Notes under the pieces: generated by a model
Database searches by the model: none
Told to the model about the DNA's origin: nothing
The model's input: only the letters and a program-made list of their open reading frames with translations
Position numbers and translations under genes: made by a program
Part shown: piece by piece, positions 1 to 40,953 of the stretch
Layout: every line of letters starts with the position of its first letter
How positions within the stretch are numbered: the first letter of the stretch is position 1
Source: a virus
Length of the DNA stretch: 40,953 bases
Direction: 5' to 3' (one strand)
IMG/VR virus record: IMGVR_UViG_3300009605_007043
Coordinates: 1-40,953 of that record

Positions 1-706
1 ATTTAAAGGTAATGAGTATACTGCTTTTGGTACCACATTACACACGATTTGCGAAAATCTTGTTAAAGGAGACATAGAGGATTATAATCCGCATGTCCAT
101 TTTCAAGAGGAGTTTTTGAAAAACTTACAAAGCCTTAAAGAACTAGTTCCTGATATGGAGTTTAATTCCACTCTTGTTGACGATATGAGATCTCAAGGCG
201 CTCACATTATTCAGTTTATTCTCCCTGCTCTTAAAAAGACTTTTGGTAAATTTGAATTAATTGACGTTGAAGAACAACTATATGAAACGATAAAAAATCA
301 AGATCAAAGCTTCAAAGGGTTTATTGATCTTATTATTTATACCCCAAAGGATAAGAAATATCATATAATTGATTGGAAAACATGTTCATGGGGTTGGGAT
401 AGTCGCAAAAAAACAGAAAAGATGATTACATACCAGCTTACATTATATAAGCATTTTTGGTGCAAGAAGCACAATAAAGATTACGGAGAAGTGCTTACAC
501 ATTTTGCTCTTCTCAAAAGAACAGCGAAAAAAAACAACGTTGAGATATTTAAAGTAACTAATGGCGCCAAAAAAATAGATAATGCACTTAAATTATTAAA
601 TAAGGCGCTTTATAATATTAATAAAAATATTAACATCAAAAATAGACTATCGTGTCACGGTAGATATGGAACATGTGAATATTACAAAACAGAATTCTGC
701 AAATAA
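1..706 (+). CDS. PD-(D/E)XK nuclease, RecB/Cas4-like (5' end outside window)
   Basis: The frame is open from base 2, so the gene begins before the window and 234 codons are visible. A TTG at 116 lies in this frame but is unlikely to be the start, because the upstream part (FGTTLH) reads like the conserved helix of RecB-type nucleases. The nuclease core is visible: acidic VEEQL, then GFID (Asp codon at 326), then IIDWKT (Asp at 371, Lys at 377), matching the E...D...DxK pattern. It is followed by the QLTLY helix motif (QxxxY). Three cysteines close the protein (C-x6-C-x7-C), and a fourth occurs early in the visible part (TICENL), which would suit a Cas4/AddB-like iron-sulfur cluster. Likely role: DNA end processing in phage recombination or replication. 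The family call is firm; the exact role is not. Confidence 0.8.
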   Translation, partial: FKGNEYTAFGTTLHTICENLVKGDIEDYNPHVHFQEEFLKNLQSLKELVPDMEFNSTLVDDMRSQGAHIIQFILPALKKTFGKFELIDVEEQLYETIKNQDQSFKGFIDLIIYTPKDKKYHIIDWKTCSWGWDSRKKTEKMITYQLTLYKHFWCKKHNKDYGEVLTHFALLKRTAKKNNVEIFKVTNGAKKIDNALKLLNKALYNINKNINIKNRLSCHGRYGTCEYYKTEFCK

Positions 707-711
707 AGAGG
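706..711 (+). promoter_or_regulatory. Ribosome binding site choosing start 717
   Basis: AAGAGG sits 5 bases before ATG 717. The earlier in-frame ATG at 666 lies inside the nuclease gene and would only add residues unlike the family N-terminus, so 717 is preferred. Confidence 0.6.
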
Positions 712-716
712 TTTAT

Positions 717-1994
717 ATGGAAAAAAAGATTAAGGTTTTCACCATTAGTGATATGCCACTAAGTCCTAGTGGTGTCGGAACTCAAACTAAATATGTATGT
801 GAAGCATTGTTGAGATCTGGAAAGTTTGCTATTAGGTCTTTTGGCGGCGCAATGAAGCACCCCAGTTATGATCCAATTAAAACTGAGGAATGGGGCGATG
901 ATTGGATTATGTATCCTGTTAATGGATATGGAACACCTGAGATGGTACGTTCAATACTGCGTCAGGAAAAACCAGATATTATGTGGTTTATGACCGATCC
1001 ACGATTTTGGGGATGGCTGTGGGAAATGGAAAATGAAATTAGACCTCTTCTTCCAATGGTTTATTATCATGTCTGGGACAACTATCCTTATCCCACCTAT
1101 AATAGACCTTTTTACCAATCAAACGATCTTATCGCAACTATCTCAAAAGTTACCGATGATATTGTAAAAACAGTGGCTCCCAATGTTAAATCACAATATA
1201 TTCCACATGCCGTGGATAATGAAATATTCAGACCACTAGAAAATGCAGATCAAGTAGAGGCTTTAAAAAAGGAAGTTTTTGGTGAACATTACGATCCCAA
1301 TAAATTTGTTTTCTTTTGGAATAATAGAAATGCGAGACGAAAGCAAAGTGGCTCATTAATTTTTTGGTTTAATGATTTTCTTCAAAAAGTGGGAACAGAC
1401 AAAGCATGTTTAGTTATGCATACGGAAGTAAAAGATGAGCATGGTCAGGATTTGCAAGCTATTATAGAAGAGTTAGGTTTAACCAATGGTGAAGTGTTGT
1501 TTAGTCAAGTAAAAGTTCCACCTGAGAAGTTGGCTTTGATTTATAATATGGTTGATTGTACAATTAATATTTCCGATGCTGAAGGGTTTGGTTTGGCCAC
1601 ATTAGAATCTCTTTCTTGTGGTACTCCTATTATTGTTTCTAAAACAGGAGGTCTTCAGGAACAAGTAGAATCAGCTGATGGAAAAGAAAAATATGGAATA
1701 GGCATTGAGCCGGTATCAAAGGCTATTATTGGCTCTCAAACAATCCCATGGATTTATGAAGATCGACTCAACGGTGATGATGTGATACAGGCGATGGAAA
1801 CTATGTTTTTGATGAGCAAAGAAGAAAGAACTGCATTGGGATTGGCTGGAAGAAAACATGTAATGAAAAACTATAGTTTCGAGACATTTAACAGCACTTG
1901 GGTTGAAACTTTAACCAAACTTTATGAAGAAGAAGGATCTTGGGATACTAGAAAAGACATACAACGTTGGATATTGGAGGAGATTGCATTATGA
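717..1994 (+). CDS. GT4-type glycosyltransferase (GT-B fold)
   Basis: 425 residues from ATG 717. The N-terminus (IKVFTISDMPLSPSGVGTQT) has the strand and glycine-rich loop typical of GT4 acceptor domains. The C-terminal half carries the donor-binding E-x7-E signature, E289 and E297 in EGFGLATLE, followed by SLSCGTPI and SKTGG, as in retaining GT4 enzymes. Expected role: cytoplasmic transfer of a sugar from a nucleotide sugar to a growing glycan or protein. Its stop codon overlaps the start of the next glycosyltransferase (ATGA at 1991-1994), so the two are probably translationally coupled. Donor and acceptor cannot be read from the sequence. It is the first of three consecutive GT-B genes. 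Confidence 0.85.
   Translation: MEKKIKVFTISDMPLSPSGVGTQTKYVCEALLRSGKFAIRSFGGAMKHPSYDPIKTEEWGDDWIMYPVNGYGTPEMVRSILRQEKPDIMWFMTDPRFWGWLWEMENEIRPLLPMVYYHVWDNYPYPTYNRPFYQSNDLIATISKVTDDIVKTVAPNVKSQYIPHAVDNEIFRPLENADQVEALKKEVFGEHYDPNKFVFFWNNRNARRKQSGSLIFWFNDFLQKVGTDKACLVMHTEVKDEHGQDLQAIIEELGLTNGEVLFSQVKVPPEKLALIYNMVDCTINISDAEGFGLATLESLSCGTPIIVSKTGGLQEQVESADGKEKYGIGIEPVSKAIIGSQTIPWIYEDRLNGDDVIQAMETMFLMSKEERTALGLAGRKHVMKNYSFETFNSTWVETLTKLYEEEGSWDTRKDIQRWILEEIAL
1976..1983 (+). promoter_or_regulatory. Strong ribosome binding site choosing start 1991
   Basis: GGAGGAGA lies 7 bases before ATG 1991, inside the end of the previous gene. It argues for the ATGA-overlap start at 1991 rather than the upstream in-frame ATG at 1967. 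Confidence 0.7.
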
Positions 1995-3256
1995 AAGTGA
2001 TAGTAAGAGGACCAGCACTTACAAGAACTGGATATGGAGAACATTGCCGATTTGTTCTTAGAGCTTTAAGAACTATTGAAGATAAAGTCGATATATATCT
2101 TCTTCCAGTAAATTGGGGGGAATCCAATTGGATTTGGGAAGATAACGAAGAACGTCAGTGGATCGATTATACAGTAAGAAAAACAGCTTTATATCATCAA
2201 CAGGAAAATCCTCAATATGATATGAGTATTCAAGTTACCATTCCTAACGAGTGGCAGAAAATGGCGCCAATTAATATTGGAGTAACTGCTGGTATTGAAA
2301 CAACAAAAGTGGCGCCTATATGGTTACAGCAAGCTAATGAAATGGATAAAGTAATTACTGTTTCGAATCATTCGGCCGAAACGTTTTTAAATACGGTATA
2401 TGAAGGGACACACCCAGAAACCGGTCAAAAAGTTAAACTTGAGTGCAATAAAAAACTGGACGTGGTACATTATCCGGTAAAGACTTTTGAAAATGTAGAT
2501 TTAGATTTTAACTTTTCTACTAAATTCAACTTTCTAACCGTTGCTCAGCACGGCCCAAGAAAGAATCTCGAAAATACGATTAATTGGTTTGTTGAGGAAT
2601 TTATCGACAATCGGGATGTTGGATTAGTAGTTAAAACTTTTTCAAAAGGCGGCTCAATTATTGATAGAATTCACGCAAGAAAGATGCTTCAGGGGCTATT
2701 GGGTAAATATGAAAATAGACAATGCAAAGTATATTTACTTCATGGAGACATGACTGAAGAGGAAATGCACTCCTTATATAAACACAAGGATGTTCATTGT
2801 TTAGTTTCTTTAACGCATGGTGAAGGTTTTGGATTACCTCTTTTTGAAGCTGCATATTCTGCCATGCCTGTTTTAGCAACTGATTGGAGTGGCCATTTAG
2901 ACTTTCTTTATAAACCGGTGAAAGATAAAAAGGGTAAAGAAAAATTACGACCTCATTTTGCAAAAGTCGATTTTGATTTGCAACCTGTACAACAGTATGC
3001 GGTGTGGGATGGTGTTATACAAGCAGATTCAATGTGGGCATACCCTCAACAGGGCTCTTATAAGATGAAGCTTCGCGAAGTTTATAAAGATTATGGTCGA
3101 TTTAAAGCTCAAGCAAAGAAGCTTCAAAAATGGATTGCAAAAAACTTTACTGAGGAACAGCAGCATGCAAAGTTTAAGAAATTTGTGGAAGAATGGCTTC
3201 CATCTGAAGATGAATTGAATTGGCAACAAGAGTTAGACGCAATTGAAATAATATGA
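1991..3256 (+). CDS. GT4-type glycosyltransferase
   Basis: 421 residues from ATG 1991. The N-terminal segment (RGPALTRTGYGEHCR) resembles the acceptor-domain loop of GT4 proteins that modify glycans. The donor domain contains LTHGEGFGLPLFEAA with the E-x7-E pair E278 and E286, then PVLATDWSGHLDF. There is no signal peptide or membrane segment, so it should act in the cytoplasm. It is coupled by ATGA overlaps to the gene before (1991-1994) and after (3253-3256). The aromatic, Lys/Glu-rich C-terminal tail looks family-specific. Substrates are unknown. Confidence 0.85.
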   Translation: MKVIVRGPALTRTGYGEHCRFVLRALRTIEDKVDIYLLPVNWGESNWIWEDNEERQWIDYTVRKTALYHQQENPQYDMSIQVTIPNEWQKMAPINIGVTAGIETTKVAPIWLQQANEMDKVITVSNHSAETFLNTVYEGTHPETGQKVKLECNKKLDVVHYPVKTFENVDLDFNFSTKFNFLTVAQHGPRKNLENTINWFVEEFIDNRDVGLVVKTFSKGGSIIDRIHARKMLQGLLGKYENRQCKVYLLHGDMTEEEMHSLYKHKDVHCLVSLTHGEGFGLPLFEAAYSAMPVLATDWSGHLDFLYKPVKDKKGKEKLRPHFAKVDFDLQPVQQYAVWDGVIQADSMWAYPQQGSYKMKLREVYKDYGRFKAQAKKLQKWIAKNFTEEQQHAKFKKFVEEWLPSEDELNWQQELDAIEII

Positions 3257-4122
3257 AAAACTTAGTTTTTGTTGCAGATATGTTTCGTTCTGATATTTTA
3301 GGAGGAGCGGAAAATAATGATCATGTACTAATCAACCACTTAAAATCAATTACTTCAAATCTACAGCTGATCAGCTGTCGGACCCTAACTCCAGAACATA
3401 TTGAAGAAGGCGACTTCTTTGTTATAAGTAACTTTATTTTTCTTAGCGAAATTAACAAAGAACTTATCATGAAGAAACCATATATTATATATGAGCATGA
3501 TCATAAATATATAAAAACTAGGGATCCAAGTGTTTTTCCTGGCTTTCAAATACCGGAAGATCAGGTTATAAATAAGGAATTTTATGCAAATGCCAAAATG
3601 GTAGTAGTGTTGAGTACTATATGCAAAGAAATACTTCAAAAAACACTGCAAATTGACAATGTTTTTAGTATAGGATGCAGCTTATGGTCTGATGATAGGT
3701 TAGACTATATCAAAACCCTAATAGGCGAAGAAAAGAATGAAAAGTATGCAATTTTACAATCAAGTAATCCTATAAAAAATACATCCCGCGCTATAACTTT
3801 TTGTAATAAAAACAATATTGAATTTGACTTGATAAAACCTTGCGACGAAGAAGAGTTGCTAAAACAATTGGCAAAATACGAAGGGTTGGTATTCATCCCT
3901 GGAGTGTTAGAAACGTTCTCTAGAATATCTGCGGAAGCTAAGATGTTAAATTGCAAATTAGCTACAAATCCTAGACTATTGGGATTTGGTTCTGAAGAAA
4001 TATTTAATATGACCGGTGAAATATTGATAGAAGAAATAAGAGAAAGAAAAAATAAAGCTTTACAAGTATTTGAAGAAATTATAGAAGGTACCAATGGAAA
4101 ACGTAGTAATATTAGCATCTGA
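3253..4122 (+). CDS. Short GT-B glycosyltransferase-like protein
   Basis: 289 residues, clearly shorter than the two GT4 neighbours. The N-terminus (FVADMF...LGGAENND) has the loop seen at the start of GT-B acceptor domains. Near the C-terminus GVLETFSRISAEAKML keeps an E-x7-E pair (E220, E228), followed by a CKLATNP strand, the usual donor-site layout. It begins at an ATGA overlap with the previous gene and overlaps the RpiB-HldE gene by 29 bases. Either it is a compact glycosyltransferase or a degenerate one with an accessory role; the retained E-x7-E pair favours activity. Confidence 0.65.
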   Translation: MKNLVFVADMFRSDILGGAENNDHVLINHLKSITSNLQLISCRTLTPEHIEEGDFFVISNFIFLSEINKELIMKKPYIIYEHDHKYIKTRDPSVFPGFQIPEDQVINKEFYANAKMVVVLSTICKEILQKTLQIDNVFSIGCSLWSDDRLDYIKTLIGEEKNEKYAILQSSNPIKNTSRAITFCNKNNIEFDLIKPCDEEELLKQLAKYEGLVFIPGVLETFSRISAEAKMLNCKLATNPRLLGFGSEEIFNMTGEILIEEIRERKNKALQVFEEIIEGTNGKRSNISI

Positions 4123-4963
4123 TCACAACGGCGTAGAACTAAAATCACAGATTAGGTTGTTTTTAAAAAGCAAAGGCATTATAACAATTGACATTGGACC
4201 ATATGATACAGAGAAAAAGGTTGATTATGTCGATTACGCCACTCAGCTTGGTAAAATAATATCGAATGGAGATGCATCTAAGGGAGTACTCATTTGCGGA
4301 ACAGGAGTTGGGATGAGTATCGCTGCAAATAGAAATGATAAAATTAGAGCAGCTTTGGTACATAATTATTTTACTGCTCCAAAGTGCCGAGAACACAATG
4401 ATGCTAATGTGCTTTGCTTGGGTAGCTGGATAACTCCCTATCCTCAAGCAGAAGAAATAATGAATATTTGGATTGAAACTAGCTTTGGAGAAGGTCGACA
4501 TATAAAGAGAATCGATAAACTCTCGAAACGTGAAGAAGCAGAGATTGTTTTCACTAATGGCGTATTTGACATCATCCACACAGGTCACATTGAATTATTG
4601 AACTTTTCTAAGAATTTAGGGAAAAAATTGATAGTTGGCATTAATTCAGATAAGGCTGTTAAGTCATTGAAAGGTGATGATCGACCAATCAACAACGAGA
4701 ATGATAGAAAACGTGTATTAGAATCTTTAGGAATGGTTGACCAAGTTATTATATTTGATAACGTTGATCCATATGAACTAAGAGAATCCTTGGCGCCTGA
4801 TATATTAGTCAAAGGTGGTGAATGGAGCAAAGAAGAAGTCCGAGAACGAGATAACGTATCAGACCAAATTGAAATAAAAATTTGTCCATTTGTCAAAGAT
4901 TATTCAACCACAAACACAATTAAAAAAATATCTGATATAAGCACATGTCAAAAAAAGTCTTAA
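4094..4963 (+). CDS. RpiB-type sugar-phosphate isomerase fused to HldE-type nucleotidyltransferase
   Basis: 289 residues with two enzymes in one chain. Residues 1-146 are an RpiB-type aldose-ketose isomerase: SDHNG (D10, H11), LICGTGVG with the catalytic-type C68, HND with H101, and the GEGRH segment. Residues about 150-285 match the adenylyltransferase half of HldE (RfaE domain II): FTNGVFD, nucleotide-binding HTGH (162-165), NSD, LKGDDRP, LVKGGEW and a C-terminal TTNTIKKI. HldE normally carries a PfkB kinase where this protein has RpiB; the kinase is the next, separate gene. The start at 4094 has GAAGG about 5 bases upstream. Known chemistry is pentose- or hexose-phosphate isomerisation and ATP-dependent activation of heptose-1-phosphate. 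The inference is that the fusion isomerises and later activates a sugar phosphate of one pathway. Confidence 0.88.
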   Translation: MENVVILASDHNGVELKSQIRLFLKSKGIITIDIGPYDTEKKVDYVDYATQLGKIISNGDASKGVLICGTGVGMSIAANRNDKIRAALVHNYFTAPKCREHNDANVLCLGSWITPYPQAEEIMNIWIETSFGEGRHIKRIDKLSKREEAEIVFTNGVFDIIHTGHIELLNFSKNLGKKLIVGINSDKAVKSLKGDDRPINNENDRKRVLESLGMVDQVIIFDNVDPYELRESLAPDILVKGGEWSKEEVRERDNVSDQIEIKICPFVKDYSTTNTIKKISDISTCQKKS

Positions 4964-5721
4964 TAATTGGCGATACCATAATTGATAAAGATGTTTATCT
5001 TCAAGCCATTGGTCTTTCCTTAGAATCCCCAACAATGAAAACATCTTATTGTGGTGAAAGTGTTAGCTATGGCGGTGCTGCAAACGTTGCCAAATATGCA
5101 TCTTATTTTGGATTAGATATTACTTTTGTTAGTTGTATGCCATCAGGAAATGCTAGTATATTTTCTACGCAAAATAATCTAACTATGGTCAACTTAGATG
5201 ACAAAATAGAAAATACAAAAATCAGATATTACATCGATCACGGGAATGAAAAGTATAAATACCTGCAGGTAAACAATACAAATAAGAAAATATGTGATTA
5301 TGATGTGGACTTGGATATGGACTCTTATGATATCATAGCGTTTTCTGATTATCGTAGCGGAGTGATATCTGAAAAAATAATTTCAGAGAGTATTGCTAGC
5401 ACAGCAACAACATTCGGTGCTTCGCAAGTTTCAAGTCATCAATCTAATTTCAACATGTATCAAGATATGGATTATTTAATTTGCAATGAACACGAGTCAA
5501 CTTATTTTTCTAGAAGAGAAAATGTAATCATAACTAAAGGCTCTAACGGCTGTACTTTAAACAACAAAGACTATCAAGGACTTGTAGTTAAAGATCCTAA
5601 AAACATTATAGGCGCCGGGGATTGTTTTTATGCTGCGTATCTTGCTTATGAAGACCTAGATATCGCAAACGATGTGGCACGTGCTTATATAGAAGGAAAT
5701 TTATCTAGACATGTTAAATAA
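4945..5721 (+). CDS. PfkB-family sugar kinase, HldE N-domain-like
   Basis: 258 residues. The N-terminus VLIIGDTIIDKDVY, the SLESPT segment and YGGAANVAKYASYFG align with HldE (RfaE domain I) heptose-7-phosphate kinases, including the GGAANVA sugar/phosphate-binding loop. The C-terminus has TKGSNGCTL and the catalytic GAGDCFYAAYLAY motif of PfkB kinases. It is about 50 residues shorter than usual HldE kinase domains, mainly in the middle and at the end. The start overlaps the nucleotidyltransferase gene by 19 bases, and the pair together reconstitute the two halves of HldE in swapped order. Expected reaction: ATP-dependent phosphorylation of a sugar phosphate at C1. Heptose as substrate is inferred. 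Confidence 0.8.
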   Translation: MSKKVLIIGDTIIDKDVYLQAIGLSLESPTMKTSYCGESVSYGGAANVAKYASYFGLDITFVSCMPSGNASIFSTQNNLTMVNLDDKIENTKIRYYIDHGNEKYKYLQVNNTNKKICDYDVDLDMDSYDIIAFSDYRSGVISEKIISESIASTATTFGASQVSSHQSNFNMYQDMDYLICNEHESTYFSRRENVIITKGSNGCTLNNKDYQGLVVKDPKNIIGAGDCFYAAYLAYEDLDIANDVARAYIEGNLSRHVK

Positions 5722-6394
5722 ACTAGTAGAAGTCAATCAATCGCTAAAAAAGGAAGGACTAGTAATTTTTACATGGGGTAATGCTAGCTGCAGATTCCAA
5801 GAAGATAATTCTCTTTTTATCAAACCGTCAGGAGTGCCATTCGAATTCTTAGAAGAAAAAAAATTAGCAAAGGTTGATCTAGCCACTGGAAAACATCTAG
5901 ATGGTCTGAAACCCTCAGTCGACACTCCAACGCATCTTGTGTTATACAATGCTTTTCCGGAAATCAATGCTATTATTCATACGCACTCCAAGTATTGTAC
6001 TATATTTGCGCAAGCTAAGCACGATATCCCTTGTCTTGGTACCACACATGCTGATTACTTTTATGGTGATATTCCAGTTGTTGACGAGTTAAATGAACAA
6101 GAAATAGAAGAAAACTACGAAGAGAATACTGGAATAAAAATTGTAGAATATTTTCAAGACCATAATATATCTCCAGAAGTAATTCCTGCCGCTTTATCTC
6201 CTTCTCATGGAGTCTTCGTGTGGGGAAAATCGTTAGATGAAGCATTACAAAATGCAATTATTTTAGAAAATATAGCGGAAATGGCTTACAAAACCAAGCA
6301 GTTGTGTTATAATAAACATATTACTTTTGATAATTGTTTATTAAATAAGCATTTTCTAAGAAAGCATGGCAACAAAAAATATTATGGACAATGA
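5711..6394 (+). CDS. L-ribulose-5-phosphate 4-epimerase-like class II aldolase family protein
   Basis: 227 residues, the usual AraD/UlaF/SgbE length. Recognisable blocks in order are TWGNAS (21-26), KPSG (38-41), SVDTPTH (69-75), IHTHS with metal-ligand-type H90 and H92, the near-invariant GTTHADYFYGDIP (110-122), EENTG, and PSHG with H166, the third zinc-ligand candidate. These fit the AraD subgroup better than fuculose aldolases. Expected reaction: interconversion of L-ribulose-5-phosphate and D-xylulose-5-phosphate; a related sugar phosphate is possible here. It overlaps the kinase by 11 bases. With transaldolase and RpiB nearby it would feed the non-oxidative pentose phosphate pool. Confidence 0.85.
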   Translation: MLNKLVEVNQSLKKEGLVIFTWGNASCRFQEDNSLFIKPSGVPFEFLEEKKLAKVDLATGKHLDGLKPSVDTPTHLVLYNAFPEINAIIHTHSKYCTIFAQAKHDIPCLGTTHADYFYGDIPVVDELNEQEIEENYEENTGIKIVEYFQDHNISPEVIPAALSPSHGVFVWGKSLDEALQNAIILENIAEMAYKTKQLCYNKHITFDNCLLNKHFLRKHGNKKYYGQ

Positions 6395-6797
6395 AACTAA
6401 ATACGGCAGACAAGAACTACCACCCACCTCAAGCCCCATTAAAGAAATAGATAAGTACTGGGGCGATATAAAAACCCTCTTCGAGAACGACCAATATACA
6501 GTAAAAAGAATTTTTATGAGAAAAGGTACTCAAAGCAGTATGGAGTATCATATCAAAAAAGAAGAATCGTATTATATTGAATCTGGTAAGCTTAAAGTGG
6601 GTACAAGAATTGGAAGAGGAAAAAACACCTCATTGATATTGAATAAGAATGATGTTTTACACATACCACCAGGATTTATGCATATGAGAATTGCTTTAGA
6701 AGATACTGTAATTATTGAGTTTTCAACGCTAGATGACGATGGAGATTCACACATCGTTGAAGACGGAACAATCTACAAACATGAAGAGGAGATGTAA
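6366..6797 (+). CDS. Cupin protein, mannose-6-phosphate isomerase-like
   Basis: 143 residues. YTVKRIFMRKGTQSS, EYHIKKEESYYIESG and VLHIPPGFMHMRI follow the two cupin motifs of the type II phosphomannose isomerase family. An equivalent cupin lies at 10408, so the cluster has two divergent copies; this one is less typical (EYHIKKEE in place of the usual H-x-R-x-E) and may have another substrate. ATG 6366 is chosen because a weak AAGAAAG precedes it; the alternative ATG 6384 has no ribosome site. It overlaps the epimerase gene by 29 bases and the transaldolase start by one base (TAATG). Confidence 0.7.
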   Translation: MATKNIMDNETKYGRQELPPTSSPIKEIDKYWGDIKTLFENDQYTVKRIFMRKGTQSSMEYHIKKEESYYIESGKLKVGTRIGRGKNTSLILNKNDVLHIPPGFMHMRIALEDTVIIEFSTLDDDGDSHIVEDGTIYKHEEEM

Positions 6798-7465
6798 TGA
6801 AACTTTTTTTAGATACAGCGAACATAACACAAATAGAAGACGCGATGGAGAAAGGAGTAATCCAAGGGGTTACAACAAACCCTTCTCTTTTAGCTAAAGA
6901 GCCAAAAACTGATTTTTACAACCATATACAAGAAATTGTGAATCTTTGCAAAGATTATAAGGACGGCGTACCTCTGAGCGTAGAGGTATTTGCTAATGAA
7001 CCAGATGAGATGATTAGCCAAGCAGAAGAAATCATGCAACGCTTCGATTATCATAATTTGAATATCAAAGTGCCGGTAGGTTATGAGGAATTGAAAGTAA
7101 TAAGCAGTTTAGCTGATAAAGACATACCAGTCAACTGCACATGTTGTTTTACAGCTACTCAAATGCAGTTGGCAGCGCATTCAGGCGCTAGATATGTTTC
7201 TCTTTTTTATAATCGTCTTTTTGATGTAGGAGGTTCTCCGCTAAAAGTTATACAAAGAGTGCGAAGATTCATAGAAACAAACAGATTAGAATGTGAAATT
7301 ATTGCTGGAAGCATTAGAAATGCATATGATCTAGAAGATGCCTGGGATCATGGCGCTCATATAGTCACTGCTGGTTATTCTGTAGTTCAGAAGGCAACAG
7401 TTCATCCGAAAACTACAGAGTCTGTCGACGGTTTTCTGAAAGATTTTGGAGCGTGGATTAGTTAG
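6797..7465 (+). CDS. talC: Transaldolase, small TalC/FSA-type
   Basis: 222 residues, the length of the small transaldolase / fructose-6-phosphate aldolase group. FLDTAN, VTTNPSLL and NIKVPV are diagnostic; K91 in NIKVPV is the Schiff-base lysine. Two positions that separate activities within the family can be read: SVEV has Glu (E63) where fructose-6-phosphate aldolase has Gln, and SLFYNR has Phe where the aldolase has Tyr. Both point to transaldolase, which exchanges a dihydroxyacetone unit between fructose-6-phosphate and sedoheptulose-7-phosphate. GAGGAG lies 5 bases before the start. Cyanophages also carry talC, but here it sits among nucleotide-sugar genes, suggesting a role in supplying seven-carbon sugar phosphate. 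Confidence 0.88.
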   Translation: MKLFLDTANITQIEDAMEKGVIQGVTTNPSLLAKEPKTDFYNHIQEIVNLCKDYKDGVPLSVEVFANEPDEMISQAEEIMQRFDYHNLNIKVPVGYEELKVISSLADKDIPVNCTCCFTATQMQLAAHSGARYVSLFYNRLFDVGGSPLKVIQRVRRFIETNRLECEIIAGSIRNAYDLEDAWDHGAHIVTAGYSVVQKATVHPKTTESVDGFLKDFGAWIS

Positions 7466-7788
7466 TGGTGTACGTTTTCGACATCGATGGAACGATTTGT
7501 AACACAGAAGGTTCTGATTACGAGAATTCAACTCCAAAACAAGCGAGAATAAACAAAGTTAACAATCTATATGAAAGAGGTCATACTATAATCATGCAAA
7601 CTGCCCGTGGAATGGGAAGAACAGAGAACAATCAAGAATTAGCAATAAAAATATTATATAATTTTACACAATCTCAGTTGGATGACTGGGGCGTGAAATA
7701 TCATCAATTATTCTTAGGTAAGCCTGCCGGTGATTATTATATTGATGACAAAGGAATACCAGACAAGGAGTTTTTCAATGATAAATAA
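7465..7788 (+). CDS. Small HAD-family phosphatase-like protein
   Basis: 107 residues from a GTG start that overlaps the transaldolase stop by one base. VFDIDGTIC contains the HAD nucleophile motif DxDGT; MQTARG is motif II (T-A-R-G); GKPAGDYYIDDK supplies the motif III lysine and the motif IV DD pair. There is no cap domain insertion, so it belongs to the compact HAD phosphatases found in capsule and LPS sugar clusters. A reasonable role is dephosphorylating a sugar phosphate, for example the C7 phosphate removal that GmhB does in heptose synthesis, but no residue proves that substrate. Confidence 0.75.
   Translation: MVYVFDIDGTICNTEGSDYENSTPKQARINKVNNLYERGHTIIMQTARGMGRTENNQELAIKILYNFTQSQLDDWGVKYHQLFLGKPAGDYYIDDKGIPDKEFFNDK
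7765..7770 (+). promoter_or_regulatory. Ribosome binding site choosing start 7778
   Basis: AAGGAG lies 7 bases before ATG 7778, within the end of the HAD gene. The upstream in-frame ATG at 7730 has no comparable site. Confidence 0.65.
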
Positions 7789-8473
7789 TCCTGATTGGTT
7801 TCTAGAAAACCTTAAGAATAAAATTCCATTTGCTTATGTACGATTCAATGATGGCGAAATGATGGGAATTGCAAGAGTTGGTTCTGTTGTCGCTCGCGGA
7901 GATCAATATGTTGATCAAGCATTGAGCAAAGCACTCAAAGATGCCATTCTCCACCGACAAGAAAATTATTATATAGGCATACCTTGTTCTATTTGTTTCC
8001 CAGCCTATAGCAAGCTAGCCAAAGAAATGGTGGAAGACTACAATCTTACAACAAGCGCTGTTATACTAACAAATAAAAATTGGAAACGATTTGCTGATAG
8101 TCTTCCAAAGGTTATGGAGGGCAGAAGAATGCTATGGGTTTCTGGAAAAGACCAAGATCCAGAAAAATTAAAAGATTATGGCTTGGATATTGTGAAAACC
8201 ATAAGACTGTCCAATAAAAATAGTTGGAAACATTACGATGAGTTGAAAGAATTAGTACCTCAGTTTTTTGAACCGGGCGACGTTGTAGGTATCTCCTTGG
8301 GTCCAACTGCCCGTATTCTTTGCAAATATTGGTTCGAAAAATATCCAGAAGTCACATTTTTAGACATGGGAAGCTTATTAGACCCTATAACCAAGAACGT
8401 CTGGTTTAGCGCCCATAAAGGGTGGGACGAAACAGGCTTTAATCTTTTAGAAAGGTGTACTGAATGCAACTAA
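7778..8473 (+). CDS. GT-D fold glycosyltransferase-like protein
   Basis: 231 residues from ATG 7778. The opening segment FAYVRFNDGEMMGI (R22, D25, E27) matches the R-[FY]-x-D-G-E signature of the GT-D fold proteins first described as DUF1792 in streptococcal glycosylation loci, where the D-G-E acids belong to the donor and metal site. Further on, VGISLGPTARIL and PEVTFLDMGSLLDP look like the second nucleotide-fold half. No signal peptide. It overlaps the HAD gene by 11 bases and the following heptosyltransferase-like gene by 10. Likely transfers a sugar in the same pathway; donor unknown. Confidence 0.7.
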   Translation: MINNPDWFLENLKNKIPFAYVRFNDGEMMGIARVGSVVARGDQYVDQALSKALKDAILHRQENYYIGIPCSICFPAYSKLAKEMVEDYNLTTSAVILTNKNWKRFADSLPKVMEGRRMLWVSGKDQDPEKLKDYGLDIVKTIRLSNKNSWKHYDELKELVPQFFEPGDVVGISLGPTARILCKYWFEKYPEVTFLDMGSLLDPITKNVWFSAHKGWDETGFNLLERCTECN

Positions 8474-9294
8474 AGAAGCATTTAGTCGCCGGTCCCTGGT
8501 GTGGTGAATTCGGCTGGGAGTTATTTGCGTGGCATGGCTATGTGAGAGCCTTATCCAGACATTTTGAGAAAACCACTGTGGTTTCTAGACCTAATTCTGA
8601 ATATTTGTATTCTGATTTTGCAGATAAATTTATTCCTTTTGTTCCGAAGGGCGGCTTAGCTGATTCTTTCTTTATGCATAACTTTGATTATAATTCAGCA
8701 GTTAAAAGCGTTGTACGCGAAAACAATATAGAAATGAACAAGGACACAACATTGCTTGTTCCCAAAAGAATTGGTTTTCCTCCCAACACTCATTACACTG
8801 AGGCTATAAAGCTTGGACAATTCTCAATAACACCAGAATATCGTTTATATGGCGCAGAATCTGAACTCAAATATGATTTTATTTTTCATATTAGAGACCG
8901 AAAACTACGAAGTGAAGACAATTGGATTATCGATAATTGGCGTAAACTGCGGGATTTATTAGGAAAAGACAAAAAGATAGCTTGTGTTGGCACTAGTGAA
9001 CAATCTGGCATCATTGAAGATACAGATGATCTACGCGATATCTCGCTAGAAAAAACCTGCAATTTGCTTCATAATGCTAAATATGCTTTTGGTCCTTCTT
9101 CTGGACCAATGCATCTAGCTAGTCTATGTGGATGTCCCCACGTCGTATGGTCCATCAAAGATCGCACAAGATATACTACAAATTGGAATCCACTTGAAAC
9201 ATCAGTACTCTATCTAGATGATGAAGGATGGCATATATCTCCGGAACGAGTACATAAAGAATATATAAATTGGAGTAAAAATGAAAACACTTAA
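8464..9294 (+). CDS. GT9/heptosyltransferase-like glycosyltransferase
   Basis: 276 residues. The C-terminal block AFGPSSGPMHLASLCGCP is close to the donor-site block of GT9 heptosyltransferases (DSGpmHlAaalg). The N-terminus GPWCGEFGWELFAWHGYVRAL resembles the acceptor loop of GT-B enzymes, though the GEFGWE wording is distinctive. It is shorter than E. coli WaaC/WaaF (about 320-350 residues). Placed in a cluster with heptose-type kinase and adenylyltransferase, it is the best candidate for using the activated sugar they would make. Family membership is moderately supported; heptose specificity is inferred. Confidence 0.6.
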   Translation: MQLKKHLVAGPWCGEFGWELFAWHGYVRALSRHFEKTTVVSRPNSEYLYSDFADKFIPFVPKGGLADSFFMHNFDYNSAVKSVVRENNIEMNKDTTLLVPKRIGFPPNTHYTEAIKLGQFSITPEYRLYGAESELKYDFIFHIRDRKLRSEDNWIIDNWRKLRDLLGKDKKIACVGTSEQSGIIEDTDDLRDISLEKTCNLLHNAKYAFGPSSGPMHLASLCGCPHVVWSIKDRTRYTTNWNPLETSVLYLDDEGWHISPERVHKEYINWSKNENT

Positions 9295-10411
9295 AAGAAA
9301 AAACTGCATAATGTGCAAGAATAGCCTCGAAGAAGTTTATACATTTAAAGATTTTCCCATTTATATGGGCACCACAAGTAAAAGTATAGACCAAGATTTA
9401 CATACTGATATGACTTTTGTAAAATGCACACAATGCGGCTGCGTGCAAATTAGAGACTTAATCCCTTTAGAGGTGCTTTATGCTGAGGGTCATGCTTCTG
9501 TGGTTGGAAAGACTTGGGAAAAACACCACTCAGAATTTTGTAATTTTGTAAAAAAATATGCGCATGGCTCTATCGTAGAGATTGGAGGTGCCAATCTTGT
9601 AGTAGCAAAACGTTTAGCGCAAGAAGAAAAAGTTGATAAAATAACAGTATTTGACAATAATATATTGCAATATGGTAATTGTGATTCTGCTAAAATTGTT
9701 TTAAAAGAGGAGTTTTTTGATCCTCAGAAGACAGAGGGGCAAGTTAATGTTATCTTACATACTCATCTTATAGAGCATCTTTATAATCCACTTGAAGAGA
9801 TACAAAAAATGTCTAGTCTATTGGAAGATGGCTCATATATGATGTTTGCAGCACCGATGATCGATAAAATGCTAGAAGATAATTTTACTAACGCATTTAA
9901 TTTTGAACATACATATCTTTTGAATCGCTCAATGATAAGTAATATTTTATCATACGCACAGTTTGAAATAATTGATGAAATGGAATTTAGCCCATACGCA
10001 TCTTTTTTTGTTGCGAGAAAAAATACTAAAATCAATTACAACATAAATCATGATTATCAAGAAGATATAGATAAGTTCACAGGCTTCTTGGAACATCATC
10101 AAAGTGAAGTAAATAATATTGTAAAAGCTTTAGATACGGACAAGGAAAAGACGTTTATTTTTGGAGCGCATATTTTCACACAATATCTTCTAGGCTTCGG
10201 CTTGCAAGAGAAATCGTTTTCCAACATCTTAGATAATGATTACCAAAAAATAGGAAATCGCCTGTATGGCACCAATTTATTGGTCAAATCTCCAAAGATC
10301 CTGAAAGAGCTGGAAGAGCCATTGGTTGTTCTTAAAGCGGCACAGTATACTGAAGAAATAAAGACAGATATTTTAGAAAATATAAATTCAGCTACGAGGT
10401 TCATACTGTGA
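9281..10411 (+). CDS. TylC3/NovU-type sugar C-methyltransferase
   Basis: 376 residues with the three-part layout of nucleotide-sugar C-methyltransferases. An N-terminal zinc-binding region has CIMC (C9, C12) and CTQC (C49, C52). A SAM-binding domain follows, with motif I IVEIGGAN near residue 97 and LIEHLYNP later. The C-terminal domain (about 280-376) shows FIFGAHIFTQYLL, NILDNDYQKIGNRLYGT and KSPKIL, the pattern of Methyltransf_14. Known relatives methylate C3 or C5 of keto-deoxysugar nucleotides. TGGAG lies 5 bases before ATG 9281, and the gene overlaps the previous one by 14 bases. It suggests that the finished sugar is C-methylated, although no sugar 4,6-dehydratase is visible in the window. 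Confidence 0.8.
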   Translation: MKTLKRKNCIMCKNSLEEVYTFKDFPIYMGTTSKSIDQDLHTDMTFVKCTQCGCVQIRDLIPLEVLYAEGHASVVGKTWEKHHSEFCNFVKKYAHGSIVEIGGANLVVAKRLAQEEKVDKITVFDNNILQYGNCDSAKIVLKEEFFDPQKTEGQVNVILHTHLIEHLYNPLEEIQKMSSLLEDGSYMMFAAPMIDKMLEDNFTNAFNFEHTYLLNRSMISNILSYAQFEIIDEMEFSPYASFFVARKNTKINYNINHDYQEDIDKFTGFLEHHQSEVNNIVKALDTDKEKTFIFGAHIFTQYLLGFGLQEKSFSNILDNDYQKIGNRLYGTNLLVKSPKILKELEEPLVVLKAAQYTEEIKTDILENINSATRFIL

Positions 10412-10761
10412 GCAATTATAAAGAAAATCGTCCATGGGGAACGTTTGAAAATTTGCTAGATAAAAGCAATTGCAAAGTAAAAGAAATTATAATACGCCCA
10501 GGTCAAGCTCCAAGTTATCAATTTCATCACAAAAGAAGTGAAATATGGATTGTGGTGCAAGGTATTGGACAGCTTAAGCTAGATGATCAACTCTCAGAAG
10601 TAACGGCAGGGGATATCATACAAGTACCCGTGGAAACAAAGCATAGAATACGAAATGTTGGAGAAGAAGATTTGGTGTTCATTGAAATTCAATTAGGCGA
10701 TTATTTTGGTGAGGATGACATCGTGAGATTAGAGGATGATTATGGTAGAAAAGAACAATAA
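10408..10761 (+). CDS. Mannose-6-phosphate isomerase type II cupin, free-standing
   Basis: 117 residues from GTG 10408 (GTGA overlap with the previous stop). RPWGTFENLL, VKEIIIRPGQ, QFHHKRSEIWIVVQG, GDIIQVPVETKHRIRN and the closing GEDDIVRLEDDYGR are the complete signature of the cupin domain that forms the C-terminal half of ManC/AlgA. The pyrophosphorylase half is absent, so this is a stand-alone isomerase-type cupin as often seen in phage and capsule clusters. Expected reaction: fructose-6-phosphate to mannose-6-phosphate, or a similar aldose-ketose step. It is the more canonical of the two cupins here. Confidence 0.85.
   Translation: MSNYKENRPWGTFENLLDKSNCKVKEIIIRPGQAPSYQFHHKRSEIWIVVQGIGQLKLDDQLSEVTAGDIIQVPVETKHRIRNVGEEDLVFIEIQLGDYFGEDDIVRLEDDYGRKEQ
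10731..10735 (+). promoter_or_regulatory. Ribosome binding site choosing start 10742
   Basis: AGAGG ends 6 bases before ATG 10742 but abuts the alternative ATG 10736, so 10742 has the workable spacing. Confidence 0.5.
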
Positions 10762-11836
10762 AGCTGGGAAAACATTCACAACTGTATTAAACAAGAAAGA
10801 TATTCATTCAATTGTAAAAAAATATAACAACAAAGAAGCCTATGAAGAATACAGGAAGCTATGGATTCAATCATATGAATTAAACACAGTACCTGATTAT
10901 CCCATACAGCTTGATTTTGAAATAAATTATTCTTGCAATTTCCGCTGCCCTATGTGTACATGGAGTGCTGAATCGACCAAAGGAATGGGCAAAGAAACTT
11001 GGTTTGATTTTGAGGTCTTTAAGGAAGTAATTGATGATGGGGTGAAAAAAGGATTAAAAGTAATCAGATTAAATTATATTAATGAGCCCCTTATCCGCCC
11101 AGAATTAGTAAAGTTTATTAAATATGCCAGACAGGCTGGAATTCTAGATATATATTTTAGCACTAATGGCTCTCTTTTGAGTGAAAAAGTTTCTCATGAA
11201 TTGATAACATCTGGTTTGACCAGAGTTCAAGTTTCGCTAGATGCTCATTCGGAGGAAATGTATAAAAAAATTAGAATAAGTAATTTCACCTTGAAGGGAA
11301 TAACAGATAACATTATTAATTTTATGAAAATAAGGGACTTAACTTACAATTCTGAACTTCCAACTCTTAGAGTAAATTTTGTAAAAACAGAAGAAAATCA
11401 ACATGAGTTGGATGATTTTGTTGCTTTTTGGAGGGATAAGGTTGATGGTGTTGGGGTACAAGACTTGGTAAATATCATGTCACCATCGGATAATAAAGAA
11501 ATGTCCAACATAATTGATTTTAAATGTGCCCAACCATTCAACCATTTGGTGGTTAGATACAATGGTAGTATTTTGCCATGCTGTACGTTTTTTGGTGCTG
11601 AATTGCCTGTGGCTCGTTTAAAAAGTAAAGACAACCCTCACATTCAGTTTTCGAAAAAGAAAAATATTGCTTATAAAGAAGATAGTGAACTTCTTATTCA
11701 AACAATTCAAGAAACTTGGAAGTCACCAAAGATGAATTTCTTGAGAGAAATTCATCGTAAGGGTGAATATTGGAAACATCCTGTTTGTAAAAGGTGTGTT
11801 GAATCGACTTCCCATCACGATGAAACCCAAGGATAA
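10742..11836 (+). CDS. Radical SAM protein with SPASM-type C-terminus
   Basis: 364 residues from ATG 10742. CNFRCPMC gives the CxxxCxxC cluster motif (C65, C69, C72) that binds the 4Fe-4S/SAM centre, and the following LNYINEPLIRPEL, YFSTNGSLL and VQVSLDAHSEEMYKKIR are the classic barrel motifs. The C-terminus adds cysteines in the SPASM arrangement: C262, C280-C281 and C349/C352 (CKRC), suggesting an auxiliary Fe-S cluster. Relatives catalyse dehydrogenation or epimerisation of sugars, peptide modification or alkyl transfer. Among nucleotide-sugar genes, a sugar-modifying role is plausible, but modification of a phage protein is equally allowed. It overlaps the cupin gene by 20 bases. Confidence 0.82.
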   Translation: MVEKNNKAGKTFTTVLNKKDIHSIVKKYNNKEAYEEYRKLWIQSYELNTVPDYPIQLDFEINYSCNFRCPMCTWSAESTKGMGKETWFDFEVFKEVIDDGVKKGLKVIRLNYINEPLIRPELVKFIKYARQAGILDIYFSTNGSLLSEKVSHELITSGLTRVQVSLDAHSEEMYKKIRISNFTLKGITDNIINFMKIRDLTYNSELPTLRVNFVKTEENQHELDDFVAFWRDKVDGVGVQDLVNIMSPSDNKEMSNIIDFKCAQPFNHLVVRYNGSILPCCTFFGAELPVARLKSKDNPHIQFSKKKNIAYKEDSELLIQTIQETWKSPKMNFLREIHRKGEYWKHPVCKRCVESTSHHDETQG

Positions 11837-11838
11837 TT

Positions 11839-13395
11839 ATGAAATATAAAGTACTCATAACGACTAGTGGGATAGGTAGTCGATTAGGAGATCTAACTGA
11901 TTTTACAAACAAATCCTTAGTTAGAATCGGAGACAAGCCAGCTATTTCTCATATTATTGATATGTATCCTGTAGATACTAATTTTGTAATCACATTGGGA
12001 CATTATGGTGAATATGTCCAAGAATATATTAACATTGCACATCCGGATTGTAACGTTACTTTCGTTTGGGTTGATAAATTCACCGGACCAGGCACAAGCT
12101 TAGCCTATAGTATAATCCAGGCGAAAGAGGAATTGCAATGTCCTTTTGTTTTTAATGCATGTGATACACTGCTTAAGGATAATATTAACTTACTTGGAAT
12201 TCTAGAAAAAGAACAAAATTTCTGTGTAGGGGCAAAAAGAGAAGACACATCGCAATATGCCACTCTTTTAATAGAAAGAGATAATTTGCTACAAATAAAG
12301 GAAAAAGGCGAAATAAATTATGATTTTGCTTATATAGGCTTATGTGGAATAAAAGATTATGAACTATTTTGGAAGAACATAGAGGAGGCTTATAACCAAG
12401 ATAGAAACAACTCTTTTTTACACGAAGGGAATATTATTAACACAATGCTTTCAGAAGTCCAGTTTAAGTTTTTCAGTACTAATGGCTGGTTGGATATAGG
12501 AAATGTCGGAGAACTTGAAAAAACTAGAAAATATTTCAAATCTGAGATAGAAGTATTAGAAAAGAAAGAAGAGTCAATTTATTTTTTTGATGAATATGTT
12601 GTAAAGTTTTTTCACGATAAGAAGATAAACTCAAATCGTATTCAACGTGCTTCACATCTATCTGGCTTAACTCCTGAAATAATTGATTCTGGTGAAAATT
12701 TCTATAAATATAAAAAAGTCAAAGGAGATTTGCTAGCTAAATCCGTTACGGAATCATCATTTGAAGGATTGTTATTATGGGCTAAAGAAAATTTATGGGT
12801 GAAGCAAGAATGTGAAAATATGGAGCAACTTTGTTATGATTTTTATATAAAGAAGTCTCTTAAAAGAATAGATGCTTATCTTGATGGCAAGTCGGATGTA
12901 GAAGAAAAGATTAATGGAGAATTGATACCTAGTGTTAAAGAGTTATTCGCTAGGATAGATATTAAAAAATTATGCTCTGGCATACCGGTACGCTTTCATG
13001 GAGATTTTATTTTAGATAATATTTTAGAAACCGATACGGGATTTTGTCTTCTAGATTGGCGACAAGATTTCGGAGGGGACTTGTCCGTGGGGGATATTTA
13101 TTACGATTTAGCTAAATTAAATCATAACTTGACAATTAATCATGAAATTGTAAATAAAAAGTTATTCAATCATGAGGCAGAAGATTGTTATATCTTGTGT
13201 AATTCAAAATTAATTGAGTGCAAAAGTATATTAAAAAAGTTTGTATTAAAAAATGGATTAGATTATGGGAGAATAAACTTATTAACTGCTATTATATGGA
13301 TAAACATGGCTCCTTTGCATGAATATCCCTTTAGTAAATTCTTGTATAATTTTGGAAAGTATAATCTCAATAAGGCGTTGAATTGTGAAAATTAA
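11839..13395 (+). CDS. Bifunctional sugar nucleotidyltransferase / APH-fold kinase
   Basis: 518 residues in two domains. Residues 1-235 form a nucleotidyltransferase of the RmlA/LicC type: ITTSGIGSRLGDLT and NKSLVRIGDKP are the NTP-binding loop and lysine, NACDTL holds a metal aspartate, and GWLDIGNVGEL closes the domain. Residues about 245-500 form an aminoglycoside/choline-kinase-like domain: the catalytic loop HGDFILDN (H387, D389, N394) and LLDW with metal-binding D406. The combination resembles LicC plus LicA, or MurU plus AmgK, in one chain: phosphorylate a free sugar or alcohol, then activate it. AAGGA lies before the start at 11839. Substrate unknown; salvage of a free sugar or choline-like group is inferred. 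Confidence 0.8.
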   Translation: MKYKVLITTSGIGSRLGDLTDFTNKSLVRIGDKPAISHIIDMYPVDTNFVITLGHYGEYVQEYINIAHPDCNVTFVWVDKFTGPGTSLAYSIIQAKEELQCPFVFNACDTLLKDNINLLGILEKEQNFCVGAKREDTSQYATLLIERDNLLQIKEKGEINYDFAYIGLCGIKDYELFWKNIEEAYNQDRNNSFLHEGNIINTMLSEVQFKFFSTNGWLDIGNVGELEKTRKYFKSEIEVLEKKEESIYFFDEYVVKFFHDKKINSNRIQRASHLSGLTPEIIDSGENFYKYKKVKGDLLAKSVTESSFEGLLLWAKENLWVKQECENMEQLCYDFYIKKSLKRIDAYLDGKSDVEEKINGELIPSVKELFARIDIKKLCSGIPVRFHGDFILDNILETDTGFCLLDWRQDFGGDLSVGDIYYDLAKLNHNLTINHEIVNKKLFNHEAEDCYILCNSKLIECKSILKKFVLKNGLDYGRINLLTAIIWINMAPLHEYPFSKFLYNFGKYNLNKALNCEN

Positions 13396-14356
13396 ATATT
13401 TTATTGGTCCCATGTCCAAGCTTGTAGTTGATTCTATAATAGAATTTTCAAAAAAAACTGGAAACACGATTGGCTTGATTCCTTCTCGTAGGCAAGTAGA
13501 GTATAATGGCGGTTATGTTAACAACTGGACAACAGAAGCTTTTAAGAAATATACAAATGATTTTTTTGTTACAAGAGATCATGGAGGACCGGGGCAAGGA
13601 TTAAAGATGGATGACGGCTATGAGTCTTTAAGAATAGATTGTAAACATTTAGATATGATTCATATTGATCCATGGAAAAAATACCCACAATATGAAGAAG
13701 GTCTCAAAAAAACCATTGAGATGATCAAATTCTGTCATAAGGAAAATTCAAATATATATTTTGAAGTGGGCACAGAAGAGTCTATAAGAAGATTTACAGC
13801 AAATGAAATTGATCAGCTTCTAACCGATCTAAAGAATGCGCTAGAAACAGAAGAATATAACCAAATATTATATTGTGTAATACAATCAGGAACATCTTTG
13901 AAGGGAAATGTGAATACAGGACTGTACGACACAGAACGATTGGTGTCGATGATTGAAGTTGTACAAAATCATGGCTTTTTGTCCAAAGAACATAACGGTG
14001 ACTATCTTCCTGCGTCGCTAATAAAAGAAAAATTCTCTTTGGGACTAGATTCAATAAACATAGCTCCGGAATTTGGTCAAATAGAGACGAAAACATATTT
14101 GGAAAAAATAAAAAATGAAAAGCCAGAGTTATTAGATATGCTTTGGGCTATCTGTTATGAGTCGCGACGATGGGAGAAATGGATAGATAATGATTTTGAT
14201 CCTTTAAAGCAGAAAGAAGAACTCATTAATATATGTGGTCATTACGTTTTGTCTTACCCGGATTTTCAGAAAGAAATAAAATCCAAATTTGACGATATCG
14301 ACGAAGAGATAAAAAACAATATAAAAAAGAAGTTGGAGACTTTATTCAATGGATAA
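13385..14356 (+). CDS. GatZ/KbaZ-like TIM-barrel protein
   Basis: 323 residues from GTG 13385, overlapping the previous gene by 11 bases. GLIPSRRQVEYNGGYVNNWT and RDHGGPGQG (D65, H66) resemble the QVN-GGYTG and GGDHLGP regions of GatZ/KbaZ proteins, once known only as the non-catalytic subunit of tagatose-1,6-bisphosphate aldolase and later shown in some members to be 4-epimerases of keto-sugars. It is about 100 residues shorter than typical GatZ. No GatY/KbaY catalytic partner is present in the window, which favours an independent enzyme, possibly an epimerase or aldolase for the pathway sugar. The family assignment rests on these motifs read by eye. Confidence 0.55.
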   Translation: MKIKYFIGPMSKLVVDSIIEFSKKTGNTIGLIPSRRQVEYNGGYVNNWTTEAFKKYTNDFFVTRDHGGPGQGLKMDDGYESLRIDCKHLDMIHIDPWKKYPQYEEGLKKTIEMIKFCHKENSNIYFEVGTEESIRRFTANEIDQLLTDLKNALETEEYNQILYCVIQSGTSLKGNVNTGLYDTERLVSMIEVVQNHGFLSKEHNGDYLPASLIKEKFSLGLDSINIAPEFGQIETKTYLEKIKNEKPELLDMLWAICYESRRWEKWIDNDFDPLKQKEELINICGHYVLSYPDFQKEIKSKFDDIDEEIKNNIKKKLETLFNG

Positions 14357-14711
14357 AAGAGCAAAGACAATATTTTGTGATATCGATGGTACATTAATAG
14401 AACATAATCCTCCAATAGACACCGTAAAACCTGATTACAAGCCAAGCTTATTGCCTAGAACTCTTGAAGCGTTGCTAGAATGGGATAAGAAAGGATATAA
14501 CATTATTTTAGTTTCTGGACGCAGAGAGGGCGCCAGAAAACAAACAGAACAACAGTTGTCTGAATTGGGCATTATATATGATCAGCTAATATTGGGAATT
14601 GGTGGCGGCAAACGATATCTAATAAATGACAGAAAACCAGCCAACGATGAAGATTATGCAATTGCTATCAATATTAAAAGAAACATCGGTATAGGAGAAA
14701 TAGATATATGA
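14349..14711 (+). CDS. Second small HAD-family phosphatase-like protein
   Basis: 120 residues. FCDIDGTL is HAD motif I; IILVSGRREGARKQTEQQL contains motif II and a conserved-looking helix; YLINDRKP gives the C-terminal acidic motif. It differs from the HAD at 7465, notably in an EWDKKGYNI-SGRR section and a GIGGGKR loop, so the two are probably not redundant. GGAG lies about 10 bases before ATG 14349; the gene overlaps the previous one by 8 bases and the next by 4 (ATGA). Probable sugar-phosphate phosphatase or a structural HAD; substrate unknown. Confidence 0.7.
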   Translation: MDKRAKTIFCDIDGTLIEHNPPIDTVKPDYKPSLLPRTLEALLEWDKKGYNIILVSGRREGARKQTEQQLSELGIIYDQLILGIGGGKRYLINDRKPANDEDYAIAINIKRNIGIGEIDI

Positions 14712-15445
14712 AAGACGTAAGATTGACAACATGGTCCCATTCTAGTTACTCAGATATCTGGCCAATGTATTTTGGACAGCTAAAGAAGTGCGCCCCCTTT
14801 TTGAAACAAAGTATTTTTGTTGAGAAATCAACCAATAAAATACCACCAGAATGCACAGAAATACTAAATGACGAGAATGATGCATACTACAGGAGATTTT
14901 TAGATTCTCTTGAAGAAGTTGAAGAAGAATATATGATTTATATGCAAGAAGATTTTGTATTATATAATAAAGTTGATGTAACAGATCTGCAAAAGATAAA
15001 GGACTTCTTGAGTGATTCACCATACAGCTTTGTGCGTTTGATAAAATCTGGGGTTGAGGGTGGCGAGAAGCTGAGTAATGATTTAAATATTTTTGAAATA
15101 CCGAATAGCTGTCCATATATTTTTGCGTGTAATGCAACAATATGGAAAAAGAAAGATTTTATGAAGTTGTACAATTTCTTTAGACCAGTTAGCATTTTGA
15201 ATACTGAATTATATGGCTCACATGCTTGTAGGAACTTGAACATGAAAGGTTGTTATGTATATAATGATGAGCCAAAAAGAGGGAATCTTCATTATGATTC
15301 AAATGTATTTCCATATATGTCTTCTGCTTTACACGGTGGCTCTTATGGCAAGCCAGCCCGATGGCTAACTTCCCATTATAAAAATGAACTAAATATTCTT
15401 TTCGAAGAATATAATATAGACCCCACCATTAGAGGGACGACTTAA
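14708..15445 (+). CDS. Possible GT-A-like glycosyltransferase
   Basis: 245 residues; I do not recognise the family with certainty. EEEYMIYMQEDFVLYNKVD looks like the strand-plus-acidic-metal site (here Q-E-D) of GT-A glycosyltransferases, in the middle of an alternating strand-helix region (SIFVEKS..., PPECTEIL). The C-terminal half is rich in aromatic residues and histidine. No signal peptide. It starts in an ATGA overlap with the HAD gene and is followed by a 31-base A-rich gap, the first clear spacing in the glycan cluster. Its position supports a glycosyltransferase role; the evidence in sequence is modest. Confidence 0.5.
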   Translation: MKDVRLTTWSHSSYSDIWPMYFGQLKKCAPFLKQSIFVEKSTNKIPPECTEILNDENDAYYRRFLDSLEEVEEEYMIYMQEDFVLYNKVDVTDLQKIKDFLSDSPYSFVRLIKSGVEGGEKLSNDLNIFEIPNSCPYIFACNATIWKKKDFMKLYNFFRPVSILNTELYGSHACRNLNMKGCYVYNDEPKRGNLHYDSNVFPYMSSALHGGSYGKPARWLTSHYKNELNILFEEYNIDPTIRGTT

Positions 15446-15476
15446 AAAAAATAAAGAAAAAGGTTAGAATAATAAA

Positions 15477-16343
15477 GTGTATAATATTGGAATCATAGGA
15501 AATGGCTTCGTCGGCTCTGCAATTGCTAGTGGGTTTGCTTTGCATGCTAATGTATTTGTATATGATACTAATCCTAAAAAGACTATAAACACCTTTGAAG
15601 AAGTAATAGGCTGTGAGTTTATCTTTATCGCGGTGCCAACCCCAATGAACGTTATAAACGCTAATAAGATAGATCTTTCTATTGTGCGAAACGTTTTTGA
15701 TAGGATAAACAAACATAACAAAAGTAAAGAAAATATTTTTATTTTAAAATCCACTGTATTACCGGGCAGCACAAATATGCTAGCAAAAGAATATCCTAAA
15801 TTAGAAATTGTGTTCAATCCAGAATTTCTAACAGAGAGAAGTGCCCGCTTAGATTTTATAAATGCCTCTCGTATAGTATTAGGAGGTACAGATTTGGCAT
15901 GTGATAGAGTATCTGCCCTATATCGCGATAGATTTCCGCACACTCACATAGTGTCTACAGACCCAACATCGGCAGAATTTATAAAATACATGTGCAATTG
16001 CTTTTTTGCAACAAAGATATCATATATGAATGAGATGAGACAAGCATCTGATAAGCTTGGATTAGACTGGGACAGTATTATTCGAGGCTTTCTTACAGAT
16101 GGACGAATAGGCAATTCTCACGTCGATGTGCCAGGGCACGATGGGTATATGGGTTTTGGAGGCAAATGCTTTCCAAAGGATATCAACGCATTTATAAACT
16201 TTTTTATAGATAACAAAGTCAAACCAACCGTTCTTTCCGCTGCTTGGCAAAAAAATGTCGAAGTAAGAGAAGAGAATGATTGGGAAAAAATCGAGGGAGC
16301 AACCTCAAAAGGAGAAAACAATGACAGAAGTTCAACACACTAA
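15477..16343 (+). CDS. UDP-glucose/GDP-mannose dehydrogenase-like protein, short form
   Basis: 288 residues from a GTG start; AAAAAGG lies about 13 bases upstream. IGIIGNGFVGSA is the NAD-binding Rossmann loop, FIFIAVPTP and LKSTVLPGST are dehydrogenase family blocks, FNPEFLTERSA and EFIKYMCNCFFATKISYMNE cover the central helix, and GFGGKCFPKDINAF contains the catalytic-type cysteine C231. Full enzymes run to about 390-450 residues; this one ends soon after the central domain and lacks the C-terminal sugar-nucleotide-binding domain. It may be a minimal phage version, act on another substrate, or be truncated. Known chemistry is two-step oxidation of a nucleotide sugar to its uronic acid. Confidence 0.78.
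   Translation: MYNIGIIGNGFVGSAIASGFALHANVFVYDTNPKKTINTFEEVIGCEFIFIAVPTPMNVINANKIDLSIVRNVFDRINKHNKSKENIFILKSTVLPGSTNMLAKEYPKLEIVFNPEFLTERSARLDFINASRIVLGGTDLACDRVSALYRDRFPHTHIVSTDPTSAEFIKYMCNCFFATKISYMNEMRQASDKLGLDWDSIIRGFLTDGRIGNSHVDVPGHDGYMGFGGKCFPKDINAFINFFIDNKVKPTVLSAAWQKNVEVREENDWEKIEGATSKGENNDRSSTH
16308..16314 (+). promoter_or_regulatory. Ribosome binding site choosing start 16321
   Basis: AAAGGAG lies 6 bases before ATG 16321, whereas the in-frame ATG at 16276 has no such site and sits inside the dehydrogenase gene. Confidence 0.65.
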
Positions 16344-16551
16344 TTTATCAAAACAAGCAGTAGGGGCACTTATGATGGCTCTTCAAAAGTCACTTTTAGA
16401 ACAAAGCGATATTGTACCGGTTTTGGAAGGGTTTAAAATGGTTAATTCACCTGAAGGGTTGATAGTGTTAAATCCGCCGCTTGTAAAGTTTAATGAAGAA
16501 ACAAATCACAATTTTGATGTAGTTTCTGAAGACACTAGCGTGTCTGAATAA
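16321..16551 (+). CDS. Small conserved phage protein (unknown)
   Basis: 76 residues from ATG 16321. The core KQAVGALMMALQKSLLEQ followed by DIVPVLEGFKM and LIVLNPPLVKF resembles, from memory, a small hypothetical protein found near late-gene regulators in T4-like phages of marine bacteria; I cannot name it. It has one amphipathic helix and then short strands, with an acidic tail, and no membrane segment. It overlaps the dehydrogenase by 23 bases and the next gene by one (TAATG). Confidence 0.7.
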   Translation: MTEVQHTNLSKQAVGALMMALQKSLLEQSDIVPVLEGFKMVNSPEGLIVLNPPLVKFNEETNHNFDVVSEDTSVSE

Positions 16552-16799
16552 TGCCAATATATCTTTATGAATGTTTAGAGTGCTTAGGTCAATGGAAAGA
16601 AAGCCATGGAATGACTGAGGAGATTGAAGAGTGTTTTTGGTGTGATTCTAACAATGTACATCGAGTTCCCTCTAATTTTACCAATTTAGCCAAAAAGACC
16701 GAAGCCAAAAGGAAAGTTGGCGATTTAACCAACGAATTTATAGAAAATTCTAAAGAAGATTTGCAAAAGCAAAAAAGACAGTTAGGCAGCGAAAGATGA
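16551..16799 (+). CDS. FmdB-type zinc ribbon protein
   Basis: 82 residues. MPIYLYECLEC with C8 and C11, then CFWC with C28 and C31, is the FmdB-like zinc ribbon that begins many small regulatory proteins. The remaining half is charged and helical (KRKVGDLTNEFIENSKEDLQ). It starts in a TAATG overlap and ends in an ATGA overlap, so it is embedded in a tightly coupled set leading to the late sigma factor. A role in transcription or protein contacts is possible but not shown. Confidence 0.75.
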   Translation: MPIYLYECLECLGQWKESHGMTEEIEECFWCDSNNVHRVPSNFTNLAKKTEAKRKVGDLTNEFIENSKEDLQKQKRQLGSER

Positions 16800-17095
16800 T
16801 TGAGATATTATTTGGTCTTTCTTTTATAGGCAATTTATTCTTACTTTGGTATATTGTACAACTTTTACGTCGATTTCTGACCTTTCAAGACGACTTGGAT
16901 AGTTTTGTGATTAAGCTGGAAGAGTACGAAAAACACATAGAAATGGTCCACAATTTAGAAAGGTTTTATGGGGATGAGACACTTGGAAAGCTACTTCGCC
17001 ACTCAAAAGCAATAGTAGAAGATTCTAAACAGTTTGCATCTATTTTTGAATTAGACGAGGACGTAGAAGAGGAAGAATATGGCGAGGAAGCGTAG
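16796..17095 (+). CDS. Small protein with N-terminal membrane segment (unknown)
   Basis: 99 residues. Residues about 4-20 (ILFGLSFIGNLFLLWYI) form a single hydrophobic segment; the rest is charged and probably helical, with LEEYEKHIEMVHNLERFYGD, LLRHSKAIVED and a strongly acidic tail. A membrane-anchored protein with a cytoplasmic coiled region fits. It starts in an ATGA overlap and overlaps the sigma factor gene by 17 bases. Function not recognised. Confidence 0.7.
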   Translation: MIEILFGLSFIGNLFLLWYIVQLLRRFLTFQDDLDSFVIKLEEYEKHIEMVHNLERFYGDETLGKLLRHSKAIVEDSKQFASIFELDEDVEEEEYGEEA

Positions 17096-17783
17096 CAAAA
17101 GTACTAAAAATCATTATTTCACTAAAGTTCACGAACAAGCAATAATCGATTATTGCAATACTGAAGATTCTAAACGTAGGAATCAGCTGTATAAAGAGTT
17201 TATTGGCCCCGTGTTCGATGAAATGGTGGATAAAATTGTTTATACTTACAAGTTTACTACTCTTCCTAACATCGATGTTCTTAGAGAAGAATGTAAGCAT
17301 TGGCTTATAACAGTTCTAAATAAATTTGACCCCTCCAAAGGTTCCAAGGCTTTCACTTATTTTAGTGTGATATCTAAGAACTGGTTTATTGCAGAGGTCA
17401 AAAAGACGTCCAAGAAAGCGAAACGCGAACTGCACATTGATGATTATTATTTTTCATCCCACAATAACGGCGCAGCTGCCTCACGTCAACTTATCACACA
17501 TAATACGTATATAAGCGACCGCGCAAAATTCGAATTTTTTTCGCACTTAAAAGAAGAGGTAGCTTTGTGGAAAAAATTACCTCTTAGACCCAATGAACAA
17601 AAAACCATCCAAGCAATAGAAATTCTTTTTGATGAATCTGAAAATATCGAAATTTTTAATAAAAAAGCTATTTACTTATACATTAGGGAAATCACCGGTT
17701 TGAATACAAAGCAAGTTGTGAGTTCTCTGAACAAAATAAGAAAGCGATACGCAGAGTTTAAAAAAGAATGGGACGAAAAATAA
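17079..17783 (+). CDS. Late-transcription sigma factor, T4 gp55-like
   Basis: 234 residues. IIDYCNTEDSKRRNQLYKEF, then LNKFDPSKGSKAFTYFSVISKNWFIAEVKK, correspond to the region-2-like core of the gp55 family: the FDPSKGSKAFTYFS strand-helix is the best landmark for binding core RNA polymerase and the late -10 element. The short length and absence of regions 3 and 4 agree with gp55 (185 residues in T4), although this protein has about 50 more residues in its C-terminal half. Expected role: directing host polymerase to TATA-type late promoters. AGAGGAAGA precedes ATG 17079. Confidence 0.82.
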   Translation: MARKRSKSTKNHYFTKVHEQAIIDYCNTEDSKRRNQLYKEFIGPVFDEMVDKIVYTYKFTTLPNIDVLREECKHWLITVLNKFDPSKGSKAFTYFSVISKNWFIAEVKKTSKKAKRELHIDDYYFSSHNNGAAASRQLITHNTYISDRAKFEFFSHLKEEVALWKKLPLRPNEQKTIQAIEILFDESENIEIFNKKAIYLYIREITGLNTKQVVSSLNKIRKRYAEFKKEWDEK

Positions 17784-18070
17784 CAGATATAGATAATTTT
17801 ATTAATGAAGCAATTAAGAATATTAGAGACGATAGGGATATTACTTCTACTCTTTTAACTAAATTATTTGCTGAAATCAATAAAGCAAATGATTCAGATG
17901 CTCATAAAAGCTTAGGGTTTATAGCTGCCAAGTACGTTGAAACTCTTCAACGTTCAAATGAACAATTGGTAAAGTTGACTTCTATTCTATCTAAGAAGGG
18001 AGAAACTTCTGTATCTCTTACAGATATTGATAAAAAAGAACTGTTTGATGTAATACAAGGGGAAAAATAA
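17768..18070 (+). CDS. Small helical protein downstream of the late sigma factor (unknown)
   Basis: 100 residues, mostly helical: DIDNFINEAIKNIRDDRDIT, LLTKLFAEINKAN, YVETLQRSNEQLVKLTSIL, then a short tail ending FDVIQGEK. It overlaps the sigma gene by 16 bases, so the two are likely produced together. T4 late transcription also needs a small coactivator (gp33, 112 residues), and this protein has the right size and location for such a partner, but I see no residue match that proves it. A terminase-small-subunit-like or virion role is an alternative. Confidence 0.65.
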   Translation: MGRKITDIDNFINEAIKNIRDDRDITSTLLTKLFAEINKANDSDAHKSLGFIAAKYVETLQRSNEQLVKLTSILSKKGETSVSLTDIDKKELFDVIQGEK

Positions 18071-19645
18071 ATGGCTGATGACGCTTCTCTACAGGGCGAA
18101 TTTGCACTTAAAAATACATTAGATTTTTCTGATGATGTAGTATTATTTGATTCTACTGCTAATCCTATATCATTTATAAAAAATGTGGTTGCGCAATCGG
18201 CAACTCCAAACACTTTTAGAACGCGAAAAAGGTTTTATGGTCGCTTCATAACACAACTTTGGGACAATGGGACCGCGGGAAAAGAGGGCCCGGGAATGTG
18301 GGATGATGTTTTAGCGGCTCTTAAAAGAGCCACCGGCGAGTCAACTCAAGAAATGAATTTGTTTGTAGCTATAGTACATGTAGAAGAACTTCAATCGTAT
18401 CCATTTCCAGAAGCAAGTGACTTTGATGCGATAATGAAAATTGCCAATAACGGAGGAATTTTTAAGTCATACGTGTATAATGGATTGCCGCCTGCATATG
18501 GTGACAATGTTTTAGTTTCTTTTGCAGATCCTGCGACAAGAAGCGAAGGAGTGTTCGAACATCCGCTTGTGGGCGGAGCGGCTGGAGGAGCCGCAGCAGG
18601 ATCCATCGGCGCCGCCGGCGGCGGATCAGGAGGCGGTGGGGCCCGTTTTGGTAGTTGTAAAAGTAGCCCTCGCGCCAAAGCTAAACGTCCAGCAGCTACA
18701 ACAGCAACATCGGCTGCAGCAACACCAGCCGCGGCAACACCAGCAGCTGCGCCGGCCACGCCGCCTGCGCCACAGCCCGCCGCGGCTAAAAACCAAACTC
18801 CGGATGTGGCTCAACCGGAGACTGCACTTCCACGCTGCACAAAAAAAGGCAAAAGAATATTTTGGGTTCGTAGTGGTCAAGCATCAGATATGCCACAAAT
18901 TGGCCCAAATAGAATATTTGGAACTGACTGGTCAGGGTGGAATCGCATTTCACGGTTGCCTTTTGATAAAATAAGAGCAGAAGGCATAGAATATTCCATG
19001 ATTAAATTGACTCAAAAGACTAAAAATTCCAATAAATTTGTAGAAGGCCAAATTTCAGGTGCTAAAAGTGAAGGAATTTTGATTGGCCCTTATCATTTTT
19101 GCGGTTCTCAGGCTAAAGGTGACCCTGAAACCTTGGCTAAGCGTGAATTTGCAGTGTTCGCACGAGAAATAACTAAATCAGGACGCCATTGGGACTTAGC
19201 TCCTGCTTTGGATTTTGAAAGTGGAAGGTGTAGAACTGGGAAAAAGCCAACGCCATGGGCTGGTTCTCAAACTGAATGTAGCCGAGCTAATTGCATATTT
19301 TATTTGAAGTTTTGTCAATTATTATTTAACGAGTTTAAAGTAAAGCCTATGATTTATACCGCCGGTTGGGCCCGGGGCGCTTATATGAATGGAATAAAAG
19401 ATTGGCCTGAATGGAAAGAAATTGGACAAGTGAGTACTTTATGGTGGGCTGAATACGATAGAACGCGCGATCAGTCTAAAACTGATGCCGTTGGAGGAAG
19501 AAAAAATCCATATTGGGATCCATGGAAAGGTTATGATATATGGCAATTTTCTGGTTGGGGCAGATTTGAATCACTTGGTGGAAAAGGAAAATTTGATTTT
19601 AATTCCATGAAAAAATCTTCTTTATCTAAACTTAAAATGCCCTAA
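18071..19645 (+). CDS. Baseplate hub protein fused to GH25 muramidase
   Basis: 524 residues in three parts. Residues 1-165 look like a gp5-type hub/OB domain: RKRFYGRFITQLWDNG, LFVAIVHVEELQSYPFPEA, YNGLPPAYGDNVLVSFADP. Residues about 165-255 are an Ala/Gly/Pro low-complexity linker, GC-rich against an AT-rich background. Residues 275-520 are a glycoside hydrolase 25 lysozyme: FGTDWSGW (D286), PYHF, APALDFES (D381 and E383, the catalytic DxE), IYTAGW, LWWAEYD and IWQFSGWGR. T4 gp5 carries a GH24-type lysozyme in the corresponding role, so the catalytic module has been replaced. Expected function: tail-associated cutting of peptidoglycan during DNA entry. AAGGGG precedes the start. Confidence 0.85.
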   Translation: MADDASLQGEFALKNTLDFSDDVVLFDSTANPISFIKNVVAQSATPNTFRTRKRFYGRFITQLWDNGTAGKEGPGMWDDVLAALKRATGESTQEMNLFVAIVHVEELQSYPFPEASDFDAIMKIANNGGIFKSYVYNGLPPAYGDNVLVSFADPATRSEGVFEHPLVGGAAGGAAAGSIGAAGGGSGGGGARFGSCKSSPRAKAKRPAATTATSAAATPAAATPAAAPATPPAPQPAAAKNQTPDVAQPETALPRCTKKGKRIFWVRSGQASDMPQIGPNRIFGTDWSGWNRISRLPFDKIRAEGIEYSMIKLTQKTKNSNKFVEGQISGAKSEGILIGPYHFCGSQAKGDPETLAKREFAVFAREITKSGRHWDLAPALDFESGRCRTGKKPTPWAGSQTECSRANCIFYLKFCQLLFNEFKVKPMIYTAGWARGAYMNGIKDWPEWKEIGQVSTLWWAEYDRTRDQSKTDAVGGRKNPYWDPWKGYDIWQFSGWGRFESLGGKGKFDFNSMKKSSLSKLKMP

Positions 19646-19666
19646 AACTGCATAAGGAAAAAACAA

Positions 19667-20644
19667 ATGAAACGAAAAGCTTTTGAAATGAGTGGTATAT
19701 CTAATGAAACTCGTCGCAATTTTAGCGTTGCGCCAGAAGAAGTTTCAATTAGAAGACGAGGGGTTCAGGGAGATAGTCTTATTGAACCTGTTCCCACATA
19801 TAATCGAAGCAATAGTGAAAATATAATTCAAGGAACTAATAATACATGGATTGTATTAGGAAGAGATAGGCCAGGAGAAGTAGCTAGCGGATATAATAAT
19901 CAAACTGGCGCTGGAACTATTGATATTGTTGTGGGTAGAATGTCCAGCGATATACAGCAATCTATTATTAACGAACAATCGTTTAGACAAGAGCCTTTAG
20001 CTGTAGATAATAATTTAGCTATGGATGCATCTCGCATTTATATAAGCCAAAAAACAGATGTTGATGCTAATTTTAATTTAGCTAATGGTAACGTCGGCGC
20101 TTCTACTGCGAAAGCTGCAATTGCAATAAAATCTGATGCTGTGAGAATTATTGGTCGTGAGGGTGTAAAGATAATCACAAGAGTGGATAACCAAAACTCT
20201 CAAGGAGCAGAGATCACTTCTATACCCAGAATTGATCTTATTGCGGGTAATGATGACTCAAACAATCAACCTATTGTAAAAGGTGAACAACTTAATGAAG
20301 TATTAAAAGATGTAATTACCAGATTAGATGAATTAAATTCTGCATTTGATTCATTTGTGACTTCACAAATAGAATATAACAATACTTTAATGACTCATGA
20401 TCATCCGTCTCCATTATTAATGTTTTTGGGTGCGATGGGCTCCGGTAATCCTTTTGCTATAAACAATGGAAGAGTAGTAATGGATCCGGCCGTTTTACAA
20501 GCAGGAATAAAATCCATGTCTATGACACAAATTACTAAAGTTGATGGGATAATGAATAAATTAAAATCTGCTATAACTGAAATGAACACCACAATGCCAT
20601 TTGGCGCTAAAGAACCAGGCAGCACCGGTGTAACTGTTAGTTAA
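19667..20644 (+). CDS. Spike- or hub-associated structural protein
   Basis: 325 residues with no signal peptide. The N-terminal part contains NTWIVLGRDRPGEVASGY and GTIDIVVGRMS; the middle has SRIYISQKTDVDANF, AAIAIKSDAVRIIGREGVKI and SIPRIDLIAGND. The repeated short strands ending in charged turns resemble the beta-helical or OB-adjacent parts of phage spikes. The C-terminus is helical (LKDVITRLDELNSAFDSF, TKVDGIMNKLKSAI). It directly follows the hub-lysozyme, which lacks a gp5-like beta-helix, so it may supply the needle or its adaptor. AAGGA precedes ATG 19667. Role inferred from location and repeat style. Confidence 0.6.
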   Translation: MKRKAFEMSGISNETRRNFSVAPEEVSIRRRGVQGDSLIEPVPTYNRSNSENIIQGTNNTWIVLGRDRPGEVASGYNNQTGAGTIDIVVGRMSSDIQQSIINEQSFRQEPLAVDNNLAMDASRIYISQKTDVDANFNLANGNVGASTAKAAIAIKSDAVRIIGREGVKIITRVDNQNSQGAEITSIPRIDLIAGNDDSNNQPIVKGEQLNEVLKDVITRLDELNSAFDSFVTSQIEYNNTLMTHDHPSPLLMFLGAMGSGNPFAINNGRVVMDPAVLQAGIKSMSMTQITKVDGIMNKLKSAITEMNTTMPFGAKEPGSTGVTVS

Positions 20645-20658
20645 TTAATGGAAAAAAT

Positions 20659-23600
20659 ATGACTGCAATTGATAGATGGTATATAAAAGAAGCGTTTACA
20701 GAAGTAAGTTATCAATCTGTTCTTAACGTTTGGCTTAATGCGAGCGAAACCGATAAAAATATAGATTTTGGTTCTGATGCATGGCTAATTGACCCTAAAT
20801 CCCCCGGAGCAGCTGGTAAACCACCTGTATATTTTCAAGTAATAATTCGCCGTCCGATAGCAGAGATCAAGGCGCTTCTTAATAATGATAAATTTGATTT
20901 AGCAAGTTTTCAAAATGAAACATTGGTTAATGCACTAAAAACAGAAGCTGCGATAATAGTATCTAACAATTTAACAAGTTTAGAGAATAAAATAGAAGAA
21001 GATCCAGCTGGTTATTTGACCGTTTTAAAACAAAACGCTTATGTTCCTTATAATTTTTATATTGATCCTGGCGCCGAATCGGCCGGATCGCTAATTTCAT
21101 TTCAAGTTTTATTTTCTTATAGAGATAAACCCGAAAAAGAGACTCAAGCAGCTGCAGAAGCGGCAGCAGGGCCCCCAGCGCCTACTCCAGCTGTTCCCCC
21201 TACAACACCTGATGGCGCCGTAGATGTTAAACTTGTAGAATATAATGCTTATAAATTTATGCATTGGGGATATTCCAATGGCCAGGACACTTTATCTTTG
21301 GTTGAAAAAGCCTTGGAGAAAGCTCATGAAGCAAACAGTTTTGATAATTTAGAGGAAAAATATGATATTAGTTTTGCTTCCTTAAATTCCGAGATGAAAT
21401 CGCTTCATGATCTATTAGCAAAAAAGTATTTTGGGGTGACATCCGACGCGCGCACCGGCGAATACGGAGATTTGGGAAAGGGCGCTCATGGCAGCGGTAT
21501 TGCGGAGGATGCTCCAACTGTGGATGGTAGATTAAAACATGCTTGGGAACGAGGCACCGGTGATATCAGCTTTGGATCTCACGAAATGTTTCGAAAAAGA
21601 GAAGTAATAGAATTTGGTTTTACATTTCCTGGCGAAATTCCTGGGACAACAATGCTTGGGCAAACAATTGCAGACCACCTCGGGGTAGGAGCAAGCCTTG
21701 TCCCTAGCGCTCCTGATGATCGCGTAACAAAGATCGCGCGCATATCCGGATATATAAAGCCCGAGTCTCCTTTACAAGAAAAAGAAGAAGAACTCCCCGG
21801 CGTCAGCGAGTATTTTGATCCCAGTGATCCCGACGATCCGGATGAATTTTGGTCAGGATTCTTTTGGGAAAATAGCGGCGTTATAGTGATGTCCCCAGTC
21901 GGTATTAATGAAGACTTGAGCGATCAAATCCGATTTTTACTTTACAAAGCCGATGAAATACGTTCTTTTCTTGCCGCGGGATTTGATTTAGAAAGCTTTG
22001 TTTTACAATTTATTAGACCAACGCCCCAAAAACTTCCCAGGCCCAAAGAAGCTACAAAAGTATATAACAAAAGAGAAGGCGATCCGCCTTATAAAAGTTC
22101 CACAGTTCTACAAGGCGAAATATTATCTGATAAACAAAAATCCGAAATACACAAATCTGTATTACAAAAGTACAATCAAGTTGGAGATGCAGCATTTTTA
22201 AATATACTCAAAAACAACAAGACAATTGAATCAATCGAAGATGTGTATAAAAAAGTTTTGAATGTTATTCCGTTGAATTCTATTATTCAAGCCGCCGCAA
22301 GTTGTTTATTGAAATATCTTCCAAACACAAATTTAAAAGAATTAGTATGCGATACAGTATTAGGAGAGATAAATTTTGAAGATTTAGATGGATTTGTAGC
22401 TATGATGCAAAAGCATGCGTCTAGTCCAGAGGTATCAGCGGTACTGGATACAATTATTGATCCGACGGCAGTTGTATCCGGAGCAATAGGCGATAAATCT
22501 CCATCGGTGATGTCGGCTGAAAAAAATGCCTTAAAAGCTAGGCTGCAAGATAAATTTAAAAATGATTTCGTGGCCAAAGATATAATATGTGAAATGATTT
22601 TTAAAGCGATTCCTTCAGCTAAAGATTTGCTAAAGAACCTGCAAGCCGGCTCAATGAAAGATCTTTCAAAAAACCTGCCTTTTTCTAAAAAGGATATTCC
22701 CAACATAGAAAACCCGGCCAAGCCAATTTTTGATTCTATGGAAAAAACTATCGGACAATATAAAGGAATGGCTCTTACTGGCGATTGGGCAATAATGATA
22801 AAGGAAGCAATATTAGATTTTGTTAAAGAACTTATAGCACAATTAGTTTCTAAAATACTAGAAGAGATTGCTTTTTTGTGCGAAGGATCCAGCAAAGCAG
22901 ACTTTGCTAACATGAATACTGAAACGGCCGCACGTGCTGACGGAACGTCAATTCCGGAATATGCCGATGCGCCTGTGTTTCCATTTAATCCTGCAACTAT
23001 AAACGATGCAATAACTGATCCTGCTGTATATCCTGAACTAGCTAGTTTTGTAGGAGTGCCAACGAGCCTTATACGAGATTTTATCGATGCATTGGGGAAA
23101 CTGTTAACTCTTTCAGAGATTTGTGCGTTACTAGACGAAGATTCTAGTGATGTTAACGTGACTTACTTGATTAATAAAATTTGGAATAGCATATTAAGCT
23201 TAGAGAAATTCGCGCCATTAAAGACGGCATTGGGAAACAAAGGAAAGTTAAGACAATTCTTTTATATTTTATCCACCAAAACCAGTAAAAAATACTGCAT
23301 AGACAAGCTAAATGGCTTGGAAAACACTAAAAAGTTATTATCAAATCTTTGTGGCCCTCCTTCAAACAATGCTTTGATTGAAGATTTAAAAAACAAAGCC
23401 TCGGATGATGCTATTAAAAAATTATTAGAACAAGAAAATGATATAGCTAAAAGTCTTCTTGATGCAATGCATAAAATAAAAAATGTAGATGTGCCTCCAA
23501 TGTTCTGTGGTCCTGACGCAAATAGTGCAAAAGATCCCATATTCCCCAATCATCAGCATCCAAGCGTAGAATATCTAAACAAAAATTTTATGCGCAAAAT

Positions 23601-26286
23601 ATTAATGGGAATCCAAGCAGCTTTTGAAAAGGATGTAGGGTTTTATAAGCCAATTTTAACAATGGGAGGAACGAACGGTCCTTTCACAAAATTTATAGAG
23701 GCTAGTAATGAAGTTGCCGGTACAATGTCGAAGACATATGGTATTAAGTTACAATACAAAGATGGAACTCCAATTGATGAGACAACAGAAGGCGGATTAA
23801 ATCAAGTTATGGCGCAAGGTAAAATTATTGCACCAGCGGTATATTCAGCTTTAACTCAAGCCAATGTTGGTATTGGTGTGAGCGCGAACACAAGTTTAGA
23901 GTTTTTAAGAATATTTGGCGCGCCATCATCCGGAGACACTTTGTCTTTAAATATTAACTTTGGCGACACGACGGGCACGGGAGTACACAATACTTCACCT
24001 CATTCTTCCAAATTATGGTTTGGTCAAGCAAAGTCGATTGAGCATCCAATAAACTCTGATGAAAACCCGGGAGGTGTTATAAATACGATAATCAATACAT
24101 ATAATGATCAAAACAATTATGATATTTTTATTAAAAATCTTACTGGAGATTTACCTTTTTATGCAGAAGTGTTTGATCAAATGATCAAAGAACATGCGGA
24201 ATATATTACAACACAAGGTCTTTTTAAGAAAAGCGTATTTGATACGCTAAATTTAAGCAAAAAAGATCCATGTGATAAGTCATTATTTGATTTTAAACCG
24301 ATTTTTGATGCTATTCCTGAAAATATTAAATTATTACAATGCAGAATTCCTATGTCCGCTATTCCCACGGTACAAGAAATATGTCAAATAAATGCTTTTG
24401 TTGAATTAGCAGTAAAGGTTGTTATAATTAAAGAATTTTTGAGAAGCTTAATGGTGTTTTCTGTTTTCGGGATTAACAGTTTATTGTCGGATAATAACGA
24501 TTCTTTTTATTATAAATATTTAGAAGATCAAATATCTAATAAATTAGATGTCGGCGGAAAATTAACAAAACTTATTGAGAAGTTTTCGTTACCAATTTAT
24601 GCTGCGAAAGAGAAGAAAGCAATTGAAGAAGTTTCAGTTAATGATGTAAAAATAGATATTATTAGTCGTAACACTGATAGCGTTCAGTCTATGTTATATG
24701 AAAAAAATAAACACATTTTGGATAATTCAGCATTAGCTATATTGAAATCAGAATTTGAGGCAGCCGGATCGACACTTGATAAGTATAAACTCATAATACC
24801 TAGACAAGTATTGAAAAATATCATTGATAGTCCCAATGCTAGTTCGGCAGGCGCTGGGCCTTTAATCCTAGATCCCCCGGAAGTAGTTGGTGTTAGTGTT
24901 GACAATAAACAAATTATAATTGAAAGTGGATTTTATTCACAGCACCCTAGATTAACAAATGGCGGCTTTTTTATTGAACAGGGTTTTGATGTTTCGCATA
25001 AGTTTGAAGGAGATAGTAGTGTTTTTACTACGGCAGATTGGGATGATATGATTGAAGGAATGTCTGCTGACCAATCAAGTTATTTGTGGGATAAAGTTTT
25101 GCTGTACCCGCTCGGCCGCGGCATACTTGCGATGTTGTTCGGATCTGGTATTCCAAACCAGAATGATCCAGCTTATACAAAAACTTTGGCTAGTTTAACA
25201 GCTAGTAACATAAAAAGGCTTTCCAATACCGAAGGAAAGATATCTTTGAAGGCGTACGATGCTGCTTATAGCCAGCTCTTTGCAAGAGTCGCGGATAAAT
25301 ATGGCAACAAAGTTCACGTGCTTGAAACATTATTACTAGCACTTGGAATAAAATCAAACTTTGTAGATGATCTTATCGGGAACTTTCCGACTAATAATAA
25401 GCCGAATAAGTTTTTCAAAAAATATAATTTTTATAAGAGCTTAAATATATTAATTCCTGTAACCAGCAATATTATGATTCCAAAATGGACAACTTTAAAA
25501 GAATATTCTGGACCTCCGCAATATACGGCCGGCTTTTTTGAGTCTGTTTTGGATAAAAAATACTTTATACAAGAAGAAGGTGGAACTCTTTATTTTAAAC
25601 TACCTTTGTTGATTTTTTATGATCGAGAAAACTCAACAGTTTCACCCGCGGACACAGTTTCAAATGGAGAATTGTTTTTTCTACCGCCCGGGTCAACGCC
25701 GGCCGGCACAAACGATGGAACTGTTGGATCACCCGTCCGAGCTGCAGCCGATTTTAGGCCCGGGCTAAATACTAGTAATGTTAACCATATTTATACAGCT
25801 ATTAGTACTGATTCAGGATTTAAAGATTTTGTTGACGCCATACAATATAAAGATATGCTTTCATTCTTGGCTATATTAATAGCAGAAATGATAGAAAAAC
25901 AATATCCAGCTTTGCAACCGATGTTTGACGGAACTTTAAACGCAATTTATACCGCTTTAGATACTTTTTTGACTACTGCTAATAGAGACAAAGATCCGGA
26001 GTTTTATCAAAAAACACATTTTAGCACTGAAGATGCTGTTAATGGTGGTATGGATATGAATTGGGTAATGATGATCTTAGAAATGCTTTTAAAAACTTTG
26101 GCGAGCGCAACCGATCCAACTTGGAAAACTCCATGGTTTTTTCCCGGGCCCTTAACCCCAATTGGTATTATAGCTAAAATTTTGGATAGTGGGATGTTAG
26201 AAAAAGACAAGTCTAATGCCATGGAGGATGCTGCCGGGGCACTCAAAACAGATGCTATTAAATGCCCAGAGGAAAGTAATTCTTAA
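20659..26286 (+). CDS. 1875-residue tail/baseplate-region protein (unknown)
   Basis: One uninterrupted frame of 1875 residues; I recognise no family. Near 165-190 a Glu/Ala/Pro linker (AAEAAAGPPAPTPAVPPTTP) separates an N-terminal region of about 160 residues from the rest. Residues roughly 620-1000 are helix-rich with many Lys/Asp/Leu, hydrophobic stretches such as IIQAAASCLLKYLP, and scattered cysteines (CLLKYLP, CEMIF, FLCEG, CALL, CGPP). The later part mixes strands and helices (SGFYSQHPRLTNGGFFIEQG, WKTPWFFPGPLTPIG). Its place between hub and wedge genes supports a structural role, possibly baseplate periphery or tail tube. The ribosome site before ATG 20659 is weak. Confidence 0.8.
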   Translation: MTAIDRWYIKEAFTEVSYQSVLNVWLNASETDKNIDFGSDAWLIDPKSPGAAGKPPVYFQVIIRRPIAEIKALLNNDKFDLASFQNETLVNALKTEAAIIVSNNLTSLENKIEEDPAGYLTVLKQNAYVPYNFYIDPGAESAGSLISFQVLFSYRDKPEKETQAAAEAAAGPPAPTPAVPPTTPDGAVDVKLVEYNAYKFMHWGYSNGQDTLSLVEKALEKAHEANSFDNLEEKYDISFASLNSEMKSLHDLLAKKYFGVTSDARTGEYGDLGKGAHGSGIAEDAPTVDGRLKHAWERGTGDISFGSHEMFRKREVIEFGFTFPGEIPGTTMLGQTIADHLGVGASLVPSAPDDRVTKIARISGYIKPESPLQEKEEELPGVSEYFDPSDPDDPDEFWSGFFWENSGVIVMSPVGINEDLSDQIRFLLYKADEIRSFLAAGFDLESFVLQFIRPTPQKLPRPKEATKVYNKREGDPPYKSSTVLQGEILSDKQKSEIHKSVLQKYNQVGDAAFLNILKNNKTIESIEDVYKKVLNVIPLNSIIQAAASCLLKYLPNTNLKELVCDTVLGEINFEDLDGFVAMMQKHASSPEVSAVLDTIIDPTAVVSGAIGDKSPSVMSAEKNALKARLQDKFKNDFVAKDIICEMIFKAIPSAKDLLKNLQAGSMKDLSKNLPFSKKDIPNIENPAKPIFDSMEKTIGQYKGMALTGDWAIMIKEAILDFVKELIAQLVSKILEEIAFLCEGSSKADFANMNTETAARADGTSIPEYADAPVFPFNPATINDAITDPAVYPELASFVGVPTSLIRDFIDALGKLLTLSEICALLDEDSSDVNVTYLINKIWNSILSLEKFAPLKTALGNKGKLRQFFYILSTKTSKKYCIDKLNGLENTKKLLSNLCGPPSNNALIEDLKNKASDDAIKKLLEQENDIAKSLLDAMHKIKNVDVPPMFCGPDANSAKDPIFPNHQHPSVEYLNKNFMRKILMGIQAAFEKDVGFYKPILTMGGTNGPFTKFIEASNEVAGTMSKTYGIKLQYKDGTPIDETTEGGLNQVMAQGKIIAPAVYSALTQANVGIGVSANTSLEFLRIFGAPSSGDTLSLNINFGDTTGTGVHNTSPHSSKLWFGQAKSIEHPINSDENPGGVINTIINTYNDQNNYDIFIKNLTGDLPFYAEVFDQMIKEHAEYITTQGLFKKSVFDTLNLSKKDPCDKSLFDFKPIFDAIPENIKLLQCRIPMSAIPTVQEICQINAFVELAVKVVIIKEFLRSLMVFSVFGINSLLSDNNDSFYYKYLEDQISNKLDVGGKLTKLIEKFSLPIYAAKEKKAIEEVSVNDVKIDIISRNTDSVQSMLYEKNKHILDNSALAILKSEFEAAGSTLDKYKLIIPRQVLKNIIDSPNASSAGAGPLILDPPEVVGVSVDNKQIIIESGFYSQHPRLTNGGFFIEQGFDVSHKFEGDSSVFTTADWDDMIEGMSADQSSYLWDKVLLYPLGRGILAMLFGSGIPNQNDPAYTKTLASLTASNIKRLSNTEGKISLKAYDAAYSQLFARVADKYGNKVHVLETLLLALGIKSNFVDDLIGNFPTNNKPNKFFKKYNFYKSLNILIPVTSNIMIPKWTTLKEYSGPPQYTAGFFESVLDKKYFIQEEGGTLYFKLPLLIFYDRENSTVSPADTVSNGELFFLPPGSTPAGTNDGTVGSPVRAAADFRPGLNTSNVNHIYTAISTDSGFKDFVDAIQYKDMLSFLAILIAEMIEKQYPALQPMFDGTLNAIYTALDTFLTTANRDKDPEFYQKTHFSTEDAVNGGMDMNWVMMILEMLLKTLASATDPTWKTPWFFPGPLTPIGIIAKILDSGMLEKDKSNAMEDAAGALKTDAIKCPEESNS

Positions 26287-26316
26287 ATAAAACTACTTAT
26301 AAAAAGGGATTAAATT

Positions 26317-26715
26317 ATGGCCATTGGTTTAGATGCTAGCATGCCGTTACGTAGTGATGATGTTTTTGGTTTTTATACCTTATCTCAAACTATAAAAGAC
26401 AACACCAAGCAAAATGTTAAGATGCTGTTATTGACTGCTCCTGGCGAACGCGTGATGCTTCCTACTTATGGCGTGGGTTTAAGAAATTATTTATTTGAAA
26501 ATAATCCTGAATTTGAAATTGTGGAAAAAATACGAACTCAGATGGCTAAATATCTTCCCGATTTAAAAATAGTATCTTTAGAAGTGAGTAAAGGAACAGA
26601 GAGAGAAATTGCACACGCTGGACAACCTTATTTATTAACGGTTAATTTAATTTATTTGATCAAAGGAATCAATTTAAAAGATTCCCTTAGTCTCGTAGAG
26701 ACACAAGTTTCATAG
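26317..26715 (+). CDS. Baseplate wedge protein, gp25/W-like
   Basis: 132 residues. TIKDNTKQNVKMLLLTAPGERVMLPTYGVGLRNYLFE is the GPW/gp25 family signature: the N-terminal helix, then an L(L)xTxxGER-x-P-x-GxGL-x-x-x-x-F block. The remaining segment (IRTQMAKYLPDLKIVSLEV) completes the fold. These proteins sit in the baseplate inner ring and connect tube and sheath. AAGGGA lies about 8 bases before ATG 26317. It directly precedes the gp6/J gene, the usual order in contractile tails. Confidence 0.88.
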   Translation: MAIGLDASMPLRSDDVFGFYTLSQTIKDNTKQNVKMLLLTAPGERVMLPTYGVGLRNYLFENNPEFEIVEKIRTQMAKYLPDLKIVSLEVSKGTEREIAHAGQPYLLTVNLIYLIKGINLKDSLSLVETQVS

Positions 26716-26732
26716 AAGAGGACACAACGCTA

Positions 26733-28526
26733 ATGGCAGAGAAAAAACCAGCAATCAATTACACTAGTAGAGAATTTGCTACTATTAAAAACGATTTAGT
26801 GAATTATGCTAAAAGATATTATCCAGAAAAATTTAGAGATTTTTCCGCTAACTCTTTTGGTTCGTTAATGTTGGATACGGTTTCATATGTGGGCGATATT
26901 TTATCTTTTTATCTAGATTATCAAGTTAATGAGTCTTTTCTTTCCACGGCTATAGAGTATAATAATGTCTTAAAATTAGCTAGACAGTTTGGATATCAAG
27001 CGGCTTTATCTCCATCTTCATATGGGATATTAACATGTTTTGTCTTAATTCCTTCAACGAACGGTACTCCTAATTTTGATTACGCTCCCTTCTTAAAAAG
27101 AGGTAGTAAGTTCAAAACAGCCGGCGGCAATATATTTACTTTAGTTGAAGATATTAACTTTAAAGATGAGGACAAAAATGAAATTGTAGTGGGCGATGTT
27201 GATAGTACCACCGGCGCGCCATTAACTTACGCAGTGCGGGCCCGCGGACAAGCGGTGTCTGGAGAATTAGCAGTACTAAATGTTTCTCTTGGAAATTACA
27301 CTAGATTTAGACAAGTAGAAATCCCCGGTAAACATATAACAGAAGTTGTTTCAGTGATAGATTCTGAAGGTAATAATTTTTATGAGGTCGATTATTTAAC
27401 TCAAAACACAGTATATGTTCCTTTGGTTAATCGAGGTGTTGATAAAAAAACTGTTGCAAACATTTTAAAACCAATTGCCGTACCACGAAGATACACAGTT
27501 ATAAAAGAAAAGAATAAAGTGCTTTTGCAGTTTGGCGCAGGAACTGATGAAAACGAATCGCGCGTATTAGATCCTAGTAACGTAGCCATAGAGCAGCATG
27601 GAAAACAATATATTACTGATGATTCTTTTGATCCCGCTGCATTAATAAAAACTGATCGATTGGGCGTGAGTCCTAGTAATACAATATTAAAAGTAATATA
27701 CAGAATTAATACGACAGCAAACACCAATGCTTCTATTAATACTATTACAGCAGTTTCAGATCCTTTGTTTGATTTTCAAAGCCAATCTAGCTTGAATGCC
27801 GCTTCGGTTGTAACAGTGCGCAATAGTTTGGAAGTTACAAATGAAGAATCTTTTCAAGGAAGCAATCCATTTCCCGTGGCTGATGAAATAAAACAAAGAG
27901 CAATGGGTGTTTATTCGATGCAAAATCGCATAGTCACTAAAGATGATTTCATTGCTGCAGCTTATACAATGCCAGCCAATTTTGGAACTATTAAAAAAGT
28001 AAACGTACTACAAGATACGGATAGTTTTAATCAACGAAATATTAATTTGTATGTTATTTCTCAGGATACTGTAGGAAAGTTAGCAAAAACCAACAATACA
28101 ATAAAAAATAATTTAAAAACTTATTTAACAAGATTGAAAATGATTAATGATTCAATTGATATTTTAGATGCTAATATAATTAATTTGCAAATTAGTTTTA
28201 AAATCGTAGCATTTCCAAATATTAATAAATATAGCGCTTTAGATTCAGCTAAGCAAGCGCTTGAATTGTTCTTTGCTGATAGAAAAGATTATGAAATTGG
28301 AGAGCCATTTGGTATTACCGACATATTTACTGTTTTGAAAAACACCCCAGCGGTATTAGACGTAGTGGATGTTGATGTGATAGTAAAATCGGGCGGCGAT
28401 TATGCCGATTCTAATTTTATTGCTAATAACAACAAAATAGCTGATGGAAGAAAAATATTCTGCCCTCTTAATTCCGTATTTGAAATTAAATATCCTAATG
28501 CAGATTTAGTAGGAACGGTTATATAA
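26733..28526 (+). CDS. Baseplate wedge protein, gp6/J-like
   Basis: 597 residues, near the 660 of T4 gp6. NYTSREFATIKNDLVNYAKRYYPE and ANSFGSLMLDTVSYVGDILSFYLDYQVNESFLSTA are the opening helices of baseplate J/gp6 proteins. The later EIKQRAMGVYSMQNRIVTKDDFIAAAY is the second characteristic block, followed by NVLQDTDSFNQRNINLYV and an FGITDIFTVLKNTPAVLDV C-terminal segment. This protein forms the wedge core that links around the hub. GAGG lies about 11 bases before the start, and the stop overlaps the next start (TAATG). Confidence 0.9.
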   Translation: MAEKKPAINYTSREFATIKNDLVNYAKRYYPEKFRDFSANSFGSLMLDTVSYVGDILSFYLDYQVNESFLSTAIEYNNVLKLARQFGYQAALSPSSYGILTCFVLIPSTNGTPNFDYAPFLKRGSKFKTAGGNIFTLVEDINFKDEDKNEIVVGDVDSTTGAPLTYAVRARGQAVSGELAVLNVSLGNYTRFRQVEIPGKHITEVVSVIDSEGNNFYEVDYLTQNTVYVPLVNRGVDKKTVANILKPIAVPRRYTVIKEKNKVLLQFGAGTDENESRVLDPSNVAIEQHGKQYITDDSFDPAALIKTDRLGVSPSNTILKVIYRINTTANTNASINTITAVSDPLFDFQSQSSLNAASVVTVRNSLEVTNEESFQGSNPFPVADEIKQRAMGVYSMQNRIVTKDDFIAAAYTMPANFGTIKKVNVLQDTDSFNQRNINLYVISQDTVGKLAKTNNTIKNNLKTYLTRLKMINDSIDILDANIINLQISFKIVAFPNINKYSALDSAKQALELFFADRKDYEIGEPFGITDIFTVLKNTPAVLDVVDVDVIVKSGGDYADSNFIANNNKIADGRKIFCPLNSVFEIKYPNADLVGTVI

Positions 28527-30397
28527 TGAGTGTTAAAAGATATTACGCAACAAAAGACAATACCATAACCAACGCTTATAAAGCTAATTTGAATACTCGC
28601 GGCGTTAGTGGCAACATGGGTCAATCAGACATTTTAGAAGTTTTTAGTATATATGGCCAAGTTAGTTCTAGTAGTGGATTATCTTCCGAATTAGCAAGAA
28701 CACTCATTCAATTTGATACAAGTCAAATAACTACAGATAGAGCTGCTGGAACAATTCCGGCGTCTGGAAGTGTAAACTTCTTTTTAAAAATGTACGATGC
28801 TGAACACACCCAAACCACTCCAAAAGATTTTACTCTTGTGGTTAATGCGATGTCTCAATCTTGGCAAGAAGGTCTGGGTTTAGACATGGAAGATTATACT
28901 GATTTAGATGAATCAAATTGGTTATATGCATCAGATGTGGATATTGCAGCCACTGCTTCTATAAAAATAGATGATATTACCCCGCTACCATTCACATTGA
29001 CTTTAAGTGGTACGAATAATAATTATCTTTTTACAGCTGTGGCTTCTGGACCGGGAGAAAACGAATGGGAGGATGGCGCCAATGTAAATGAGTGTGCTAG
29101 CAACCTTAAAGATATTATTAACGAATCAGCAAGCGCCGATTTTGTTGCAGCCGCTAGCGGACTCGGCGCTAATTATGTAAAAGTTTCTGCAGTCGCAGCA
29201 GGAACATCTGGTAATTTAAATGCACTTACCAGTAGCAATACTGATGTTTTATCCTTTGATGAAGTATCCGGAGATAATACCCTTTTACAAGGAGGCAATG
29301 ATTACACCCCATGGACAACAGAAGGTGGAGATTATACTACAGGATCTGATGCTCAACCATTAGAATATACTTTTACACAATCTTTTAGCACCGGTTTTGA
29401 GAATTTAGATCTAGATGTTAGCCATTTAGTTGAAGATTGGATTTCTGAAACTGCTCCAGTAGAAAATAATTATGGCTTCGGAATACAGCTTACGAGCACT
29501 TTAGAACCTGCTATAGCTGAAGAGTCTTATTATACTAAAATGTTTTTTGCAAGAGATTCACAGTATTTTCTTAAGAGACCTGTATTAGAAGCAAGATGGG
29601 ATAGCAGCAAAAAAGATAATAGAGACAGCTTTTATTTAAGCTCTTCGTTAGTTCCCGCAGGGGATAACTTGATGAAGCTTTATCTTTATAATATTGTAAG
29701 AGGTAATTTAACAAACATTCCTGCTATTGGGACTCGTGATATGCTTGTGAGCATTTACAGCGCGAGTCAAGCAGGAGTACCTGCAGGTAGCAAACTTTAT
29801 TCACCAATTGGAGGAGGAGTAGTGGCTACTGGTGATACAAACATTACTGCTTCATATGTTGAAACTGGTATTTATTCGTGTTCGTTTGCATATGTTTCTT
29901 CTAGCATTACAAAGATTATTGATATTTGGCACAGCGGCAGTGGTGGAGGAGATTCTTCTGTACAGTATCATACTGGATCTGCTATTACAATAAAAACGTT
30001 TGATAGCGAAGATTACAACTTTGATCAAAATTATGTATCTAAAATCACCAACTTAAAAGATATCTATTCTACTCGCGAAACGGCTAGGTTTAGATTATTT
30101 GTTAGAAAAAAAGATTGGTCTCCGACTATTTATACTGTATCGTCAAATGCTATAGAAACTTCAATCATTCAAGATGCTTATTATCAAGTGATGAGAGTTT
30201 CTGACGATTTTAAAGTAATACCTTTTGGTACCGGATCTTTAAACTATACGCGTTTATCTTATGATGCTAGTGGTAGCTATTTTGATTTACGAATGAATTT
30301 GTTTGATACAGATACTGTTTATGAAATGAGCTTTACTTATTTAATAAATGGTAACTACGTAGAACAGCCTGAAAAATTTAGATTTAGAGTTGAGTAA
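28526..30397 (+). CDS. DNRLRE-like structural protein with inserted domain
   Basis: 623 residues. DNTITNAYKANLNTRG, MGQSDILEVFSIYG and SELARTLIQFD resemble the opening of DNRLRE-type adhesive domains, and LDLDVSHLVEDWI with YGFGIQL continues that beta-sandwich at about 290-340. Residues about 137-262 (from ASIKIDDITPLPFTLTL to NTLLQGGND) interrupt it with a small Ala/Ser-rich domain. The C-terminal 250 residues are strand-rich (SFYLSSSLVPAGDN, TARFRLFVRKKDWSPTIYTV, EMSFTYLINGNYVEQPEKF). Its position between gp6/J and the giant LamG protein suggests a baseplate or fibre-connecting part. Beta-sandwich architecture is well supported; role inferred. Confidence 0.7.
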   Translation: MSVKRYYATKDNTITNAYKANLNTRGVSGNMGQSDILEVFSIYGQVSSSSGLSSELARTLIQFDTSQITTDRAAGTIPASGSVNFFLKMYDAEHTQTTPKDFTLVVNAMSQSWQEGLGLDMEDYTDLDESNWLYASDVDIAATASIKIDDITPLPFTLTLSGTNNNYLFTAVASGPGENEWEDGANVNECASNLKDIINESASADFVAAASGLGANYVKVSAVAAGTSGNLNALTSSNTDVLSFDEVSGDNTLLQGGNDYTPWTTEGGDYTTGSDAQPLEYTFTQSFSTGFENLDLDVSHLVEDWISETAPVENNYGFGIQLTSTLEPAIAEESYYTKMFFARDSQYFLKRPVLEARWDSSKKDNRDSFYLSSSLVPAGDNLMKLYLYNIVRGNLTNIPAIGTRDMLVSIYSASQAGVPAGSKLYSPIGGGVVATGDTNITASYVETGIYSCSFAYVSSSITKIIDIWHSGSGGGDSSVQYHTGSAITIKTFDSEDYNFDQNYVSKITNLKDIYSTRETARFRLFVRKKDWSPTIYTVSSNAIETSIIQDAYYQVMRVSDDFKVIPFGTGSLNYTRLSYDASGSYFDLRMNLFDTDTVYEMSFTYLINGNYVEQPEKFRFRVE

Positions 30398-30400
30398 AAC

Positions 30401-33400
30401 ATGTCATTAAAAGATTTATTTAAAGGAGTCAAATCTCAATATCTTTCGTCCACTTCGTTAAATGATTTAACGGGCAATCTAGAATCTGTAGACTACATTA
30501 AGTTTTATTTAGAAAACAAAAAAAGATTTATACCTTTAGTAGATTATTCAGAGCCCAAGAACTTTGCGCGTTTTGGTTCAGCAGAAAAATATTATTACGA
30601 TAGTATTAGAAGAACTTTTCAAACTTATCCTTATGATGGCTCTAAAAAAGAGAAAATACTTTGGGAACTTTCTTCTTCTCATTTAGATCTTTATCTTTTT
30701 GAAAATGGTTATCCACGAACTACGGGATATGTTACATTTACATCGGAAAGTTTAACGGCTACTGCTACTTCTACAAATAAAGATTATTGGGGATCATACG
30801 GCGCAGCTGGAACAGCTTCTTATGAATATATTTTTGTTAATGGTGGCCCTCATGAGGGTTCCGGTAAAAGGGTGTATCTTGATCCGGATACTGGCGAAGC
30901 TAAATATCGAAAAAATGCAAACATTTGGGATACCTCAAAAAACAGAGAGTGCAACCTTAAAATTGGCGGTACCGACGGAAACACAGTAGAATTTTGGCTT
31001 AAAAAAGCCGCCTTCGATACTGACGCTACTGAAAAAGAAGTAATTTTTGATATTCATACGACTTCTTCGATTTCTTCAAGCGCTGATTATGGCCGTTTAA
31101 GAGTTGAAATGACTGGCTCAAAAGGATCCGGCGGTACCGGAGGCGCGCCGTTTCTTATAACATATATGTCGGGCACCGCTGGTTTTGCAAATCAAGCTAT
31201 CGGAAGTTCAATAACAAGCGCTTCTATCGCAGATGATAGTTGGCATCATTACACTTTTAGATTCAAAAACACCGGTAGTAATGTAGTTGCTGATTTGTTC
31301 ATCGATGGCGCTCATAATCACCGCGTTACAGCTGGTACAACTGTCGATTATGTAAGTGGAACCATTGTTGGAACATTGGCTGCGCTAGCTACTTACCCTT
31401 CTGGTACTGAAGCCGGCGCACCACAAGCTTATAAAGGCTGGGGTAAGCTTTCTGGCTCTTTAGACGAGTTCAGATACTGGAAGACTTGGAGATCATCTGA
31501 GCAAATTCAAACACGCTGGTTTGATCAAGTTGGAGGAGGTACTAATACTGATGAGGCTAATACTCATTTAGGAGTATATTATAAATTTAATGAAGGCATT
31601 GCATTGGCCTCTTCTATAGATTCCACTGTTTTGGACTATTCCGGCCGCGTGAGCAATGGTACATGGACCGGATATAATTCGAATTATTCGCGCAACACAG
31701 GGTCAGCTATTGATGACGCTAATGCCACTATGACTAACTTTACCGGCAGTGAGTTTCGCGATCCTATTTTATATGCAACTCAGCCAGACGTCGCATCTTT
31801 TTTAACAAACCAACGAAATAAAGGTAAACTGTACGATTATACAAACCCTTCTAACTTATACTATAGTATTCCTACATGGATCTTAGAAGAACATGACGCA
31901 AACAATCCGAATGATGAAGGGTTGATAGGCAATTCTCTTTGGAACTTAATTCAAATTTTAAGTAGCTATTTTGATGATGTGGCCGCGCAGATAAAGTCGA
32001 TACCCAGCATAACTCAGCCTGATTATCGTTCAGTTGTTAGTGGAACTATTGCTGCTAAGCCTATTCCTTTTATGGATAGAGCTTTAGAAGGAAAAGGGTT
32101 CGTTTCTCCGGAAATATTCTCAGGATTAGATGCTTTAGAGGCATTAGAAAATAGAGATAATAACAGCTTATATACTCAAAAGATGTATGATGTTAAAAAC
32201 ACTATTTATCAAAACATATATAATAACCTGCAGTATATTTATAAATCAAAAGGTACAGAAAAATCATTTAGAAATTTAGTCCGTTGTTTTGGAATTGACG
32301 ATGAAATATATAAATTTAACGTTTACAGTAATAATGTTGAATATATTTTTAGAAATAATTATAGGTCGGTCGCTGAAAAGCATAAATTAATTAATTTTAA
32401 TACCATAGCAAATAGCGATGGTACCATATATCAATATTCCAGTAGTTTAAACCCCAACTCTACAAAAACATATATTGCAGCTAGTGAAAATTATGATAGT
32501 TTTACTTCGCCTGAAGCTAGTTTACCTTTTAGTGTAGAGGCAAATGTAATTTTCCCCTTTAGAGGGCAGAGTTACGGAGATGCATCATTGTTGCTTCCTA
32601 ATGCCACAAAGAGAGAAAACAATTACCCAATTATGCAAACTGCTAGTTTGTTTGGGCTACATACCGCCATAGACACCGATCCGGGCGAAACCACATGGGC
32701 TGATAACGATTATGCCAACTTTGTTGTAAAAGCAATTAAACCGGAACTTTATACAAATAAAGCTTATTTTGCTCTTACGGGCACAGCCGGCGGTTTTATT
32801 CATCCTGAACTTATTTCTTCGGAATATAATGATGTATATAATGATACTAATTGGAGCTTTGGTGTATCTTTGTACCCTCAAAAATATCTCAATGCTAATC
32901 AAATTCCAGGCACTTCTGGATCAGCACATGGCACATATGTAGTTGAATTTTCGGGAATTCAAAGCATTTTGGATGTAACGATTAATGAATTTACTGTAAG
33001 TGGTACTATGGACGGCGATCAAGCTATTAAATTTATGGCGTCTCCAAAAAGATTATTTGCCGGCGCTCACAGAACTAATTTTACCGGTTCATTATTAAAC
33101 AGCAGTGAGGTTAAATTTAACAATCTGAAAGTATGGCAAAATAAATTAAGCATTTCAGATTTAAAAGTGCATTCAGCAGATCCAAACAATTATGGTTTAG
33201 CCGATCCAGCACAGAACGCTTATTTGTTTAACTCTTCGATAAATAAAGTATATGTTCCCAACAAAGAAACACTATTATTGTATTGGAACTTCGATAATGT
33301 AACTGGTTCTGACGCTAGCGGAGAATTTATTGTAGAGGATCTTACTTCGGGTTCTATTACTCAAACCCCAAGATATGGGTGGCTATCTGAAATTAACAAG

Positions 33401-36400
33401 CAACAATATCTTGGAAAAGCGTATGAATTTGAAGCATCAAGTACAGAGGTGTCTGTTTTAGATGAAATCATAACAGCTAGACCAAACTTACCAGAAGTTA
33501 TTGGTAGTGGCGATATGATTACGGTGATGCAAAATGATGATATATATTTTACTAGAGATAAGAGACCTACTTTCTTTGACTTATATGTAGAAAAAAGTTT
33601 ATATCAAAATGTTTCTCAAGAAATGTTAAAATTTATGGCCGGCGTTGTAGATTTTAACAATCTTATTGGCCATCCAGTTGATATTTATCGTCATGAATAT
33701 AAGTCATTGGGAATATTAAGAGAGTCATTTTTCCAAAGATTAAAAAGCGCTCCGGACGTTGATAAATATATTGAATATTTTAAGTGGTTTGATATTGCTA
33801 TTGCTTCAATGATTCAAAAAATAGCTCCTATGTCCTCGGGATTAGATGAGAGACCTTTGAGAACCATTATTGAATCTCACATATTAGAAAGAAGCAAATA
33901 TCAGAACAAATTCCCAACATACGAATTTAAGCAATCTGACCCTGAAGGTAGTTTACTTGGCGTTAATGAACTGCTCTATGATTGGGAATTTGGAAAAGCT
34001 TCGTTATATAACGACGATAGGATTCTTTCCGCGCCAGGTCCATATTCATTATTGTTTAATGGTGTTAACTCTGAGGTCCAGATAACTGATAGCGATCTAG
34101 ATTATACACCTGATGATGATGATCGATCTTGGTCTATTTGGTTTAAAGGCGGCGGTAATGCCCTTAATCATCTATTTGTACATGGAGAAACGGTTGCCTC
34201 TGTTGCTATATACGTTACTTCCGCCGGCGTCCTTTATTTCAATGATCTAGATGGCAGCTATGTTTCTTCAGGCGCGACTCTGGATTTAGATCAGTGGAAC
34301 AATGTAACTGTTACCATAGATAAGTCAGGCGGCGTGGGCGATGGGGTCCAGAAGGTATATGTTAATGGCGTACTCGTGGTCACGGACGCTTTTGTCACTA
34401 CAGGCGCTGCAACCGGTCAATTGACTATTGGCGCTACCGCGTTCTCCGGGCATAAATTGAAGGGTAATGCGGATTGGTTTACTTATTGGACAAAACTCCT
34501 TTCTGGCGATGAGGTAGAAGAATTATATAATAATGGAAAACTTTTCAATTTAGAAGATTTCTCGGCATATTCTGATATTAAACTTTGGTGGAAATTGGGT
34601 GACGGACCTGGTGGACTCGCTGATGATTTTTCTGGAAACGATTATAATGGTACTCTTTTTGGAGTAACCCTCCGGTCGACAATTGTACCAGATTATGAAG
34701 GTTCATCTGCAAGAAAAAATAATTGCCTTTGGCTTGATGAAAGAGCATCAAGGACTGGCCAACTTATAACTTCTGGCGACGCCGCGGTCGATGCTGATCG
34801 CGATACTATTTTAACAGTTTTAAATAATCAGAATAATGCTACTGCTCCTAATTTAAGTGGCTCAGATGGCGCCTATGAAGGATCGACATTTGCTATTAGA
34901 AGGTTCGCTCGACCATATAAATTATCTGCAGCTGCACAAAAAGAAATTCATGGCGGTAGCAATACTTATGAAAATAAAAAAATAGGTTTTTGGGATGCTA
35001 TTCGCCAACGTCCCACTCCTGACGGCGCCAGTGAAGGCGCTATTATCGCTATAGAGCCTACTGATTCTTCGTTAGAAAGCTTTAAAAGTTGCGATGATGA
35101 TTCAGCTTTAAGACTGGGAAAAAGAAAATATTCTTTTTCAGCTCAAACTAGTATTGACGGCAATTCATTTACTATTAATGATAAATATAAAGGTGATTTG
35201 ATATTACCATTTAGTCTTTATAGTTCATCGATAAACAATGATGGATCACGACGAGGCGGTGAAGAGTGGAAGCTTTCAGATTTTCAAGCTAATTTAGACA
35301 TTACTAATTTACATAGTGACGCTTATGGCCCATTTAATGATGTTCCAATGCAAGGACCGTTTACTGAAAAATATGTTGGGGGCCGGCCATATAGACACGT
35401 ATTTAGTACTTTTACTAGGCGATGGCCCACTGATGCTCCTCAAGGGGAAAGATTAGAAGGCTGGATGTTGAACGCTAGTTCTGGAAAATTAGTCCTTGTT
35501 AATCCGGATACCCCCAGTTCACCTTATTTTCGTAATGAAATAGCTAAACGCCCCGTTAATATTGCGAATATTCAACAAACGACCGGAGCGGTTACTGCGG
35601 ATTATATTAACCCTCTAAGTGCAACTATTATTGGTAATTACTCCAAGGGTTACGAGATAGTGATGACTAATGGCCGCTCTATTAATAATAGATATATGGC
35701 GGAAGCTGATGGAATAGTTACAGGAACCGTAACTTATTCTCCAATAGTCTCTGGCTCTGTTGAATTCCCACTCCCCAGAAGAGATTTAACTGGTAGCAAT
35801 AGTTTTGTTATCGTTAATAGGTTCTCGTCACCTGGCGATCCAGCAACAATGGGCGAAGGTATGTTAGACCTCGCAGCTGCCGAATATAGCGTTTATAATG
35901 CTCTTCCTTGGCGTAATTTAAGCGTAAGAGAACCTTTGGATGAACTTTATTCTGATCATTGTAAACAATTTGGGTATTTTAGTGATGCATTCAACTCATC
36001 TAGTTGGGCCCAAGCGATACGTTCTGGTCTCAAAGCTGTTGACTCTTATCCCGGTACAAGTGGATCAGTTAACGAAAATTATTATTATAAAGCCGGCACT
36101 TATGCTGATGCTACAGCCTCATTCCACAAGATTAATAGAAATGGAAGATTACAGCCTTATCTTTCTGAATATTCTACATTTGAGTATACAAATACGCACG
36201 TGTTGTCACTTGATGGAGAAGATAATTATGCTAATATAGGCAGCCCCGAAACTTGGGATGCTATTATTGGAAATGATACTGCGGGGGGGTCTAATGAAAC
36301 ATACACTCTTTCTGCTTGGATTTGGGCTACGTCATTAGGCCATAGCGGAGGAGGTAGTTATCCGACAGTGTTTGATTTTGGGACTCAAGATATTTACTTT

Positions 36401-39400
36401 TTAATCGCTGCGACCGGCCGGTTATATTTCGGCCAGAAGTTTACCGGAGCGACGGGGATCTGGAAGACTGACGAAGACACTATTGAAACGGAGACATGGT
36501 ACCACATCGCTGTTACTTATGACGCAACTGATCCCGATAATGATCCTAAAATATATGTTAATGGCGTATCAGCAACAGCGGCTGTACATGGTAGCCGAGC
36601 GACAGGGGACAATTTCGGCATTGCAGCTACTGATTGTTTTATCGGCCAACGTGCGGACGGATCGTTTAATTTTAGTGGTTATATCGATGAACCGAGCATA
36701 TGGAATGGCGTTTTAACCGATTTAGAAATATTAGAAATTTATAATGGCTATTATCCGCCAGATTTTATTACAAGAAGAGGCGTGGGTAATTTAAGTAACC
36801 ATTCAGCAGTTAGTAAGCTTGTTTCTTGGTGGAGAGTCGATACTTCGCCTGGAACTACTGAATTAACAGATGACCATGGTTCAAATGATGGTACACTAGA
36901 AGACTCTGCAATGCGCGTCAGTGCAACGGGAGACGCTGAGTTGCAGCCGGTAAAAACGTATGTTCCGCTGATTCATAAGCGATACGACAACTGGTTTGTC
37001 CAACACCAAATCCCACAAACCGATCTTCAATATGCTTGGATTACAGCAAGTGTTATAAATGGCTATACCGGTCCTGCAGCTTATGGTTTTGAGAAGCCTG
37101 ATTTTAGCAATGCTAGTTTAGCTTCAACAGACCTTACGTTTGTAAGCGCGAGTTCTATTAAAAGCTTTGTGGTGCCTGGGCTGTACCCGCCGGGGGAGGG
37201 CCGTTTTTTTGCGAGTTCCGAGCCGGTGCCCGCCTTGTACCAATATCGCATCCCGGTGGACTTTGTTGGTTTAAACACTCTTGTATATGAACCTATTACA
37301 TCTAGCACAAATGTGTTGGGATATCCGAGTTTAGAAGTGCCCGCCATCTCTACCGCGTTTTATTCTTATAGAGGTGGTTTAGTAAATTATTTATCATATA
37401 ACGGTTCTATAAACATCCCGCAGAAATCAACATATATATTAAATGGACTACTCTTACACCGCCAAGGCCCATATGGTTGGCCTTCTTGGAAGCAAGTTCG
37501 TGGAGAGCAGCACCCAATTGTAAGAGCACATAGACAAGAAAATAGACTAAGTTATTTAGATCGAAAGGTCGTCTACTTTGACGACGGCACTTCGATAATA
37601 AACACTAGACAAATTGCTTCTGCAATTGAGCCTCCGATAACAAGCAAATTTAAGCCTTTGCGCCATAATTTAAAAGTAAAACTTAACGTCTCGCCGGCGC
37701 CCGGCACACCAGAAGCCATTGAAGCTGCGATTGCGGAGGCGCAGGGGATTTTCGCCCCCTCCCAGGATGTGAGCATTGATCATACGTATTTAAACAATCT
37801 AGCATATTTTACTGATCATGCTAGCGATGGCGTTAATTTAGATCAAAAGATTTTATCTAATCGCAACAAACCAATTACACAGCAAACACTGGATGCTATA
37901 AATTATTATTTATTGAGTGGAAAAGTCCCCAAACGTTTTAACCCTATAGCGGGATTTAGGTCTTTGCAAATAAAAGAAACCATTTACCCTAAAGGCCAAT
38001 ACACTTATTTATCCGGAACGCGCGCACGACTTTTATATCAAAATAATTATTGGAGGGATACAAGAGAAAATAGAAAATTGGATAGAGGATCTTTGGTAAA
38101 CGATTTAAATAATCTTCAACCGTTTTTGCCTAGTCCCTTAGATGCTACATTGTTAGAAGCAGGAATGGGCATTTCGGCTAGTATTTGGCCTTTAGATGCT
38201 AGGTATAATTTTAGCACTGCTAGCCCCGGGAGAATTAAATCGGGAACTTTAGAAGGTCAGGCCGATATTGGTGATCTGGCCGATAGTTTACCAATTGTAT
38301 CCGGAACGAGTGATATTGCTGGTATATTACAAAATGCTTCTATTCCTTATAGTTGCGATGTTTTTGTTAAACCGGCGCTCTTGCCTGGTTTTTCGCTTGG
38401 AGGAACACTTCTTCCTCAATATAATAGAAGAATTGCCGGTGTTATCCCACAAGATACTACTCATGAATATAAGTTTGGGGACACTAAGTGGGAAGCTGCA
38501 GATCAATCAGGAATTAAACCATTTTATGATACATATGCAGATTATGTCGATGATATAAAAAGAGTTGGCAAAGATCATGGAATATTGCCTGAGTTTAGAA
38601 TATCAGAACACATGGACTTTTATTTAAATCAAAAAGGCGGCAATTTTTTAGCTAAGAATACCGCTTCGTTTACCATAACCGGCTCAGTAGTTTCTTCTAG
38701 CGCTCAAGGATCAACCTTTTATAAGAGGTATTCTCATACTGATTTTTTAAAGACATTTAGAATCGTTAATGGTGATTATCAACACATCGGCCGATCAAAT
38801 AAAATAACTTTATCTGTTGATGCTTTAATTAAATTTTTACCTTATGATGGATTTTATCCCGCTGATAGAACAGTTCAATTAGCTAAATTATTTTGGGAAA
38901 GTTATACTGGCAGCATTGCTGTGACTGGTACGCTGTACCCTCTCAATTGCGAGCTGCCCTGTCCCACCACGAAGCAGCACAAGATCGGGGATGGGGTACC
39001 CCCCGAGTCGGCCAATTGGATTAATCCTGTTTGGAAATCACTTTTTGCCCCCGGCATATTATATAACAGTATTAAATCGGGCCTGGCGGTTGATTATCCG
39101 GTACATACTTCAAATAATGATGGGTTACCTATACAGATCAGTGGGTCTCCCAATCAGAGAAATGGCTATGGATTCTTAGAAGATATTCCCCGAATAGCAA
39201 CATATTTTGATTATAGAGTGCCTTTTGAAGCCTTAGCAAACCCTGAAGGTTATATTGGCGGGGTGTCTATTATTAATAATGAGCCTCACCCCAGCGCAAG
39301 TTTTGATTTAACAGCTTCTCTCGCAACTTCTGGAAAAAATAATTATAAACTAGCTATGAATAACTTTTTAGCGTCTACGATTCAGTTTTTCAAGACCAAC

Positions 39401-40953
39401 GGTAAAATGACCACATTAATTTCCAGACCTCTGGAACAAGCATTTGATACTGATAAAGAATATGTGATGCGAATTGTTTGTCACGCCCACGGCCCATATA
39501 CGCGGTTTGCGGATTTAGCTAACTATTTTACAGCCGATGGCCTCACTGAGAGATGGTGCTCTGCGTCATACATTTTTAACCCACCGAGTCTGGTGATGTA
39601 TGCTCAAACGGGAACTTTGACAGGAGATTTATATTCTGTTCCGCCTTCACAGGCTGATTATTATGGTTCGGCTTTTGGTCCTCCTATACAAGATGAGAGT
39701 ATGGCGATCAAATTCCCCGAAGGCCTGGGCAACCGCGGCGCTTTGTTTGGAAGCGCTTCGTATGGAGCATTTACACCGCCTTATTATGATGGATATAGTC
39801 ATATAGAACTAACTTATAAGCCCACATTTGCTGAGCAATCATTAGAGGAAATTATGACTGAGTTAAGAGCGACCGCGACCTACTTCAGATTTCCGCAGAC
39901 GATGGATTACCTGCCCGATGAACCCGGGTCGGTGATCAAGAGCTTGATGAATATTACTGCTAGTATAAATTGGGACACAGTAATAAAACAAAAAGAAGTA
40001 ACTTTTGATGCAACTGGTAATCCTGTTTTCGTCGGAGGCGATTCCGCCGGGGACACGCATGTTTGGGTTATTCAGCCAAAATGGGAAACTCCTGTTCTTA
40101 ATTTTAAAGACGTCGAAGTTACTTTACCTCTTACTGGGTCTGGTTCGGTGGCGAGAGGAATGTGGCATCAGTATGGCTCAATTCCAAAAAGCTCTGATGA
40201 AGGCATTTTCTTACAAATTCAAGATTTAGATCCAACTGAATATGGAGCTAACAATCCTCACTTAACAGCTTCTTTAGCAGATATATTAGGATTCAAAAAA
40301 GAGCCTGTTGCTATTGGGAAAATAGCAGAAACAAAAACTATTTCAGAAGCAATTGTTGCTATACCATTTTATAAAAGACAAGGGAAACAGATTTTCTTTA
40401 CTATTCCATCGCAAACTATAGAGCTTGCTGAAGCTGTTATTAATAAGACTAGTGATTCAGCCCTGTACAAGAACATAATTGCTAACCATCCAGATTTAAA
40501 GCCAGATCTGGCAGTGATAGAGATGGTTAAAAAAATGAAAAAATTTGTTATTCCGCCAAGATATGACTTTATATCTAATAAGCCGGCGCCAACCAATAGT
40601 AATAAGCCATTTGCTATGTTTATTTTTGACTTTAATGTTGATTTAGATCAACAAGATTTAGCAAATATTTGGCAGAATTTAAGTCCGGATATAGCTACAA
40701 CAGCTCAAATACGAAACGCTTCTCTTCCGGCTAGTATTTTTGCTGCTAGTGATGAGAAAGGTACCGGCATGATGGAGTCAGATCTGTTCCAGCTGGGCGC
40801 AGACAATGTTCAGTGGTTGGTGTTTAAGGCAAAACAGCGCGCCGCATATAATTACTTTGCAATGACTGCTGATTCAGCCCATGATACGAACTTTACATTT
40901 GGTTTTGACATCGGTGATCCAGTTGGAGAAAAAAACTTTACACCAAATTATAG
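30401..40953 (+). CDS. Giant tail/baseplate protein with gpI-like region and LamG domains (3' end outside window)
   Basis: ATG 30401 opens a frame with no stop through the window edge, at least 3,517 codons, read codon by codon; the final TAG at 40951 is in another frame. Residues about 184-424: LamG/concanavalin-like domain (DDSWHHYTFRFK, GSLDEFRYWK). About 487-646: region like phage tail protein I (IPTWILEEHD, YIYKSKGTEKSFRNLVRCFG, K617-G618-T619). About 705-925: a further LamG-like region. About 1216-1425 and 1934-2167: clear LamG domains, each followed by a W-W-[KR] segment. The last 1,350 residues hold many short aromatic motifs (GPYGWPSWKQVR, NYWRDTRENR, PEFRISEH, SGLAVDYP, PPRYDF, DLANIWQNL) that I recall from giant proteins of uncultured marine phages. 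Likely an extracellular wedge-plus-receptor-binding protein. The ribosome site is weak. Confidence 0.9.
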   Translation, partial: MSLKDLFKGVKSQYLSSTSLNDLTGNLESVDYIKFYLENKKRFIPLVDYSEPKNFARFGSAEKYYYDSIRRTFQTYPYDGSKKEKILWELSSSHLDLYLFENGYPRTTGYVTFTSESLTATATSTNKDYWGSYGAAGTASYEYIFVNGGPHEGSGKRVYLDPDTGEAKYRKNANIWDTSKNRECNLKIGGTDGNTVEFWLKKAAFDTDATEKEVIFDIHTTSSISSSADYGRLRVEMTGSKGSGGTGGAPFLITYMSGTAGFANQAIGSSITSASIADDSWHHYTFRFKNTGSNVVADLFIDGAHNHRVTAGTTVDYVSGTIVGTLAALATYPSGTEAGAPQAYKGWGKLSGSLDEFRYWKTWRSSEQIQTRWFDQVGGGTNTDEANTHLGVYYKFNEGIALASSIDSTVLDYSGRVSNGTWTGYNSNYSRNTGSAIDDANATMTNFTGSEFRDPILYATQPDVASFLTNQRNKGKLYDYTNPSNLYYSIPTWILEEHDANNPNDEGLIGNSLWNLIQILSSYFDDVAAQIKSIPSITQPDYRSVVSGTIAAKPIPFMDRALEGKGFVSPEIFSGLDALEALENRDNNSLYTQKMYDVKNTIYQNIYNNLQYIYKSKGTEKSFRNLVRCFGIDDEIYKFNVYSNNVEYIFRNNYRSVAEKHKLINFNTIANSDGTIYQYSSSLNPNSTKTYIAASENYDSFTSPEASLPFSVEANVIFPFRGQSYGDASLLLPNATKRENNYPIMQTASLFGLHTAIDTDPGETTWADNDYANFVVKAIKPELYTNKAYFALTGTAGGFIHPELISSEYNDVYNDTNWSFGVSLYPQKYLNANQIPGTSGSAHGTYVVEFSGIQSILDVTINEFTVSGTMDGDQAIKFMASPKRLFAGAHRTNFTGSLLNSSEVKFNNLKVWQNKLSISDLKVHSADPNNYGLADPAQNAYLFNSSINKVYVPNKETLLLYWNFDNVTGSDASGEFIVEDLTSGSITQTPRYGWLSEINKQQYLGKAYEFEASSTEVSVLDEIITARPNLPEVIGSGDMITVMQNDDIYFTRDKRPTFFDLYVEKSLYQNVSQEMLKFMAGVVDFNNLIGHPVDIYRHEYKSLGILRESFFQRLKSAPDVDKYIEYFKWFDIAIASMIQKIAPMSSGLDERPLRTIIESHILERSKYQNKFPTYEFKQSDPEGSLLGVNELLYDWEFGKASLYNDDRILSAPGPYSLLFNGVNSEVQITDSDLDYTPDDDDRSWSIWFKGGGNALNHLFVHGETVASVAIYVTSAGVLYFNDLDGSYVSSGATLDLDQWNNVTVTIDKSGGVGDGVQKVYVNGVLVVTDAFVTTGAATGQLTIGATAFSGHKLKGNADWFTYWTKLLSGDEVEELYNNGKLFNLEDFSAYSDIKLWWKLGDGPGGLADDFSGNDYNGTLFGVTLRSTIVPDYEGSSARKNNCLWLDERASRTGQLITSGDAAVDADRDTILTVLNNQNNATAPNLSGSDGAYEGSTFAIRRFARPYKLSAAAQKEIHGGSNTYENKKIGFWDAIRQRPTPDGASEGAIIAIEPTDSSLESFKSCDDDSALRLGKRKYSFSAQTSIDGNSFTINDKYKGDLILPFSLYSSSINNDGSRRGGEEWKLSDFQANLDITNLHSDAYGPFNDVPMQGPFTEKYVGGRPYRHVFSTFTRRWPTDAPQGERLEGWMLNASSGKLVLVNPDTPSSPYFRNEIAKRPVNIANIQQTTGAVTADYINPLSATIIGNYSKGYEIVMTNGRSINNRYMAEADGIVTGTVTYSPIVSGSVEFPLPRRDLTGSNSFVIVNRFSSPGDPATMGEGMLDLAAAEYSVYNALPWRNLSVREPLDELYSDHCKQFGYFSDAFNSSSWAQAIRSGLKAVDSYPGTSGSVNENYYYKAGTYADATASFHKINRNGRLQPYLSEYSTFEYTNTHVLSLDGEDNYANIGSPETWDAIIGNDTAGGSNETYTLSAWIWATSLGHSGGGSYPTVFDFGTQDIYFLIAATGRLYFGQKFTGATGIWKTDEDTIETETWYHIAVTYDATDPDNDPKIYVNGVSATAAVHGSRATGDNFGIAATDCFIGQRADGSFNFSGYIDEPSIWNGVLTDLEILEIYNGYYPPDFITRRGVGNLSNHSAVSKLVSWWRVDTSPGTTELTDDHGSNDGTLEDSAMRVSATGDAELQPVKTYVPLIHKRYDNWFVQHQIPQTDLQYAWITASVINGYTGPAAYGFEKPDFSNASLASTDLTFVSASSIKSFVVPGLYPPGEGRFFASSEPVPALYQYRIPVDFVGLNTLVYEPITSSTNVLGYPSLEVPAISTAFYSYRGGLVNYLSYNGSINIPQKSTYILNGLLLHRQGPYGWPSWKQVRGEQHPIVRAHRQENRLSYLDRKVVYFDDGTSIINTRQIASAIEPPITSKFKPLRHNLKVKLNVSPAPGTPEAIEAAIAEAQGIFAPSQDVSIDHTYLNNLAYFTDHASDGVNLDQKILSNRNKPITQQTLDAINYYLLSGKVPKRFNPIAGFRSLQIKETIYPKGQYTYLSGTRARLLYQNNYWRDTRENRKLDRGSLVNDLNNLQPFLPSPLDATLLEAGMGISASIWPLDARYNFSTASPGRIKSGTLEGQADIGDLADSLPIVSGTSDIAGILQNASIPYSCDVFVKPALLPGFSLGGTLLPQYNRRIAGVIPQDTTHEYKFGDTKWEAADQSGIKPFYDTYADYVDDIKRVGKDHGILPEFRISEHMDFYLNQKGGNFLAKNTASFTITGSVVSSSAQGSTFYKRYSHTDFLKTFRIVNGDYQHIGRSNKITLSVDALIKFLPYDGFYPADRTVQLAKLFWESYTGSIAVTGTLYPLNCELPCPTTKQHKIGDGVPPESANWINPVWKSLFAPGILYNSIKSGLAVDYPVHTSNNDGLPIQISGSPNQRNGYGFLEDIPRIATYFDYRVPFEALANPEGYIGGVSIINNEPHPSASFDLTASLATSGKNNYKLAMNNFLASTIQFFKTNGKMTTLISRPLEQAFDTDKEYVMRIVCHAHGPYTRFADLANYFTADGLTERWCSASYIFNPPSLVMYAQTGTLTGDLYSVPPSQADYYGSAFGPPIQDESMAIKFPEGLGNRGALFGSASYGAFTPPYYDGYSHIELTYKPTFAEQSLEEIMTELRATATYFRFPQTMDYLPDEPGSVIKSLMNITASINWDTVIKQKEVTFDATGNPVFVGGDSAGDTHVWVIQPKWETPVLNFKDVEVTLPLTGSGSVARGMWHQYGSIPKSSDEGIFLQIQDLDPTEYGANNPHLTASLADILGFKKEPVAIGKIAETKTISEAIVAIPFYKRQGKQIFFTIPSQTIELAEAVINKTSDSALYKNIIANHPDLKPDLAVIEMVKKMKKFVIPPRYDFISNKPAPTNSNKPFAMFIFDFNVDLDQQDLANIWQNLSPDIATTAQIRNASLPASIFAASDEKGTGMMESDLFQLGADNVQWLVFKAKQRAAYNYFAMTADSAHDTNFTFGFDIGDPVGEKNFTPNY

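Follow-up and report, generated by a model that had tools for sequence, protein, structure and literature searches.

The well-known route of heptose activation begins with a SIS-family isomerase. The window, by which we mean the whole 40,953-nucleotide stretch analysed (a 41-kb virus record), raises the question of what a phage does with an isomerase of an unrelated family, RpiB, joined to the activating enzyme itself, in a gene block that adds a C4 epimerase and whose carriers are mostly phages. The first-pass annotation had read the gene at 4094-4963 as an intact RpiB-type isomerase fused to an HldE-type nucleotidyltransferase, and had suggested that it may provide an alternative first and last step of heptose activation. 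The features that bear on the question are as follows.

4094..4963, + strand: RpiB-nucleotidyltransferase fusion (Pfam/NCBIfam, AlphaFold and Foldseek, 64 related fusion loci)
4945..5721, + strand: PfkB-family kinase, HldA-like, candidate C1 kinase (PF00294, 44.5 bits; adjoins the fusion in 59/64 loci)
5711..6394, + strand: AraD-type class II 4-epimerase, candidate C4 epimerase (PRK08193; E. coli AraD 1jdi; 54/64 loci)
6366..6797, + strand: cupin, sugar isomerase/epimerase-like (PF00190; 58/64 loci)
6797..7465, + strand: TalC-type transaldolase, candidate source of sedoheptulose-7-phosphate (S7P) (PF00923, 147 bits; Glu63, Phe137; 54/64 loci)
7465..7788, + strand: small HAD phosphatase, candidate C7 phosphatase (EcbF-BcbF, 55 bits, below cut-off; PHROG 1238; 52/64 loci)
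8464..9294, + strand: possible glycosyltransferase (homologous to proteins of loci L002 and L003 that have a weak match to GT9, heptosyltransferase)

The fusion is encoded by a single unbroken ATG-to-stop frame of 289 amino acids, with an RpiB domain at residues 5-143 and an HldE/HldC-type nucleotidyltransferase (NT) domain that runs from residue 144 or 150 to residue 280, leaving almost no linker. Pfam LacAB_rpiB (PF02502) matched residues 5-143 with 160 bits, and CTP_transf_like matched residues 153-274 with 67 bits; NCBIfam PRK05571 matched the RpiB domain with 164 bits. The RpiB domain also passed the cut-off of the TIGR01120 rpiB equivalog (145.6 bits, cut-off 138.65), a sequence-level match that implies no activity. 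The NT domain scored below the cut-off of the TIGR02199 rfaE_dom_II equivalog-domain model (156.7 bits, cut-off 181.5), which is still its best nucleotidyltransferase family. The AlphaFold model contains two domains (mean pLDDT 83.4), and Foldseek comparison with the PDB gave RpiB 3he8 as the best match of the model and HldC 5xf2 as the best match of the second domain. Segment 133-145, which includes Arg135 and Arg139, was modelled with low confidence in the monomer. In the RpiB family these two arginines serve the adjacent subunit, so low confidence in this segment is expected for a dimer. The RpiB/LacAB family residues Asp10, His11, Cys68, His101, Asn102, Arg135 and Arg139 are all invariant across 49 fusion sequences, and position 12 of the domain is Asn. 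The single frame, the family matches and the invariance of C68 and H101 thus bear out the earlier reading of the domains. The kinase that the isomerase was said to replace in HldE is encoded by the next gene, at 4945-5721.

We searched viral contigs and 84,980 species genomes for the same domain architecture, as had been suggested. Besides the window, 64 loci encode the complete fusion: 56 lie on viral contigs, the largest of 284 kb, and 8 on metagenome-assembled (MAG) cellular contigs. Because the architecture recurs in these contigs, the fusion is not an assembly chimera; it is shared by 57 viral contigs, including the window, and the 8 MAG contigs, and its sequences form 44 clusters at 90% identity, confirming that it is genuine and conserved. 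No single place in any of 50,697 phage records covered 80% of the fusion, and searching annotated phage records at the nucleotide level gave one match only, 155 bases long. We found no published description of an RpiB-nucleotidyltransferase-heptose fusion in the literature searched, consistent with the earlier statement that this domain pair is not known as a characterised enzyme. Five of the 8 cellular contigs are from Patescibacteria; the cellular carriers are Parcubacteria, Kaiserbacteria, two Taylorbacteria, Doudnabacteria (a copy on a 247-kb contig), an 'archaeon' MAG, a Longimicrobiales bin and an Acidobacteria bin. The fusion is not a general trait of Patescibacteria, being present in the seed genome alone among 380 members of the group. 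Three of the cellular contigs are short (3.5-6 kb) and could be mis-binned viral DNA. Two near-identical short contigs that bear the block (L172 and L173) are binned in MAGs of two different phyla (as Longimicrobiales and as Acidobacteria) and are possibly mis-binned viral or mobile DNA.

The window contains T4-like contractile-tail genes, a judgement based on its baseplate wedge proteins and a late sigma factor. Near the baseplate genes, 18071-19645 encodes an endolysin-like protein of glycosyl hydrolase family 25 that has an Ala/Pro-rich linker. An open-ended frame of at least 3517 residues (30401-40951) extends past the contig end and probably encodes a giant tail or fibre protein.

In the window, the fusion gene heads a conserved block of six genes, followed in order by those for the HldA-like kinase, the AraD-type epimerase, the cupin, the transaldolase and the HAD phosphatase, within a run of nine consecutive genes (3253-9294) that overlap by 1-59 bp. 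Some of the absences in the neighbour counts listed above are due to contig ends. TIGR02198 is the best family of the kinase (59.9 bits) and likewise of the kinases of six relatives (74-185 bits), in every case below the equivalog-domain cut-off of 345. The AraD gene scored 277 bits against PRK08193, the L-ribulose-5-phosphate epimerase subfamily (cut-off 257), and matched E. coli AraD 1jdi with an E value of 1.5e-61. In four viral records that contain the rest of the block, AraD was absent both from the block and from elsewhere in the record, indicating that this step is variable. In seven loci (L059, L061, L099, L100, L155, L112 and L172), another subtype of class-II aldolase fills the epimerase slot; it resembles PRK06557 in L059 and retains Asp120 and the Tyr-Gly-Gln end. 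The model of the cupin (pLDDT 90.7) is similar to many cupins in the PDB, CapF and cupin sugar isomerases being among them, and our guess is that the protein may act as an epimerase, anomerase or isomerase. Searches of PDB sequences with the single kinase and cupin sequences gave no match. The cupin protein of Doudnabacteria is 366 amino acids long, and its C-terminal part, which matched no Pfam family, appears HAD-like by eye. Phe137 is present in 43/43 block transaldolases and Glu63 in 42/43. These are residues of transaldolase-type, S7P-forming enzymes, and on this basis we rejected a fructose-6-phosphate aldolase identity for the TalC gene. In Doudnabacteria, both transketolase halves are encoded ~5 kb from the fusion.

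The possible glycosyltransferase at 8464-9294 has no Pfam match, and its L002 homologue matches GT9 at 0.0016. Of 31 viral records, 12 contain GT9 genes (8 above cut-off), which in 11 of the 12 lie within ~7 kb of the fusion, and GT9 genes are also near the fusion in three MAG contigs; none was found in the other 19 viral records, which include the window. Three phages (L019, L023 and L024) have a second, separate nucleotidyltransferase-PfkB-cupin set downstream of the fusion block, which suggests two activated sugars per phage. A possible second sugar-activation group lies at 11839-14711 of the window; it consists of an NTP_transferase with an APH-like kinase attached, a protein resembling class-II aldolases and another HAD protein.

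The substrate of the isomerase can be approached through its phosphate site. RpiB binds the pentose phosphate through Arg113 (PMC3755991; PMC4783025); the hexose-phosphate isomerase LacAB uses instead an arginine located elsewhere, Arg39, and has a longer pocket (PMC3755991). The position equivalent to Arg113 (M. tuberculosis numbering) is Trp (W112) in 49/49 fusions. Among 45 control RpiBs, drawn chiefly from one phylum, as well as from Patescibacteria and viruses, and so less than a full survey, this position is Arg in 40, Lys in 2 and Trp in 2; the latter are the unfused RpiBs of the split blocks described below, and Trp occurs in 0/43 of the others. The AraD-type enzymes of the block show a parallel change. 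The position of Ser75, beside Ser74, which we take to be a phosphate contact by analogy with FucA, is Val, Thr or Ile in 42/42 block members and Ser in 28/30 ordinary AraDs. The zinc ligands H95, H97 and H171 are kept in 42/42, as is D120, and Y229 is kept in 41/42 with one gap; Asp120 and Tyr229 are the catalytic residues of AraD (PMC5434028). That two enzymes are altered at phosphate sites with their catalytic residues kept argues against the annotated pentose phosphates. The loss of Arg113 and Ser75 shows that phosphate contacts are altered, not that the substrate has seven carbons.

Two phages encode the parts of the fusion by separate genes of the same genome. In these, L116 and L118, a stand-alone RpiB with Trp112 lies within a block of AraD, RpiB, PfkB, transaldolase and cupin genes; the nucleotidyltransferase is its own gene on the same contigs, beside HAD and second PfkB genes, and a putative GT9-like gene, so labelled from a reading of its sequence, lies upstream of the block. 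Since both split RpiBs carry W112 too, W112 marks the pathway and not the fusion. In a tree of RpiB domains, a branch with modest support (SH-aLRT 83) sets the fusions and split RpiBs apart from the rest.

The block is best explained as a previously undescribed version of nucleotide-sugar activation of the S7P type. On balance we favour, by a little, the view that the fusion provides the isomerase and the last activating step of a self-contained phage pathway to an S7P-derived NDP-heptose, for which we infer the following substrates, step order, chain length, nucleotide and glycan target. Transaldolases make or consume S7P, and the block enzyme would make it or pull it into the pathway. S7P shares the C3/C4 configuration of xylulose, so inversion at C4 by the AraD-type enzyme would, in most versions of the block, yield D-manno-heptulose-7-phosphate. 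The RpiB domain would convert ketose to aldose. In the natural products of RpiB/LacAB enzymes (ribose, allose and galactose phosphates) the C2 hydroxyl points to the right, and by this precedent the expected aldose is D-glycero-D-galacto-heptose-7-phosphate, or D-glycero-D-altro-heptose-7-phosphate where AraD is missing. The HldA-like kinase would then phosphorylate C1, the HAD enzyme would strip the C7 phosphate, and the NT domain would form the NDP-heptose for nearby glycosyltransferases. Stated in full, as a GmhA-independent route from S7P through manno-heptulose-7-phosphate to NDP-D-glycero-D-galacto-heptose, found mainly in phages and a few Patescibacteria, the proposal is tentative, and we would sooner expect some detail of it to be wrong. 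To our knowledge, NDP-D-glycero-D-galacto-heptose has no known biosynthetic route. Known heptose activation uses an isomerase, a C1 kinase, a C7 phosphatase and a nucleotidyltransferase in the same sequence, and HldE-type nucleotidyltransferases accept other heptose stereoisomers (PMC10948575). The kinase and NT domain are closest to HldA and HldC, though under the equivalog cut-offs, and we lean slightly towards heptose as the sugar instead of a hexose or pentose.

Against heptose, the RpiB domain and the AraD gene take their names from pentose substrates and score above the cut-offs of pentose families (TIGR01120; PRK08193). They could instead act in a route in which AraD converts D-xylulose-5-phosphate to L-ribulose-5-phosphate, RpiB forms an L-aldopentose-5-phosphate, and the kinase, HAD enzyme and NT domain yield an NDP-pentose (NDP-ribose where AraD is missing) that could decorate DNA or glycans, with the transaldolase merely feeding the pentose phosphate pool. 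Pentose modification of DNA is known in the T4-like phage RB69 (PMC6024577) and in Shewanella phage Thanatos (PMC12838424). We consider this route unlikely, given the changed phosphate contacts of both enzymes, the resemblance of the kinase and NT domain to HldA and HldC, and the five Patescibacteria that retain a separate, ordinary RpiB beside the fusion, which also rules out a housekeeping RpiB role in these carriers. An RB69-like arabinose pathway was rejected because the enzymes differ: the RB69 candidate genes are of another kind, SIS and NTP-transferase (PMC6024577).

LacAB differs from RpiB in precisely the Arg113 contact that the fusions also lack (PMC3755991), and tagatose-6-phosphate has the C3/C4 configuration expected of a 4-epimerase product of fructose-6-phosphate. 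A route from fructose-6-phosphate through AraD to tagatose-6-phosphate, through a LacAB-like RpiB domain to galactose-6-phosphate, and through the kinase, HAD enzyme and NT domain to an NDP-hexose thus stays chemically consistent as well. Nevertheless, galactose donors come from ordinary metabolism, leaving little reason for a dedicated route; the conserved transaldolase would have no role; the kinase and NT domain are heptose-type; and GT9 genes cluster with the block. We therefore regard a hexose product as rather improbable. It is more doubtful by far that RpiB, AraD and transaldolase boost nucleotide precursors during infection while the NT domain and kinase form an independent ADP-heptose patch in the same operon. 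Cyanophage transaldolase is an auxiliary metabolic gene (PMC9599517), and sets of NT, PfkB and cupin genes without RpiB exist in other phages; however, the covalent fusion and a gene order kept throughout 44 clusters at 90% identity speak for a single pathway, W112 recurs in the RpiB that stands alone in the split block, and AraD is not part of the central pentose phosphate pathway.

In a heptose pathway the RpiB domain would stand in for GmhA, which the first-pass annotation had found missing from the window. We found no GmhA-type SIS isomerase (SIS_2, PF13580) in 41 viral records, comprising the window and 40 others, and none in 5 of the 8 MAG genomes with the fusion; a gmhA elsewhere in the phage, which would have spoken against the proposed role, was likewise not found in these records. 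The host's own GmhA may supply the isomerase step. The suggestion of an alternative first and last step stands insofar as the surroundings of the fusion fit sugar-1-phosphate activation. It overlooked W112 and the enzymes of the middle steps, and an 'alternative GmhA' is likely too simple a description, because AraD in the block makes the product probably not the manno isomer and hence probably not ADP-manno-heptose.

If an unusual heptose is the product, the block would represent both a novel route to a nucleotide sugar and a novel means by which phages alter surface or virion glycans. The pathway can be recognised in sequences by its W112 and S75 marks; 'ribose-5-phosphate isomerase' and 'ribulose-5-phosphate epimerase' labels in viral genomes can distort accounts of viral pentose metabolism. 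Glycosyltransferases surround the block, which lies beside tail genes. The host-recognition region of pelagimyophages is arranged likewise, and a role in modifying LPS against co-infection has been proposed for it (PMC7029224). The phage likely uses the sugar to modify the host surface or the virion; DNA modification is possible.

The block follows the logic of the E. coli ADP-heptose pathway (GmhA, HldE, GmhB, HldD), with a ketose-7-phosphate isomerase, a PfkB C1 kinase, a phosphatase and a CTP_transf-like nucleotidyltransferase, and with S7P as the source, as proposed here (PMC10948575). It differs in having an RpiB-type isomerase, fused to the nucleotidyltransferase instead of the kinase, in the added AraD epimerase, transaldolase and cupin, and in viral records without GmhA. 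With RpiB/LacAB enzymes, the fusion shares the domain fold, the catalytic Cys68 and His101, Arg135 and Arg139; by contrast, every fusion has Trp at the Arg113 equivalent, together with Asn12 and an attached nucleotidyltransferase. The RB69 arabinosyl-hmC module is likewise a phage-encoded activated-sugar route of a T4-like phage; its candidates are SIS-type and NTP-transferase-type, and the available part of its description includes no RpiB-NT fusion, AraD or transaldolase (PMC6024577). The HygP route to ADP-D-glycero-D-altro-heptose likewise activates an S7P-derived non-manno heptose with an HldE-type nucleotidyltransferase (PMC10948575), whereas the block described here has an RpiB-family isomerase and an extra C4 epimerase.

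Follow-up and report, generated by a model that had tools for sequence, protein, structure and literature searches.

A giant tail gene of an uncultured phage probably encodes a gp7/gpI-type wedge protein with inserted LamG domains and a fused second protein

The third protein of the baseplate wedge is known from several systems: gp7 of T4, gpI of P2, and TssG are described as equivalent (PMC6300606), and gp17 of phage XM1 is reported as a gp7 orthologue (PMC10457771). Published accounts of T4, TssFG, and XM1 give a wedge made of two gp6-type chains and one gp7-type chain (PMC6300606, PMC10457771, PMC3004832). Alg12 of AlgoCIS has a gp7-like part that is reported to lie laterally on the baseplate and to bind fibers, and that is called a hotspot of re-engineering (PMC8894135), while in cyanophage A-1(L) the long fiber is described as held by a wedge insertion domain (PMC10966104). 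At the level of titles and the opening lines of abstracts, we found no description of a gp7-type protein with LamG domains.

Here, we analyzed a tail locus in a stretch of 40,953 nucleotides (IMG/VR record IMGVR_UViG_3300009605_007043; hereafter, the window) from an uncultured phage that is probably marine, judging from the look of its relatives' contigs and from their names. We consider it likely that the largest gene of this locus encodes the third wedge protein (i.e., the counterpart of T4 gp7, P2 gpI, and TssG), with LamG inserts and a fused second protein that most likely provide contacts with the host surface or with fibers. This reading is based on gene order, homology between families, remote homology of a helix with a KGT motif, LamG domains, and the fusion or fission of the gene among relatives.

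Gene neighborhood of the giant

The giant gene (30401..40951; plus strand, as are all features of this gene and its three upstream neighbors given below) reaches the window's end after 3,517 aa without a stop, as called with ORF ends left open. When viral contigs were scanned with its residues 450-680, 418 candidate stretches were returned, of which 414 were relatives and 80 were kept; in all 80, the segment is encoded inside a long ORF. The complete ORFs among the relatives (n = 40) range from 884 to 3871 aa, with a median of 3124 aa, and the longest ORF of any relative has 4326 aa.

Upstream of the giant, we identified a gp25/W-like sheath initiator (26317..26715; PF04965, E 5e-11), a gp6/J-like wedge protein (26733..28526; phrog_10646 and phrog_219, "baseplate wedge subunit," E 2e-20 and 4e-19), and a protein of 623 aa, here called X (28526..30397), with no family match in Pfam or PHROGs. 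The original prediction that W and J precede the giant is therefore correct, but they do not directly adjoin it, since X lies between J/gp6 and the giant. All three genes precede the giant in every testable relative (69 of 69), and gp6 is upstream in 18/18 and 22/22 testable loci of two sister families (described below); loci were counted as testable if they had at least 4.2 kb of upstream sequence, which excluded 11 of 80, 3 of 21, and 3 of 25 loci, respectively.

X comes immediately after gp6, the position that I has relative to J in P2, and no testable relative lacks it. X itself could therefore be the real gpI/gp7, with the giant as an accessory wedge protein comparable to T4 gp8 or gp10. 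We regard this as very improbable, as X belongs to no family and reaches only E 0.26 against the Tail_P2_I profile, and as two genes occupy its position in both sister phages.

Other genes of the window also deserve mention. A tblastn search places a 1,875-aa protein without a family match (20659-26286) ahead of the giant in 20 of the 69 testable relatives, and a 524-aa protein encoded just before the tail genes (18071-19645) ends in a glycosyl hydrolase 25 (lysozyme-type) domain (E 2.8e-17). Sugar-metabolism genes lie within 666-13395, namely two group-1 glycosyltransferases (666-1994 and 1967-3256) and a nucleotidyltransferase-kinase fusion (11839-13395); the presence of a glycan cluster near a lectin-rich tail gene is curious.

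The putative wedge core and its sister families

Nucleotides 31861-32340 had been predicted to encode a domain resembling tail protein I. The segment is real, but these coordinates are two bases out of frame and run into many stops; in the true frame, residues 487-646 correspond to 31859-32338, with KGT at residue 617 (base 32249). The three peptides quoted in the prediction are all present in the giant's translation. Two of them, "IPTWILEE" and "LWNLIQILSSYFDDV," are conserved within the family but yield no significant alignment to Tail_P2_I, which leaves the gpI/gp7 match claimed for them unproven. Furthermore, the segment is not a whole domain but only roughly two thirds of one, the remainder being found at residues about 1072-1190.

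Judging from sequence profiles, the wedge module is thus larger than predicted and interrupted, with a LamG domain before the half that contains KGT and another insert before the second half, beyond which the module resumes; this interruption had been missed. We propose that the core consists of three pieces. The first would be the N-terminal conserved segment (residues 43-110; 30527..30730), presumably a helical hairpin, whose residues 43-63 align with sequence immediately preceding the wedge half in the sister families (E 8e-4; reached by 0 of 30 shuffles). The KGT half (residues 455-665; 31763..32395) includes the KGT helix (residues 612-638; 32234..32314), which aligns to Tail_P2_I, TIGR02242, and T4 gp7. 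The second half (residues 1072-1190; 33614..33970; ...FKWFD...APMSS...HILERSK) was recognized by hhalign to the family of phage immuto (95.3%, E 2.3e-8).

Counterparts were found in two named phages, Flavobacterium phage immuto (gp109, YP_010114574.1, 1,265 aa) and Microcystis phage Mel-JY01 (WWT39511.1, 1,336 aa), both of which are annotated as "hypothetical," and in an uncultured phage of 484 kb (an ORF of 1,404 aa). A model from the A1 alignment, for which 47 of 81 sequences were kept (without L015, which has a long insert, and without near-identical or short relatives), matched one protein per phage, with E values of 2.7e-15 (immuto), 1.2e-8 (Mel-JY01), and 8.4e-7 (484-kb phage). In profile comparisons (profile n1 held 48 of the 81 sequences), the window profile aligned with the immuto family at 98.2% (E 3.9e-14) and with Mel-JY01 and the 484-kb phage at 97.8% each, the latter alignments spanning both halves.

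The immuto and Mel-JY01 families were extended from viral contigs to 21 and 25 loci. Their alignment displays two conserved halves, the first of which ends in the KGT helix and the second in ...FD..F..I...PAR....G....P..L.RSK.K; the spacer between them is a short stretch in immuto and a domain of several hundred residues in Mel-JY01. The immuto family has both wedge halves in common with the window, as well as gp25-gp6 upstream in the same order, but its protein is shorter, with no LamG domain before the KGT half, a short linker between the halves, and no fused second protein. The Mel-JY01 family likewise has both halves, a homologous insert between them, and X-like and gp6-like genes upstream; its shorter protein differs in having neither the first LamG domain nor the fused C-terminal part.

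Within the window family, residues 1-1200 are common to 32-40 of the 40 complete relatives, whereas residues 1201-1440 and about 1900-2190 are aligned in only 4-10 of them. When the giant was divided into 71 bins of 50 residues, the most conserved was that containing KGT (601-650; mean 0.81 over 23 sequences). Overall, conservation is highest in the wedge core and lowest in the second and third LamG inserts.

Remote homology to Tail_P2_I, TIGR02242, and T4 gp7

Scans of the giant against Pfam and PHROGs revealed no wedge family; they returned LamG only, plus a weak unnamed PHROG over a LamG domain. Tail_P2_I (PF09684) had no match in the window record at E ≤ 10, and its curated cut-off of 20.6 bits was not reached in the window, the sister families, or the 484-kb phage (best score among the sisters, one of 20 members, E 0.087; 484-kb phage, 12.7 bits). 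Similarly, no sequence attained the curated cut-off of TIGR02242, "phage tail protein domain" (51.85 bits), and the window member itself had no match. This was the commonest NCBIfam match, found in 17 of 47 members of the window family (best E 0.012), with weak matches in 7 of 20 sister members (best E 0.041).

For profile-profile comparisons, we assembled a Tail_P2_I set of 32 sequences from genome searches, as the P2 gpI relatives from viral contigs were near-identical. The window, immuto, Mel-JY01, and 484-kb profiles were each compared with four Tail_P2_I profiles, and all 16 best alignments fell on KGT, with E values from 0.14 to 2.3e-4. In each of six tests, with queries from the window family, from both sister families, and from a merged profile, the observed score was reached by none of 30 shuffled or reversed Tail_P2_I controls. 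Given also that 79 of 80 relatives keep KGT, the likeness of this helix to Tail_P2_I, as originally proposed, goes beyond chance. Against a combined Tail_P2_I and TIGR02242 profile of 49 rows (L333 was removed as mistranslated, and L298, L299, and L301 as duplicates), Mel-JY01 gave 62% (E 7e-5) and the window segment alone E 0.0022, compared with E values of at least 0.26 for eight other window proteins. When the target profile was restricted to ten long sequences of the TIGR02242 type, the first-half profiles reached E 0.11-0.61.

The hhalign probability against Tail_P2_I never exceeded 62% in any single test, and only the KGT helix aligns, while the helices before it do not. The second half reached E 0.17 or worse, and the C-terminal KPxRxH strand region of Tail_P2_I was at the expected place in some comparisons, again at E 0.17 or worse. 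In P2, the I protein has its KGT helix in register with that of the giant and W-J genes upstream, but it is an uninterrupted protein of 176 aa, whereas the giant stays below the cut-offs and is preceded by the additional gene X.

T4 gp7 (1,032 aa) also comes after gp6, which it directly adjoins, unlike the giant. The best match of the window and merged profiles in T4 gp7 was its KGI helix (733-751), which aligns with the KGT helix of the giant at E 0.015-0.036, a weak link; the merged profile scored 25.7, compared with a maximum of 22.1 among 30 shuffles, and the immuto profile alone did not pick this helix. For comparison, T4 gp7 and P2 gpI, whose relationship is accepted, miss each other by the same method (E 0.14-0.95), and the T4 genome has no match with PF09684 or TIGR02242 at E ≤ 10. 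Across 12 whole phage records searched at E ≤ 10, PF09684 matched in one and TIGR02242 in three; all four matches were weak and inside the giant-type ORF, and no other Tail-I-like protein was found in these records.

AlphaFold models were poor both for window residues 440-690 (47 sequences; pLDDT 60.5, pTM 0.28) and for the uninterrupted immuto module (pLDDT 37.4), and Foldseek returned a single meaningless PDB match for the former (E 7.6). Among the window and sister profiles searched against the PDB, A1 gave eight matches, the best to IcmE/DotG repeats (E 0.0072), which are unrelated, and A2 gave none; the second insert and gp6 profiles gave none of note.

Collectively, these data suggest that the window protein is probably homologous to gp7/gpI, though it falls short of the cut-offs for membership of PF09684 and TIGR02242, and that gene order and remote sequence homology partly support the predicted gpI/gp7-type wedge module. 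One might instead see in the giant a peripheral adhesin or tail-fiber protein that merely follows the wedge genes, with a KGT helix due to chance or convergence, as LamG domains and a length of more than 3,500 aa are typical of adhesins and as no curated wedge model passes and a single helix aligns. In that case, however, one would have to account for a core that is the most conserved part of the protein while LamG inserts 2 and 3 are the least, for a gene order kept in all 69 testable relatives, for a KGT score that no shuffle reaches, for short forms of 1228-1270 aa that retain the core without the C-terminal part, and for the lack of any other Tail-I-like protein in the 12 records. We therefore find the adhesin alternative unlikely.

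LamG domains, the fused second protein, and possible host contact

The first LamG domain (residues 187-373; 30959..31519) was detected by hhalign against the LamG copies from beyond residue 1150 (97.3%, E 1.7e-11); alone against PF13385, it reaches E 5.8e-5 and 23.7 bits, i.e., below the cut-off of 27.6 bits. All 80 relatives have it in this position, and it is most simply seen as an insert into the core, because the sequence that residues 43-63 match in immuto and Mel-JY01 lies only a short way ahead of the KGT half. LamG domains 2 (residues 1236-1378; 34106..34534; E 4.2e-13, 50.1 bits) and 3 (residues 1961-2116; 36281..36748; E 1.8e-18, 67.5 bits) both exceed the PF13385 cut-off and are variable inserts located in the giant's two variable stretches. 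Certain relatives have further copies: L015 carries an extra LamG domain directly after the KGT half (residues 689-861), and L069 has three LamG stretches before it (residues 174-614).

The second insert (residues 670-1060; 32408..33580) is homologous to the insert of the Mel-JY01 family (hhalign E 1.3e-4) and is presumably of beta type. Its assignment to LamG, guessed from a motif, failed (E 0.4), and PF13385 has no match at 685-1060. In three relatives, the gene is split inside this insert (L028 at 11404-11423, L029 at the same place, and L073 at 9364-9489), which would place the two wedge halves on separate chains; the split may reflect an assembly error, a frameshift, or real fission.

The original prediction had also missed that the giant includes a fused protein, which some relatives encode as a separate gene. 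In L044 and L071, a core gene of 1,228-1,235 aa stands before an independent ORF (2,123-2,242 aa), which matches the remainder of the giant in the window, and the same split arrangement probably holds for L047 and L072, which are near copies of the same lengths. Given this separation, the giant is a fusion of the wedge protein with a second protein of ~2,100 aa. In L068, a core of 1,270 aa is followed by genes that resemble, by eye, tail sheath and tube.

Two parts of the fused protein are conserved. Over most of residues 1440-1900 (34718..36100), 16-32 of 40 relatives align, and the counterpart of this segment is near the start of the separate ORF in L044 and L071. In the C-terminal part (residues 2200-3500; 36998..40900), 24-30 of 40 relatives align, as counted over residues 2200-3450 in the complete ones; this part has no Pfam or PHROG match of note, and no homologues were found at E 0.1 in the immuto, Mel-JY01, 484-kb, and T4 loci. 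Downstream of the giant, several relatives have a conserved gene of about 350-410 aa (L007, 19349-20428; L002, 18189; L010, 18952), the copies being alike by eye at the start; that of L007 has no PHROG match.

Alg12 of AlgoCIS, reported to be a gp6-gp7 fusion (PMC8894135), resembles the giant in having an enlarged, fused gp7-like module at the outer side of the wedge, but its fusion partner is gp6 rather than LamG domains and a large C-terminal protein. By analogy, the window protein fits the pattern of Alg12 and A-1(L), namely a constant core with inserted and appended domains that would face outward.

As regards the giant's fold, gp6 binding, copy number, and host binding, we propose the following arrangement. 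The three core pieces (43-110, 455-665, and 1072-1190) would fold together, and each folded core would bind two chains of the gp6-like protein whose gene lies upstream, beside gp25, with this unit repeated six times around the baseplate; binding to two gp6 copies is proposed because (gp6)2-gp7 and (TssF)2-TssG complexes are known. LamG domain 1 and the putatively beta-type second insert would project from the wedge rim, the ~2,100-aa second protein would be fused behind the core, and further LamG domains would be swapped in and out at the joints. The LamG domains and the fused protein most likely carry contacts with the host surface or with fibers, so that the wedge that helps to trigger sheath contraction would also carry part of the recognition equipment. 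The original proposal of a wedge component and surface-binding modules in one chain is thus supported as far as a gpI/gp7-type module with LamG domains (PF13385) is concerned; that these domains bind the host surface, we infer.

The inserts may also have a purely structural role within a gp7-type wedge protein, making rim contacts or holding separate fibers without binding the host. This is compatible with the core of our preferred explanation, from which it differs only in the role of the inserts, and we regard it as a serious, albeit less favored, possibility. T4 gp7 and the gp7-like part of Alg12 are described as holding fiber proteins, not cells (PMC3004832, PMC8894135), and the fixed place of LamG domain 1 in all relatives suits such a role, whereas LamG domains 2 and 3 vary between relatives, as host-contact modules do.

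Going beyond the preferred explanation of a wedge protein with LamG inserts and a fused second protein, we tentatively postulate, as a somewhat less probable idea still, that, among these phages, the protein which couples sheath contraction to contact with the receptor is also one of the main proteins making that contact. If so, six chains per baseplate would bind the cell surface through their LamG domains and transmit the movement directly to gp6 and gp25. Separate fiber-anchoring proteins would then not be needed, and exchange of LamG domains at fixed joints would alter host recognition while leaving the core untouched.

The wedge reading would identify the gp7/gpI component so far missing from a large set of unannotated phages, most of them uncultured (relatives on 414 contig stretches), as well as from the two cultured phages immuto and Mel-JY01, in which it can be tested. 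It would also explain the position of the largest gene of these phages and present the gp7-type wedge as a platform for inserted lectin-type domains, such that the tail-anchoring part of the baseplate may contact the host cell as well.
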